Below are positions 1 to 54,604 of a stretch of DNA of 54,604 nt, in pieces. The translations under genes were made by a program, and so were the position numbers. The DNA comes from an uncultured Bacteroidales bacterium (GTDB lineage: Bacteria; Bacteroidota; Bacteroidia; Bacteroidales; Bacteroidaceae): assembly GCA_902779845.1 (NCBI GenBank), contig CACZCZ010000025.1:1-54604 (forward strand). Direction: 5' to 3'. The notes under the pieces were generated by a model. That model was not told the DNA's origin, searched no databases, and worked only from the letters and a program-made list of their open reading frames with translations. The first letter of the stretch is position 1, and every line of letters starts with the position of its first letter.

Positions 1-1
1 G

Positions 2-1549
2 GAGCGCAACGAGGACGTGGCTGCCACCGTCCGCAGCGCGCAGGACTACAAGCTCTACAAGAACATCCCACAGCGTATGCAACAGGCATTGGCAAAGGTA
101 GGTGTCACCACCCCGGCGCAGCCCACTCCCCTCCCTTCACGGGAGGGGGCGGGGGTGGGTCTTCCCTTAGCTGCCTGGGGCGAGCAGATTGCTGCTCTGT
201 TCCCCCAATACCCCCTCCTCGCTGACATCTGCAAGGGCTTGAAACCCGGTCAGTACCCGGCAGCGGTGTTCGTGGGTGGAGGTCTGCTGATGACGCTGAT
301 GACGAGGTGCACCTACCGCTTCTACCACCGCCCCGAGGAGCTGCGCCGCCTGAACAACTCCACCCTGATCATCGGCGACCCCGCCAGCGGCAAGAGCTTC
401 GCCACGAGGTTGTACAAGCTGCTGGCAGCGCCCATCGTGGAGGCCGACCGCGAGGGCAAGGAGGCCATCAACGCCTACCGCGAGCAGATGAAGACCAAGG
501 GCGCCAACAAGGAGAAGCCCAAGAAGCCGAAGGTGAAGGTGCGCATCCACCCTGCACGCACCAGCAACGCACAGTTCATACAGGACATGGTGAACACCGT
601 GGAGGAGGTCGATGGCAAGCCCATGCAGCTGCACATGCTGACGTTCGACACAGAGCTGGACAACACGGTGACGGTGCAGAAGGGCGGCTCGTGGATCGAC
701 AAGCAGTCGCTGGAGCTGAAAGCCTTCCACAACGAAGAGGACGGACAGGCGTACAGCAATGTCGATTCGATTCTGCAGGACTTCTTCGTCACCTGGAACT
801 TCATCTACACGGGCACGCCCATCGCGCTGAAGAAGAAGGTCAACGAGGCGAACTTCGGCAGCGGTCTGGCCACACGCCTGACGTGCATCCCCCTGCCCGC
901 CACCAACTTCGAGATGATGACCAGGGCGGAAGGCGTGGACACAGACAGCGACGAGCGCCTCAAGGAGTGGGCCTACAAGCTGGACAAGACCAAGGGCGAG
1001 CTCTCGCTGCAGAAGATTGTGGATGAGCTGTATGAGTGGACGGCACGCCGCATGATGGACGCCCAGGAGAACGACAGCCGGGCCGACGAGATGCTGCTGA
1101 AGCGCTGTGCCTACCACGGCCTGAACTTCGCAGCCCCCTTCATCGTCATGCGCCACTGGGCAGAGCTGAAGCAGGATGGCGCCTTCTACTGCGGAGCGTT
1201 CGAGACCGACGATGTGGATTGGCAGCTGGCCGAGATGCTCACGAACATCCAGTATGCCTGTCAGCGCCATTTCTTCGGCCATCTGGCTGAGAAGTACTTC
1301 GAGGCACAGCAGCTGGAAGCCAGCGTCAACGTGCACCGTCAGCAGAAGACCATCGAAGCCTTCAACCGTCTGCCGAAGCTGTTCACCACAGAGGATGTGA
1401 TACATTGTTTCAACCTGAAAGACGCTGGAGCGGCCAAGATGCGGATTGCCAGACTCTGCAGGGACCATGTCATCGAGAAGGTGGAGGATTTCGTGGACAA
1501 CGGAACTACGAAGGCACGCTATCAGAAGACGGGCATCATCCTCAACTGA
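2..1549 (+). CDS. DUF3987-type P-loop protein, 5' end outside window
   Basis: The frame is open from base 2, so the start lies upstream and about 515 residues are visible. A Walker A motif (GDPASGKS, encoded near 373-396) follows a hydrophobic stretch, and the order of segments (VFVGGGLLMTLMTR, then the P-loop, then the long central block with TFDTELDN) resembles DUF3987 proteins, the primase/helicase-associated ATPases common in Bacteroidetes mobile elements. From family knowledge a DNA-processing role is likely; the substrate is not visible. A short Pro/Gly-rich stretch early in the protein (TPLPSREGAGVGLP) is encoded by a GC-rich palindrome and looks inserted. The last 100 residues resemble a winged-helix tail. 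A hairpin terminator follows about 60 nt after the stop. The family call is moderate; the gene itself is secure. Confidence 0.75.
   Translation, partial: ERNEDVAATVRSAQDYKLYKNIPQRMQQALAKVGVTTPAQPTPLPSREGAGVGLPLAAWGEQIAALFPQYPLLADICKGLKPGQYPAAVFVGGGLLMTLMTRCTYRFYHRPEELRRLNNSTLIIGDPASGKSFATRLYKLLAAPIVEADREGKEAINAYREQMKTKGANKEKPKKPKVKVRIHPARTSNAQFIQDMVNTVEEVDGKPMQLHMLTFDTELDNTVTVQKGGSWIDKQSLELKAFHNEEDGQAYSNVDSILQDFFVTWNFIYTGTPIALKKKVNEANFGSGLATRLTCIPLPATNFEMMTRAEGVDTDSDERLKEWAYKLDKTKGELSLQKIVDELYEWTARRMMDAQENDSRADEMLLKRCAYHGLNFAAPFIVMRHWAELKQDGAFYCGAFETDDVDWQLAEMLTNIQYACQRHFFGHLAEKYFEAQQLEASVNVHRQQKTIEAFNRLPKLFTTEDVIHCFNLKDAGAAKMRIARLCRDHVIEKVEDFVDNGTTKARYQKTGIILN
122..165 (+). repeat. GC-rich palindromic element inside coding sequence
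   Basis: A CTCCC/GGGAG palindrome followed by GGGGGTGGGTCTTCC. It is related to the element at 45202-45240 and shares its core with those at 42647-42681 and 42820-42854. It is read in frame and adds TPLPSREGAGVGLP to the DUF3987-type protein without interrupting it. Confidence 0.75.
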
Positions 1550-1550
1550 C

Positions 1551-1585
1551 AACGCAGTAACGCAGTAACGCGGTAACGCGGTAAC
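1551..1585 (+). repeat. octamer tandem repeat (AACGCAGT/AACGCGGT)
   Basis: Four 8-nt units, two AACGCAGT and two AACGCGGT, then AAC, starting two bases after the upstream stop codon. It is the only array here with period 8 instead of 7. Confidence 0.85.
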
Positions 1586-1609
1586 AAATGCAGAGTGGCA
1601 ACTACTATT

Positions 1610-1638
1610 ACAGCCGATTCCATCACGGAGTCGGCTGT
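1610..1638 (+). terminator. hairpin terminator after DUF3987-type gene
   Basis: An 11-bp stem (ACAGCCGATTC with GAGTCGGCTGT, one G-U pair) and a 7-nt loop, followed by GTTTGTTG. The T tract is weak. The remaining gap (1639-1874) holds the promoter box and heptamer array listed separately. Confidence 0.6.
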
Positions 1639-1731
1639 GTTTGTTGCTGCTGCCAGCGGGGGATTCCAGCGATAATGAGGGTGAAAATGAAAGTTTCTTG
1701 GCTTTTATTCGCTCATTCCGCTGATTTTATC

Positions 1732-1739
1732 TACTTTTG
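1732..1739 (+). promoter_or_regulatory. -7 promoter box (TACTTTTG) for the GT117 gene
   Basis: Matches the Bacteroidetes TAnnTTTG box. No clear TTTG lies 20 nt upstream. Transcription from here would put the heptamer array 1751-1803 in the 5' leader of the next gene. Confidence 0.5.
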
Positions 1740-1750
1740 CAGCGGCTTAA

Positions 1751-1803
1751 TGGAAAGTGGAAAGTGAAAGAGTGAAAAGTGAAAAGTGAAAAATGAAAAA
1801 TAA
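1751..1803 (+). repeat. heptamer array, GAAAAGT type
   Basis: Degenerate 7-nt units (GGAAAGT, GAAAAGT, GAAAAAT) in a single orientation, between the predicted promoter and the start of the GT117 gene. It belongs to the dispersed heptamer family of this window. Confidence 0.85.
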
Positions 1804-1874
1804 GATTCGCCTTAAACTCTTCATTTATTGACTTTTAGCAAAGAATATTAAACTTTATAGATGACGATAAACGT

Positions 1875-4800
1875 ATGAAGCATTTTCGTTTAGTCGATAA
1901 CCTGTTAGGGTGGCTGGCCTTCGCCATCGCAGCGTTCACCTATTGCGCTACGGTGGAGCCTACGGCCTCGTTCTGGGACTGCCCTGAGTTCATCACCACA
2001 GCTTACAAGCTGGAAGTGGGTCACCCGCCAGGGGCGCCCTTCTTCATGCTCACGGGCAACTTGTTCACACAGCTGACGAGCGACCCGGGGAAGGTGGCGC
2101 TGATGGTGAACATCATGAACGCGCTGCTGAGCGCGCTGTGTATCATGTTCCTCTACTGGACCATCTCACACCTGGCCCGCAAGCTCATCTGCAAGGACGG
2201 ATGGGTGCAGACGCTGCCGCAGCTGATCACCGTGGAAGCGGCGGCCATGACGGGCGCGCTGGCTTACTGCTGGAGCGACACCTTCTGGTACTCGGCTGTC
2301 GAGGGCGAGGTCTATGCCTACAGTTCGCTGTTCACCGCACTGGTGTTCTGGCTGATGCTGAAGTGGGAGGACAATGCCGACAAGCCGCACAGCGACCGCT
2401 GGCTCATCCTCATCGCTTACCTCACGGGCCTCAGCATAGGCGTTCACTTGCTGAATCTGCTGTGTCTGCCCGCACTGGTGCTGATCTACTACTACAAGCG
2501 TTCGGAGAAGGCCACGCTGAAGGGCTCCATCTACGCCCTCATCGGGAGCTTCGTGCTCGTGGCAGCTGTGCTCTACGGCATCGTGCCGGGCATCGTGAAG
2601 GTGGGCGGATGGTTTGAACTGCTGTTCGTGAACACCCTCAGCCTGCCTTTCAACAGCGGCCTCATCGTTTACATCCTGCTGCTGGTGGGCGTGGTGCTGT
2701 GGGCCATTTACGAGACGATAAAGCAGGCCTCGCGACTGCGCATGAACATATCCTATCTGATTGCTGTCGCCATGCTGGGTATTCCCTTCTATGGCTACGG
2801 CTGGAGCAGCATCCTCATCGGACTGGTGGTGCTGGCCGTGCTCTACGGCCTGCTGCAGTGGCGCCGCGAGGGCAAGCCGGTGGTGTCGGCCCGTCTGATG
2901 AACACCTCGCTGCTGTGTATGCTGATGATCATGATCGGCTACTCGTCGTATGCCGTCATCGTCATCCGCTCCACGGCCAACACGCCGATGGACCAGAACT
3001 CGCCGGAGGACATCTTCACACTGGGCACCTACCTCAGCCGCGATCAGTACGGCTCGCGCCCCTTGTTCTACGGCCAGGCTTATACATCGCAAGTGGCCCT
3101 GAAGACTGAGGGCGGCTACTGTGTGCCTGTCTCCAAGGAGGGCGCGCCCGTCTATCAGCGCAAGGAGAAAGCCAGCCCCGATGAACCCGACCGCTATGAG
3201 ATCCAGCGCTACGACCTGGAGTATGTCTATGCACAGAATATGCTCTTCCCACGTATGTACAGCGACCGCCACGCTCAGGCCTATGAGTCGTGGATGGGTG
3301 GCATACAGGGCTCACAGATTCCCTTCGACCGCTGTGGCGAGCCCATCATGGTGAAGATGCCTACGCAGTTGGAGAACATCCGCTTCTTCCTCTCCTACCA
3401 GGTGAACTTCATGTACTGGCGCTACTTCATGTGGAACTTCGCAGGCCGCCAGAATGACATCCAGGGCAATGGCGAACTGGAGCATGGCAACTGGCTCTCC
3501 GGCCTGCCCGCGCTGGACAACGCACGCCTGGGCAACCAGGAGCTGCTGCCCACGGAACTGAAGGAGAACAAGGGGCACAATGTCTTCTACTGTCTGCCGC
3601 TGCTGCTGGGTCTGCTGGGGCTCATGTGGCAGGCCTGGAAAGACGGGCCCACACCCTCGGAACGCGGAGAGGGCATTGGCATCAAGCAGTTCTGGGTGGT
3701 CTTCTTCCTGTTCTTCATGACGGGTCTGGCCATCGTGGTCTATCTGAACCAGACGCCGATGCAGCCGCGTGAACGCGACTACGCCTATGCGGGCTCGTTC
3801 TACGCCTTTGCTATCTGGATTGGTCTGGGCGCTGCTGCCATCGCCGACTTGATCAATGAAAAGCTAAACATAAAGAATGGAAAGATGATTGGGGCGCTGG
3901 TGTCGCTGCTGGCACTGCTCGTGCCCGTGCAGATGGTGTCGCAGACATGGGACGACCACGACCGCAGCGGGCGCTACACCTGCCGCGACTTCGGCCAGAA
4001 CTATCTGATGACCCTGCCCGACGAGGGCTTCCCCATCATCTTCACCAACGGCGACAACGACACCTTCCCGCTGTGGTACAACCAGGAGACCGAAGGCGTG
4101 CGCACCGACGCCCGCGTCTGCAACCTCTCGTACCTGCAGACCGACTGGTACATCGACCAGATGAAGCGTCCGGCCTACGACTCACCCAGTGTGCCCATCA
4201 CCTGGAAACGTATCGACTATGTTGCCGGCACGCGCGAGGGCATCCGCGTCAGCCCCGGCACACTGGAGCAGGCGCTGGACTACTACAAGGACGACCCCGT
4301 CACACGGCGTCAGCTGCTGGGCGAGAACCCCTATGAGCTCTCCACCATCATCGACAAGTGGATTCTCAACTCCAACCCCGACATGCAGATCTTCCCCACC
4401 GACAGCCTTGTCATCACCATCGACAAGGAGGCCGTCAAGCGCTCTGGCATGATGATTGCCGCCGACAGCATCCCCGATGTCATGCACATCTCGCTGAAGG
4501 GCAAGCGTGCCGTGTATAAGAGCGAGATGATGATCTACGAGATGTTGGCACGCTGCAACTGGGAGCGCCCGCTCTATGTGGCCATGACCGTGGGTTCGGA
4601 GAACTACGGCAACCTGGGCAACAACTTCGTGCAGGAGGGTCTGGCCAACCGCATCACGCCCTTCAACACCAAAGCCAGCGGCCGCCGCGTGGATACAGAG
4701 AAGATGTACGACAATGTCATGAACCGCTTCAAGTTCGGCGGCATCGACAACCCCGACATCTATCTCGACGAGACGGTCAGCCGCATGTGCTACACACATC

Positions 4801-5207
4801 GCCGCATCTTCTCGCAGCTGGCTGCCGACCTGCTCAAAGAGGGCAAGAAGGACAAGGCGCTCGCTGTGGTGCAGCGCGCTGAGAAGGCCATCCCAGAGAC
4901 CACCGTACCCCACAACTATCAGGGCGGTTCCATAGAGCTGGCACGCGTATGGCTGGCCCTGGGCAAGAAAGCCGAAGCCGCACACATCGCCGACGCCGTT
5001 GCCAAGAACGCCTCGGAGTACTGCAACTGGTATGTCAACCTCGACGACCAGCGCCTGCGCATCTCGCAGGAGGAATGCCTCTTCTACCTCTATCAGCTCA
5101 ACGATGCACTGCGCATCCTCGACGAAGCAGCACCCGAGAAGAGCAAGGACTATGATGTAGCACTGCGCAACTACAGCGACCAGTTGCAAAGCCGCACCAA
5201 CTACTGA
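1875..5207 (+). CDS. GT117 (DUF2723) membrane glycosyltransferase with TPR-like tail
   Basis: This 1110-aa protein opens with a membrane helix and the DUF2723 signature region (TVEPTASFWDCPEFITT, then GHPPGAPFF), where the Asp/Glu-containing loop resembles GT-C fold enzymes such as protein O-mannosyltransferases. About a dozen hydrophobic segments fill the first 690 residues, with a second cluster near 590-690. The remainder is soluble and ends in helical TPR-like repeats (around 930-1090: KKDKALAVVQRAEKA, GKKAEAAHIADAVAKNA). From family knowledge it is an inner-membrane enzyme that transfers sugar from a lipid donor to periplasmic acceptors; in Bacteroidetes this family is tied to protein or cell-envelope glycosylation. 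The NodB gene starts one base after its stop, suggesting an operon. The family call is strong; the exact acceptor is unknown. Confidence 0.9.
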   Translation: MKHFRLVDNLLGWLAFAIAAFTYCATVEPTASFWDCPEFITTAYKLEVGHPPGAPFFMLTGNLFTQLTSDPGKVALMVNIMNALLSALCIMFLYWTISHLARKLICKDGWVQTLPQLITVEAAAMTGALAYCWSDTFWYSAVEGEVYAYSSLFTALVFWLMLKWEDNADKPHSDRWLILIAYLTGLSIGVHLLNLLCLPALVLIYYYKRSEKATLKGSIYALIGSFVLVAAVLYGIVPGIVKVGGWFELLFVNTLSLPFNSGLIVYILLLVGVVLWAIYETIKQASRLRMNISYLIAVAMLGIPFYGYGWSSILIGLVVLAVLYGLLQWRREGKPVVSARLMNTSLLCMLMIMIGYSSYAVIVIRSTANTPMDQNSPEDIFTLGTYLSRDQYGSRPLFYGQAYTSQVALKTEGGYCVPVSKEGAPVYQRKEKASPDEPDRYEIQRYDLEYVYAQNMLFPRMYSDRHAQAYESWMGGIQGSQIPFDRCGEPIMVKMPTQLENIRFFLSYQVNFMYWRYFMWNFAGRQNDIQGNGELEHGNWLSGLPALDNARLGNQELLPTELKENKGHNVFYCLPLLLGLLGLMWQAWKDGPTPSERGEGIGIKQFWVVFFLFFMTGLAIVVYLNQTPMQPRERDYAYAGSFYAFAIWIGLGAAAIADLINEKLNIKNGKMIGALVSLLALLVPVQMVSQTWDDHDRSGRYTCRDFGQNYLMTLPDEGFPIIFTNGDNDTFPLWYNQETEGVRTDARVCNLSYLQTDWYIDQMKRPAYDSPSVPITWKRIDYVAGTREGIRVSPGTLEQALDYYKDDPVTRRQLLGENPYELSTIIDKWILNSNPDMQIFPTDSLVITIDKEAVKRSGMMIAADSIPDVMHISLKGKRAVYKSEMMIYEMLARCNWERPLYVAMTVGSENYGNLGNNFVQEGLANRITPFNTKASGRRVDTEKMYDNVMNRFKFGGIDNPDIYLDETVSRMCYTHRRIFSQLAADLLKEGKKDKALAVVQRAEKAIPETTVPHNYQGGSIELARVWLALGKKAEAAHIADAVAKNASEYCNWYVNLDDQRLRISQEECLFYLYQLNDALRILDEAAPEKSKDYDVALRNYSDQLQSRTNY

Positions 5208-5208
5208 C

Positions 5209-5889
5209 GTGATCATCGAACAACCTGCCCGCTTCCTGCGGTGGCTTTATCCCCGTGCCGTATGGCGCATGGACCCGTCGGCGAAGGCCGTTTACCTGAC
5301 CTTCGACGACGGGCCCATCCCAGAGGCTACGCCCTTCGTGCTGGACACACTGGCGCACTATGGCATCAAAGCCACCTTCTTTGTCGTGGGCGACAATGTT
5401 CGTAAATACCCTGAACTCTTCCACCGCATCATCAGCGAAGGCCACCGCATCGGCAACCACACCTACAACCACATCGGCGGCTTCCGATGGCTTAGCAGAA
5501 ACTACCTGAGAAACACGAAGAAAGCGATGGAACTGATGATTGATGAGCTAAGAGAAATGTATGCCGACATGAATCAACAGACAGCCATCATCCATCAACA
5601 ATTCTCCACGCCCCTGTTCCGCCCTCCTCACGGCTGGATGCGACCACTGCAGTATCAGGTCATCCGCAGGAAGGGCTATAAGATTATCATGTGGGATTTG
5701 GTGACGCGCGACTACAGCAAACGCCTCACAGCAGGCGAGGTGCTCGACAATGTGAAGTGCTATGCACGCAACGGTTCTATCATCACCTTCCACGATTCCC
5801 TGCGTAGCATCGACAAACTGGAGAAGATTCTCCCATCAGCGCTTGAATGGCTCATTGCCCAGGGCTACGAGTTCCGCATTTTTGACTAA
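5209..5889 (+). CDS. polysaccharide deacetylase (NodB/CE4 family)
   Basis: A 226-aa enzyme carrying all five NodB motifs: TFDDGP (motif 1, catalytic base and metal Asp), HTYNH (motif 2, metal His pair), RPPHG (motif 3), WDLVTRDY (motif 4) and ITFHDS (motif 5, catalytic His). It should remove N-acetyl groups from a GlcNAc-type polymer or peptidoglycan using a divalent metal. The start is a GTG one base after the GT117 stop, so translational coupling is likely. No convincing signal peptide is present: the N-terminus (IIEQPARFLRWLYPRAVW) is short and amphipathic, so export is uncertain. A terminator shared with mutS follows. Confidence 0.9.
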   Translation: MIIEQPARFLRWLYPRAVWRMDPSAKAVYLTFDDGPIPEATPFVLDTLAHYGIKATFFVVGDNVRKYPELFHRIISEGHRIGNHTYNHIGGFRWLSRNYLRNTKKAMELMIDELREMYADMNQQTAIIHQQFSTPLFRPPHGWMRPLQYQVIRRKGYKIIMWDLVTRDYSKRLTAGEVLDNVKCYARNGSIITFHDSLRSIDKLEKILPSALEWLIAQGYEFRIFD

Positions 5890-5908
5890 CTAAACACAAA
5901 AGAAATCC

Positions 5909-5934
5909 AACGGTTTCATCGGGTTGAAACCGTT
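5909..5934. terminator. bidirectional terminator between deacetylase gene and mutS
   Basis: Perfect 10-bp stem AACGGTTTCA/TGAAACCGTT with a 6-nt loop, followed by ATTTTCC on the plus strand. The convergent mutS stop codon lies in the right arm. Confidence 0.75.
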
Positions 5935-8545
5935 ATTTTCCTGTGAGGATGCGCTGGATGCTGTCGAGCTTGTTCAGGGCATCGATGGGGGTAAGGCTGT
6001 TGATGTCGAGACCGAGGATCTGGTCGCGAATCTGACTGAGCACAGGGTCGTCGAGTTGGAAGAAGCTGAGCTGCAAATGGTCATGCTCGGGCATAGCACC
6101 TATCTTCGCGCCCATGCCCAGCCCCTCGCGGTCGGCGCTGGACTCCAACTGGTGCAGGATCATTTCAGCACGTTTGACAATGTCCTTGGGCATACCGGCG
6201 AGCTTGGCAACATGAATGCCGAAGCTATGCTCCGAACCGCCTGGTTCCAGCTTGCGCACAAAGAGGACTTTGCCACGCACCTCGCGCACGCTGACATTGA
6301 AGTTCTTGATGCGCGCAAAGTGTTTCTCCATCTCGTTGAGTTCATGGTAGTGGGTGGCAAAGAGTGTGCGAGCGTGCCCACGCTGGTTCTCATGGATGAA
6401 CTCCACGATGGCCCAGGCTATGCTGATGCCGTCGTAAGTCGAGGTGCCACGCCCCAGCTCGTCGAAGAGGATGAGGGAGCGCTCCGAGATGTTGTTGAGG
6501 ATGTTGGCGGCCTCGCTCATCTCCACCATGAAGGTGCTCTCCCCTACCGATATATTATCGCTCGCGCCCACGCGCGTGAAAATCTTATCTACCCACCCGA
6601 TGCGGGCGCTCTCGGCAGGAACGAAGCAGCCCATCTGAGCCAGCAGCGTGATGAGGGCTGTCTGGCGCAACAGCGCACTCTTACCTGCCATATTCGGGCC
6701 CGTGATGACAAGGATCTGCTGGGTTTGGGTGTCCAGACGGACATCGTTGGCGATATAGCGCTCGCCCACTGGCATCTGGCATTCGATGACGGGGTGGCGG
6801 CCCTGGCGGATGTCAATGTCTGTGCTGTCATCGACAACAGGGCGGATGTAGTTGTTCTCGGCTGCTGTCGTAGCGAAGGACAGAAGGCAGTCCAGCTGAG
6901 CTACCAGGTGGGCATCGCGCTGGATGTCGGGAGCGAAAACGGCAACATCGCTGACGAGCTCCGTAAAGAGGCGTGTCTCCAGAGCCAGGATCTTGTCCTC
7001 AGCGCCCAGTATCTTCTCTTCGTACTCCTTCAGCTCCTGGGTGATATAGCGCTCGGCATTCACGAGTGTCTGCTTGCGAATCCACTCAGCAGGCACACGA
7101 TCCTTGTAGGTATTACGAACCTCCAGATAGTAGCCGAAGACATTGTTGTAGGCCACCTTCAGGCTCTGGATGCCTGTGGCCTCAGCCTCGCGCTGCTGCA
7201 ACTGCAGCAGGTAGTCCTTGCCGCTGTAGGCGATGCTGCGCAACTCATCGAGCTCCGAGTTGACGCCCGCGGCTATCACATTGCCCTTCTGCACCTGCAA
7301 GGGAGGATCGGGCTGCACCTCACGTGCAATGCGGTCGCGGATGCTGGCACAGAGATTCAGCTGTTCGCCGATGGCATGCAGCGTCGCATCATCAGCGCCC
7401 AAGCAAGCATTCTTGATGGGCTCTATAGCCTGCAGCGCCACACGCAACTGCACAATATCGCGCGGCGAGACACGCCCCACGGCCACCTTCGACGTGATGC
7501 GTTCCAAGTCGCCAATCTGATGCAACTGTTCGGCGATGAGTTCGCGGAATTCCGGATGGCGGAAGTAGAAATCGACGACATCCAGGCGGTGGTTGATCTG
7601 CACCGTGTCGCGCAGGGGGAAAAGCATCCAGCGATGCAGCAGACGGGCACCCATGGGCGTGACGGTGTGGTCGAGGACATCGAGCAGCGAGCGTCCGCCC
7701 TCGTTCAACGGTTGGATGAGCTCCAGGTTGCGCACTGTGAACTTATCCAGGCGCACATAGCGTTCTTCTTCAATGCGGCTGATGCTGGTGATATGTTGCA
7801 GCTGTGTGTGCTGCGTCAGCTCCAAGTACTGCAGGATGGCACCAGCGGCGATGACACCGGCACGAAGGCCGTCGATGCCGAAACCCTTGAGGTTCTTGAC
7901 CTCGAAGTGGCGCGTCAGCTTATCGTTGGCTGTCTGGCTGGTGAATACCCAGTCATCGAGTTCGAAGGTGACGAACTTCGTGCCGAAGCACCCTTCAAAC
8001 AAACCCTTACGACCGCGCTCGTAAAGCACCTCCTTGGGAGCGAAGTTACCCATGAGCTTATCGACATACTCGGCCGTACCCTCGGCCACGAGCCATTCGC
8101 CCGTGGAGATGTCCAAAAAACTCACGCCCACCAAATCCTCCTTCATGAAGTGCACGGCAGCCAGGAAGTTGTTCTCGCGATAGTTGAGCACCGTGTCAGT
8201 CATCGCCACGCCCGGCGTCACGAGTTCTGTGATGCCACGCTTCACAAGCTTCTTTGTCAGCTTGGGGTCTTCCAGCTGGTCGCAGATGGCCACGCGACGG
8301 CCGGCACGCACCAGCTTGGGCAGATAGGTGTCAAGGGCGTGATGGGGGAATCCGGCCATGGCCGTACTCTCGTTCTCCTTGCCATTGTTGCGCTTGGTAA
8401 GTGTGATGCCCAGGATGTCAGCAGCCTCCACGGCATCCTGTGCGTAGGTCTCATAGAAGTCCCCGCACCTGAAGAGCAGAATGGCATCGGGATGCTTCGC
8501 CTTCAGGTCGAAGAACTGTTTCATCATCGGGGTAACTTCGGACAT
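5933..8545 (-). CDS. mutS: DNA mismatch repair protein MutS
   Basis: An 870-aa protein, full length for MutS. The mismatch-reading motif is visible as GDFYE (Phe30, Glu32), followed by the connector region ([24 protein letters not shown]). The C-terminal ABC-type ATPase has Walker A GPNMAGKS near residue 620, and [12 protein letters not shown] as Walker B and signature. It binds mismatched or looped bases and recruits MutL. The start at [12 protein letters not shown] matches MutS proteins that begin just before the KQF(F/Y)xLK segment. The gene is alone on its strand; a heptamer-rich gap separates it from the DUF4294 gene behind it. A long open frame on the opposite strand across the whole gene is a coding shadow. 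Confidence 0.98.
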
Positions 8546-8595
8546 GCCTGTTGGGGTTTAAGGGGTTAAAGCGCTGTCGCGCGGTTATTGGTTGA

Positions 8596-8706
8596 GGGTT
8601 GAGGGTTTAAGAGTTCAAGAGATTCAAGATTCAAGATTCAGGATTCAGAATTCAAGTTTAAGATGTTTAAGAGTTTAAGGTAATCCTTATTCTTCATTCT
8701 TCATTA
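8596..8706 (+). repeat. composite heptamer region (GATTCAA, GTTTAAG, TTCTTCA)
   Basis: Successive arrays of three different 7-nt units fill the gap between mutS and the DUF4294 gene. The closing block GTAATCCTTATTCTTCATTC recurs at 18870-18900 after the same order of unit types. Confidence 0.85.
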
Positions 8707-8708
8707 AT

Positions 8709-9401
8709 TCAAAGTTGTCCCACTTCAATTTGTCTCACGATGCGCTCGATCATGGCATCCTCGCCATTGGGGTCATATTCCTTCTTAAGACTGGCCTTGA
8801 AGGTCCAGGCGAAGATCTGGTAGAAGGTGGCGCGTGCCGGGCCGAGGAAAGCCTTGACAATCTCGTAGCTGGACTGGTTGCACTCGCGGTCCACCAGTTT
8901 GATGAGCAGCTTGCCTTGTGTGAAGGTGAGTTTCTTCATCTCGGGCGTGTATTCCTTCTTGATTTCGCGCTCGATTTTTTTGATGTGTTCATCTTTGGCC
9001 TGCTTCGTGGGCAGCGTCTCCAGTACCTCGTAGGTCTCGCAAAGCATCATGTTCACCTTCTTTGCCAGCGGCAGCACCCGCTTCACATTATTGACCATTC
9101 TATCGTACTTCCTGCGTTCTTTCTGGCTCTTGAAGACGAGAGGTTTGTACACGGGCAGCTCTGGCATGAGGTAAGTCCAAATGGTGTCGCCGTGCAGCGG
9201 GTCGTAGTAGGGTTTTTTGTAGCGGTAGAACTGCAGATTGATGAGCGAAGGCATGTCGGCAGGGTCCCGAGGCATGAGCTCATCCTCGGAGAAGTCCTCC
9301 TGCGCATTCAGCGGGGATGCCAAGAGAAGGAAGAAAATGACGAGTGACGAGTGACGAATGAGTTTTTCCCTTACCTTTTGAAGGTAATTTGTATTCGTCA
9401 T
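8709..9401 (-). CDS. exported DUF4294 protein
   Basis: A protein of about 230 aa with a signal peptide and a conserved basic, helical body (KSQKERRKYDRMVNNVKRV, LPLAKKVNMM, RATFYQIFAWTF) typical of DUF4294, a Bacteroidetes family of unknown function. The frame extends to 9473, but I prefer the ATG at 9401: it leaves a compact n-region (MTNTNYLQKVREK), a hydrophobic core and an SPLNAQ cleavage site. The start codon and residues 14-22 (LIRHSSLVI) lie within CGTCATT-type heptamer arrays, so part of the signal peptide is repeat-derived. The mature part is ordinary and begins near QEDFSEDELMPRDP. The family call is good; the start is uncertain. Confidence 0.8.
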   Translation of the reverse strand: MTNTNYLQKVREKLIRHSSLVIFFLLLASPLNAQEDFSEDELMPRDPADMPSLINLQFYRYKKPYYDPLHGDTIWTYLMPELPVYKPLVFKSQKERRKYDRMVNNVKRVLPLAKKVNMMLCETYEVLETLPTKQAKDEHIKKIEREIKKEYTPEMKKLTFTQGKLLIKLVDRECNQSSYEIVKAFLGPARATFYQIFAWTFKASLKKEYDPNGEDAMIERIVRQIEVGQL

Positions 9402-9540
9402 TCGTAATTCTTGAAGGGTCAAGCGAGCAAGCTCGAGCGCATCATTCGTTATAGACAAAATCTTATTCGTCATTCGTCATTCGTCATTCGTTATTCGTCA
9501 TTCGTCATTCCTCATTCGTTATTCGTCATTCGTCATTCGT
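9337..9540 (+). repeat. opposed heptamer arrays, CGTCATT type
   Basis: Three blocks: 9337-9362 (units read ACGAGTG/ACGAATG), 9392-9410 and 9464-9540 (units ATTCGTC). The first block is the reverse complement sense of the other two, so the segment could fold back on itself. The blocks overlap the 5' end of the DUF4294 gene and the stop codon of the gene behind it. Confidence 0.85.
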
Positions 9541-10552
9541 GTAGGAGTTTGTCAATGTGTGGAGCGATGTCTTTCTCCCAGTCGCGACCCAGCGCCACCA
9601 CTTTCTGCAGTGTGTCGGTGAGCACGAAGAAGGGAATCTCGGAGATGCCCAGCTGCTTCACGACGGGAGTGTTCCACGACAGACGATAGCAGCGGGAGGT
9701 CCAGGTCACGGAGTCATAGCGACATGTGAAAAAGTACTTCTCAGGATCGGTGTCGAGGCTGATGCTCACGGGGCGCAGCCGATGTGCTTTGTCGGCATTC
9801 TCGTTGTCGCGCAGCTTGCGGCGGATATGGAGGAAGGCATCCTGGCTGTCGCGCTTCCAGTTGGCCCAGAAGATCCACAGCGTGGGCTGCCCGCCCTTGA
9901 TGAAGACGGTGTCGGTGCTGGCGCCGAGGCCATCGGGCGGCAATGTGATATTGGGCACACGCTGGCCGGCGGACAACCGCGAGAGGCCGTTCTTGCGCTG
10001 CGTCAGCAGCGACTGGAAATGGGGACTGAGGCGGCTGGCGTGGTTCTCGCGGATGAAAGCCTCCATCGCCGCATTGATTTGTGCGGGCGTGTCGTCGGCG
10101 TGTTCCAGACGGAAGCGTGTGAGGGCCTCGTTGTCATCGGTGCCTTCCACGCGCGTGGCTCGCAGCTGCTCGGCATCGCCCTCCATCGTGACGACCTCGC
10201 CAGGAGCGCCGAACACCACCTGTTCACTCAGGTTGGGGAAGATAACGAAGAAGGTGGCCTCGCGATCCAGAGGTGTCTGCCAGTCAAACTCTCCTTCGGA
10301 AACATGGATGGTGTCCACACGGTCCATGCCGCCATCGGTGCTATAGATGTAGAATTCCGCCTGCCGGAGATGACGGAAGTCACCCCGCAGACGGAATATA
10401 CCACTGTCGCGACAGCCTGACAGGAGGATGGAGAGATTAAAGAGGACGACGGCAGAGAAAGCCCACACCAGGCAGCGTAGTGCTAACTCGTGTACCGCGA
10501 ATCTCTTATGAGAGGATGAACCATTCAATCTCAGAGTCCTGCAAGCGTTCAA
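9533..10552 (-). CDS. DUF4369/thioredoxin-like lipoprotein without CXXC
   Basis: A protein of about 339 aa. A lipoprotein signal ends in LSILLSGC, followed by a DUF4369-like beta domain (FRLRGDFRHLRQAEFYIYST) and a C-terminal thioredoxin fold (VPNITLPPDG, PTLWIFWANWKRDSQDAF, GISEIPFFVLTD with the cis-Pro). Resa/TlpA-type relatives carry CXXC where this one has NWKRD, so disulfide exchange is unlikely and the domain may be structural. No ATG precedes the lipobox in this frame; TTG at 10552 is the only start giving a charged n-region, so the start is uncertain. It lies 8 nt behind the upstream lipoprotein gene, suggesting one transcript. The last codons (His-Glu-stop) fall in a heptamer array. 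Confidence 0.8.
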   Translation of the reverse strand: MNACRTLRLNGSSSHKRFAVHELALRCLVWAFSAVVLFNLSILLSGCRDSGIFRLRGDFRHLRQAEFYIYSTDGGMDRVDTIHVSEGEFDWQTPLDREATFFVIFPNLSEQVVFGAPGEVVTMEGDAEQLRATRVEGTDDNEALTRFRLEHADDTPAQINAAMEAFIRENHASRLSPHFQSLLTQRKNGLSRLSAGQRVPNITLPPDGLGASTDTVFIKGGQPTLWIFWANWKRDSQDAFLHIRRKLRDNENADKAHRLRPVSISLDTDPEKYFFTCRYDSVTWTSRCYRLSWNTPVVKQLGISEIPFFVLTDTLQKVVALGRDWEKDIAPHIDKLLHE

Positions 10553-10560
10553 CGATTCTG

Positions 10561-12258
10561 TTACTGAGCGAGAAGACCTGCGATCTGTGCTGCGTACTTC
10601 TCGAACTCAAGGTCCTTGGCAGCACGTGTTGCCAGGCTGGGATTCTGCTGGATAGCGCTCTTGAGGCCGCTGACCACAGCATCGGCATCACCCTGACGGG
10701 CACCGAGGATGGCGCTCAGGTAGCTGGTGTAGGCATCCGCATTCTTGATGCGGCTCAGTGTCTTGGAAGCGGCTGCATAGTCCTTGTTCAGGATCTGTGC
10801 GAGGGCGGCGCTGTTGGTGTTCACGCCCGTGAGGTTGGCAGCAGCGGCAGCATAGTTACCCTTGGCCAGGTTCAGGTTGCCCAGCACCTCGTTGTAGGCG
10901 TTGGCACCCGTACCCTTACCGATAGCGGTCTCTGCAGCGGCCACGTCACCCTTGGCCAATGCCAGCAGGGCTTCGTTCGTAGCCACCTCGGCGCTGCCGG
11001 CATTCAGGCTCTTAGCCTTCTGCAGGTAGCTGGCAGCGGCTGCCAGGTCGCCATTCTGGTAGGCCAGGTTGGCCAGGTTGTTGAACACGCGGGCGTCGTT
11101 GCTATAGAGCTGCGCGGCCTGCTCGTACCACTGCTTCTTCTGCTGGTTGTTGCTCTGCAGGTTGGCACCGTACAGGAGTTCCTCGATGCTCAGCTCCTTG
11201 GCATCAGACTGGAACTGCTGCTGGATCTGCTCGTCGCTGCGACCGATGACGTCGTAGTTGGCAATGAGGCGTGCACGGCGCAGCTCAGGCAGGATGCCCT
11301 TGGCCAGCTCGTCATAGACCACGCTCATGTTGCGGATTTGTGTCTCGCGCTCGGCTGGATCATCATACATGGAGAGCACTCGCAGGATGATGTCCTTGTC
11401 CTGAATGGTGCTGGTGCTCACGAGCTGCTGGAAGCCGTCCCAGTCCTCAGCGGTGAACTTCGTATCGACATCGGCCTGCATCTTGTTCTTCTTCAGCTCG
11501 TCGCTGACAAAGGAAGATGAGGTGTTCTGACGCTTCTCAGCCAGTTTCTCGTTGAAGTCATAGCGACCTTCGGGCGAGGCATAGGCGCTCACCTCGATGT
11601 TCTGCAGCTTCAGCGTCTCCTGGTTGTCATTGATCTCCTTCAGGATCTTGGCGAAGTCCTGAATGCTGGTGGTCTTCAGCTCACTGGCACGGATGTTGGC
11701 CTGGTTCACCAAGTACTTGATCTGTGCCTCCTGCTTCTGCTTGATGATACGCTGATAGGCATCGGGTGCCATAGCGGGGTTGACGCTGCCGAGGGTGTAG
11801 CGCAGCAGGTCGCTGGTGGCGATGACGCCATAGCCCACCTTCACGTCGGGCAGTGCCACGGCCTTCTTGCCCATCTTGGCATCGAAACGCAGATAGAGGT
11901 CGCTCTGCTGCATGGCCTCGTTGTAGGGGAAGGTAGCACGCATCGTGTAGTTGCCGCCAGCCTTATAGGGTACTGCAGTGCCGTTGCCCTGCACCTTTTC
12001 GCCCTGGAACGTGGAGCTGGCCGAGGTGACCTCGCCGCCTTCATACTTCAGGACGGGGGTGACGGTGACGGTGGCCTTCTTCTTCATGTACTTCTCGGGG
12101 AAGGTGGCATTGATGGTTGCGGGCACCTCACCACCTACAGCCTCCAGAGGCGTGGGGGTTACGGTGACGTTGTCGGCACTCAGGGGGCCGAGCTTGCTGC
12201 AAGATGTCAGCACAAGTGCTGAGGCAGCAGCGAGAGAGAGGAATGTAAGCTTACGCAT
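10561..12258 (-). CDS. TPR lipoprotein with OmpA-like segment
   Basis: A 565-aa lipoprotein with the lipobox LVLTSC at Cys20. Two beta-rich N-terminal domains come first (to about 170), then a region recalling OmpA-type peptidoglycan-binding domains (IEVSAYASPEGRYDFNEKLAEKR, about 225-250). The C-terminal half is an alanine-rich TPR-like solenoid (ARVFNNLANLAYQNGDLAAAASYLQKA and onwards). It probably sits at the inner face of the outer membrane, possibly bridging to peptidoglycan. The next gene starts 8 nt downstream. A TACCTTTG promoter box lies 35 nt upstream of the start. Exact function unknown; architecture confidence is good. Confidence 0.8.
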   Translation of the reverse strand: MRKLTFLSLAAASALVLTSCSKLGPLSADNVTVTPTPLEAVGGEVPATINATFPEKYMKKKATVTVTPVLKYEGGEVTSASSTFQGEKVQGNGTAVPYKAGGNYTMRATFPYNEAMQQSDLYLRFDAKMGKKAVALPDVKVGYGVIATSDLLRYTLGSVNPAMAPDAYQRIIKQKQEAQIKYLVNQANIRASELKTTSIQDFAKILKEINDNQETLKLQNIEVSAYASPEGRYDFNEKLAEKRQNTSSSFVSDELKKNKMQADVDTKFTAEDWDGFQQLVSTSTIQDKDIILRVLSMYDDPAERETQIRNMSVVYDELAKGILPELRRARLIANYDVIGRSDEQIQQQFQSDAKELSIEELLYGANLQSNNQQKKQWYEQAAQLYSNDARVFNNLANLAYQNGDLAAAASYLQKAKSLNAGSAEVATNEALLALAKGDVAAAETAIGKGTGANAYNEVLGNLNLAKGNYAAAAANLTGVNTNSAALAQILNKDYAAASKTLSRIKNADAYTSYLSAILGARQGDADAVVSGLKSAIQQNPSLATRAAKDLEFEKYAAQIAGLLAQ

Positions 12259-12292
12259 AGTAAAAAAAGTATAGATAATTGGAAATTTCGCG

Positions 12293-12300
12293 CAAAGGTA
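12293..12300 (-). promoter_or_regulatory. -7 promoter box (TACCTTTG) for the TPR lipoprotein gene
   Basis: Exact TAnnTTTG box on the minus strand, 35 nt before the ATG. No TTTG at the expected distance, so only half of the consensus is present. Confidence 0.55.
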
Positions 12301-12378
12301 CTACGAAATGACCAAATAACATGAAAATGATGGTAAAAAACTATTAAAGGACCGCTTTTTCAACACTATTTCGTGTAT

Positions 12379-13305
12379 TTAAGCCTCCTTTTCACTGTTT
12401 TTCAGATTCCGCGGGTGGTGCTGAAGGATCTCCTGCCGCAGGTGATGGCGGTCCACATGCATGTAGATCTCCGTTGTCGCGATGCCCTCGTGCCCCAGCA
12501 TCTCCTGAATGGCACGCAGGTTGGCCCCACCCTCCAGCAAGTGTGTGGCAAAACTGTGGCGGAAGGTGTGCGGGCTCACGGATGTACGGATGCCGGTGGC
12601 TTTGCACAGTTCCTTCACGATGTGGAACACGGTGATGCGAGACAGCGGCGTACCTCGCCTGAAGCTGAGGAAGACGTCGTCCTCGCAGCCGGGTTTGATG
12701 TTGATATCCTGGCGCACTGCGAACCAGCGCTCCAGCTCCTCCACGGCGCGCGGCGAGATGGGCACCAGACGCTCTTTCTTGCCCTTGCCATGAACACGGA
12801 TAAAGCCCTCGTTCAGATAGAGGTCGCTGATCTTCAGCCCACACAGCTCGCTCACGCGCAGACCGCAGCTGTACAGCGTCTCTAGGATGGCACGGTCGCG
12901 CTGTCCCTCGACCTTGGAGAGGTCGATGGCGGCGATGAGCGTGTCTATCTCCTCCACCGTCAACACATCGGGCAGGTGGTGTCCGCGTGCCGGCGACTCC
13001 AGCAGTTCCGTGGGGTCAACGTCTATCTCGCGCTCCAGCAGCAGGAACTTGTAGAAGGAGCGCACGCCGGCCAGTATGCGTGCGATGCTACGGGGCGTAA
13101 TGCCCACGTCCATCATCGTGGCCACAAACGTCTGCAACTGCTCCAGCGTGACCATTCTGAAATCGATTCCCTCAGCCTCAAAGAACCCCGTGAGCTTCTC
13201 CAAATCCTTCTGATACGCGTCCAGCGTATGGTCCGAGAAGCCTCGCTCCAACCGCAAGTACTGGTTGTAGCGCCGCAGAATCGAGGGGGAGATTGTGTTG
13301 CTCAT
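12379..13305 (-). CDS. xerD: site-specific tyrosine recombinase XerD
   Basis: A 308-aa recombinase with an N-terminal SAM-like core-binding domain (FSDHTLDAYQKDLEKL) and a C-terminal catalytic domain with the tyrosine recombinase residues: Arg in YSCGLRVSEL, Lys in VHGKGKKERLVP, His-x-x-Arg in HTFRHSFATHL, His in LGHEGIATTEIY and the nucleophile Tyr in IYMHVD. With XerC it resolves chromosome dimers at dif; Bacteroidetes copies of this length are normally chromosomal housekeeping enzymes. The frame stays open upstream to 13494, but that extension is made of a 30-nt tandem repeat and tRNA-proximal sequence. I chose the ATG at 13305, which gives the usual N-terminus. Confidence 0.92.
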   Translation of the reverse strand: MSNTISPSILRRYNQYLRLERGFSDHTLDAYQKDLEKLTGFFEAEGIDFRMVTLEQLQTFVATMMDVGITPRSIARILAGVRSFYKFLLLEREIDVDPTELLESPARGHHLPDVLTVEEIDTLIAAIDLSKVEGQRDRAILETLYSCGLRVSELCGLKISDLYLNEGFIRVHGKGKKERLVPISPRAVEELERWFAVRQDINIKPGCEDDVFLSFRRGTPLSRITVFHIVKELCKATGIRTSVSPHTFRHSFATHLLEGGANLRAIQEMLGHEGIATTEIYMHVDRHHLRQEILQHHPRNLKNSEKEA

Positions 13306-13341
13306 TTTTCTTTTAGCTGTAAAAGGTTGGGAAGTAAAGGG

Positions 13342-13423
13342 GGACGTTAAGGGTTTTGCAGTAGAGGAGTTGGACGTTAAGGGTTTTGCAGTAGAGGAGT
13401 TGGACGTTAAGGGTTTTGCAGTA
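13342..13423 (+). repeat. 30-bp tandem repeat, 2.7 copies
   Basis: Units at 13342-13371, 13372-13401 and a partial copy to 13423; each begins GGACGTTAAGGGTTTTGCAG. The copies are identical over their shared length. They lie between tRNA-Val and xerD. Because 30 is divisible by 3, the xerD frame stays open through them. Confidence 0.9.
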
Positions 13424-13457
13424 AAAAGGGAACCGCGCCTGCGATTCCCTTTCTCTG

Positions 13458-13531
13458 TGTCGACACTTGGACTCGAACCAAGGACCCCCACCATGTCAAG
13501 GTGATACTCTAACCAGCTGAGCTATGCCGAC
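13458..13531 (-). tRNA. tRNA-Val (GAC)
   Basis: A complete cloverleaf can be drawn: acceptor GTCGGCA/TGTCGAC, D arm GCTCAGCTGGTTAGAG, anticodon loop TTGACAT giving anticodon GAC, and T arm with GGTTCGAGTCC. CCA is not encoded. It is 43 nt downstream of tRNA-Leu and probably co-transcribed. Confidence 0.92.
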
Positions 13532-13574
13532 TTTCCAACAATAATGCTCATCCAAGATGCACTGTCATGAGCTG

Positions 13575-13656
13575 TACGCCTGATAGGACTCGAACCTACA
13601 CGCCTTGCGGCACCAGATCCTAAGTCTGGCGTGTCTACCAATTCCACCACAAGCGC
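13575..13656 (-). tRNA. tRNA-Leu (TAG)
   Basis: A class II tRNA with a long variable arm: D arm GTGGTGGAATTGGTAGACAC, anticodon stem-loop CCAGA-CTTAGGA-TCTGG giving TAG, and T loop GGTTCGAGTCC. CCA is not encoded. A full consensus promoter lies 19 nt upstream. Confidence 0.92.
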
Positions 13657-13675
13657 ATTCTTGGTTAAGACGGCG

Positions 13676-13707
13676 CAAAGGTAGTGCTTTTCCGCGAACT
13701 GGCCAAA
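13676..13707 (-). promoter_or_regulatory. consensus promoter for the tRNA-Leu/tRNA-Val pair
   Basis: On the minus strand, TTTG (13704-13707), a 20-nt spacer and TACCTTTG (13676-13683): a complete Bacteroidetes -33/-7 promoter just before tRNA-Leu. Confidence 0.8.
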
Positions 13708-13723
13708 GAAAAGGCGTAAAAAA

Positions 13724-16700
13724 TTAACGCACGGCCATTTTTTGCCCGGCCTTCACATAGATTCCCGGCCTCTTAGCCTCAGCAACGCGACGGCCGCTGA
13801 GGTCATAGATGGTAGGGTTTGCCTTAGCGGCTGTGCCGGTGGTTATTTCGCCGATGGCATCAGGAATCTTCACAGGTGTCAGCTCGATGACGTCGCCCGG
13901 GGCGGAGGTGGGAATGGTGAAGCTGCCATCCTCGTTGATGGTCACCTGCACCTCAATGCCATTCACCGTGGCGGCCACCATCATACCCGACGGCAGCAGT
14001 CCTGCCGTGAGCGTGAGGGGCTGGCCCTGATGATTGATGATGCGTGCGCTGACAAACTTGCTGGCGGCCCACTCCTGATCCACGGTGAAATCGCCGATAG
14101 CCTTGAGACCCTTGATGCTTCCGCTCTTCCATGCGGTGGGCAGAGCTGGAAGCAGATGAATGTTGCCGTCGTAGCTCTGCAGGAGCATCTCGGCCACACC
14201 CGACGTAAAGCCGAAGTTACCGTCTATCTGGAAGGGTGAATGGGCATCCCAGAGATTGTAGTAACAGCCACCCTGTCCGGACATGGCGATGACGTAGCTC
14301 TTGCTGTGCTTCAGCATGAGGGCGAACACGCTGCGGGCATCGTTGCCTTTGAGGGCACGGGCGAAGAGGTTGACCTTCCATCCGCCCGACCAGCCGGTGA
14401 CGTCCGTGGCGTTGCGCACGAGCAGGGAGTTGACGGCAGCCTGATAGAGTTTCTTGCCCTCGGTGTCGGTGGCGTAGGCAGACACCTGGCTATAAGGATA
14501 GAGGGCCATCAGATGACTCAGGTGGCGGTGGCCAGCGGCATCACCCTGTGAGTTGAGGGCGAGGTCTGCCCACTCCTTGAGGCATGTCTTGCCGTTGTAG
14601 GTCTCCGTGTGCAAACCCTTGTCCAGCACATTCCAGAAGTTACGCATTTCCGTGAGGTTTGCCGATGAAATGGGGGAATCGTCGCCCAATATCTCCGCTG
14701 CCTCAATAACGCTGCGCACCACCTCGGCGGTGTTCTGCTGTGCAAAGGCTGTGGAGTGTCCGCTGGGTCCGTGCTCGGGTGAGTACTCGTCAGCCACGAA
14801 GTAAGTGCCGTCGGTGGCCCTGGTGCTGATATCCTTCAGGAACTGGGCGGCCTTGAGCATGGCGGGCAGCGCACGGCGCAGGAAGGTACGGTCGAGCGTG
14901 TAGCGATAGTGCTGCCAGAGATGAGAGCTGTTCCAGGCTGCCAGCGTCTTTATCTGGAAAGCCATCCACTGCGAGGTGCCGCCGAAGATGTTCGTTTCGG
15001 TGGGCACCATCCATCCGCGCGCACCGCTCTTGTAGCGCTGTGCCACGGTGTGGAAGTTATAGTTGTCGCCTGCCAGCGAGATGATGTTGTTCAGGAAGGG
15101 CAGATGCATCGTGCTGAGGTTGGTGACCTCGGCAGGCCAGTAGTTCATCTGCACGTTGACATCCGTGTGGATATCGCAGTGCCAGAAGCTGGTGTTGGAG
15201 TCGTTGTTCCAAATGCCCTGCAGGTTGGCGGGTGCATTGATGAGCACGTTGTTGCAGCTGATTTCCAGGTAGCGGCCATACTGGAAGTAGAGCTGTTCCA
15301 GGAACAGTCCGTCGGCCTTCGTGCGGTTGGTTGACGTGGCGTAGTAATCCACCAATTTGTTGGTCATGAGCGTGCTGGCGGCATCGCCGAGTTGGAGGCT
15401 CACGCGTCCCATGAGCTCTGAGAACTGGGCCACATGGTCGGCATATACCTTTTCCCACCCGTCGGCGACGGCAGCGTCGAGGATGGCAGCATTGGCCTCA
15501 GCCACCTGTGCGCGCGTTCCTTTTGTCAATGACGGTGTGGTGACGTTGAAGGTCGTGGCAGCTGTCATGTAGAGTGTCACCTCGCTGGCACCCTCCACTT
15601 CCAGGCCCTTCGCCGTGGCTGTCACGGTGCCGCCCGTGGCCACCACACGCATCTCAGTGCTGTAGTACACGGTCTTCAACTTGCCGCCAAAGGTGGCACT
15701 GTTATCTTTATAGGTGACGCTCGAAGCGTTGATAAACTCATCCGGAGCGTAGCTGAAGCGCAAGTGGAGCTTCTCATCGCCCTCGGCTTTGTAGTGAGCG
15801 GCCAGCACCTTATGGGGTGCCGATGCTAAATACTGACGGGTGAAGTGTGTGCCGGCAGCATTACTGAAGCGCACCCCAGCCACACCTTGCTCGATATCCA
15901 GATAGCGGACATAGTCGCTGATGGGTTTTGAGTCATCCTTCACAGAAGCCATCTCGCTGAGATCGTCAACGAGAATCTTGCCCAAGCAGGCATATTTGCC
16001 ATGCTCGCCCCAGTCGGTGGGCGACCCGTTGTACAGCGTCTTCTCATTGAGCACCATCTCATCCTGCAACACGCCGCCGAGGAGCGTGGCACCCACCTGA
16101 CCATTGCCGATGGGAAGGCCGTATTCCATCCAGGGATTGCCCACGCCGGAGAGTGTGGCGGGGAAGTCATACCATAGGCTCAGGGGGCTGATGTCCGCGG
16201 GACGCTGGCCGCCAGTGACAGTGTTATAGTCGAGCACGGGCAGGTCAGCCTCGTTGATGAGCATCAGCTTGTTACTGTTGTCGCCCGCACTCCAGAACCC
16301 GATGTTCCTGTCGGCGGACATGCCTCCCCACGGATTGAAGGTGGTACCCGTCTGGCCCTTACGCGCAATCTCAAAAGAGCCGTCGGCATTGCTGATCAGC
16401 GTGAAGTTCGTGGCAGCACTCGCCGAGGACACCGTGTAGCAGAAGTCGTTGGTCGTTGTCTTCACGCCGACATAGTGTCCTTGTTTGCTCATGAGCTTGA
16501 AACTCTCGGCATTGCCGATGAGTGCCCACAGGGCGTCGATGCCGCTCTTGGTGATGAGCAGGTCGCCCACCTTAGTTCCTTCGGAGATGTACACGGAGCC
16601 GGCCTTGAACTTGATGACATGGAAGACCGCATTGTCAGCCGACTCCGAGAACACGCTGAGTTCAGGTTCTTCGGGGTCCTCGGGGGCATCGCCCACGAGT

Positions 16701-17254
16701 TCAAACGTAAAGGTGGAGTTGTTGTCGCCCATCGCGCCGCTGCTGTTCCAGTGGGCCAGATAGCCGCCCTGCTGGTTCCAGTAGTTGTTGCCCGAGGTGC
16801 CGTCCTTGATGAACCAACCGCTCACGCCGGCGGCGTTGCTGCCCTGTGCAAACGTGAAGTTAGTGGCTGTTGCCGTGCCCTCAGCCACCATCGCGCCCTT
16901 GGAGGCGTTCGCGGTGGAGAGCACGTAGCCTGTGCCAAGACCTTTATTATAGAAGCGGTAGCCGCCGTCGTCGTCTGCGGTGATGCACCACAGGCCTGCA
17001 TCGGTGGCGTCCTTCGTCTGATTCGACAGCTTGAGCACATACGGCGACTCCACATAGCCGCTGGCCGTGCTGAGATAGCAGTAGGTACCGCCGGACTTGT
17101 AGTTGGAGATTCTGTACCACACGGTGCTCGCATCAAAGTCGTTGCCTGGTGCGGGTGATATCCATAAGCCGTTCACCTTGTCAGCGGCAAAGACACCTGC
17201 CATGCTCACCACGCTCAGCAGCAAACACAGCACTATACGAAAAGTCTGTTTCAT
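13724..17254 (-). CDS. secreted glycoside hydrolase family 95 (alpha-L-fucosidase-like)
   Basis: A 1176-aa protein with a signal peptide (cleavage near GVFAADK). The first 340 residues form two beta-rich accessory segments (YCYLSTASGY, MVAEGTATATNFTF) resembling carbohydrate-binding modules. The GH95 core starts near LWYDFPATLSGVGNPWMEYG, with GLPIGNGQVGATLLGGV and the following LNEKTLYNG that are typical of the family. The (alpha/alpha)6 barrel shows HTDVNVQMNYWPAE, the catalytic-region EYSPEHGPSG and DGNFGFTSG. The C-terminus (IYDLSGRRVAEAKRPGIYVKAGQKMAVR) looks like a type IX secretion sorting domain. Characterised GH95 enzymes release alpha-1,2-fucose or L-galactose by inversion; the substrate here is unknown. 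It stands alone between tRNA genes, outside any polysaccharide-utilisation locus. Confidence 0.92.
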   Translation of the reverse strand: MKQTFRIVLCLLLSVVSMAGVFAADKVNGLWISPAPGNDFDASTVWYRISNYKSGGTYCYLSTASGYVESPYVLKLSNQTKDATDAGLWCITADDDGGYRFYNKGLGTGYVLSTANASKGAMVAEGTATATNFTFAQGSNAAGVSGWFIKDGTSGNNYWNQQGGYLAHWNSSGAMGDNNSTFTFELVGDAPEDPEEPELSVFSESADNAVFHVIKFKAGSVYISEGTKVGDLLITKSGIDALWALIGNAESFKLMSKQGHYVGVKTTTNDFCYTVSSASAATNFTLISNADGSFEIARKGQTGTTFNPWGGMSADRNIGFWSAGDNSNKLMLINEADLPVLDYNTVTGGQRPADISPLSLWYDFPATLSGVGNPWMEYGLPIGNGQVGATLLGGVLQDEMVLNEKTLYNGSPTDWGEHGKYACLGKILVDDLSEMASVKDDSKPISDYVRYLDIEQGVAGVRFSNAAGTHFTRQYLASAPHKVLAAHYKAEGDEKLHLRFSYAPDEFINASSVTYKDNSATFGGKLKTVYYSTEMRVVATGGTVTATAKGLEVEGASEVTLYMTAATTFNVTTPSLTKGTRAQVAEANAAILDAAVADGWEKVYADHVAQFSELMGRVSLQLGDAASTLMTNKLVDYYATSTNRTKADGLFLEQLYFQYGRYLEISCNNVLINAPANLQGIWNNDSNTSFWHCDIHTDVNVQMNYWPAEVTNLSTMHLPFLNNIISLAGDNYNFHTVAQRYKSGARGWMVPTETNIFGGTSQWMAFQIKTLAAWNSSHLWQHYRYTLDRTFLRRALPAMLKAAQFLKDISTRATDGTYFVADEYSPEHGPSGHSTAFAQQNTAEVVRSVIEAAEILGDDSPISSANLTEMRNFWNVLDKGLHTETYNGKTCLKEWADLALNSQGDAAGHRHLSHLMALYPYSQVSAYATDTEGKKLYQAAVNSLLVRNATDVTGWSGGWKVNLFARALKGNDARSVFALMLKHSKSYVIAMSGQGGCYYNLWDAHSPFQIDGNFGFTSGVAEMLLQSYDGNIHLLPALPTAWKSGSIKGLKAIGDFTVDQEWAASKFVSARIINHQGQPLTLTAGLLPSGMMVAATVNGIEVQVTINEDGSFTIPTSAPGDVIELTPVKIPDAIGEITTGTAAKANPTIYDLSGRRVAEAKRPGIYVKAGQKMAVR

Positions 17255-17278
17255 TAGTCGGTTAGTTCATTAAGGAAG

Positions 17279-17364
17279 TGCCCGGAACGGGAATCGAACC
17301 CGTACGGCCATCACTGGCCAAGGGATTTTAAGTCCCTCGTGTCTACCAATTCCACCATCTGGGC
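17279..17364 (-). tRNA. tRNA-Leu (TAA)
   Basis: A class II tRNA: D arm GGTGGAATTGGTAGACAC, anticodon stem-loop AGGGA-CTTAAAA-TCCCT giving TAA, a long variable arm and T arm GGGTTCGATTCCC. The acceptor stem has one A-C mismatch. It lies 24 nt before the GH95 start. Confidence 0.92.
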
Positions 17365-17377
17365 GTGGATTGCGCTG

Positions 17378-17385
17378 CAAAGGTA
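17378..17385 (-). promoter_or_regulatory. -7 promoter box (TACCTTTG) for tRNA-Leu (TAA)
   Basis: Exact TAnnTTTG box 13 nt upstream of the tRNA 5' end. No TTTG partner at the expected position; the upstream DNA is heptamer repeat. Confidence 0.55.
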
Positions 17386-17527
17386 GTGAAAAGTTTAAAG
17401 ATTGAAGTTGAAAGATGAAAGTTTTTTTAGAAAAGGCGTCATTTTTCACTTTTTCACCCTTTCATTTTTCATTTTTCACTTTTAACTTTTCATTTTTCAC
17501 TTTTCACTTTTCACTTTTCATTTATTA
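17386..17527 (+). repeat. opposed heptamer arrays, GAAAAGT/ACTTTTC type
   Basis: A short left block (17386-17422, GAAAG-rich) faces a long right block (17440-17524) of ACTTTTC and ATTTTTC units in reverse sense. It occupies the divergent gap between tRNA-Leu and the GT4 gene and ends right at the GT4 promoter box. Confidence 0.85.
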
Positions 17528-17531
17528 TATG

Positions 17532-17539
17532 TACTTTTG
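17532..17539 (+). promoter_or_regulatory. -7 promoter box (TACTTTTG), near-leaderless GT4 gene
   Basis: The box ends 8 nt before the ATG at 17548. If used, the mRNA would begin within a few bases of the start codon, and there is no room for a ribosome binding site. Confidence 0.55.
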
Positions 17540-17547
17540 CACCGCAA

Positions 17548-18735
17548 ATGCGTGTCCTCATTGTCAATACATCGTCCGATACCGGTGGCGCAGCCATTGC
17601 TGCCAGCCGGTTGACAGCTGCCCTCAACCGCTATGGCGTGGAGGCGCAGATGGTGGTGCGCCGTAGCAAATGGGCCTTCCTGTGGGAGCGCTTCTGCATC
17701 TGGCTCGCCAACGGTTTCCGCCGCAAGAGGCTGTGGGACGTGGATATCGCCAATGCAGGCACCGACATCACCCACCTGCCGGCCTTCCGCGAGGCTGACA
17801 TCGTGCACCTGCACTGGGTGAACCAGGGTTTCCTCTCGATGCGGCAGATACGCAAGATCATGGAGAGCGGCAAGCCCGTGGTGTGGACACTGCACGATAT
17901 GTGGCCCATCACCGCCATCTGTCACCACACCGACGAATGCGAGCGCTACAAGACGCACTGCCTCAGCTGTCCGTTGCTGCAGCGGCCCTACCCCCGTGAC
18001 CTCTCGTGGCATGTCTTCAACAATAAGGAACGCGCTTACGCGCGCGGAAACATCACCTTCATCGGCGTCAGCCAATGGATGACCCATCGCGCGCAGCAGA
18101 GTGCGCTGACAGAGGGCCACTCCGTAGTGACCATCCCCAATGTCCTGCCCCTGGACCAGTTCCAGCGTGGCGACCGCCAGCAGGCACGTCAGGCGCTGCA
18201 GCTGCCCGCCGACACCATCATCATCGCCTTCGGAGCCGCCCGCATCGACCAGCCCCTCAAAGGCTTCGACCGCCTGCTGGAAGCGCTGACGCTCATCACC
18301 ACGCCCGTTCATCTTGTCCTCTTCGGCAACGTGAAGGACTCCACGTGCCTGCAGCACATCCCTTGTCCCTACACACATGTCGGCACCCTCACCACCCCCG
18401 AGGCGCTCAGCCGCCTCTACACCGCCGCCGACATCGTCGTCAATGCCTCGGACTACGAGAGCTTCGGACTCACGCTCGCCGAGGCGCTGGCCTGCGGCTG
18501 CATGGCCGTAAGCTTCGACCGCGGCGGACAGTCCGACATCATCGAGCACCGCAAGAACGGCTACCTCGCACGCTACCCCGACGTGGCAGACCTCGCAGCA
18601 GGCATTGAGTGGGCCATCCACTACCCCGTGGCACCCGAGCAACTTCGTCTGTCTGTGACCTCACGCTTCAGCCCCGAAGTCGTGGCACGACAGCACATCC
18701 AGCTGTATGAAGGGTTATGCGCTGCGCGCGGTTGA
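17548..18735 (+). CDS. glycosyltransferase family 4
   Basis: A 395-aa GT-B enzyme. The N-terminal half opens with VLIVNTSSDTGGAAIAASRL, the usual glycine-rich acceptor-side loop. The C-terminal half holds the donor site, with ALACGCMAVSFDRGG and the E-x7-E-like segment ESFGLTLAEAL. It should transfer a hexose from a nucleotide sugar during surface polysaccharide or glycoprotein assembly in the cytoplasm. It is followed, after a 200-nt repeat-filled gap, by a GT2 gene in the same direction, so the two may serve one pathway. A promoter box sits only 8 nt before the start codon. The specific sugar cannot be read from sequence. Confidence 0.88.
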   Translation: MRVLIVNTSSDTGGAAIAASRLTAALNRYGVEAQMVVRRSKWAFLWERFCIWLANGFRRKRLWDVDIANAGTDITHLPAFREADIVHLHWVNQGFLSMRQIRKIMESGKPVVWTLHDMWPITAICHHTDECERYKTHCLSCPLLQRPYPRDLSWHVFNNKERAYARGNITFIGVSQWMTHRAQQSALTEGHSVVTIPNVLPLDQFQRGDRQQARQALQLPADTIIIAFGAARIDQPLKGFDRLLEALTLITTPVHLVLFGNVKDSTCLQHIPCPYTHVGTLTTPEALSRLYTAADIVVNASDYESFGLTLAEALACGCMAVSFDRGGQSDIIEHRKNGYLARYPDVADLAAGIEWAIHYPVAPEQLRLSVTSRFSPEVVARQHIQLYEGLCAARG

Positions 18736-18736
18736 A

Positions 18737-18935
18737 GGATTCAAGATTCAAGATTCAAAAGTTTAAGAGGTTAAGAGGTTAAGGGGTTCAAGAAGTTTAA
18801 GAGTTCAAGGTTTTCGTTTTAATCATTCGTAATTCGTCATTCGTCATTAGTCATTCGTCATTCGTCATTAGTAATCCTTATTCTTCATTCTTCACTCTTC
18901 ATTCTTCACTCTTCATTCTTCACTCTTCATTCCGA
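18737..18935 (+). repeat. composite heptamer region between GT4 and GT2 genes
   Basis: Arrays of GATTCAA, then GTTTAAG/GTTAAGG, then CATTCGT, then CTTCATT/CTTCACT units fill the whole 205-nt gap. The order and the joining block GTAATCCTTATTCTTCATTC match the region after mutS (8596-8706). Confidence 0.88.
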
Positions 18936-18940
18936 ACGCA

Positions 18941-19726
18941 ATGCTCCGATTCACCGTCGCCACAGTCACCTATAACGCTGGCTCCACCATTCGCCGCACC
19001 CTTGACAGCGTTGCCGCGCAGACACACGCTGCAGTAGAGCACCTCCTCATCGACGGATGCTCCACCGACACCACCATGACCGAGATCCAGCACTATGTGG
19101 AGCGCAACACCGACCAGCGCCACCCCCATGCCATCGTGCTGGTGCGCGAGCCCGACAATGGCCTCTACGACGCCATGAACAAAGCACTGCAGCAGGCCAA
19201 GGGCGACTACATCATCTTCCTCAACGCCGGAGATAAGTTCCACTCCGACAGCACACTGGCCGAGGTCGCCGCACAACTCGACGCCCGCTACAACCCTACA
19301 CGCCGCCCCGCTGTCGTCTATGGCGAGACCGACCTCGTGGACAACGAAGGCCACTTCCTGCGCCACCGCCGTCTGCAAGCTCCCAAGCACCTCACCTGGA
19401 AGAGTTTCCTCAGCGGAATGCTCGTGTGCCACCAGAGCTTCTACGCGCGCACCGACCTCGCCCGCGCCATCCCCTACGACCTCCGCTACCGTTTCTCCGC
19501 CGACTACGACTGGTGCATCCGCCTCATGCGCTATGCCCAGCGCCGCAACCTCGCCCTCCACAACACCGGCCTCATCCTCACCGACTACCTCTCCGAGGGC
19601 ATGACCACCCGCAACCATCGCCGCTCCCTCCTCGAGCGCTTTCGCCTCATGGCTCACCACTATGGCTGGCTCCGCGCCGTCAGCGCCCACGGCTGGTTCA
19701 TCCTACGCGCCCTCATCAAGCGATAA
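18941..19726 (+). CDS. glycosyltransferase family 2
   Basis: A 261-aa GT-A enzyme starting with FTVATVTYNAGSTIRRTLDS, the family 2 nucleotide-binding strand. LIDGCSTDTT and GLYDAMNKALQQAKGDYI follow, and the DxD-like metal site region is FLNAGDKF. The SADYDWCIRLMRY segment is the usual catalytic-base region of WcaA-like enzymes. It should add a sugar to a lipid-linked or surface glycan. No membrane segment is seen. A strong hairpin terminator follows 13 nt after the stop, closing a possible GT4-GT2 unit. Confidence 0.88.
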   Translation: MLRFTVATVTYNAGSTIRRTLDSVAAQTHAAVEHLLIDGCSTDTTMTEIQHYVERNTDQRHPHAIVLVREPDNGLYDAMNKALQQAKGDYIIFLNAGDKFHSDSTLAEVAAQLDARYNPTRRPAVVYGETDLVDNEGHFLRHRRLQAPKHLTWKSFLSGMLVCHQSFYARTDLARAIPYDLRYRFSADYDWCIRLMRYAQRRNLALHNTGLILTDYLSEGMTTRNHRRSLLERFRLMAHHYGWLRAVSAHGWFILRALIKR

Positions 19727-19739
19727 CACAGAAAAAACA

Positions 19740-19776
19740 CTAAAAGTCTGCAACCATTTCAGTTGCAGGCTTTTAG
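19740..19776. terminator. bidirectional terminator between GT2 gene and tRNA-Arg
   Basis: A 15-bp stem (CTAAAAGTCTGCAAC with GTTGCAGGCTTTTAG, one G-U pair) and a 7-nt loop, with an A-rich stretch on the left and T-rich 3' arm. It separates convergent genes. Confidence 0.8.
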
Positions 19777-19778
19777 CG

Positions 19779-19853
19779 TGGTACTCCCGAGGGGAATCGA
19801 ACCCCTATCTAAAGTTTAGGAAACTTCTATTCTATCCGTTGAACTACAGGAGC
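19779..19853 (-). tRNA. tRNA-Arg (CCT)
   Basis: A cloverleaf with D arm GTAGTTCAACGGATAGAAT, anticodon loop TTCCTAA giving CCT, and T arm GGGGTTCGATTCCCC. CCA follows the discriminator A and is encoded, unlike in the other tRNAs here. The first acceptor pair is G-U. Confidence 0.92.
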
Positions 19854-19870
19854 ATCCCCCTTTGCGGCTG

Positions 19871-19878
19871 CAAAGATA
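19871..19878 (-). promoter_or_regulatory. -7 promoter box (TATCTTTG) for tRNA-Arg
   Basis: TAnnTTTG box on the minus strand, 17 nt before the tRNA 5' end. No full TTTG partner upstream. Confidence 0.5.
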
Positions 19879-19953
19879 CATCATTTCTTGTGTTTCTTAA
19901 AGGATTTTACTGATTATTTAATAAAATCGAGAGGAAATGACACTGTTGGCCGA

Positions 19954-20832
19954 TTACAGCTGGCTCTCGCTGATGCTGAAGGTGTCGCCGCGGCTCATGT
20001 CGCCTGTGTTGAGGCCGAGTTTCAGCCATTTCATGCGCTGTGCGCTGGTGCCGTGGGTGAAGCTCTCGGGCTGCGAGTAGCCGCGGGCTTTCTCCTGCAG
20101 GTAGTTGTCGCCGATGACCTGTGCGCACTGGATGGCTTCTTGCAGGTCGCCGTCCTCGAGGGAGCCGAAGGTCTTGCCCTCGTGGTAGCCCCACACGCCG
20201 GCGTAGAAGTCAGCCTGCAACTCGATGCGCACGCTGACCTTGTTGGCTTGCGTCTCGCTCATCTTGGCCATCTGGCTGTGGGCGCTGTTGAGGGTGCCGA
20301 GCAGATGCTGCACGTGGTGGCCCACCTCGTGGGCGATGACATAGGCGTAGGCGAAGTCACCGTCGGCACCCAGCGTCTTCTTCATGTCCGAGAAGAACGA
20401 GAGGTCGATGTAGAGCGCTTGGTCGGCCGAGCAGTAGAAGGGTCCTACCTGTGCGTTACCGGCGCCGCAGCCCGTCTGCACGCTGCCCGTGTAGAGCACC
20501 ATGCGGGGTGGCACATAGGTGCGGCCGAGCTGTGTCTTGAACACCTCCGTCCACACGTCCTCGGTGCTGGCGAGCACCTGCGAGGCGAAGACGGCCAGCG
20601 CCTGTTCCTCCTCTGTGAACTCACGCTCCTGCGTGGCACTCATCTCGGTGTTAGCTCCCAGCGACTGTTGGAAGGCCTGCATGCCGGCCTCCAGCGGGTT
20701 GCCGCCCGTGAGATAGGCAAACACCACCGCAATGATCACACCCGCGATGCCGCCGATGCCGGCCTTCGCACCGCCGCTCATGCGCCGACGGTCATCGACG
20801 TTAGAGCTCTGTCTTCTTCCGGTTAAGTCCAT
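19954..20832 (-). CDS. YpfJ-type neutral zinc metallopeptidase
   Basis: A 292-aa protein. The N-terminus is cytoplasmic (LTGRRQSSNVDDRRRMSGG), followed by one membrane helix (GIGGIAGVIIAVVFAYLTGG, about 25-45) and a metallopeptidase domain with the zinc motif in VIAHEVGHHVQHLLG and the supporting QADFYAGVWGY. The opening RRxSxNVxDRR pattern and CGAGNAQVGPFYC segment are hallmarks of the YpfJ family. The protease domain probably faces the periplasm. Its substrate is unknown. A heptamer hairpin region precedes the gene. Confidence 0.9.
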   Translation of the reverse strand: MDLTGRRQSSNVDDRRRMSGGAKAGIGGIAGVIIAVVFAYLTGGNPLEAGMQAFQQSLGANTEMSATQEREFTEEEQALAVFASQVLASTEDVWTEVFKTQLGRTYVPPRMVLYTGSVQTGCGAGNAQVGPFYCSADQALYIDLSFFSDMKKTLGADGDFAYAYVIAHEVGHHVQHLLGTLNSAHSQMAKMSETQANKVSVRIELQADFYAGVWGYHEGKTFGSLEDGDLQEAIQCAQVIGDNYLQEKARGYSQPESFTHGTSAQRMKWLKLGLNTGDMSRGDTFSISESQL

Positions 20833-20839
20833 TTTCTTA

Positions 20840-20955
20840 AATGAAAAATGAAAGAATGAAAAATGAAAAATTTATTTTTCTCAAGGATTTGGGGAAGTGA
20901 TAGTGAAAGGAAAAGTAATTTGTATTTTTCACTTTTCACTCTTTCACTTTTCACT
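20840..20955 (+). repeat. opposed heptamer arrays, ATGAAAA/CACTTTT type
   Basis: Left block 20840-20871 (ATGAAAA units) and right block 20924-20955 (TTTTCAC units) are reverse complements of each other in sense, with 52 nt between. They lie between typA and the metallopeptidase gene. Confidence 0.88.
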
Positions 20956-20968
20956 CCGAAGAGGTTTT

Positions 20969-22774
20969 CTATTCCCTGTTTGCCCTCTTCCTCTCTAAGT
21001 GGTCGAGGATGATTTTGCGCATGCGCATGCTCTTGGGCGTCACCTCCACGTACTCGTCCTCCTTGATGTATTCGAGGGCTTCTTCGAGGCTGAGGAGCGT
21101 GGCGGGGATGATGCGCACCTTCTCGTCGGAGCCGCTGGCACGCATGTTCGTGAGCTGCTTGTTCTTGGTGACGTTGATGACGAGGTCGTTCTCGTGGATG
21201 TGCTCGCCCACCACCTGACCAGCATACACCTCGGTCTGCGGCTCGATGAAGAACTTACCGCGGTCCTGCAGGTTGTTGATGGCGTAGGCGAAGGCGGTGC
21301 CGCCCTCCAGCGCGATCATGGAGCCCGACGTGCGGCGCACGATCTCGCCCTTGTAGGGCTGGTACTCCTTGTAGCGGTGTGCCATGATGGCTTCGCCCTG
21401 CGAGGCCGTGAGCACGTTGGTGCGCAGGCCGATGATACCGCGCGAGGGGATGAGGAACTCGATGTTGACGCGGTCGCCTTGGCTCTCCATGCTGGTCATC
21501 TCGCCCTTGCGGCGCGTGACCATGTCAATCATCTTGGAAGCGAACTCCTCGGGCACGTTGATGGTCAATTCCTCGATGGGTTCGCATTTTTCGCCACCTA
21601 TCTCCTTATAAATCACTTGCGGCTGTCCCACCTGCAGCTCGTAGCCCTCGCGGCGCATGGTCTCGATGAGCACGCTGAGGTGCAGCACGCCGCGTCCGCT
21701 GACGATCCATCGGTCTGTGGCGCCCTCGGGCATCTCCACGCGCAACGCCAGGTTCTTCTCCAGCTCCTTCTGCAGACGCTCGTGGATATGGCGGCTCGTG
21801 CACCACTTACCCTCCTTGCCGAAGAACGGCGAGTCGTTGATGGTGAAGAGCATTGACATCGTGGGCTCGTCGATGCTGATGGTGGGCAGCGCCTCCGGTT
21901 CCTCGGCGTCGCAGATGGTGTCGCCGATCTCGAAGTTCGAGAGGCCGATGATGGCGCAGATGTCACCCGAGCTGACGGCCTCGGTCTTCTGATGCCCCAT
22001 GCCCGTGAAGGTGTGCAGTTCCTTGATCTTGGTCTTCTCCTTGCTGCCGTCGCGGTGGACGATGGTGATAGCCATACCCTCCTTCAGGGTGCCGCGGTGT
22101 ACGCGACCCACAGCGATGCGGCCCGTATAGGTGCTGTAGTCCAGCGAGGTGATGAGCATCTGCGGCGTGCCCTCCAGCTGCTCGGGGGCGGGGATATGCT
22201 CCAGGATCTGGTCCAGCAGATAGAAGATATTGTCCGTGGGTGTCTGCCAGTCCTCGCCCATCCAGCCCTGCTTGGCAGAGCCGTAGATGACGGGGAAGTC
22301 CAGCTGCTCCTCGGTGGCGTCGAGGTCGCACATCAGGTCGAAGACCATCTCATAGACCTCCTCGGGTCGGCAGTTGGGCTTATCCACCTTGTTGATGACC
22401 ACGATGGGCTTCAGGCCGATTTGCAGGGCTTTCTGCAGCACAAAGCGCGTCTGCGGCATCGGGCCCTCGAAGGCATCAACCAGCAGCAGGCAGCCGTCGG
22501 CCATGTTCAGCACGCGCTCCACCTCGCCGCCGAAGTCGCTGTGACCCGGGGTGTCGATGATGTTGATCTTCGTGTCCTTGTAGTTAATGCTGACGTTCTT
22601 GCTGAGGATGGTGATGCCGCGCTCGCGCTCCAGCTCGTTGTTGTCGAGCATCAGTTCGCCCGTCTGCTGGTTGTCGCGGAAGAGGTTGCCGGCCATGAGC
22701 ATCTTGTCCACCAGCGTCGTCTTGCCATGATCGACGTGTGCGATGATGGCGATATTTCTAATGTTCTGCTTCAT
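20969..22774 (-). CDS. typA: translational GTPase TypA/BipA
   Basis: A 601-aa GTPase of the elongation-factor family. Visible GTPase motifs are G1 [15 protein letters not shown]2 RGITI, G3 [12 protein letters not shown] and G4 NKVDK. These are followed by EF-G-like domains II, III and V ([29 protein letters not shown]) and the TypA-specific C-terminal domain. It binds 70S ribosomes and is involved in ribosome assembly under stress or cold; it is not essential for normal elongation. Full length, no anomalies. A TACCTTTG promoter box lies 20 nt upstream of the ATG. Confidence 0.98.
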
Positions 22775-22794
22775 ACGTAACTGTTTTTCGGCTG

Positions 22795-22802
22795 CAAAGG
22801 TA
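22795..22802 (-). promoter_or_regulatory. -7 promoter box (TACCTTTG) for typA
   Basis: Exact TAnnTTTG box on the minus strand, 20 nt before the typA start. The upstream side is a heptamer array without a TTTG partner. Confidence 0.55.
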
Positions 22803-22811
22803 CATATAATA

Positions 22812-22850
22812 AATGAAAAGGGAAGACTGAAAAGTGAAAAGTGAAAAAAC
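22812..22850 (+). repeat. short heptamer array, GAAAAGT type
   Basis: A few GAAAAGG/GAAAAGT units in one orientation just upstream of the typA promoter box. Confidence 0.75.
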
Positions 22851-22944
22851 TCCTCTTAAGAAAAAACATTTCTTAACACTTTTCATGCGCACACCACATT
22901 ACTTCTGAGCCAATGCTTCACAGACTCTGTGAATTCTAACCCCA

Positions 22945-23135
22945 CATGAAAGACACTACTACTCCCTTGCCAGACCCTCTATAGAGACTACGCGCAGACA
23001 CTATAGAGGGTAAGCTTGCAGACGATAGAGCCCCCTCACCGAACCCCGCAGGGTTTTCGCGAAAAGGGTGCAGGGTTCTGGCCAAAACCCTGCACCCTTC
23101 GGACAGCCCCCCTATAGGGCGGACTTTTGAGTGAT
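22945..23135. repeat. multi-hairpin element with three inverted repeats
   Basis: Three hairpins in a row. ACCCTCTATAG (22974-22984) pairs perfectly with 23001-23011 around a 16-nt loop. AAGGGTGCAGGGTT (23064-23077) pairs perfectly with 23086-23099 around an 8-nt loop and is preceded by the palindrome TTTTCGCGAAAA. CCCTATAGGG is at 23110-23119. A 67-codon open frame spans it on the minus strand, but its codons follow the hairpins and I do not accept it as a gene. The rest of the 22775-23149 gap holds the typA promoter, a heptamer array and nothing else I recognise. Confidence 0.75.
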
Positions 23136-23149
23136 ACAATTTGATGACT

Positions 23150-23500
23150 TTACTTCACCAGCATCTTCTTGCCATTGCGTATGAAGATGCCTTTCGTGGC
23201 GGGCTTGCCACTCAGCATGCGACCGTCAAGCATGCGCCATGGAGCGACATCGTCCTTCACATGGACATCCACATTCCTTACACCATCACCTTTGAGAGGC
23301 ACAATGCTGCCGAAACTTCTCCACGGTGCGGTCGTGCGATAGGCTTCTATGGCGATGGCAGGAACGTGAAGGGTTGAGGAGTACAAAGTTGCAAATGAAT
23401 TAGATTCTGCAGAAGGCACAATTTCAGAGATGCAATATACATCTGCCAGCACCCAACACCCAGCGAAAGCACTACCACCTATTTCTGTCGCATCGCCCAT
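23150..23500 (-). pseudogene. remnant of a BspA-type leucine-rich surface protein
   Basis: A 116-aa frame that begins inside an LRR_5 repeat (ATEIGGSAFAGC) and ends in a typical C-terminal sorting-like tail (GRMLSGKPATKGIFIRNGKKMLVK). It has no signal peptide and lacks the many upstream repeats such proteins normally have. I read it as the 3' end of a surface protein gene whose front part was lost, probably when the adjacent AT-rich island was acquired. The unpaired 260 nt between it and the PIN gene contains no other gene that I can see. Confidence 0.6.
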
Positions 23501-23739
23501 AATAACAATGGATAATAAACTCGTACAACCTGAGTATTTGCAACTCGTTGTATGTCAGTCGATTTTGTCTAAAACGGTAGAAAAGTGATTGCGTAGATTC
23601 TGTAGATGGTGAAAATGGCAAAGATTTAACATTTTTAATTTTTGTAAACCATTCTTGATAGTCTCAATCTTTATTTGTAGCTTGGCGTATAAATAGGTCT
23701 ATTATGGACTATAGTCAATGGCATGGTTCCAAAATAAAA

Positions 23740-23757
23740 CCGCCCCTGTCGAGGCGG
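23740..23757 (-). terminator. terminator of the defence operon
   Basis: On the minus strand, CCGCC-8 nt-GGCGG followed directly by TTTTATTTT, 7 nt after the stop of the PIN gene. It marks the end of the operon. Confidence 0.75.
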
Positions 23758-23763
23758 CTCTTA

Positions 23764-24822
23764 TTAGACGGAATCAGGATGGATGAATACCAAATTCCCT
23801 TCCACATTCACAGCTTTGAAAACCTCCTCATCGTTTTCTTCGCAAACGAATGTCACAATGCTATTCCCTCCCTCTGGCGAAAAAGGCACTTCTATCTGTT
23901 TCCCACAATGATAAAGGTTCGATTTCGGTTTTGGGCTATACAGAAACGATAAGTTCTTTGTAAGTATGAAAGTGTATAACTCCTTATCCTTCAACTCTGT
24001 TTCCGCCTTGAAAGCAATTAGATGTTTGGGGGCACCGGCACATTCTCTGACGGTCACTTTCCCCAACAGTCGGTCTTTATAGGTATCTATCAGACAGCTC
24101 ATCACATATTGGATAGCCAGTTCTTCCACATTTTCGATTTCAGTTTTCAAGCTTTGTGTACCGCCCGTATATCCAGCCACCCCATTTCCAAGACTGTCTA
24201 TATGTTCAATATCTGGTGTCTTACCAGGATTGAAAGCTGTTGAAATCTCAGCTCTTGAATTCGTAGCCCACTTATAGAAATCTTTGTCACCTGTAAGCAG
24301 AATCACGTGTTCAGAGACCTCCTCTATACTGTTCTTATAAACAGACGATACCAGCACAAGACTGTCCTCCCTTGATATCTTGGTCGATAGACAGATTGCC
24401 TTCATGGGACCAAGCAGCCTGTCATTGAAGCTGTTCAGGAAATCAATACTGAACTCATTTGTGATTTTTTCAACATCCTCATTCACCTTCTTCTTCACGG
24501 CCTCTGCCAAATCTCCCTCGTATTCATAATCGGGAATCTCATAGCGCTTGTTGTACTTGATAAAAGAGGAGATGTTTATAAACTTCCCATCCTTCTTCGA
24601 ACGTTCCCAGACCTCATGGAAATAGTCCTCTTTCTTCCGCACTTCAAACAGTTCTGCAAGCACGTATTCAGAGGAATACAATTGCACAACGGGCATCTCC
24701 TTCAGTGCCGTAATGAAGGCCGTTAGCGTCGGGAATGTATTATCAATCAGATAACACAAGATATTGGTGTCTAAAAAGAAGTTGATTTGAAACTTCTCCG
24801 ATCTTGCAGACTCTCTATCCAT
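23764..24822 (-). CDS. PIN-domain nuclease-like protein
   Basis: A 352-aa protein with an N-terminal PIN domain that keeps all acidic metal ligands: Asp18 in FFLDTNIL, Glu57 in YVLAELFE, Asp153 in SREDSLVLVSS, and Asp179/Asp181 in LLTGDKDF. PIN domains cut RNA, or flap DNA in some families. The protein is about twice the size of a VapC toxin; the C-terminal 150 residues are unrelated to anything I recognise. It is the last gene of the operon, two bases behind the ATPase gene, and has its own terminator. The position suggests the effector of a defence system, controlled by the ATPase, instead of a free-standing toxin: no VapB-like antitoxin is adjacent. The domain call is strong; the role is inferred. 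Confidence 0.85.
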   Translation of the reverse strand: MDRESARSEKFQINFFLDTNILCYLIDNTFPTLTAFITALKEMPVVQLYSSEYVLAELFEVRKKEDYFHEVWERSKKDGKFINISSFIKYNKRYEIPDYEYEGDLAEAVKKKVNEDVEKITNEFSIDFLNSFNDRLLGPMKAICLSTKISREDSLVLVSSVYKNSIEEVSEHVILLTGDKDFYKWATNSRAEISTAFNPGKTPDIEHIDSLGNGVAGYTGGTQSLKTEIENVEELAIQYVMSCLIDTYKDRLLGKVTVRECAGAPKHLIAFKAETELKDKELYTFILTKNLSFLYSPKPKSNLYHCGKQIEVPFSPEGGNSIVTFVCEENDEEVFKAVNVEGNLVFIHPDSV

Positions 24823-24824
24823 AC

Positions 24825-26126
24825 TTAAAATGTTGGTATATTCTCTTCTACAAAAGCCTTACCCATTATCTTAACCTTTTGGTCAGCAGCACACTCAAAG
24901 AGCACAAACGTCGCCTTAAGAATACGACGCACATTTCCATCGCATGTTTCGTTGATGAATTCCAAAGCATCTTGAGTAAACGGGAACTCTCCGTTAAACT
25001 CTGCTATTCTCAAATAGTTCTCTATAACTTGCTTCGTCTCTGCAACATTCAGATTGTTTATTATCATCTTCTTGATAGTAATTCTGTCTGCCAAAGGCGG
25101 CGAAAGTTCCACCAACCTTGAAAGAGCTTTAGGATTCATGGCAAATAACAAGCACCATTCGCGATGTTTGTCAAGCAAGGTGCGTAGGTTATGGATATAG
25201 TTATCCAACTGCGCCTTAGATAAACGCCCTGTGGTCAGGTCCTCAAACTCATCTACTAAAATAAACACATGGGTATACCCCTCTCGTTTAAGTAATCTCA
25301 CAATGTATTTGATGACATCTGCTTCCTTACCCGATATTTGTCTCAAGCTGCCGCTGGTCAATGCTTCCCATGTCTTGTTGATACCAAAGTCCGATGATAT
25401 GAACTCGTAGAAGTAATAAGCAACGGTGGAATCCTTGGTATCTTCATTCAATATCTTCTGAACAATGTCACTTAGCAAATCGTCAAACTTCCTTTTCTTT
25501 GGAGCAGGCAACGACCTGACAAAAGAGTCTAGGAACTGCTTATAGCTCACCGTATTAGCATCGCTATAAGGATTGATGGAATCCTTTATGTCTGGGAAAA
25601 GCACCGACAGGTTGGGTTCGTAAGGTTTCAGCTGCCCTTGGATTTCGCTGCTATTCTGAATCACATTGAGAATATGGTTCCAGACATACTTGCGTGTGTT
25701 CTCCTCACCAATTTTACTGATCAAAGTCCCGATAAATTCCAGGATGGAGCCACCCGGATTGTCAATGTAGATGGTATATGGCTTTAAATAGGTCTGGCTG
25801 TCGCGGATTTCATTCAGTTTTGACTTGGCATACATTAAAAGCTGTGTTTTGCCACTACCATAGTCCCCCACTATCGTTGCGCTGATGAACTGGTCATGTT
25901 CCTCAACTTGGTTGGGAACCAAGGCGTTTGCAATAAATTGGTTAATACCGTTAAGGATTTCACTGTCAAGGGGCTTCAACTTACTGTTTACATCATCACC
26001 GCCATTAATGTTCGACGTACCAGACCTCGGGAAAGGATTGAACTTGATGTCCCATAAATCGTACTTGTTCGTCACGGGCCCCATTTGCAGGATGTCCTCT
26101 ATGCCTTTGTACTCCTTCTCATCCAT
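24825..26126 (-). CDS. P-loop ATPase of the defence operon
   Basis: A 433-aa ATPase with Walker A GDYGSGKT (87-94) and Walker B HVFILVDEFEDL (Asp292, Glu293), then a sensor-like Asn in FAMNPKAL near 340. The GxYGSGKT loop and the VDEFEDL box recall the Orc1/Cdc6-like and BrxD/DUF2791-like ATPases of phage-defence operons, a resemblance judged by eye. The central part is helical, and the end resembles a winged helix. The start codon overlaps the upstream gene by 8 nt and the PIN gene follows after 2 nt, so the three are translationally coupled. Likely role: a nucleotide-driven switch or DNA-loading motor acting with the PIN protein. Family confidence moderate. Confidence 0.8.
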   Translation of the reverse strand: MDEKEYKGIEDILQMGPVTNKYDLWDIKFNPFPRSGTSNINGGDDVNSKLKPLDSEILNGINQFIANALVPNQVEEHDQFISATIVGDYGSGKTQLLMYAKSKLNEIRDSQTYLKPYTIYIDNPGGSILEFIGTLISKIGEENTRKYVWNHILNVIQNSSEIQGQLKPYEPNLSVLFPDIKDSINPYSDANTVSYKQFLDSFVRSLPAPKKRKFDDLLSDIVQKILNEDTKDSTVAYYFYEFISSDFGINKTWEALTSGSLRQISGKEADVIKYIVRLLKREGYTHVFILVDEFEDLTTGRLSKAQLDNYIHNLRTLLDKHREWCLLFAMNPKALSRLVELSPPLADRITIKKMIINNLNVAETKQVIENYLRIAEFNGEFPFTQDALEFINETCDGNVRRILKATFVLFECAADQKVKIMGKAFVEENIPTF

Positions 26127-27156
26127 TTTTCCTTAATTTTAAATGTGAAACAAAACTACCTTTATATTTCGGGTAAAGTATTCTATCGTTCTTGTTCAGT
26201 TCGGTTTCTTTGATAAAAATCTCGGAAGTCCTTATCAGTGATACTACGTCAGAGTGTGCCAAATAATAGTCTATAACGGCCTGTTGCGCTATGCTGATGC
26301 CACAACGGTATTGCAGACATAGTTCCATCACCAGATCAGAAATATCTATCAACAATTGGCGAAAGAACTTCACGTCCAACACTCCTTGCACATCCACCTT
26401 GACGCCAGATTCTATAAAGTATGCAGCACTGAACGACTTGTCATTTGGCAACAAATACCCCTGCCGTTTCATGTTCAGTCGCTCTAATAATTCCAGCTGG
26501 GTTGCCCATGAAAGAAACATATCCCAGAACCTTACAAATCCCCCCTTCGCATTTCCTTTGTCATTTAAAGGGAAGTGATACAGCGTTTCTGGGCTGCTTA
26601 ATGTATAGAAGAATGTATCCACACGAGTGCTAACGGAACCGTAATAATACAGCACGCCGCTCTGTCTCATAATATAATGTTCAGTCAACGCCAGTTTTTC
26701 TTTTGTCGTCATTCTGGGATTCACAAACAGTGAGCAATATTCTTGAAAACGGAAGTAGTGAAAGAATATCTCACGGAAAACGCTTAAATCCTCTTCCCTC
26801 AACGGGGCACCTGGCTCAACCTCCTTAAAAACGCCTTTTTTGCAGACCAGTGTTTTCTGGTGCATGACACCGAAGTTAATCAGCGCATTCTTGATTTCCA
26901 ACACACGTCGCCCTTTGTCATCCCATTTGCTCCTTACGGCAGGGATAACACCCTTTACGTGCTTGTTCGAGAACTCTGCCACCGTTCCGTCCTGCCCATA
27001 CTTGCAGAAAGCCAAATACACGTCCCTTAGTTCCTGAAACGAATACACAAACGGAAGCGACCACCCCTTATGGATGATTTCCAAAGCCTCCGTTTCGGTA
27101 ATCAGATTCAGATACTCCGTCTTTGCTTTTGATATGTCTACCTTTTTCGTGGGCAT
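26119..27156 (-). CDS. unknown protein of the defence operon
   Basis: A 345-aa protein I do not recognise. The N-terminus (TETEALEIIHKGWSLPFVYS) and the segment around 60-100 (VPAVRSKWDDKGRRVLEIKNAL in part) look helical and basic, as in DNA-binding winged-helix proteins. The middle and end are helix-rich without membrane segments or repeats. ATG overlaps the last base of the methyltransferase stop codon (TAATG), and its own stop overlaps the ATPase start by 8 nt, so it is an integral member of the operon. Its position between methyltransferase and ATPase would fit a specificity or adaptor subunit. This is inference only. Confidence 0.8.
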   Translation of the reverse strand: MPTKKVDISKAKTEYLNLITETEALEIIHKGWSLPFVYSFQELRDVYLAFCKYGQDGTVAEFSNKHVKGVIPAVRSKWDDKGRRVLEIKNALINFGVMHQKTLVCKKGVFKEVEPGAPLREEDLSVFREIFFHYFRFQEYCSLFVNPRMTTKEKLALTEHYIMRQSGVLYYYGSVSTRVDTFFYTLSSPETLYHFPLNDKGNAKGGFVRFWDMFLSWATQLELLERLNMKRQGYLLPNDKSFSAAYFIESGVKVDVQGVLDVKFFRQLLIDISDLVMELCLQYRCGISIAQQAVIDYYLAHSDVVSLIRTSEIFIKETELNKNDRILYPKYKGSFVSHLKLRKNG

Positions 27157-28415
27157 TATTTCAATATTAGAATATTTTCAGAAAGTGAGATGTTATGTCT
27201 GTTCTTCAGGGCTTTCCATTTGTCACCACGAGAGCGAATCTTATGGATAGAATACTCTGTAAAACCGGCACTCAATGCTATATCTCCCAATATTTGGGTG
27301 GTGGGCACGTAAATGCCATACGGAGCGGAATCTCCCAAAATCAAGTATGCTTCACCGCCATTGTGCAACACCCTACGCATTTCTTTCAGCACATAGAACA
27401 TATCCTCAAAGTAATGCATCATCAGGATGTGGAAGCTTTTCTTTCCTTTACGTTGTTTGGCGTTCTCCTTAATTCTTCCATATAACTCCACCAATTTACC
27501 CATAGTATCAGGGTTATGCTGGGCAAACTCCTTTTGGGCAAACTCTTCCATCACAAACTCAGTGTCTCTATAATGTGTGGTGGCTCCTGTCACTAGTTTA
27601 CGACGCACTTTCTCCGTGATGTCATTCCAATCATTAGTCATCTCAAAAAAATGGCTATGTACTTTGCTAACTTCTCCGTAGTCCAGATTGTTAAGATATG
27701 GAGGTGATGTGATGCACAGTCCACAGGAAGCATCCGCAACGTTTTCATTCTTCAGCCGTGAATCCCAGTTATACACCGTGGCCAGTTGTTCGTGATGGGG
27801 CATTTGCTGTATATCTGAGTACATATGTTCCGATATCCGTTGGAACTTTTCCCAAGCCTTGCCGGAATCAGAAAGAAAAGTGGAGCGTGAAATATACGGC
27901 ACGGCGATAGGGTGTATGGCCGCTTTGTGCAGCGTCTGGCTCAGTGCCAAATTAAAGAATTGCTGTACATCTTTGTTTCGTAGTCGTTTTATTCCGTCAC
28001 GGATGCAATACAGTTCCCTTAGCGATGGCTCATCATAGAGGGTTACCAGCAGAGGGTGGAACTTGGCGGTAATTTCCGCTATCCTTTTGTTCTCCTCAAC
28101 GTATTTCTTTATATTGTTTTTAGCGCGGGTGTACTGTTGTTTTGTAATGGTCCAGTTCAGTTTGGCGTGAATCACGTTGCACATTAGTTCCTGACTCTCG
28201 TTACCAATGGAGCGGAAACCCAATTTCTGGCATTCCACCAACGTCGTTCCGCAGCCAGCAAAGGGTTCGTACACAACGATGTCTTTGTCCTTATAATCTT
28301 CCAATATAATGTCCACAAACTTATACGAGAAACCCGCCGTGAACTTATACCAATTGTGCACGGGACTGCTCATATTATCCTTCGCCGACCCTATGTTTGC
28401 GTCCAAGATATTCAT
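27156..28415 (-). CDS. SPPY-type DNA methyltransferase
   Basis: A 419-aa amino-methyltransferase. The SAM-binding motif I is EPFAGCGTT (50-58), and the catalytic motif IV is TSPPYLNNLDYGE (SPPY at 237-240). SPPY is typical of N4-cytosine and some N6-adenine enzymes. The order motif I, about 180 residues, motif IV leaves room for a recognition region between them. A late strand (AYLILGDSAPYG) fits the fold. It starts 13 nt after the AbiEii stop. No restriction endonuclease is recognisable next to it; instead an unknown protein, an ATPase and a PIN nuclease follow, so methylation may mark self for that system. Methyltransferase call strong; target base and site unknown. Confidence 0.9.
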   Translation of the reverse strand: MNILDANIGSAKDNMSSPVHNWYKFTAGFSYKFVDIILEDYKDKDIVVYEPFAGCGTTLVECQKLGFRSIGNESQELMCNVIHAKLNWTITKQQYTRAKNNIKKYVEENKRIAEITAKFHPLLVTLYDEPSLRELYCIRDGIKRLRNKDVQQFFNLALSQTLHKAAIHPIAVPYISRSTFLSDSGKAWEKFQRISEHMYSDIQQMPHHEQLATVYNWDSRLKNENVADASCGLCITSPPYLNNLDYGEVSKVHSHFFEMTNDWNDITEKVRRKLVTGATTHYRDTEFVMEEFAQKEFAQHNPDTMGKLVELYGRIKENAKQRKGKKSFHILMMHYFEDMFYVLKEMRRVLHNGGEAYLILGDSAPYGIYVPTTQILGDIALSAGFTEYSIHKIRSRGDKWKALKNRHNISLSENILILK

Positions 28416-28428
28416 TTCATCTCATTTT

Positions 28429-29235
28429 TTACTTTCCTTCCTTCATCAACCTCTCCACCAATTCCTCTTTAACCTTCTCCCACGCCATGGTGGGATTATA
28501 CTCCTGGCCTGGGTTCAGAATCATATCCGTATCAGTCAGAAACTCATCGTCCTGCAGTTTGTCTTCCATATTCAACACAAATTCCATATACGTGGGAAGA
28601 TGCGATGCCGTGAATCCCAAATACCGCTCATAGCTCAGCATCACTTTTTCCTTATCCAGCTCAGGCATCATACTCAGAATCTTCCACAGGTCAAATAGGT
28701 CGCGCCCCTTCCGGCGCTGATACACAGCCCTTAACTTAGTTCCTATCAGTTCTGCCAACTCGTATGTCAAAACCTCGCAAGACCCCTTAAACCACGAATT
28801 CTCCACTGCAAACGGAACCTTCATCATCGGGAATACCGAGAAATGCTCCTTGCAGTTAATTTCCACTTTTAGGTGAATCTCTCCTGCATCAACATCCGTT
28901 GGTTGCACCTTGAACACCAGCGTATTGTTATGCTTCTTCTGCTTTACCACTGGCTCGCCCAGCCACGAGAGCGCATCCCGCAGATGGTCTATCGTTTCCT
29001 TGATGGGCTCTGCCATAACCTGCACCAAATCTATGTCCTCTGAATATCGGGGTTGCGGCCTCAGATACAACTTTCCCAACGCCGTTCCACCACGGAAAGC
29101 TAGATGCTCTGCAAGGAACGCATCACTGTATATCGACACCAGTGCACGGCAGATAATCAAATCTTGCTCCACCTGCACGTTCAAGCCCCAAGGTGCCTTC
29201 TCGCTCCACTCTGTTATATACGATACCGGTATCAT
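28429..29235 (-). CDS. AbiEii-type nucleotidyltransferase toxin
   Basis: A 268-aa protein with the AbiEii nucleotidyltransferase motifs: FRGGTALGKLY, RYSEDIDLV (catalytic acids) and the distal RKGRDLFDLWKIL. Relatives are type IV toxins that add nucleotides, in characterised MenT cases pyrimidines to tRNA acceptor ends, and stop growth during phage infection. The start overlaps the stop of the antitoxin gene by 4 nt (ATGA), the usual AbiE layout. The unusual point is downstream: a DNA methyltransferase begins 13 nt after its stop, on the same strand. Confidence 0.92.
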   Translation of the reverse strand: MIPVSYITEWSEKAPWGLNVQVEQDLIICRALVSIYSDAFLAEHLAFRGGTALGKLYLRPQPRYSEDIDLVQVMAEPIKETIDHLRDALSWLGEPVVKQKKHNNTLVFKVQPTDVDAGEIHLKVEINCKEHFSVFPMMKVPFAVENSWFKGSCEVLTYELAELIGTKLRAVYQRRKGRDLFDLWKILSMMPELDKEKVMLSYERYLGFTASHLPTYMEFVLNMEDKLQDDEFLTDTDMILNPGQEYNPTMAWEKVKEELVERLMKEGK

Positions 29236-30047
29236 AGCTCGTCAATTTCTATCTCTTCGTTCACAACAATCTTCCAACGCCCGTTCATCTCGCAGCCCTC
29301 AATGGACTTTCCGGGCTTCAGAGCCGCCTTCTGCAACCGAACACCAGCACGTTTCAACAGGCCATAAACCGCATCAGCAGCCTCAGTCTCTTCTAGAACA
29401 TCATTCAAGATATACCCCAGCCGCTGAAAACAAGCCACAGGCGCCACTTTTACAAACTCCGGTCCCAAGTGTTCGAAATTCGTTTTCTCTACCAGCTCCG
29501 ACAGCACCGTGGCGGCCCTTGTGATACTTCCGGCACTCTCCTGATAAGCCACCAAATCCACCGCCGTCAGTTCCGGACATGACACATTGATATATCCCGT
29601 TCTCGTCTGCCGCCGCTCCACATACTCCATCGGAATGGCCGAGCGATAGAAATATTTCGTAGCATACTTATCCGTTTTCTTGCCCCGCATTGTGGGCGAC
29701 TCCAGCATCACGCAAAACATCATTGGAGCCTGATGCGCCGCACCATGGTAACTGCCAGCGCTCAACAAAGCCACATAATAGTTACGCTCCAAGTGTCGCA
29801 TCATATCATCCAAATAGAACGGTTGCGGAGCAAACCCACGTAGCGCATACTCATCGGGGATGATTACATAAAACCCATTTACGGGAATCATAATCCGTCC
29901 CTTTCTCACCTCCCGCGACAGCGTTGCCGACAGCACTTCCGCTGACATCTCAGGGAAGGCCGCCGCCACCTCCTCACGCGAGAAAGTGTATCTGCCACGT
30001 TTTGGTTTGGCAGCTATCCAGTCCGCTATGCTTTCTGTTCCGCTCAT
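29232..30047 (-). CDS. AbiEi-type antitoxin
   Basis: A 271-aa protein with an N-terminal winged-helix domain (FSREEVAAAFPEMSAEVLSA, then GRIMIPVNGFYVIIP), followed by the AbiEi C-terminal domain (MMRHLERNYYVALLSAGSYHG, VDLVAYQESAGSITRAATVLS). In known AbiE pairs this protein neutralises AbiEii without binding it stably and represses the operon by binding its promoter. A -7 box lies 23 nt upstream. It is the first gene of the six-gene minus-strand run, so it could regulate the methyltransferase-ATPase-PIN genes too. Confidence 0.92.
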   Translation of the reverse strand: MSGTESIADWIAAKPKRGRYTFSREEVAAAFPEMSAEVLSATLSREVRKGRIMIPVNGFYVIIPDEYALRGFAPQPFYLDDMMRHLERNYYVALLSAGSYHGAAHQAPMMFCVMLESPTMRGKKTDKYATKYFYRSAIPMEYVERRQTRTGYINVSCPELTAVDLVAYQESAGSITRAATVLSELVEKTNFEHLGPEFVKVAPVACFQRLGYILNDVLEETEAADAVYGLLKRAGVRLQKAALKPGKSIEGCEMNGRWKIVVNEEIEIDEL

Positions 30048-30069
30048 ATCCTCATTGCTATTTTGTCTG

Positions 30070-30077
30070 CAAAAATA
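30070..30077 (-). promoter_or_regulatory. -7 promoter box (TATTTTTG) for the AbiE operon
   Basis: TAnnTTTG match 23 nt upstream of the AbiEi start, in AT-rich DNA; no TTTG partner at 20 nt. The 236-nt gap to the SIR2 gene shows no clear terminator. Confidence 0.4.
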
Positions 30078-30283
30078 AACAATTTCTGTTAATTATCGCA
30101 TACACACCAGCGTTTTTTTATTTAGTTAACATAAATATTTCATAATCATTGCCCAAAACAATTAGAATAAAGCTTCTTGCTAACTTTACATCTTCATTTC
30201 TTCATACTATCTTTGGTCTAAACACTGCTAATAAATATAGTAGGTTCCCATCCGTTTTTAGTCTATCGCCTACAAACCCATAG

Positions 30284-32611
30284 TTAAAAAGTAATACCCA
30301 ATAGTGTAATCATTTCATTTAGTTTTGCTAATGCCTTTTCACTTTCATCATCCCAAGTGTTTGACTTAACAATTTGTTCTAACCAACTACGTGCGGTTTT
30401 CAAATAACTGAACGCTTTCTCGTCATTAAATCTCCCATAGTACTGAATAGCTTGACTAGCAAATATTCGTGCATGAAATCTTTTACGGGAATCCGCATTC
30501 ATACACTTTTCGAGTATCTGCATGCTTTTGTCCAGTTGTTCTCTCACGCTATTATCGTTTTTCTCAATATTAGCATTAAATAAAATTACTGCATGTGAAT
30601 TGCGAATAGAGAAATATTTATCATCGGTCATACTGATAGCACGATCTATCCACGCGAAAGCATCATCATACTTACGTTTTTGAGATAAGTATAGAGCACC
30701 CTGTTGTAAAACATAAGGATTACGGTTGTCATATATGAATGCTTTTTCATAAAAAGCTTTACCATCTCTCCAATTAGCAAATGCCTTCAAGGTTACATTC
30801 TTATCAAAAGCATATTTGTGAAAAGTCTTGTAATCACATATGTGCGGATATGGTACTTTATCAAGAACGCCATTCAAAACCCTCGACAGAAGATCACTAG
30901 AACAAGCATCTACTATGACATCAGCAATGTATCGAGAGCGAGGATAATAATAATCCATGTTTTCATATGAATCATCCTCAGGTATATAGTCTTTTATTAT
31001 ATCAGAAGCATCGTCTTTCATAGAAAAGACATCCTCTACACTGAAATTATCGAAATAATCATAAGCAACTTCAAAAGGTAATGGTACATGACATGAATGC
31101 ATATAGGCACACAAAACAAGAAATTCAGCCAATTCAGGATCTTCACTCTCCAAATCGCGTAATGCTGTAGTGTATCTTTCCTTTACATTTTTTTTATTTA
31201 CATTCCTAGAAACAAACTCAAACAGGGTATCTTTATCATATTTGGTACCTTCTGCCTCTTTGGCCAAACTATTTCTGCGAATACTTTCTGGAACGGAATT
31301 AAAAATACTCTGTAAATCTTGATCGCTTAATGCTGTAACATTGTATACTATATACTTCTCTTCGTCTATAAGATTTGAGATAATACCATAGTAATGGCTA
31401 CGATCTGAACATACAATTTTAATATTATCTTTTTCTAATTCCTTAATAGCATCAATGCTATCATAAAGATTATCAATAAAAACTACAGCTTTCTCTTTGT
31501 CAATTAACTTTGCAATATATTTCGCTCGACTTTGCGTTAGATTATCAAAATATAATTTCATGCCTAGACCATCACATTCTTTTGCAGCTTGCATAAGAAG
31601 TGTTGATTTCCCGGAAACGGGTGCACCAATAATAACAGTATTTTTCCCTTTTCCATATATACAATTTTTAATATTTGCCAAGTGATGGGTTCGACATATT
31701 TGACCACTTAAAATATCACACCACAAAGGAGAACTTCCTTCATAGAACTCTTTAACAGGGCGCTGAACCTTAACTTCATGGTTATTATGAGGAACAAAAA
31801 ATGATTTTAGTAATTCATATCTATCTTTGTTGAAGTTTTGCTTAACACCAGCACCAGTTATTGTTCCTATATACTCTAAGAAGCCTTTAATATCTGCTTT
31901 TATGATATGAAAACCTAATGACTGGTAATATTCTGCATATTGTTGGTCTTCATTTCGTAAAACCACCCATATATCCTTTCTCGCATTAGTGAATGTTTGT
32001 TGAGATAATAATGTTTGAAGAACAGAATTATCATTAAAGCTATAACCCACAAAAACTGTAGGGTGTTGTTCTAACGATTGTGCTAACAGGCTCCAAATAC
32101 GAGGGGCATCGCTAAAAATTGTGGCCAATGAGCCTACATCAAATATATATTTGTGAGGAAAAGTAACGATAGAACCATGCAATCCTAAGTAATCAATATT
32201 ATTCCTATCAGTGGTCTTTCCATCTGTCCCTAAGTTGTTTATAAAAACACCAGGGACATTTTTATAGATTTCAAATATAAGATTATCTATATTAGTGGTA
32301 TATACACTTTTTATATTAATATTCTGCAGATTATAATACAGAGGATCAACATATTCGACGGTAAAACGATTTGTCAAATAATCATAGAAAGGTCCTTCAA
32401 CAGTACTAGTTAGAATAGAACATAACTGAGGCAACTGATAATATTTGGGTTTTCCAAAATATTCCGCCAATTCATCTGCTAATTTGTTACCCAAAGGTAG
32501 CGCCTTTCCTGTTTTATCTTTTGCCAAGATAGAAAAGCCTGCACCAACAAATAAATTAATTCCTTGATGGAAAGCATGCTCTAAAGAATTCTGATTTTCA
32601 ATTTCAATCAT
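30284..32611 (-). CDS. SIR2-STAND defence protein (Avs5-like)
   Basis: A 775-aa protein with three parts. Residues 1-250 form a SIR2-like NADase domain: GAGFS (23-27), TTNID (105-109), HGS with the catalytic-type His145, and GYSFND (189-194). Residues 290-500 form a STAND NTPase: Walker A GAPVSGKST (329-337), Walker B KAVVFIDN (374-381) and a sensor-like CSDRSHYYG. The C-terminus is helical and TPR-like (NPYVLQQGALYLSQKRKYDD). Proteins of this layout sense a phage component with the C-terminal repeats, oligomerise and deplete NAD to abort infection. It is a stand-alone gene of low GC, upstream of the AbiE operon on the same strand. Confidence 0.88.
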   Translation of the reverse strand: MIEIENQNSLEHAFHQGINLFVGAGFSILAKDKTGKALPLGNKLADELAEYFGKPKYYQLPQLCSILTSTVEGPFYDYLTNRFTVEYVDPLYYNLQNINIKSVYTTNIDNLIFEIYKNVPGVFINNLGTDGKTTDRNNIDYLGLHGSIVTFPHKYIFDVGSLATIFSDAPRIWSLLAQSLEQHPTVFVGYSFNDNSVLQTLLSQQTFTNARKDIWVVLRNEDQQYAEYYQSLGFHIIKADIKGFLEYIGTITGAGVKQNFNKDRYELLKSFFVPHNNHEVKVQRPVKEFYEGSSPLWCDILSGQICRTHHLANIKNCIYGKGKNTVIIGAPVSGKSTLLMQAAKECDGLGMKLYFDNLTQSRAKYIAKLIDKEKAVVFIDNLYDSIDAIKELEKDNIKIVCSDRSHYYGIISNLIDEEKYIVYNVTALSDQDLQSIFNSVPESIRRNSLAKEAEGTKYDKDTLFEFVSRNVNKKNVKERYTTALRDLESEDPELAEFLVLCAYMHSCHVPLPFEVAYDYFDNFSVEDVFSMKDDASDIIKDYIPEDDSYENMDYYYPRSRYIADVIVDACSSDLLSRVLNGVLDKVPYPHICDYKTFHKYAFDKNVTLKAFANWRDGKAFYEKAFIYDNRNPYVLQQGALYLSQKRKYDDAFAWIDRAISMTDDKYFSIRNSHAVILFNANIEKNDNSVREQLDKSMQILEKCMNADSRKRFHARIFASQAIQYYGRFNDEKAFSYLKTARSWLEQIVKSNTWDDESEKALAKLNEMITLLGITF

Positions 32612-33147
32612 ACGATGCTATATTTATTTCAAATATGTATTCCTCAGATAATCTATGAAACACATTTAATCGCCACCCTAATATTTTACGAGAATAAAAT
32701 CATTGTTCGCATGTTTTTAAACATTACTAGAAACTGTTGTCCAAAACAGATGGTTGAGGACTTTAAATTGTATACTTACTATTATCAATAGTTTTTATAT
32801 CCATTTGGGTGCTTTGCAAATAATCTTATTTTACCTTGCAAAGGTACTACTTTTTCTTGAAATGGATGCATAAAATCATCATTTCGCGCGTAATTTAAGC
32901 AATTTTTATCTAAAACAAGGCTGTGTTATAACAAAAAAAATGATTTTGCATAAACTTTCTGTTTTTTGATAAAGGGAGGATAAACAAATTGAATACGAAT
33001 ATATGAATCTACTCAAATAACAAAAATATAAAAGCATCTTCTTCATAAAATAAACAGTTTAACCTAACATTTGGGATATAGAATAATACAAAATCTCTTC
33101 AAAAATCATAATTCAACAATTAGTTCTGTTAAATAAATACTAAATTG
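32612..33147. other. AT-rich intergenic region at island edge
   Basis: Over 500 nt of very AT-rich DNA with stops in all frames. A TACCTTTG box on the minus strand (32839-32846) could drive the SIR2 gene with a 5' leader of about 220 nt. I see no RNA gene or inverted repeat that stands out. It ends at the consensus promoter of the blaI-like gene. Confidence 0.5.
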
Positions 33148-33179
33148 TTTGGTTGAGTCGAAAGAAAAGTCTATCTTTG
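33148..33179 (+). promoter_or_regulatory. consensus promoter for the BlaI/M56 operon
   Basis: TTTG (33148-33151), a 20-nt spacer and TATCTTTG (33172-33179), with the BlaI-like start 51 nt further on. BlaI regulators normally bind their own promoter, so the leader is the likely operator. Confidence 0.8.
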
Positions 33180-33230
33180 CACTGAAATCAATAGATAATA
33201 TTGTTAATACGTATCTAAAATAGTTGAATT

Positions 33231-33593
33231 ATGGAGAAACTTACAAGCAAAGAAGAAGAAGTGATGGAGCTGATTTGGCAACTTGGCCAGTGCGCCCCAA
33301 AGGATGTTTCATCGCTCTATCCCGAACCTCAGCCCAGCGCAAATGCCATTGCCCAGGTGTTTCAGGCACTGGAGAAGAAAGGTTACCTGACGCATGAACC
33401 GAAGGGGCGTGGCTTTGTCTATCGGCCTCTCGTGGACAAACAGGCATACGGAAGAGGAAGGTTGTCGAGTGTTATCAATCGCTTCTTCAGTGACTCGTAT
33501 ATGAGTGTAGTGTCGGCACTGATGCAGGAGGAAAAGGTAACCGAGGCAGATTTGCTTCAATATCTTGCCGACCTAAAGCGTAAGGAGGGCTGA
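33231..33593 (+). CDS. BlaI/MecI-family transcriptional repressor
   Basis: A 120-aa winged-helix protein (LTSKEEEVMELIWQLGQCAPKD, then a recognition helix around PSANAIAQVFQALEKKGYL, wing HEPKGRGFVYRPLV). The dimerisation half ends in RKEG. Members repress operons and are inactivated by cleavage through a BlaR1-like sensor. The stop lies 3 nt before the M56 protease gene, the standard pairing. A consensus promoter is directly upstream. The inducing signal is unknown; no beta-lactamase is present here. Confidence 0.93.
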   Translation: MEKLTSKEEEVMELIWQLGQCAPKDVSSLYPEPQPSANAIAQVFQALEKKGYLTHEPKGRGFVYRPLVDKQAYGRGRLSSVINRFFSDSYMSVVSALMQEEKVTEADLLQYLADLKRKEG

Positions 33594-33596
33594 CGC

Positions 33597-35063
33597 ATGG
33601 CTACATTCATTATCTATGCTATCCGGTGGGCGGTGACACTGACACTGCTCTACTCGCTCTACAGGCTCTTGCTCCAACGCGAAACGTTTCACCGACTGAA
33701 CCGTTCCGTATTGCTGGCAATCCTTGTGGTGAGTCCGCTCCTGCCGCTTGTGCCGCTGCATACAGACGAACCGACGGCTATGGATGCAGTGCTTACAAGA
33801 ATTGAGGAGCCGCTGATGAGCCTGTCGACTGATGCGAATAATGCTGATGCCACGCTCGCTACAAGCGAGAATGTCGTATCGGGTCTTTGGGTGCGCTATC
33901 TGGCATACATATATATAATAGGTATTGCCGCCGCACTCGCAGTTTACATGTTCCGTTTACTGACTCTGATGCGTGTCATACGTCGTAGCCGTCGCATATC
34001 TCATCCGATAGTTCCGAAAGATGTACATCTTATGCTGGACATGAGAATTAAACAGCCCAGCAGCTGGATGCACTGGATTTTTATCGGTCCCATTGATCTG
34101 ATGCAGAACGCTGAGACTGTACTTCGACACGAACTGGCACACGTGAGGATGAAGCATTCGTGGGACGTGATTCTTTGCGACCTCACGTGCCACCTACTAT
34201 GGTGTCTGCCCTTCGCCTGGATGTTGCGGCAAGATTTGGTGGATGTACATGAGTTTCAGGCTGACGAGGCTGTATTGCAAAACGGCGTGACGCTGGAAGA
34301 CTACGAACACCTGCTGGTACGCAAAGCAGTACAGACACAGATTCTGCCCATCATGAATACGCTACGCCGTGGAGCCGTGAAGAAACGCTTTGCCATGATG
34401 CACAGTGGTCAGTCGTCAAAGTGGTCACAACTTAAGTTGCTGTATTTGGTTCCTGCCCTCGCAGCTTGTCTATGGTTATCAGCCCAAGCCGAGGAATACA
34501 CGACTTATCTCAACGGCAAGCTCGCAACACAAGAAGAACTTGAGTCCATTAATCCCGGCACCATTGAACATGTAGATGTGATTCACAGCCAGAAAACGGT
34601 GCTGAAAGAGACTGCTACAGAATCAGTCGAAACGGGCAGGACGAGACCTGGGGTAAGGTCAGATGTAACTTACGACAAGCCAGAACAAAAGCCCCAGTTC
34701 CCCGGTGGTGATGCGGCCATGCAGCAATACATATCACAGCATATACGTTATCCGAATATTGCCATCGAAAATGATGCTGAAGGCACCATTAATGTTGAGT
34801 TCTTCGTTGAAGAAAACGGGAGTATCACGAATGTGAAAGCCTTGGAGTCTTCGCCTGCGTCAGTCAAAAGCGACATTGTGGTGACAGCATATCGGCAGGT
34901 AAACAGCAACATATCTGCTTTAGACAAAGATGAAGGTAATCGTGCCTTGCAGGAATCTTCTGAGGAACTCATCCGAGGTATGCCACTGTTTGAGCCAGGA
35001 CGAAAACAGGGCAAAGCCGTCCGAACTAAAGTGACTTTGCCCATTACGTACCAGCTCAACTGA
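33597..35063 (+). CDS. M56 BlaR1-type sensor protease fused to a TonB C-terminal domain
   Basis: A 488-aa membrane protein. The N-terminal half carries four hydrophobic segments (FIIYAIRWAVTLTLLYSLYRL, then about 35-50, 95-120 and 280-300) and the M56 zinc motif LRHELAHVRMKHSW, with the distal Glu in VHEFQADEAVL. The C-terminal part (from about 360: PQFPGGDAAMQQYISQHIRYP, ending VRTKVTLPITYQLN) is a TonB C-terminal domain, replacing the penicillin-binding sensor of classical BlaR1. It should sit in the inner membrane, cleaving the adjacent repressor on signal; the TonB domain may contact the outer-membrane protein encoded downstream. Confidence 0.9.
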   Translation: MATFIIYAIRWAVTLTLLYSLYRLLLQRETFHRLNRSVLLAILVVSPLLPLVPLHTDEPTAMDAVLTRIEEPLMSLSTDANNADATLATSENVVSGLWVRYLAYIYIIGIAAALAVYMFRLLTLMRVIRRSRRISHPIVPKDVHLMLDMRIKQPSSWMHWIFIGPIDLMQNAETVLRHELAHVRMKHSWDVILCDLTCHLLWCLPFAWMLRQDLVDVHEFQADEAVLQNGVTLEDYEHLLVRKAVQTQILPIMNTLRRGAVKKRFAMMHSGQSSKWSQLKLLYLVPALAACLWLSAQAEEYTTYLNGKLATQEELESINPGTIEHVDVIHSQKTVLKETATESVETGRTRPGVRSDVTYDKPEQKPQFPGGDAAMQQYISQHIRYPNIAIENDAEGTINVEFFVEENGSITNVKALESSPASVKSDIVVTAYRQVNSNISALDKDEGNRALQESSEELIRGMPLFEPGRKQGKAVRTKVTLPITYQLN

Positions 35064-35176
35064 CCAAAGGTCAACTGACTTAGTCCTAACCTTATTACCA
35101 ACATTTGATAATCCGTCCAAACGACGGACAGCCCTTGTTGTACCCTTACAACAATCCCAATAAAACATTAACAACA

Positions 35177-36061
35177 ATGAAAAAGATTTTAGCAACCATG
35201 ATGGCCTTTGTGCTGACGATAGCAGCGCAGGCCCAGAGAGACACGATTGGCGTGTCGAAGTTTACGGCGATTTATCGCTATGAGTGTAAAACTACTGATG
35301 CTGACGGTCAGCCAGTAACAGACTCGATGTACATTGCAGTACAGACATCGGGCGGCATCACAAAGAGTTTCCCTTACGAAGAGTACAACAGACAGAAGAA
35401 GGGTGGCTCTCGTATAGCAGACGGTTATCTGGCTGCCCAGATGCACATGGGTACCATCTTTACGAACTACCCCGAAGGCAGAATCACAACGCAAGAGATG
35501 CTCTATCCGTATCGCTACATGACGGACGAGCCATTGGAAAAGCAGAACTGGAAACTGACTGATGCACAGGACACCATATGCGACTATGCCAGCCTGTCGG
35601 CCACGGCTAAGTATCACGGCCTGACTTGGAACGTGTACTACACGGAGGATGTGCCAGCCAGCATAGGGCCTTGGAAGTTAGGAGGATTGCCAGGTCTCAT
35701 TACGAAGGCTACCGATGCCAAAGGCATACATACCTTTACGCTTTACGGTTTCCATCAGGAGGAAACACCGATAATATTCACCCAATACGTCAATTGGATT
35801 GTCCCTGACGGACGGGGCAAGTTTGCAGCCCAGCGAGTAGATTATCAGAAGATGAAAGCCTCAAAATTCCTTGCGTACAAGAAGAAGATACTGGGCAATA
35901 GTCGCTACGTGAAGAATCCCACTTACTATGCCGCCAGCCCCATGGAGACCTTTGGGTATGTGGAGAATAGTTTCAACTCTGCTGGCGAAAATATAAGCAG
36001 TGTCGCAGGGGTAGTCTTAGTATCAAATCCGAGACAGTACCAACCGCTGGAACTGAAGTGA
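35177..36061 (+). CDS. GLPGLI family exported protein
   Basis: A 294-aa protein with a signal peptide (MKKILATMMAFVLTIAAQAQ) and the family-defining segment GPWKLGGLPGLITKATD. GLPGLI proteins are Bacteroidetes-specific, exported, and of unknown function, often next to TonB-type sensors and outer-membrane proteins, as here. The frame is open from 35105, but the ATG at 35177 gives the signal peptide at the N-terminus, so I chose it. It lies 113 nt after the M56 gene and 7 nt before the 51-aa gene, probably one operon. Confidence 0.9.
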   Translation: MKKILATMMAFVLTIAAQAQRDTIGVSKFTAIYRYECKTTDADGQPVTDSMYIAVQTSGGITKSFPYEEYNRQKKGGSRIADGYLAAQMHMGTIFTNYPEGRITTQEMLYPYRYMTDEPLEKQNWKLTDAQDTICDYASLSATAKYHGLTWNVYYTEDVPASIGPWKLGGLPGLITKATDAKGIHTFTLYGFHQEETPIIFTQYVNWIVPDGRGKFAAQRVDYQKMKASKFLAYKKKILGNSRYVKNPTYYAASPMETFGYVENSFNSAGENISSVAGVVLVSNPRQYQPLELK

Positions 36062-36068
36062 GACTGAT

Positions 36069-36224
36069 ATGAAACCACTCCAATTCATCCGCAAAGCATT
36101 CAACTGGCTGACTAGTCCCGAACACTTCTCACTCGTCAATGGCACATGTTTCAAAAAAGAAAATCTAAGCAACAAGGAAATCAAAGAAATCCTCCAAATC
36201 ATCGAGCATGAGGAAGTAAGTTAG
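36069..36224 (+). CDS. 51-aa protein between GLPGLI and outer-membrane genes
   Basis: A short frame starting ATGAAACCACTCC and ending TTAG two bases before the next ATG. The product is basic at the front (KPLQFIRKAFNWLTSPEHF) and acidic and helical at the end (NLSNKEIKEILQIIEHEE). No signal peptide or known domain. The tight fit between two operon genes (7 nt before, 2 nt after) supports translation. Function unknown; it may be a small partner of the M56/BlaI system. Confidence 0.6.
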   Translation: MKPLQFIRKAFNWLTSPEHFSLVNGTCFKKENLSNKEIKEILQIIEHEEVS

Positions 36225-36226
36225 AT

Positions 36227-38182
36227 ATGAAACGACTCCTATACATTATATTATATGTGGTGCTGGCAGCGTCAGCTTCGGCACAGGTGAAAGTGACGGG
36301 GCGGGTGATTGACCTGCAGAACAAGCCCGTGAGTGATGTGATAGTGAAACTGGTGAGCGGCAGCAAAACGCTGGCGTTCACCAGCAGCAACGCGCTGGGT
36401 GTGTATAACCTTGAAGTCAAGAATGCACCGACGGGGGAGGTGACGCTACAGTTTAACCACATCAGCTATGAGAAGGAGTCGGAACGTGTGACGCTAAGGG
36501 ATAAGGTTTCTAAGTTGGACATGATTCTCACTCCGAAGAGCATCAGCCTGAAGGAGGTGACGGTGAAGCCTGACCCGCTGCGGCAACGGGGCGACACGCT
36601 GATGCATAACCTAGCGTCGTTCCTCGGCAAGGGCGACGTGACGCTGGAGGACGGTCTGAAGCGGCTGCCGGGAGTGGACGTGGCGCAGAGCGGTGCCATC
36701 AGCTATATGGGCAAGCCCATCTCGCAGTTCAACATCGAGGGGTTGGACATGCTGGGCGGCAAGTACAACCTGGCGACGAGGAACATCCCGGCGGACTACG
36801 TGACGCAGGTGGAGATAGTGCGCAACCACCACAGCCGACGGGTGGAGAAGGACGTGCCGAGCAACGAGGTGTCGATGAACATCAAACTGTCGAACAAGGC
36901 GAAGTTCAAGCCGTTCGGGCAGGAGGCCATCTGCTCGGTGAAGGGCGGCAACTACAAAGGCTTTGCACGGGCCGACATGTACGACCACTTCGGCGGCTCG
37001 GATGTGAGCACCCGCGCCACGAGCCTGTTTGGTGGATTCGACGGCGGTGCGCCTCCGCAGGGCGAATACCTCTACCAGCGCAACGGCATGGCGACGCTGA
37101 ACGGCATCCTGCGCACGGACTCGTTCACGACCATGAAGGTGAATGCCGACTACAGTTACCACCGCGCCACGCACGACATCAGCCAGAGGTTTGTCCTCAA
37201 AGGGAAGTTTGAGGAGAATGAGGGGGATGTGGTTGCTAACGGCTCTTTAGTGGAGCAGCGACGGAAGACTTCATCGTTTGAGGTGGGCAACGAACTTTTC
37301 TGGATGGGCAGGACGGAGAAGGGCGCACGGCGACACGTCCATGCGTCGGTGTCGTTCAGGCGGACACCGACGCTAAGGCTCTCGTTCAGCCAAGACGGTA
37401 CGGACTACGGGCAGACAGCGCAGTCCTCAACGCTCAGCATAAGCGTCGGCTCGTCGTTCCAAATCCCCATCGGCAAGTCGTTCCGGCTGAACCTGCCCGT
37501 CAGCGTGTCAGCTATGTATGACGACTTGGAAACCTATCGCACGGCGACTGGCGAGATGAATGACATTCGCGGCTGGGCCTTCACGCCGACCCTCAACCCC
37601 GGCTTCGAGATTCATTCCAAGAACCGCCGCTTCTACCTGAGTGCAGGCATCGGGGCCGCGCTGAAGGGGCTGTACTATAATAAGCTGAACTACACTAAGC
37701 CCGTGCTCAATCCCTCGATGGGCATCAACTACACCTTCTCAGCCAACAGCAAACTGTCGTTTTCGACGGGCTACACGACCTCGATTGGCGACATGATGAC
37801 GCTGCTGACGGAGCCGATGCAGGTGGACTACCGCTCGGTGCGCACCTCGTCTGGCATCATCGGTGAGTCGAACACGTGGCACACGTCGGGCGAATGGAAA
37901 TGGCAGCTGCCCATGCAGTACTTCACGCTGAGCCTCGCGGCCAGCCACAGCGAAGGCAAGCAGAACACGCTCACGTCGCAGTCGGTCAGCGGCATCGACG
38001 TGAGCAGCACGGCCCTGCTCCGCGACTCCCGCAGCCGCTCCACGCTCGAACAACTACAACCTCCACGGCAATGCCTCCGTCACCCCCATCCAATGGCTCG
38101 AACTGCGCTACGACATCCGCTACGGCTGGTCGCACTCCCGCTACTCCGAGGAAAGCAACACCGTGACCTCCCTCACCCATAG
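36227..38182 (+). CDS. outer-membrane beta-barrel protein with CarboxypepD_reg domain, frameshifted
   Basis: The visible frame codes 651 residues: signal peptide (LLYIILYVVLAASASAQ), a carboxypeptidase-regulatory-like beta domain (VTGRVIDLQNKPVSDVIVKL, about 20-100), a plug-like region (LKRLPGVDVAQSGAISYMGK) and beta-barrel strands. From about base 38045 the frame goes into Arg/Pro/His-rich nonsense (LQPPRQCLRHPHP), while the +1 frame carries the proper barrel end (NNYNLHGNASVTPIQWLELR and on to 38459). Removing one base near 38046-38050 would restore a protein of about 744 aa. It looks like a TonB-dependent-type receptor served by the sensor operon upstream. Either a real inactivating mutation or a sequence error. 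Confidence 0.85.
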   Translation: MKRLLYIILYVVLAASASAQVKVTGRVIDLQNKPVSDVIVKLVSGSKTLAFTSSNALGVYNLEVKNAPTGEVTLQFNHISYEKESERVTLRDKVSKLDMILTPKSISLKEVTVKPDPLRQRGDTLMHNLASFLGKGDVTLEDGLKRLPGVDVAQSGAISYMGKPISQFNIEGLDMLGGKYNLATRNIPADYVTQVEIVRNHHSRRVEKDVPSNEVSMNIKLSNKAKFKPFGQEAICSVKGGNYKGFARADMYDHFGGSDVSTRATSLFGGFDGGAPPQGEYLYQRNGMATLNGILRTDSFTTMKVNADYSYHRATHDISQRFVLKGKFEENEGDVVANGSLVEQRRKTSSFEVGNELFWMGRTEKGARRHVHASVSFRRTPTLRLSFSQDGTDYGQTAQSSTLSISVGSSFQIPIGKSFRLNLPVSVSAMYDDLETYRTATGEMNDIRGWAFTPTLNPGFEIHSKNRRFYLSAGIGAALKGLYYNKLNYTKPVLNPSMGINYTFSANSKLSFSTGYTTSIGDMMTLLTEPMQVDYRSVRTSSGIIGESNTWHTSGEWKWQLPMQYFTLSLAASHSEGKQNTLTSQSVSGIDVSSTALLRDSRSRSTLEQLQPPRQCLRHPHPMARTALRHPLRLVALPLLRGKQHRDLPHP

Positions 38183-38459
38183 CGGATCCATCCACGTATT
38201 CCCCATCGCCACCCTCGACCTCTCTCTGGACTACGACCACGTGCGCCGTCAGCTCACTACCGACCAATACAAGCGCATGTCCCTCTTCAATGCCTCCGCA
38301 CAGTACAAGTGGAAGCAGTGCGTCCTCCGTCTGGAACTCACCAATCTCCTGAACCAGCGCAGCTACTCCTACACCGTCTTCGACGGCATCAACACCTATA
38401 CCTATGACTACGGCCTCTGCGGTCGCACTATGATGCTCCGCGCCACGTTCAAACTATGA
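38040..38459 (+). pseudogene. out-of-frame 3' part of the outer-membrane protein gene
   Basis: A continuous frame shifted by one relative to the upstream part. It encodes amphipathic strands (NNYNLHGNASVTP, LDLSLDYDHVRRQLTTDQYK, LRLELTNLLNQRSYSYTVFD) and ends in MMLRATFKL, a typical barrel end with a final hydrophobic residue. It has no start or ribosome binding site of its own. Confidence 0.8.
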
Positions 38460-38488
38460 ACATTACTTGATTTCAATAAAGTAGTAAA

Positions 38489-38567
38489 GTTCTTGGACGA
38501 GCCAAGCGGCAGAGCCGAGCGAGTAAAGAAGATTAGTTCTTGGCTGAGCCAAGGCAGAGCCGAGCGA
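38489..38567 (+). repeat. two imperfect direct repeats of about 33 bp
   Basis: Copies at 38489-38522 and 38536-38567 share GTTCTTGG, GAGCCAAG and GCAGAGCCGAGCGA. Each contains a small TTGG...CCAA dyad. They follow the outer-membrane protein gene. Confidence 0.75.
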
Positions 38568-38608
38568 AACAAAGTAATTTTTGTTGGCATCGCCTTCGTT
38601 TTCTCGCC

Positions 38609-38642
38609 ATGCCCAAGTACAAACGAGTTTGTACTTGGGCAT
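38609..38642. repeat. 34-bp near-perfect palindrome
   Basis: Arms ATGCCCAAGTACAAAC and GTTTGTACTTGGGCAT are exact complements with only GA between. The flanks (CGTTTTC and GAAAACG) extend the pairing imperfectly. It may be a terminator, recombination site or stem of an RNA. Confidence 0.85.
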
Positions 38643-38678
38643 TTGGCTTAACGAAAACGTTCAAAGACCTAAGGCACT

Positions 38679-38715
38679 AAAGCCCCGTCACGTCATCACG
38701 ACGAGGCGGGGCTTT
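38679..38715. terminator. GC-rich hairpin
   Basis: AAAGCCCCG (38679-38687) pairs with CGGGGCTTT (38707-38715) around a 19-nt loop, with T or A tracts on each side. A bidirectional terminator is likely. Confidence 0.6.
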
Positions 38716-39277
38716 GTCGCGAAGAATGCCAAGATGTCTTGGAACAAAAGATAACTGGAAAGGTTTATACCAAGAGCATGTCGCAACAGACTTCTTATAC
38801 ATATTATGCTTGCTGCGCAAAAATGCGAACAGTAACCATTGATATTTGCTGCGTAATGTTGAGCTATCCATACTCCGCAGAAGTTCGTCAGTTGGCGATT
38901 GTGGTGGGTGGATTAGGATGCACCTCATTTCGTTTGGGGTAATAAAACGGAGCGAACTCCGGCGCATCTGAATGGCACTCTCAGACGGCTTGCGGCGAAG
39001 GAACTTTTTCAAATGTTCTAAGCCTAATTAGCGTTAACTGTTATTAACACGATTTGGAAGGACACCTTCTGCTGCGCGGAGCAAGCTCGTTTGAAGTATG
39101 GAAAAGAAGTTGCCCTGGTATCATCTTGCTACCAGATTTCATTCGTGCAGATGACAGTCGCTTGAAGAGTTTTCATAGTCACTACAAACCCCATTGCTTG
39201 CTACCCCTGACTCTGAAAAAGTGGCATCGGCAAGCCGATTATAATGAGTGGATATAATTTCCATAGATTCATCGCTG
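38716..39277. other. intergenic region without a convincing gene
   Basis: Open frames of 67-111 codons exist on both strands (for example 38677-39012 minus), but they have no ribosome binding site, domain or usual composition, and the longest runs through the hairpin. I treat them as chance. No RNA gene is recognised. Confidence 0.4.
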
Positions 39278-40096
39278 TCATTCATGGCCGAACATGTGTG
39301 GGAACATCTTCATGTCAGATACTGTGACCTCTGCTTGCAGATTTATGTGGTCAGTCCACCGCCCGATGAAAATCGGAACGGGTAATGAGCTTCCCGATGC
39401 TTGTTTTATGTGGCTAAGCTGCTGCCATACGCCAAAGGCTTGCGATTCGTTGTTACCAACCTTCTTGTAGATGACCTTCAATCGGTCAAAGGAAGAGGTG
39501 ACATCATTGGCATTGAAATCATTGGACGCAACTATACTGCTATATGTCTTTGTATGGTTGCTTTCTTTGGAATCCTTATATTCATTAGAAATGTCGGTAT
39601 CATTAGCTGCATCAGCGGTCAACGATGTTATGGCAGTTTCAGCAATCGCTTTTGGGGAGGGTGAAGTTGTTGCGCTCGCTAGATTTACTTTTTTTGAAGG
39701 TTCAACAATAGGGTCAGTTTGCCAGCTAGACTTGTTCGGCTTACGTTTGTGCGATGCCAGAATGGCTTCGTTCTCTTCATCTGCTGTCATCGGAACGGTA
39801 TTCCTGCGCTTCGTCTCCAGCCACTTGTCAAGCTCATCCTGATACAGGATCCATCTTCTGCCAGGCTTGGTGGCCGGGATGGTGCCGTCCTCCAGTTTCA
39901 TATACATCGTTCCCCTGGGGATATGCGTGTACTCGATGGCCTCATCCACAGTCATTGGCTTGTGGCGGTTCTCCTTTACGGGTTTACTACTCTCTGCCTG
40001 CTGTCTGGACAGCATGGCTCTCATGCCCATCACCTCATCCCGAAGCTGGGCGACGACCTGCGGGAGGTCGTTGAATGTCAGAATTTCTTTTTCCAT
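39278..40096 (-). CDS. excisionase-type HTH protein, mobile-element associated
   Basis: A 272-aa protein. An N-terminal coiled segment (LPQVVAQLRDEVMGMRAM) leads into a MerR/excisionase-like HTH_17 domain (MTVDEAIEYTHIPRGTMYMK, GRRWILYQDELDKWL, about 47-94). The middle is Ser/Thr/Asn-rich and low complexity (about 115-195), and the last 70 residues form a separate conserved block (SFDRLKVIYKKVGNNESQAFGV). Such proteins accompany Bacteroidetes mobilisable elements. No integrase or mobilisation gene is near, so this may be a leftover. The DNA target is unknown. Confidence 0.75.
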   Translation of the reverse strand: MEKEILTFNDLPQVVAQLRDEVMGMRAMLSRQQAESSKPVKENRHKPMTVDEAIEYTHIPRGTMYMKLEDGTIPATKPGRRWILYQDELDKWLETKRRNTVPMTADEENEAILASHKRKPNKSSWQTDPIVEPSKKVNLASATTSPSPKAIAETAITSLTADAANDTDISNEYKDSKESNHTKTYSSIVASNDFNANDVTSSFDRLKVIYKKVGNNESQAFGVWQQLSHIKQASGSSLPVPIFIGRWTDHINLQAEVTVSDMKMFPHMFGHE

Positions 40097-40307
40097 AATT
40101 TATCACAGTTTTGGTGAATCGACTGCAAAGGAACTCAATGATGCCATGCTGATTCCGATTATTCACGATAATCCACGAATAATCATATCAACATGAAATA
40201 ATTGGAGAAAATATGGGCTACAAGAGGAAAGATGATAGGGGAAAAGGGAAAATAAAGTCTGCTATAAAGCTTATTGGTACTCTTGACAGAAGATTATAAA
40301 ACAGATA

Positions 40308-40347
40308 GTGGGCGAAAACCGATGCAGAGACATCAGCTTTCGCCCAC
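40308..40347. terminator. hairpin downstream of the DUF234-type ATPase gene
   Basis: GTGGGCGAAA (40308-40317) pairs perfectly with TTTCGCCCAC (40338-40347), with GATG/CATC continuing inside. It could terminate the minus-strand ATPase transcript. The 40097-40470 gap otherwise has only the hairpin at 40395-40439 and a doubtful 28-codon frame at 40214. Confidence 0.5.
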
Positions 40348-40394
40348 CACCTGGGTATTGTTGTCTAAAGAAATGGATAGGTGTTTTATGATTA

Positions 40395-40439
40395 AGTTTT
40401 TTCCAAAATGTCGTATTTGCGTCCGTTTTGGAAAAAACT
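40395..40439. repeat. perfect 14-bp hairpin on the 3' side of the ATPase gene
   Basis: AGTTTTTTCCAAAA (40395-40408) and TTTTGGAAAAAACT (40426-40439) pair exactly around a 17-nt loop. It lies 32 nt beyond the stop of the ATPase gene; a similarly built hairpin lies on the other side of the gene. Confidence 0.8.
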
Positions 40440-40470
40440 CAACCTTAGCAAAGTTTATATATGAGAAGGA

Positions 40471-41949
40471 TTAGAGAATCTGAGTTCTACGGTCTGAAAA
40501 TAAATTGTCCAACACTACAGACTGATTGACAATGCTGGCATGTTCCCCTCGGGCAATGCCCATCGTCGTAACCATCACCAACTGGATGCTGTGCGTCTTG
40601 TTGTGCATCTTGCTTGCGGCAAAGGCCTCTATCTTATTCAGGAAATCTTCTTCATCGTTTTTTGTTATGGCGTATTTTCCACCCGTGAACTTCATCTCGC
40701 AAAGATAGTCCGTCCTGTCAGCCTTACTTTCCAGCAGCAAGTCAATCTGAGCCCCCTTTCCGTCGGGACTTTTCCCACTCCAACAATAATTACGGTTGAT
40801 GGAGGCTATACGCAATGTGTCTTGGATTTGGGGCAAGTGTTCCACACAAAGCAGTTCAAAAGTATCTCCTGCCCATGTGTAGAAAATGGGAGTGCCGTGA
40901 ATGGAATTCCATATTCCCTTCTTTGCCTGTTTGCCTTGAATGAAACGTAAATAGAACAATGAAAAGAAGTCAATCAGCTGATAGACCGTCTCCACACGTT
41001 CCTTGCCATAGCGTGGATATGCCCTGATGATGCCTGACTCCATGAGATTTTCAAGCAGCTTGGTCAGCGTTCCGCCAGTCTTAATATCTATGGCTGTACT
41101 GATCTCTTTCTGGGTCATGCCATAAAACTGACTTCCCAAAACTTTGACTATATCCACATACCGCTCCTTGCTGGCATATAGTCCTGCATATACATCAAGG
41201 AATTCCTGATGTATCTTTTCGTCAGCAAAGAAAATACGGTCTATATTCTCAGTGATGGTCTGATTGTTGCGTAGCTTGTCGAGATAAAACGGTACACCTC
41301 CCAATGCCATGTAGCAGATGCACATCTCATATCGGGACAGACGGAATCCGTTTCGTCGATAATACTTCTGACATTCGGCCAATGTGAAGGGTGCAAGCTT
41401 GATGGTCTCAGTGAGTCGTCCGTGCAGACCTCCGTAGTCACGTATCACATTGTCAAGCATCCAGCTCGTGGCAGATCCGCACACCACCAGAATGATGTTT
41501 CTCTGACTATCCGCCCATGAGTTCCAGAAATAGCCGAGTTCCGAAATCATCTCGGACGACTGAGGACCGGCCAGCCAGGGCAACTCATCAATAAGGATGA
41601 CATTCCGACGAGAGCGAATGCCTTCAAGCAGCCTTCGCAGAAGCAGGAAGGCTTCACGCCAGCATGTAGGTCTTTCGGTCGTAGCGGCATCCAGCCCTGA
41701 CAATACCAATGAATCATAGAAATGATCCAGTTGCAGTTTTCGGTATGTCTCGTAATTCTTGCCCCCGTCCTTTACGTATGTTCCGACAGCAGAAAAGACA
41801 ATCTTACTGCCATACACTTCACTGACCAGATATGACTTGCCTATGCGTCTGCGCCCATAGATGGCGACAAACTCGGACTTCTTAGACTTGTACAAGCGTT
41901 CGAGCGTGGATATTTCCACTTCTCTGCCTATGATATTGGGGTACTTCAT
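40471..41949 (-). CDS. DUF234-type (archaeal ATPase-like) ATP-binding protein
   Basis: A 492-aa protein. The start MKYPNIIGREVEISTLERLY is typical of these ATPases, followed by Walker A YGRRRIGKSYL (31-41) and Walker B NVILIDELPWL (about 113-124), then LVVCGSATSWM. The middle holds a winged helix (FYGMTQKEISTAIDIKTGGTL), and the C-terminal 150 residues form the DUF234 nuclease-like domain (GKGAQIDLLLE, YLCEMKFTGGKYAIT), which resembles a PD-(D/E)xK core (Asp...Glu-x-Lys). Many copies occur in Bacteroidetes and archaeal genomes, with unknown roles suspected in defence or selfish behaviour. Perfect hairpins flank this copy on both sides. Confidence 0.88.
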   Translation of the reverse strand: MKYPNIIGREVEISTLERLYKSKKSEFVAIYGRRRIGKSYLVSEVYGSKIVFSAVGTYVKDGGKNYETYRKLQLDHFYDSLVLSGLDAATTERPTCWREAFLLLRRLLEGIRSRRNVILIDELPWLAGPQSSEMISELGYFWNSWADSQRNIILVVCGSATSWMLDNVIRDYGGLHGRLTETIKLAPFTLAECQKYYRRNGFRLSRYEMCICYMALGGVPFYLDKLRNNQTITENIDRIFFADEKIHQEFLDVYAGLYASKERYVDIVKVLGSQFYGMTQKEISTAIDIKTGGTLTKLLENLMESGIIRAYPRYGKERVETVYQLIDFFSLFYLRFIQGKQAKKGIWNSIHGTPIFYTWAGDTFELLCVEHLPQIQDTLRIASINRNYCWSGKSPDGKGAQIDLLLESKADRTDYLCEMKFTGGKYAITKNDEEDFLNKIEAFAASKMHNKTHSIQLVMVTTMGIARGEHASIVNQSVVLDNLFSDRRTQIL

Positions 41950-41972
41950 GCTGAACAGTTTTTATTGCTCTG

Positions 41973-41980
41973 CAAAAGTA
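41973..41980 (-). promoter_or_regulatory. -7 promoter box (TACTTTTG) for the ATPase gene
   Basis: TAnnTTTG match 23 nt upstream of the ATPase ATG, just inside the 42013-42063 hairpin. No TTTG partner. Confidence 0.5.
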
Positions 41981-42012
41981 CAATTTTTATTTTAGACTCA
42001 TGCATCTTTTGC

Positions 42013-42063
42013 TTAAAAATCAGCGAAAACGAGAAAATATTTTTGAATTTCGCTGATTTTTAA
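42013..42063. repeat. perfect 16-bp hairpin on the 5' side of the ATPase gene
   Basis: TTAAAAATCAGCGAAA (42013-42028) pairs exactly with TTTCGCTGATTTTTAA (42048-42063) around a 19-nt AT-rich loop, where the -33 region of the ATPase promoter would be. It may be an operator, a terminator or an element end. The rest of the 41950-42251 gap has no gene. Confidence 0.8.
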
Positions 42064-42251
42064 ACATAAAATTCGACACCACGGAGGCGATGAGGTGTTT
42101 AGAACATACCCCACCGCAGCGCGTGAATCATTAATAATGCGTACCTTTTCACCCGCTCAAAAAATGCGGTGTGCGGATGAAAAGTGTTAAAAAATGTTTT
42201 TATTTGAGGTGTTTTTTCACTTTTCTTTTTCCTTCTATCATTAAAAAGGTG

Positions 42252-42259
42252 TACCTTTG
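42252..42259 (+). promoter_or_regulatory. -7 promoter box (TACCTTTG) for rpsO
   Basis: Exact TAnnTTTG box; transcription would begin near 42266 and give a leader of about 105 nt before rpsO. The leader starts with a small hairpin (ACCCG/CGGGT, 42270-42284). Confidence 0.6.
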
Positions 42260-42369
42260 CGCCCGCTAAACCCGAAACACGGGTGCATTCGAGGGTGGGT
42301 GTACGACGATTGATGACGACGGCTCACCACCTGAAGGATGTAATTACAAACTTCATTCATCAAACAATT

Positions 42370-42639
42370 ATGTACTTAGATTCCGCTAAGAAGGCCGAGC
42401 TCTTCGAGAAGTTCGGTAAGAGCACTACCGACACGGGTAGCGCAGAGAGCCAGATTGCACTGTTCACCTACCGCATTGCTCACCTCACTGAGCACATGAA
42501 GCAGAACCGCAAGGACCACAGCACAGAGCGCGCTCTGACTGGTCTCGTAGGTAAGCGTCGTGCACTCCTCAACTACCTGAAGTCTCGCGACATCAACCGC
42601 TACCGCGCGATCGTCAAGGCTCTGGGTCTGCGTAAGTAA
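42370..42639 (+). CDS. rpsO: 30S ribosomal protein S15
   Basis: An 89-aa protein with the S15 signature: TGSAESQIALFTYRIAHLTEHMK, then HSTERALTGLVGKRRALLNYLK and the end YRAIVKALGLRK. It binds the 16S rRNA three-way junction and starts platform assembly. The frame is open from 42283, but the ATG at 42370 gives the standard N-terminus (MYLDSAKKAELFEKFG). The leader of about 100 nt is long enough for the autoregulatory structures known for S15 in other bacteria, though no conserved fold is proven here. Confidence 0.98.
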   Translation: MYLDSAKKAELFEKFGKSTTDTGSAESQIALFTYRIAHLTEHMKQNRKDHSTERALTGLVGKRRALLNYLKSRDINRYRAIVKALGLRK

Positions 42640-42646
42640 AGGCGCA

Positions 42647-42681
42647 GACTCTCCCCCCGCCCTCCCTATCAGGGAGGGAGC
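42647..42681 (-). repeat. GC-rich palindromic element after rpsO
   Basis: A 35-nt element starting GACTCTCC 7 nt after the rpsO stop. It is the exact reverse complement of 42820-42854. Confidence 0.88.
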
Positions 42682-42710
42682 GGTCACTTTTCAAGAAGTG
42701 AGATCTTATC

Positions 42711-42750
42711 AAAGTGAGAAGTGCTCGCCAAGTAGTACTTCTCACTTTTG
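42711..42750 (+). terminator. rpsO terminator
   Basis: AAAGTGAGAAGT (42711-42722) pairs with ACTTCTCACTTT (42737-42748), then TGTTTT. A standard intrinsic terminator between rpsO and the YfhO gene. Confidence 0.75.
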
Positions 42751-42788
42751 TTTTCAAGAGAAAAACCATTCATCATTCATCACCATCT

Positions 42789-45545
42789 ATGAACACTACC
42801 AACCAGTCAAATAGTAACAGCTCCCTCCCTGATAGGGAGGGCGGGGGGAGAGTCCGCTGGGTATCTTCCCTCCTCCCCGACCTTCTCTCCATCCTCTTCT
42901 TCGTAGCCCTCTCCTTCGCCTACTTCGCCAAGCCCGCCTCCGAAGGGCTGGTGCTGACAGGCCACGACCACAGCGGCGGTGCCGGCGCATCCTCGGAGAT
43001 GGAGGCCTATCGCAAAAGCCACGACGGCGAGCGCACACGCTGGACCAACACGCTCTTCTCGGGTATGCCCACCTACCAGATGGCACCCTCCTACCCCTCC
43101 ACCGAGAAGCTCGCGAAGGTCGAGAAAGTCTATAAGCTCGGATTGCCCGACTATGTCGTACTGGTGTTCATCATGCTCCTGGGCTTCTACATCCTCCTGC
43201 GCGCCTTCGACTTCAAGGCGTGGATGGCAGCCCTCGGCGCCGTCCTATGGGCCTTCTCCAGCTACTACTTTATTATAATAGGTGCAGGCCACATCTGGAA
43301 GTTCTACACGCTGGCCTACATCCCGCCCACCATCGCCGGTATGGTGCTCTGCTACCGCGGCCGCTACGGCTGGGGACTCCTCGTCACCGCCCTCTTCATG
43401 GCCCTGCAGATCCTCTCCAACCACGTACAGATGACCTACTACTTCGCCTTCGTGATGGCATTAATGGCAGTGGCTTTCTTAATGGACAATGGACAATGGA
43501 CAGTGGACAATGAGACAGGCGAGCAAGGTCGGCAATCCGGAGGCAATTGTCAATTGTCCATTGTCAATTGTCAATTTAAGAAGTGGCTGAAGGCCACTTT
43601 GACCTTTTCCCTCGGCTGCCTCATCGGCCTCGCCATCAACGCCTCCAACCTCTTCCACACCTGGGAGTACTCCAAGGAGACCATGCGCGGCAAGAGCGAG
43701 CTGACACACCAGACTCTCGACCCCGCCGACCAGACGTCCAGCGGCCTGGAGCGCAGCTATATCACCGCCTGGAGCTACGGCATCGGCGAGACATGGTCGC
43801 TGCTCATCCCCAACGTCAAGGGCGGCGCCAGCCAGCCCCTCACGCAGAGCAAGACGGCGATGGCCAAGGCCAACCAGACGTATATGCCCGTCTATCAGAG
43901 CCTCGGGCAGTACTGGGGCGAGCAGCCCGGCACCAGCGGCCCCGTCTATGTCGGCGCCTTCGTGGTGTTCCTCTTCGTCCTCGGCCTCTTCATCGTCAAG
44001 GGGCCGATGAAATGGGCGCTTTTCATTGCCACCGTCCTCAGCATCACCCTCGCATGGGGTAAGAACTTCATGCCGTGGACCGACCTGTGGCTGGACTATG
44101 TCCCCATGTACGACAAGTTCCGCACCGTCGCCTCCATCCTCGTCATCGCCGAGTTCACCATCCCCCTGCTCGCAATGCTGGCATTAAAGGAGATAGTCAG
44201 CCCCCTCCCATCCTCCCCCAAGGGGGAGGTGTCCCCAACAGCATCGAAGCTCTCCCCCCTTGGGGGGAGTTGGTGGGGGGCTCTCGCGCTCACCGCCGGC
44301 CCCTGCCTGCTCTTCTGGCTCATGCCCGACGTCTTCTTCGGCAACTACGTCAGCAGCTCCGAGGCTGCGATGCTGAACAACGCCGTGGCACAGGGCTATA
44401 TCCCCGCCGACATGCTCGCCGACATCCTGCGTAACCTCAACGATATGCGGCGCGCCGTCTTCACCGCCGATGCTGGACGCTCGCTGCTCATCATCCTCGT
44501 AGGCTGCGCCGTGCTCATCGCATACCATTATAAGAAGATCAAGGCGTGGGCAATGGTCGGCTGCCTCATCGTGCTCTGCACCGCCGATATGTGGGATGTC
44601 AACAAGCGCTACCTCAACGACGCCATGTTCTCCAAGCCCCAGCCCGCACAGCAGTTCTTCCAGAAGACACCCACCGACGAGGCCATCCTGCAGGACAGCG
44701 ACCTCTACTACCGCGTCGTGAACCTCGCCGTGAACACCTTCAACGACAACACCACCTCCTACTGGCACAAGAGCATCGGCGGCTACCACGCCGCCAAGCT
44801 GCGCCGCTACCAGGAGCTCATCGAAGCCCACATCCAGCCGCAGCTCGCCACCCTCTACAAAGCCGTTGCCGAGACCAATGGCCGCCTCGACAGCATCGAC
44901 GGCGACAGCCTCTTCCCCGTGCTCAACATGCTCAACACCAAGTACGCCATCCTGCCCCTGCAGGGCGGCGAGACCGTGCCCGTGCAGAACCCGTGGGCCA
45001 TGGGCAACGCCTGGTTCGTGGATAACGTGTTCCTCGTCTCCAATGCCGACGAAGAGCTCTCCCTCCTCTCCTCCATCAATCCCCGCCACACCGCCGCCGT
45101 CGATGTCCGCTTCCGCGACCAACTCCCCGACGCATTGATTAGTGCAGGAGGTAGTGCAGACACGCTGACCGCTGGCAACGATGCCGACTCTAGTAAGGCA
45201 ACCACTCCCTCCCTACAAGGGAGGGCCGGGGTGGGTCTTCTCCATTACGAAGCCAACGCCCTCACCTTCGAGGCCGAGACCGACCGCGAGCGCTTGGCTG
45301 TCTTCTCCGACATCTACTACCCCGGCTGGCAGTGCACCATCGACGGTGAGCCCGCCCAGATCCTGCGTGCCGACTACGTCCTGCGCGCCGTCGTCATCCC
45401 CGCCGGCAAGCATCAGATCGCGTTCCGCTTCGACCCGCAGAGCCTCCACACCACCGAGGCCATCGCCAACAGCGCCCTCATCGCCCTCGTCCTCCTCCTC
45501 ATCGCCCTCGTGGCCGCAGGCGTATGGCGTAAGCGGAAGTCATAA
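42789..45545 (+). CDS. YfhO-family membrane protein with in-frame repeat insertions
   Basis: A 918-aa polytopic membrane protein: about a dozen hydrophobic segments in residues 20-640, the GT-C-like first loop with GHDHSGG, and a soluble C-terminal beta domain (VFSDIYYPGWQCTIDGEPAQI) ending in a last helix and RKRKS. YfhO proteins are GT-C glycosyltransferases thought to decorate envelope polymers. Four tracts look inserted, all in frame: residues 11-22 (SLPDREGGGRVR), 231-263 (DNGQWTVDNETGE to CQLSIVNCQF), 471-498 (PLPSSPKGEVSP to LSPLGGSWWG) and 805-818 (TPSLQGRAGVGL). Each matches a DNA repeat listed separately. The frame opens earlier at 42714; I chose ATG 42789 because the earlier stretch is the rpsO terminator. 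Confidence 0.9.
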   Translation: MNTTNQSNSNSSLPDREGGGRVRWVSSLLPDLLSILFFVALSFAYFAKPASEGLVLTGHDHSGGAGASSEMEAYRKSHDGERTRWTNTLFSGMPTYQMAPSYPSTEKLAKVEKVYKLGLPDYVVLVFIMLLGFYILLRAFDFKAWMAALGAVLWAFSSYYFIIIGAGHIWKFYTLAYIPPTIAGMVLCYRGRYGWGLLVTALFMALQILSNHVQMTYYFAFVMALMAVAFLMDNGQWTVDNETGEQGRQSGGNCQLSIVNCQFKKWLKATLTFSLGCLIGLAINASNLFHTWEYSKETMRGKSELTHQTLDPADQTSSGLERSYITAWSYGIGETWSLLIPNVKGGASQPLTQSKTAMAKANQTYMPVYQSLGQYWGEQPGTSGPVYVGAFVVFLFVLGLFIVKGPMKWALFIATVLSITLAWGKNFMPWTDLWLDYVPMYDKFRTVASILVIAEFTIPLLAMLALKEIVSPLPSSPKGEVSPTASKLSPLGGSWWGALALTAGPCLLFWLMPDVFFGNYVSSSEAAMLNNAVAQGYIPADMLADILRNLNDMRRAVFTADAGRSLLIILVGCAVLIAYHYKKIKAWAMVGCLIVLCTADMWDVNKRYLNDAMFSKPQPAQQFFQKTPTDEAILQDSDLYYRVVNLAVNTFNDNTTSYWHKSIGGYHAAKLRRYQELIEAHIQPQLATLYKAVAETNGRLDSIDGDSLFPVLNMLNTKYAILPLQGGETVPVQNPWAMGNAWFVDNVFLVSNADEELSLLSSINPRHTAAVDVRFRDQLPDALISAGGSADTLTAGNDADSSKATTPSLQGRAGVGLLHYEANALTFEAETDRERLAVFSDIYYPGWQCTIDGEPAQILRADYVLRAVVIPAGKHQIAFRFDPQSLHTTEAIANSALIALVLLLIALVAAGVWRKRKS
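42820..42854 (+). repeat. GC-rich palindromic element in YfhO 5' coding region
   Basis: A 35-nt element, core CTCCCTGATAGGGAGG, exact reverse complement of 42647-42681. It is translated as SLPDREGGGRVR near the N-terminus. Confidence 0.88.
43481..43577 (+). repeat. opposed heptamer arrays inside the YfhO gene
   Basis: Block 43481-43515 (GGACAAT units) and block 43543-43577 (CAATTGT units) are opposite in sense. The whole tract is read through in frame, placing a polar loop (DNGQWTVDNETGE) between membrane segments. Confidence 0.88.
44199..44282 (+). repeat. composite GC-rich inverted repeat in the YfhO gene
   Basis: Two inner palindromes (CCTCCCCCAAGGGGGAGG at 44211-44228; CTCCCCCCTTGGGGGGAG at 44252-44269) inside outer arms AGCCCCCTCCCA and TGGTGGGGGGCT. 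Read in frame as a Pro/Ser/Gly-rich loop. Confidence 0.85.
45202..45240 (+). repeat. GC-rich palindromic element in YfhO 3' coding region
   Basis: CCACTCCCTCCCTACAAGGG and the following GGGGTGGGTCTTC match the element at 122-165 in sequence, orientation and reading frame (TPSLQGRAGVGL against TPLPSREGAGVGL). Confidence 0.85.
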
Positions 45546-45567
45546 AAAGGTAGATACTGGCATGAAG

Positions 45568-45601
45568 CAACGAAGAGCCCTCGGTCGGGGGCTCTTCGTT
45601 G
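45568..45601. terminator. bidirectional terminator after the YfhO gene
   Basis: A 13-bp perfect stem (CAACGAAGAGCCC/GGGCTCTTCGTTG) with an 8-nt loop between the convergent YfhO gene and the 519-aa gene. The T tract is weak. Confidence 0.65.
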
Positions 45602-45610
45602 TTGAGTAGG

Positions 45611-47170
45611 TTATTGGAAGATGAGCGTGGGGCTGAAAATGATACTACCGTCGTTAATGTGTATTCCTTCAAGGGTCATGTTTCTATTGCCTATTTCTAA
45701 TCTCCAGTTCCCATCTGCGTCTCGCCACCAAGCTGCATCTTCTGCTCCGAAATAATACTCTCCACTGAAATTAAAACTACCAATACCATCAAAATGGAAT
45801 GAATAGCATTCCGTAATGTCTGAGTAACGAATATCAACAGTTCCTTCGATGGAGAAATCCGCATTAAAATACTTCAAAGAATTCCAAATAGTTCCTTCGT
45901 ATTTATATCCCCCTCCTTGGTACACAACCGTATCGGGTCTCCCCTGGATTGCCCATAAAGCATAGCGGCAATAATCTTCAAAGGCTTCTCTCTCCGTCAA
46001 ATAGTCACTTCCTGAAGAACTTGCCTTGAGCGTGAATTTCCCCGTTCCGTAGCCAGTGCGAGAGTTGATATGACCTGTCATGGTGAGGCCCTTGTTCTGG
46101 ATGGAAAAGTTTCCTTCGGGGTCAAGGGTCAGCGTGCGGTCTTCAAAAGCGTCAGTAATGCCTGTGTAAATACCGAACAAATCGCCAGGAACAATGCCAC
46201 GCACCTGATCTTCAATACCCTCGCTGTCAGAATGGACAATAGGTCCCCATTTGGCAATTTCTCCATTGGGGAGTGGGGTTTCACAATCTGCCGCTAGAGG
46301 ATCCACTTTGATGTTCCATATATCTTCAAGAACTAACACCTCATCATCGGAAAGATCAAAGTAGGATTCGTAGTACTTGTCGCGATCTTTAATCTCTGTA
46401 ATAGCGATATTTCCAATAACCGCGCCATTCTCATCCAAAACAACCAGTTCTGGCTTGAACTCTTCAGAGCAATAGGGGTATAAACGGAATTGAATGAGCC
46501 CCGTTCCATTTTCCTTGATGACACACTCCCAATCTTCCGGATCAAGTATGGTCTTGGGCATCTCGGAGAACTTGACTCTACAGCCCGCAAATTTGCTCTT
46601 TCCGTTCTCGTCTAATGCCGAATCCTTGAATTTGAGATTCACCGTCTTATTCATCATTGTGGCATATTCCTCATAGACTTTATCCAACTCTTCGTTTGCC
46701 TTGAACCAATATTTGCGGTTGATGTTGGTGATGACACTTTTCAGAGTTCCCGAATAAAGTTCCTTGCGATGGTTGTCGGTTATCTCCTTTTTACCCTTAT
46801 CTCTTATTTCCACCCAGAAAGGCCATGAGCCTCTGCAGTCCGACAAAGCCTCGTTGAAGCCATCGGTATCTCTCCACGGCTGATTGACGTAATCTTTTAC
46901 CATTTCATCAATCTGGTTTATTATTTCATCCTGGCTCAGTTCCGGGTTCAGGAATAGAGGGCTGATGAGATTGAACCATTCTGTTGCTGAGCGGTAACCA
47001 TAACCGCCAATTCTGGGATATCCGCTATCACGTCTAAAATATTGTTGATAAGCATTGGAATACAGGGTCGTAACGGTATTATTAACTTCATCCTTGAAAT
47101 AGTGGAGTTCAAAGTCCAGAAGAGCTAAAGCTGTTGTGGTAGCCGTAAAAATACATTTATATCCTCCCAT
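45611..47170 (-). CDS. probable 3' part of a split surface protein gene
   Basis: A 519-aa frame with no signal peptide. It starts in the middle of a helix (IFTATTTALALLDFELHYF) and carries a beta-rich C-terminal half (GNFSIQNKGLTMTGHINSRT, YEGTIWNSLKYFNADFSIEG). It overlaps the upstream 359-aa frame by 46 nt in another phase. One extra T in the run of five at 47147-47151 (coding sense) would join the two as ...EDINVFFTATTTALALLDF..., a continuous protein of about 860 aa. The lack of an export signal on this half supports that reading. The function is unknown; an exported, possibly surface-anchored protein. Confidence 0.75.
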   Translation of the reverse strand: MGGYKCIFTATTTALALLDFELHYFKDEVNNTVTTLYSNAYQQYFRRDSGYPRIGGYGYRSATEWFNLISPLFLNPELSQDEIINQIDEMVKDYVNQPWRDTDGFNEALSDCRGSWPFWVEIRDKGKKEITDNHRKELYSGTLKSVITNINRKYWFKANEELDKVYEEYATMMNKTVNLKFKDSALDENGKSKFAGCRVKFSEMPKTILDPEDWECVIKENGTGLIQFRLYPYCSEEFKPELVVLDENGAVIGNIAITEIKDRDKYYESYFDLSDDEVLVLEDIWNIKVDPLAADCETPLPNGEIAKWGPIVHSDSEGIEDQVRGIVPGDLFGIYTGITDAFEDRTLTLDPEGNFSIQNKGLTMTGHINSRTGYGTGKFTLKASSSGSDYLTEREAFEDYCRYALWAIQGRPDTVVYQGGGYKYEGTIWNSLKYFNADFSIEGTVDIRYSDITECYSFHFDGIGSFNFSGEYYFGAEDAAWWRDADGNWRLEIGNRNMTLEGIHINDGSIIFSPTLIFQ

Positions 47171-48204
47171 CTTTTTTCCATGGCAGGCTTTATTGCCAAA
47201 TCGTATATCAGCCTAAGCGCACTCGTCGTTATTTCATGAGTCTCGCCCGTACGCAGTAAATTGGCAAACTGAACAACAGACCACACCTGGCCCATCTTGC
47301 CGCATATATCGCAGAATTTGTTAAACAGCTTGGGCTCACATCCCAGTAGTTTAAGCGCATCCGGCGCTACTCCCAGCCCAAAGTTGGCTATAGTAAATTC
47401 TTTACTGGCATAGGCATCAATGGCTGCATAGACATAATTATCGGCCTGTGCCACCTTGGCAAACGTCTGAGCTACCTTATATATTTCCACTGGTTGGGTG
47501 GGGTCAAATCCCCAATAAATCAACTTGGCCCGGCGTTTGTGTTCCCACTCCACATCAAAAATACAATAAGTGGACAGGTGGTCGCTGATGATCACCATTT
47601 CGCGCGTTTCGTAGTCGTAAAAGTGGAGTATGGGCTCCCATTCTCCGGTCTCTTTATTAAGATAAGCTGCAAAGCATGGGCTGTTTGCGGGGAAGCGGAT
47701 TTCCACAACTCCGTCAAGGTCGTGTATGCCTTCCAAGTCAAAGTCATAGGCCGCCATATAGCTCACTCCGCCCTCTAAGTCCTTAGGAGCCTTGGCGCCA
47801 TCTATACGATTGACGGTCAGTGTTTTCTTTCCGTTGATCACACTGGGGCCAAACAAGATGCTGTAGTTGACCATATTGACAGACGAGGTCTCTTCATCAA
47901 GCTCAAATGTACTCTGCTCAGTGGCTGGTGCAACGGGGTCTGTGCCTACAATGGACATCTCCTCAATCATGTCGGTGTAATAGCCTAACCCCCAAGTGTT
48001 CGAGAATCCCACTCTCCGGCCATCTACCATCATTAATATCTTGTCAGGATCGATGAAATCCTTTTCCCAGAACACTTGCTCGGTACAATCTATCTGAAAC
48101 AAATCGTGCGTGCCGTCCTTCAACTGCACTTTGAGCATATATTGGGCATGGGCAGCGCCACAGACTATCAGCAGCAGCGCCAAGAGGGATAATATCTTCT
48201 TCAT
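47125..48204 (-). CDS. probable 5' part of a split exported protein gene
   Basis: A 359-aa frame with a clear signal peptide (LLALLLIVCGAAHAQ) followed by a Bacteroidetes-type N-terminal segment (YMLKVQLKDGTHDLFQIDCT) also seen in form in the 922-aa protein nearby. A beta-sandwich-like region follows (TFELDEETSSVNMVNYSILF). It ends in an abrupt KRWEDINVFLRLPQQL after a short change of phase, next to the 519-aa frame that continues it. It starts 6 nt behind the C10 protease gene on the same strand and may be co-transcribed. Confidence 0.8.
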   Translation of the reverse strand: MKKILSLLALLLIVCGAAHAQYMLKVQLKDGTHDLFQIDCTEQVFWEKDFIDPDKILMMVDGRRVGFSNTWGLGYYTDMIEEMSIVGTDPVAPATEQSTFELDEETSSVNMVNYSILFGPSVINGKKTLTVNRIDGAKAPKDLEGGVSYMAAYDFDLEGIHDLDGVVEIRFPANSPCFAAYLNKETGEWEPILHFYDYETREMVIISDHLSTYCIFDVEWEHKRRAKLIYWGFDPTQPVEIYKVAQTFAKVAQADNYVYAAIDAYASKEFTIANFGLGVAPDALKLLGCEPKLFNKFCDICGKMGQVWSVVQFANLLRTGETHEITTSALRLIYDLAIKPAMEKRWEDINVFLRLPQQL

Positions 48205-48210
48205 ACCTAT

Positions 48211-51168
48211 TTATCTTTTTGCGTGAATCTTGAATGATTGATTGCCGGCCTTGACCACAATGGTCTTGGCGGTAGGAATCGTCATGCTGACACGACCTTG
48301 CAACGATGCCTTCGCCAAGGCCAGCAGACGACCATCGAGACCGTAAAGCATGACTTGCGTATTGGCATCAAGACCGCTAATCAAGAGTTGGTTGCCGACT
48401 GTGCGGATGACAATGCCCTGCTCTTTGTCCTGCACGTCCTCGATGCCCGTGGGATCGTCATAGTGAACGAAAGTAAAGAAGTTGTTGTATATGCCAACAT
48501 ACTCCTCCTTCTCAAGAACATAATTGCTTCTGTCCGATGTAATAAACAATGAAGTGCCGGAATAGGTTATCTTGGGATGATCGTCGAAGAGGATATGGTG
48601 ATAATCGCATACCTGCCATCCGTTCTGATCGACCATCGTATAAAATCTGATGGCATTGATGTCGCTGACATAGTCGTAATGCTCAGGCGGCAGGCTTCCC
48701 ATGGCCTGATCCTCAACAATATTCATCTCCTTCCAAACTGCCGCAGACCTGTAGGCTTCTCCCGCCCCGACAGGCACATGGACATTCATCTTCCAAGCAT
48801 TCAAATGGAACATCGACCATGTAACTGGTAACGGCTCTTGGGTATATAAATAAATGTCTTTGAGATTGTAGGTATAGGCGAAAGCCTCGTCCTCAATATT
48901 CCTGACAGATGGCGGCAACGTCAGTTTGCTTAGCTTGTCGCCAAAGGCATGCGCACGGATGGTAGTAACCGACGAAGGCACACCCACAGCATCACGCCAG
49001 TGATCGCGTTCGAATCCTGGGCGGTAGTTCGGGCAGTGGACAAGCGTGCGGCGCGACTTGTCGTACAGGATGCCCATATAAACGCTATACTTCTTGTTGT
49101 TCTCATCGACAATGTACTCTGAGAGTTTGTCGCCAACCAGTGCTTCCATACCCACACGATTGAGGTTGGCAGAAATATTGATGACAGAAGCCTTGTGGTC
49201 GTAGAAGGCTCTATATCCCAATTCCTTCACGGTGGTGGCGATGTTAATCTCTTTCAGGGGAACTCGCTCAAAGGCACTGGCTCCCACTTTCTCCACACCT
49301 TCCTCCAAGGTTACCGAGTTTAGGAACTGATAACCCGTAAAGGCTTGCGCCTTCACCTCCTTGATGGTACCGGGGACTACGAGGTTTGTCAATTCCTCAC
49401 CAGCAACGTATAGTCGTGTAGTTCCGGAATAGTCAGTGCTCCAAAGCGGGTTGGACAGGTACTGCCATCCCCCATAGGGTTCGAATTCGATGTTCAGCCA
49501 AGCTTCGACACTTGGAACATTTACTTTCTGTAACGCACCCTTGATTTCAAAAGCACTGGCACCAATCTTTCGGATGTTACTGGGCAGGTTGACCTCCGTC
49601 AGATAGGGACTCCTAAATGCATTAGCACCAATCTCCGTAATGCTTTCTGGCAGTGTGATACGGGTGGGTAATTCCTGACGGTATTGTTCAAAGGCCTCGC
49701 TAAATTGAAAGTCTGGCGCTCCGAATGCACCTCTTGCAACCTTCATGACGGGATAAGTGTTACCATCAGACGTTACTGTTGTTGGCACAATCACATCGCC
49801 GTATCCTCCCACCACGACGCCTACACTATCGGGCGTAACGTTGATGAAGACATTACCCTCTTCGAAACAGGCCAGCGAAGGTTGGATACCGATATAAGCA
49901 TGCTGATCCAAGCTAAAGTCTGATGTGACGGGATTGACTTTGCTCAGGAGGTAATAACCGTCTCCGTCACCAGCCCATCCGAAATTCAGATGGAAATAGC
50001 CGTCTTCTGCATAACCATCGCAGACAAAAGCATGACCAACATCGTTCAGAGCCTCCTTTGATGGGAAGCCTTCCATCAGAATGGGACGACCTGCATCAAG
50101 TTCCTGACGCATCTTATTCTCGTTGCCCTTACACTCAATGTACTGCATGTCCGGGTCGTAACCGAAATAGCGAATCATGGCACTGGACGCAGAACCAAGA
50201 GTACATCCTGTACCACTATTTTTAGGTAACTTGGCAGGCTGGCATAATGAATGACAGTCAAATATCAGCTTGGAAACGTTCTCGGCCTCGGCCTCGGTCG
50301 TAGGATAGGCACCACCCATCTCATTCCATTTATAGACAGACTCTCCGTAATTAACATTATATGAGCGTGAGTATTCACTAATAACACGGTCCACCTCATC
50401 GTACTGACCTGACAGAATCAGTTGCTGAAGATTAATATTATTTGGTATATCTAAGAAATTGTGAAAATGGAAACCACGACCACGGGCAGGGTATTTCCAA
50501 TATGCCATTATCTGTGCCATAGCCGTCGGTACACATCCGGCAACAGGGATACCCCATGCTTCATAATAGGGATCTATGTACAACGAATACCAGCCCCCTT
50601 GAGACCACTGAACCTTCACCAAGGGTTGTACAACGATGTTGGGCACCGTCTCTACCCTGCGCTGCGAAGCGTGCTTCGCGGACTTGAGAGAAATACCTAT
50701 CATCCTCTGGCGCTGGCCATCATTCACTTGGAATGCCATACGTCCATCTGACAGTTCTACAAGTCCATCAATAGAGGATTCTGCATCCGACTCGCGATGA
50801 ACCTTAGATTGGCTATAAGCCTCCAGCATATCCTTCAGCTGAATGGGTGCCGTGTCGTAGTCAAAGCTGCCATTGTCGCTCCAACCCAATACGGGGTGAT
50901 CCGTGTCGCTATCCGCTGATACGAGGACAAATCCGCTGTCGTCACCACGGTTGACGACATAGAGCGCCGCCTCACCACCTTTGCGAAGCGAGGTGTAGGC
51001 CACCTTCATCGCGCTGGCCTTAGCGCCCTTGCGAGCCTTGGCCGATGCCGGCTGCCCGGCGAAGAAGTGCTCCGCAATCGTCAGCGCTTGCTCGGCACTT
51101 ATATCTTTTTGTGCGCCCGCCACCATCGGCAGCACCAGCACCATCAAAAGCAAAAGAACTTTTTTCAT
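48211..51168 (-). CDS. C10 (streptopain-like) protease with BspA-type LRR domain
   Basis: A 985-aa secreted protein. Signal peptide (VLLLLMVLVLPMVAGAQ), then a pro-domain like that of SpeB (to about 185), then the C10 cysteine protease domain with catalytic Cys212 in VAGCVPTAMAQIMAYW and His379 in DVGHAFVCDGY, supported by HLNFGWAGDGDGYY. Residues about 470-800 are BspA-type LRR_5 repeats (RITLPESITEIGANAFRSPY, KEINIATTVKELGYRAFYD). The end (GLDGRLLALAKASLQ, IVVKAGNQSFKIHAKR) looks like a type IX sorting domain. It probably adheres to and degrades host or microbial proteins at the cell surface. A full consensus promoter lies upstream. Confidence 0.92.
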   Translation of the reverse strand: MKKVLLLLMVLVLPMVAGAQKDISAEQALTIAEHFFAGQPASAKARKGAKASAMKVAYTSLRKGGEAALYVVNRGDDSGFVLVSADSDTDHPVLGWSDNGSFDYDTAPIQLKDMLEAYSQSKVHRESDAESSIDGLVELSDGRMAFQVNDGQRQRMIGISLKSAKHASQRRVETVPNIVVQPLVKVQWSQGGWYSLYIDPYYEAWGIPVAGCVPTAMAQIMAYWKYPARGRGFHFHNFLDIPNNINLQQLILSGQYDEVDRVISEYSRSYNVNYGESVYKWNEMGGAYPTTEAEAENVSKLIFDCHSLCQPAKLPKNSGTGCTLGSASSAMIRYFGYDPDMQYIECKGNENKMRQELDAGRPILMEGFPSKEALNDVGHAFVCDGYAEDGYFHLNFGWAGDGDGYYLLSKVNPVTSDFSLDQHAYIGIQPSLACFEEGNVFINVTPDSVGVVVGGYGDVIVPTTVTSDGNTYPVMKVARGAFGAPDFQFSEAFEQYRQELPTRITLPESITEIGANAFRSPYLTEVNLPSNIRKIGASAFEIKGALQKVNVPSVEAWLNIEFEPYGGWQYLSNPLWSTDYSGTTRLYVAGEELTNLVVPGTIKEVKAQAFTGYQFLNSVTLEEGVEKVGASAFERVPLKEINIATTVKELGYRAFYDHKASVINISANLNRVGMEALVGDKLSEYIVDENNKKYSVYMGILYDKSRRTLVHCPNYRPGFERDHWRDAVGVPSSVTTIRAHAFGDKLSKLTLPPSVRNIEDEAFAYTYNLKDIYLYTQEPLPVTWSMFHLNAWKMNVHVPVGAGEAYRSAAVWKEMNIVEDQAMGSLPPEHYDYVSDINAIRFYTMVDQNGWQVCDYHHILFDDHPKITYSGTSLFITSDRSNYVLEKEEYVGIYNNFFTFVHYDDPTGIEDVQDKEQGIVIRTVGNQLLISGLDANTQVMLYGLDGRLLALAKASLQGRVSMTIPTAKTIVVKAGNQSFKIHAKR

Positions 51169-51205
51169 AAGCTCATAATTGTTAGAAAATCAAATACTTT
51201 CGCGG

Positions 51206-51237
51206 CAAATATAGCCATCTTCCCCGAATCCACCAAA
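51206..51237 (-). promoter_or_regulatory. consensus promoter for the C10 protease gene
   Basis: On the minus strand, TTTG (51234-51237), a 20-nt spacer and TATATTTG (51206-51213), 38 nt before the ATG. Confidence 0.8.
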
Positions 51238-51345
51238 GGAATCCCCATTTTTCACCCCTTCGCCCGCTATTTGTGCCGATAATGAGTGTAAAATTGTGCA
51301 TCACACTCTTTCTCCTCATATTTAGCCTCGAATTACGCCTTGGCG

Positions 51346-51386
51346 ATAAAAATCCCCGCAGCCCTGGGGAAAGGGAGCTGCGGGGA
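51346..51386 (-). terminator. terminator after the 922-aa exported protein gene
   Basis: On the minus strand, TCCCCGCAGC pairs with GCTGCGGGGA around a 14-nt loop and is followed by TTTTTAT. The stop of the gene is 95 nt upstream. The rest of the 51169-51481 gap holds the promoter above and no gene. Confidence 0.75.
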
Positions 51387-51481
51387 GAGTGGAAAGATGA
51401 AGGGATTTCCTATTGTTTAGGCTAATCGAAGTATTCAGGGAAACAACAGAAGGACTTTTTGTTGCCACACGTATTTCATAA

Positions 51482-54250
51482 TCAGGGCTTCGTGGCTTTG
51501 AATGAGAATTGGATCTTCGGCACTTCACTACCTCCTACGGATTGCCAGTGACCCTCTGCATAAACACGTTCATTACCACTACTGCCGGTAGCATAAACAA
51601 TGCAGTCCTCTGTATATGACGGTGTCTTTCCAAACGTCATGCTATAGTCCTTGGAAGCTCTATAATCTGTTCTTTTGCTGTCATAGATATCATAGCCAGT
51701 TGCTGCAGCATGTATAGTGAAAGAACCACTGACGATTTCCATCGTACTCGGTGATCCGGCATTCACTCGTATGTCGAGGGTTCGAGTTAGGTCTGCCCCA
51801 CCACGAAGCTGACCACCGCCATCGTCCCAGGAGAAATAATCGCTGTGGCCTTCTGCCTGAAAACTGTCTGAGCCAACGATGTGGGCTATGGTATCATTCT
51901 CAAAGGTGACGGTACAGTTCATGGGGTAATTATAGGTACCCATTTTTCGCGTTTGGTTCTTCTCGCCATAGGTGGCAGGGACGTCAATCTTAAATGTCAC
52001 GTCCCCATTGGAGACCGATGAATTCTGGGTAACATGTAGCGTGTCGCTGCCTGTTCTGTCATCATACATTTGTTCCTCCCTCACGCCAGCTGTCACATAC
52101 AGGTCAAACTTGCGTGGGAATAATGACATGTCATTGGCCTGTGCTTCTAATACAATGACTTTCGATGTTTTCAGCGAACCAGCCAAGCAATTCAGCCAGC
52201 TAGTGAGGGGACCGTCGGTGACGGCACGCCCCCTTTCATCTAGAACGTAAGCATAGTCACCTGTGGTGGTAAGATCAATGACCTTGGTCTCCTCCTTGCC
52301 CGAGAGCTTCACGTCATGTTCCGCCAGAGTCAGATGATGGGGTATGATCACGTTTTGTGGCATAGCTACTGGCATCTCTATGCCTAATGCTTTCACCATA
52401 GGTGCGAGGATGTAGAGCCCTGCTGGCAGGCCGCTGAACGTAGCAGTTGACACGGCAAAGGGATTGACGAAGTTAAATGTCCGGGAATCATACTCTACGG
52501 CAAAGGGCTTGCTGAAATCATACTCCTTCGTGGAGGCGTCAAATCTGAAGGCTCCCACGCCGACGCTGCATGGGAGAACGACAGCCTCCTCCTTGGGATA
52601 TAATGTGGCTCGTACGACCTCCGTTTTCTTGTCAACGTTCACTCGTAACGAATCGAATTTCGGAACGGCATAGAAGGTGGAATCACCAAAGACCATTTGA
52701 CCGTCAAAGAAGGGGCGCTCTTTGTCAAACCCCAGCCATTTGGAACTCACCCATGCCTTGGCTTCCAAATCAACAGAGCAAGCTGCAAACTTGAGATCGC
52801 CGCTTCGCCACACCATATGCTGACCATACTTTCCCCATTGTGAATAGTAATCCTGATCCGTGGATAGCTTAAAGTTCGCATCTATGCGTGGGCCACAGAA
52901 GATGTCCAATCCGATATAAGACGAGAAAATCTTCTCAAGCCAGTCGTTGGTCTGGATGTTGGCGCTGAATTTCAGGCCCGTCTGCAAGAAACCGTTGAAG
53001 GAAAGACTGCCCTCCCCCACATCAATAGGACTCTCCTGTGTTCCTTCGTCCTCGGAGGACTTGCTCACGTAGTAACGGAATGGGAAGATCGGCAGATCCG
53101 TATCCACAATCACTGTTTCAACGTAGCCAAACTTCATGGCTGGGAATGAGAACTTGGCATTGACGCTGCCACCGCCGCGCACAAAGAACTCGGGAACTGG
53201 AGCCGTCTGGAACAGCGGGAGGGCCGCTGGGAACTTGATATTCAAGAACTTAGGCAACCCTGCGCCGTCAATACCTATAAGTTCAAAACTCTTGCTGCAT
53301 GTCAAGCCCAATGAGGGTTTGACTTTTATGTCAAGTGGACGTTCAAACTTCACGTAGATGCGTCTCAAACTGATGTTGTAGGTCACCTTCATTTTCACCT
53401 TCATTTCATACTCGGCTGCAAGGTCAATGTTGACCCCTTCTTTAGGTTCCCATTCACGCTTAATATTGCCGCTGATGTCAACGAGCGTGAAATCCACATG
53501 CTCGTTTTCAGCACGGAGCGGAGACTTCAGCATTCCTTCGGGGTTGAAACCTGCTACGCGGCGGCGAACATTGCCAACTTCGTCGGTGCCAATCATTTCA
53601 ACGCTGATGAGTTGAGTAACTACATCTGCCAAGTCAGAGACAGGTTCGAAATTTACAGAATAGAATCCTCCGGCACGTGGCTCAACATTGGTCACCTTCA
53701 CAACAAAACTACGCGGGCAATCATAATCGCGCAAATCACGGAGCAAGTTCTTACGGAGGTCCAGGTTCAGTGCCTCGTCCACATCGAGACAGGCCAGTAC
53801 ATCTCCAACTTTAGGAACTAAGGCATCGGGAACGGAGTTCCAAACGTACATCCACCCAGTCTTTATGGATACAAACTCAAGATGGTAGATTAATCCATCC
53901 TTAACGATATTGCGGAAATGAGGTGCAAACTTGACCGCTGGCTGAACAAATCCAATACTGTCGATACATGCCAGCGGGATGCGATACAGCGAATCTTTGG
54001 TCTCGACTTCCTGAACCACATAGTGGTCATGCTCAAAGCCATTGAAGTCTATCTTTGAATACCCCATGCGAATGACTTCATCATAGAAGAAGCCGTTGAA
54101 GTCGCCGTCGTTGCGGTAGATGTAGAACGCATCCTGCGCCAGAACTGGCGAAGTGAAGAATGAAAGAGTGAAAAGTGAAAAATAAAACAATCTCTTGGCT
54201 AAGGGTAGCCGAGAACCGCGACATGCAAGTAAATTGTAAATATATCCCAT
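51482..54250 (-). CDS. large exported protein with repeat-derived signal peptide
   Basis: A 922-aa protein of unknown function. Residues 1-39 form a signal peptide ending SPVLAQ. Its hydrophobic core (LFYFSLFTLSFF, 21-32) is encoded by the heptamer array 54152-54186, and YIYNLL near the start resembles the TAAATTG-type array just upstream. The mature part opens with FYIYRNDGDFNGFFYDEVIRMGYS, a Bacteroidetes-type module, followed by long beta-rich stretches (TLVDISGNIKREWEPKE, LPAGLYILAPMVKALG) and no catalytic motif that I can see. Probably an outer-membrane or surface protein. It follows another such gene 44 nt upstream. Confidence 0.8.
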   Translation of the reverse strand: MGYIYNLLACRGSRLPLAKRLFYFSLFTLSFFTSPVLAQDAFYIYRNDGDFNGFFYDEVIRMGYSKIDFNGFEHDHYVVQEVETKDSLYRIPLACIDSIGFVQPAVKFAPHFRNIVKDGLIYHLEFVSIKTGWMYVWNSVPDALVPKVGDVLACLDVDEALNLDLRKNLLRDLRDYDCPRSFVVKVTNVEPRAGGFYSVNFEPVSDLADVVTQLISVEMIGTDEVGNVRRRVAGFNPEGMLKSPLRAENEHVDFTLVDISGNIKREWEPKEGVNIDLAAEYEMKVKMKVTYNISLRRIYVKFERPLDIKVKPSLGLTCSKSFELIGIDGAGLPKFLNIKFPAALPLFQTAPVPEFFVRGGGSVNAKFSFPAMKFGYVETVIVDTDLPIFPFRYYVSKSSEDEGTQESPIDVGEGSLSFNGFLQTGLKFSANIQTNDWLEKIFSSYIGLDIFCGPRIDANFKLSTDQDYYSQWGKYGQHMVWRSGDLKFAACSVDLEAKAWVSSKWLGFDKERPFFDGQMVFGDSTFYAVPKFDSLRVNVDKKTEVVRATLYPKEEAVVLPCSVGVGAFRFDASTKEYDFSKPFAVEYDSRTFNFVNPFAVSTATFSGLPAGLYILAPMVKALGIEMPVAMPQNVIIPHHLTLAEHDVKLSGKEETKVIDLTTTGDYAYVLDERGRAVTDGPLTSWLNCLAGSLKTSKVIVLEAQANDMSLFPRKFDLYVTAGVREEQMYDDRTGSDTLHVTQNSSVSNGDVTFKIDVPATYGEKNQTRKMGTYNYPMNCTVTFENDTIAHIVGSDSFQAEGHSDYFSWDDGGGQLRGGADLTRTLDIRVNAGSPSTMEIVSGSFTIHAAATGYDIYDSKRTDYRASKDYSMTFGKTPSYTEDCIVYATGSSGNERVYAEGHWQSVGGSEVPKIQFSFKATKP
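54152..54186 (+). repeat. heptamer array encoding a signal-peptide core
   Basis: GAAGAAT, GAAAGAGT and GAAAAGT units in one orientation. On the minus strand they encode FYFSLFTLSFF of the 922-aa protein. Confidence 0.85.
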
Positions 54251-54254
54251 AGTA

Positions 54255-54291
54255 GATAAATCGTAAATTGTAAATCGTAAAATCGTAAATG
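54255..54291 (+). repeat. heptamer array, TAAATCG/TAAATTG type
   Basis: About five 7-nt units in the short gap between two minus-strand genes, directly in the region where the ribosome binding site of the 922-aa gene would be. Confidence 0.8.
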
Positions 54292-54294
54292 ACT

Positions 54295-54604
54295 TTATTT
54301 CTTCATGAATTTATAACTCGCATCGCCCACTTTCACGATATAGAGCCCTGCGGGCTGCCCCTTCACGGACACCACTGCGGGCTGTCCGCTGGCAGCCGTC
54401 TGCGTGCGCAGCAGCTTGCCGTCGGGGGAGTACAGTTCGAGGACGGTGCCTGCGGCCAGACCATCGAAGCGCATCTCGTCCGTGCCCTGTGAGAAGCGGA
54501 CCTCTCCGGGCTTCACCGTGGGCACGTTCACCAGCGGCGTCTTGCCCTCGTAGGTGTAGCGCAGCACCTGCGCAATCGGGTAGCTGATGCTCACCTTCTT
54601 GGTC
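54295..54604 (-). CDS. C-terminal part of a secreted protein, start outside window
   Basis: The frame is open to the window edge, about 103 residues visible. The last 70 residues (LAAGTVLELYSPDGKLLRTQ, GQPAGLYIVKVGDASYKFMKK) form a type IX secretion sorting domain of the type-A kind: a beta-sandwich with GLYIVKV and a basic end. The function of the missing part cannot be read. A heptamer array lies between its stop and the next gene. Confidence 0.75.
   Translation of the reverse strand, partial: TKKVSISYPIAQVLRYTYEGKTPLVNVPTVKPGEVRFSQGTDEMRFDGLAAGTVLELYSPDGKLLRTQTAASGQPAVVSVKGQPAGLYIVKVGDASYKFMKK

Follow-up and report, generated by a model that had tools for sequence, protein, structure and literature searches.

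Organization of the locus

Does a compact group of four genes in an uncultured Bacteroidales bacterium (family Bacteroidaceae) constitute a defence system that has escaped naming, and how might its parts act together? The window, which is the whole stretch of DNA analysed, comprises 54,604 nucleotides of contig CACZCZ010000025.1 from assembly GCA_902779845.1. Four open reading frames on its minus strand encode, in the direction of transcription, a DNA methyltransferase of the amino-methyltransferase type (27156..28415), a 345-residue protein with a predicted tandem winged-helix structure and a proposed role as a DNA reader (26119..27156), an AAA+ ATPase of the AAA_22, BrxD, or STAND kind (24825..26126), and a PIN-domain nuclease with an N-terminal VapC-like PIN domain and a C-terminal beta domain (23764..24822). 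The strand, the coordinates, the overlaps of 1 and 8 nucleotides, and the gap of 2 nucleotides agree with the original prediction. So does the operon 3' end, where the final stop codon is followed by a strong hairpin and its T-rich tail, which form an intrinsic terminator (23728..23770, minus strand, −20.1 kcal/mol, z −4.07). A scan for the terminator consensus reported only the plus-strand mirror of this hairpin. The four-gene unit is genuine, conserved, and mobile, occurs in two phyla, and is unnamed in any of the resources searched.

Conservation of the four genes in two phyla

The original prediction treated the four genes as one system, and their co-occurrence elsewhere supports this. The order methyltransferase, reader, ATPase, and PIN nuclease is kept in all 15 complete loci, with intergenic distances of −14 to +19 nucleotides. 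These loci, including that of the window, belong to 14 Bacteroidota (four placed by kinship) and one Acidobacteria MAG (L017), and represent 12 distinct lineages. Searches anchored on the methyltransferase and, separately, on the ATPase both reach the full set. An alignment of the methyltransferases of the window and of genome G123 compared with 84,980 species genomes identified 14 loci, 11 of which contain all four genes in order. The contig ends inside the methyltransferase gene in L018 and L020, and the reader, ATPase, and PIN nuclease were not found in these two loci or in L021. The last of these holds a methyltransferase fragment (L021:2854-3099; a 66-residue match, 95% identical) with no partner genes in the fetched locus, which may be a remnant or a replaced copy of the system. 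The ATPase alignment (E up to 1e-8) matched four of 395 Bacteroidota genomes including the window's own, and the full four-gene set is present in each of the three new genomes. In phylum samples of the same size, full-length PIN matches and methyltransferase matches above 600 bits come from the same four genomes; the next two methyltransferase matches, of about 130 bits (E limit 1e-25), have no partner genes in their fetched loci. Five partial PIN matches in the 395 genomes, covering 25–104 profile positions, were rejected as noise.

Searching 200 relatives with the 345-residue protein yielded one clear relative besides that of the window's own genome; it is 29% identical and is encoded in genome G123, which has the four genes in the same order as the window. 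When 295 genomes were searched at the level of the order with a reader profile, only these two were returned. A reader match in G097 (7.3e-4) was discarded as noise, because it spans only 88 residues and contains a stop. Searches by tblastn with the reader against plasmids and phages, with the PIN protein against plasmids, and with the methyltransferase against phages gave zero matches, and the viral contigs scanned provided no confirmed relative. Five Erwinia records with 28% identity were obtained when plasmids were searched with the methyltransferase, and partner genes are absent from the one of these records that was read.

Motif and identity counts refer to the 15 complete loci, leaving out L018 and L020 with their interrupted methyltransferase genes and the fragment in L021; L019 and L002/L004/L022 correspond to a single record (G123), which was counted once. 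The methyltransferase is the best conserved of the four proteins, with a median pairwise identity of 56%, followed by the ATPase (38%), the reader (30%), and the PIN protein (27%). Distance matrices from 12 loci, leaving out the near-copies of the window (L008-L010), were compared by Mantel tests, and the correlations, to which shared ancestry contributes, are 0.89 for reader and ATPase, 0.87 for reader and PIN, and 0.91 for ATPase and PIN (each reached in 0 of 2000 permutations), whereas those of the methyltransferase with the other three proteins are 0.53–0.62 (0 to 6 of 2000 permutations). The tighter co-variation of the reader, ATPase, and PIN protein suggests that they form a three-protein unit and that the marking enzyme is separately constrained. 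That the methyltransferase would stand somewhat apart agrees with the proposal of the original prediction that methylation marks self, and falls short of proof.

Protein components

The methyltransferase was correctly recognized from its SPPY motif. It contains the motifs FAGCGTT and TSPPY, matches Pfam N6_N4_Mtase (9e-11), and aligns over nearly its whole length (residues 7-409) with the PADLOC model MTase_II PDLC03306 (7.4e-48). The best 25 of its 39 PADLOC matches are type II methyltransferase models. The motifs F[AS]GCGTT and TSPPY are present in the methyltransferases of 15 of 15 loci.

The 345-residue protein, described at first as unrecognized, has 0 matches in Pfam, PADLOC, NCBIfam, and PHROGs at E values up to 1, and PADLOC profiles match none of the nine readers compared. 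The predicted structure consists of tandem winged helices and has a weak match to the N-terminal half of FokI; Foldseek found no match below 0.001. Neither BrxA nor DUF4007 matches the protein in Pfam or PADLOC, and BrxA is missing among its structure matches, which is not evidence against kinship with BrxA. The model suggests that the protein is a DNA reader, a role absent from the original prediction. A sequence search of solved structures gave only chance-level matches for the reader, ATPase, and PIN protein.

The P-loop ATPase carries the Walker A motif GDYGSGKTQ and the Walker B motif DEFE, and its assignment is upheld by matches to Pfam AAA_22 (2.2e-8) and, more weakly, BrxC_BrxD (1.1e-5). 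Residue K93 and the motifs GxGKTQ and DEFE occur in every one of the 15 loci. Among nine ATPases compared, AAA_22 was found in all, Pfam BrxC_BrxD in four, and PADLOC BrxD in seven (best 6.7e-7); the window ATPase scores 11.8 bits against the NCBIfam BrxD cut-off of 350. The PADLOC profile mad8 weakly matches seven of the nine (best 2.8e-4), and DpdH matches one (0.054). Pfam AAA_5, which we take to be the family of McrB-type AAA+ GTPases, matches none of the nine at a limit of 0.01, the value for the window ATPase being 0.081.

The sequence match of the PIN protein is weak, with an E value of 0.019 in the window and Pfam PIN and PIN_8 found in two and one of nine relatives, respectively; its assignment therefore rests on the fold and the conserved acidic residues. 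PADLOC provided a single unnamed candidate profile, in one of nine PIN proteins. The PIN fold and the acidic residues D18, E57, D153, and D179, which are invariant across the 15 loci, place the protein in the PIN nuclease superfamily, as had been proposed.

Putative mechanism and possible targets of the PIN nuclease

We consider it reasonably probable, judging from the sequences and from analogy, that the operon encodes a modification-gated anti-invader system of the restriction-modification kind with unusual parts, analogous to LlaJI or BREX but without a hallmark component of each. The methyltransferase would be the self-marking enzyme and modify a short site in the host DNA. The winged-helix protein, as its predicted fold implies, would read DNA and detect the unmarked site. 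The family of the ATPase and the co-variation of the proteins are consistent with the ATPase assembling with the reader on unmarked DNA and with its ATP cycle turning on the PIN protein. The PIN nuclease would then cut either the DNA of the invader or RNA, so that the phage or the infected cell is stopped. The probability given to modification-gated defence is made up of two sub-cases, RNA cutting and DNA cutting, neither of which reaches an even chance by itself.

RNA cutting would amount to abortive infection gated by modification: unmarked DNA is sensed by the winged-helix reader and the ATPase, and the VapC-like PIN RNase halts translation, killing or stalling the cell and leaving the phage genome uncut. 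We regard this sub-case as a tentative possibility. The solved structures nearest to the PIN protein come from VapC toxins and further PIN proteins, including many RNases, and its C-terminal beta domain, as modelled, may resemble the beta domains of translation factors. However, the beta-domain match borders on significance, matches to EF-Tu have TM-scores of about 0.2 with an rmsd of 12.6-19 Å, the 50 VIA-align matches listed for the PIN protein do not include EF-Tu, and there is no known RNA target.

Restriction-modification by DNA cleavage, with the PIN protein as a DNA endonuclease directed by the reader and ATPase, would make the operon a new LlaJI-like subtype of NTP-dependent restriction; we regard it as conceivable and rather doubtful. 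One methyltransferase beside a three-protein restriction part resembles the division of labour in LlaJI, as described in the accessible part of PMC1459862, and the type II models among the best 25 of 39 PADLOC matches of the methyltransferase point the same way. The RNases among the structural neighbours of the PIN protein speak against cleavage of DNA.

Mobile cassette and neighbouring genes

The segment 23523..32946 is a cassette common to the window and to L008, from another Bacteroidaceae genome, with 98.2% DNA identity by blastn, and the two sequences diverge on both sides of it. Window positions 23557-30200 are 98.0% identical to L010, in which the genes upstream of AbiEi differ. The GC content is 40.7% in the cassette and 42.9% in the operon, compared with 57.6% to the left and 51.3% to the right. 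The cassette is part of an island of ~19.4 kb (22790..42251) that has typA on one side and a YfhO-like gene on the other. The typA regions of five congeners were compared. The island is absent from G003 and G019 (L049, L050), where typA adjoins a homologue of window 42250-45503, so that the genes flanking the island are adjacent in these two congeners; no such neighbour of typA occurs in the stretches fetched from G016 and G010, and G018 gave only 1.8 kb. The island also holds a Penicillinase_R / Peptidase_M56 pair and a 492-residue ATPase_2 protein encoded on the minus strand (40471-41949).

An AbiEii and AbiEi toxin-antitoxin pair (28429..30047, minus strand; AbiEii 6.3e-33, AbiEi_1 5.4e-23) is located 13 nucleotides upstream of the operon. 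Close homologues occupy the position immediately upstream in L008, L009, and L010 and in the truncated locus L020. The pair was considered as a component of the core and rejected, as BLASTP found no homologue in the stretches obtained for the remaining 11 complete loci; it travels with the four genes in the lineage of the window and is outside the conserved core. A more distant AbiE-type pair is positioned ~2 kb downstream of the operon in L027. The VapC-like fold, the mobility of the cassette, and the AbiE pair directly upstream in one lineage could all be accommodated by a selfish addiction module, in which the PIN toxin is restrained by the reader, the ATPase, and the methyltransferase mark, and host defence is secondary. 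We consider such a module unlikely, as four co-occurring genes including an ATPase exceed the needs of a toxin-antitoxin system, and AbiE is directly upstream in only four of 15 complete loci.

Farther upstream, the minus strand encodes a 775-residue protein (30284-32611, 33.2% GC) with SIR2_2 and nSTAND_NTPase5 domains, which is 99.6% identical to its counterpart in L008; it is likely another defence gene. Sampling of neighbours, limited to 13 selected proteins from nine loci, eight of them complete, identified a nearby gene that we take, partly from general knowledge, to be of defence type in seven of the eight other complete loci sampled. L011 has an AAA_15 protein together with a DUF3226 protein, L012 a PLD-helicase, L013 a NACHT protein, L014 a Schlafen-type protein, L016 a C5 DNA methylase, L019 HNH and AAA_5 genes, and L027 the AbiE-type pair mentioned above. 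The eighth sampled locus, L029, has a DUF5712 gene ~1.8 kb upstream of a full copy (L029:4074-5102), surrounded by open reading frames that are presumably conjugative transfer genes. A function unrelated to defence, for example in epigenetic control of gene expression or in maintaining a mobile element, could explain the position of this copy near DUF5712 and the apparent transfer genes, and is nevertheless very improbable in view of the patchy distribution (four of 395 Bacteroidota genomes, the window's own included), the defence-type neighbours, and the preserved active-site residues of the nuclease. Mobility together with such neighbours would fit a defence system.

If modification-gated defence is the function of the operon, a compact four-gene design joins the methylation-gated systems, with a PIN protein and a stand-alone reader replacing the usual restriction enzyme. 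The operon would then provide a small system for studying how an AAA+ ATPase converts a missing mark into nuclease activation, and whether the methylation status of DNA can control an RNA-targeting effector.

Comparison with known systems

The original prediction that the whole set has no named counterpart is upheld by the libraries searched (Pfam, PADLOC, NCBIfam, and PHROGs). The set was also not found in the open PubMed Central literature consulted, which includes the accessible parts of PMC13092281, PMC10853773, PMC7641849, PMC10924106, PMC3874153, PMC12707154, PMC12458937, PMC12839542, and PMC1459862. DISARM had been judged incomplete at the locus, and PADLOC 2.0 indeed gives no match of several components there for DISARM, Dpd, or MADS. 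The likeness to MADS consists of the weak mad8 matches in seven of nine ATPases, a profile that the neighbouring SIR2-STAND protein also matches (2.2e-4); however, no other MADS profile is among the matches listed, which for the methyltransferase are the best 25 of 39.

PIN ribonucleases are required for phage defence in the DefensePredictor systems DS-3 and DS-5, according to the accessible part of PMC13092281. Unlike the operon studied here, these are one- and two-protein systems, for which that part of the source describes no methyltransferase or ATPase.

Three regions of haloarchaeal plasmids (L005:5066-7119, L006:4913-6960, and L007:4910-6960) contain two TGT-like (DpdA-like) genes, a hypothetical protein of ~300 residues, and behind it a related ATPase (E ~1e-33). 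They differ in that the DNA mark would be the product of the TGT. No PIN gene is annotated in these regions, for which the gene table is incomplete, and the PIN, reader, and methyltransferase profiles match nothing there. The hypothetical protein was rejected as a member of the reader family, with hhalign probabilities of 11 and 5%. The haloarchaeal clusters may represent a further DNA-marking system that is likewise based on this ATPase.

BREX, as presented in the accessible part of PMC12839542, has a sensing-modifying-restricting layout, a tandem HTH/winged-helix BrxA (DUF4007), and an ORC-Cdc6-type BrxD ATPase, and includes PIN RNases only as occasional accessory or backup effectors. The operon may resemble it in layout, in the predicted tandem winged-helix component, which matches neither BrxA nor DUF4007 in Pfam or PADLOC, and in an ATPase that matches PADLOC BrxD in seven of nine cases and Pfam BrxC_BrxD in four. 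By contrast, PglZ, which defines BREX, was not found at the locus, in accordance with the earlier view that this is not a complete BREX system. None of the proteins scanned in the window from 23150 to 45542 matches PglZ, and in the five carrier genomes tested, of 15, all PglZ matches are on other contigs or ~640 kb away (G605).

LlaJI divides its work in a similar way between methyltransferase and restriction parts, and restricts unmethylated DNA, as stated in the accessible part of PMC1459862. DNA methylation, a specificity function, an AAA+ NTPase, and a nuclease are the shared elements, as far as the accessible parts of PMC1459862 and PMC12707154 describe them. The DNA methyltransferase is the LlaJI-like feature present in the operon, and the McrB-type GTPase and PD-(D/E)XK nuclease are absent. 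Whereas LlaJI has two methyltransferases, the operon has one, together with a likely reader that stands alone, an ATPase that is AAA_22/BrxD-like instead of McrB-like, and a PIN nuclease in place of PD-(D/E)XK. LlaJI is the closest functional analogue of the putative four-gene system.
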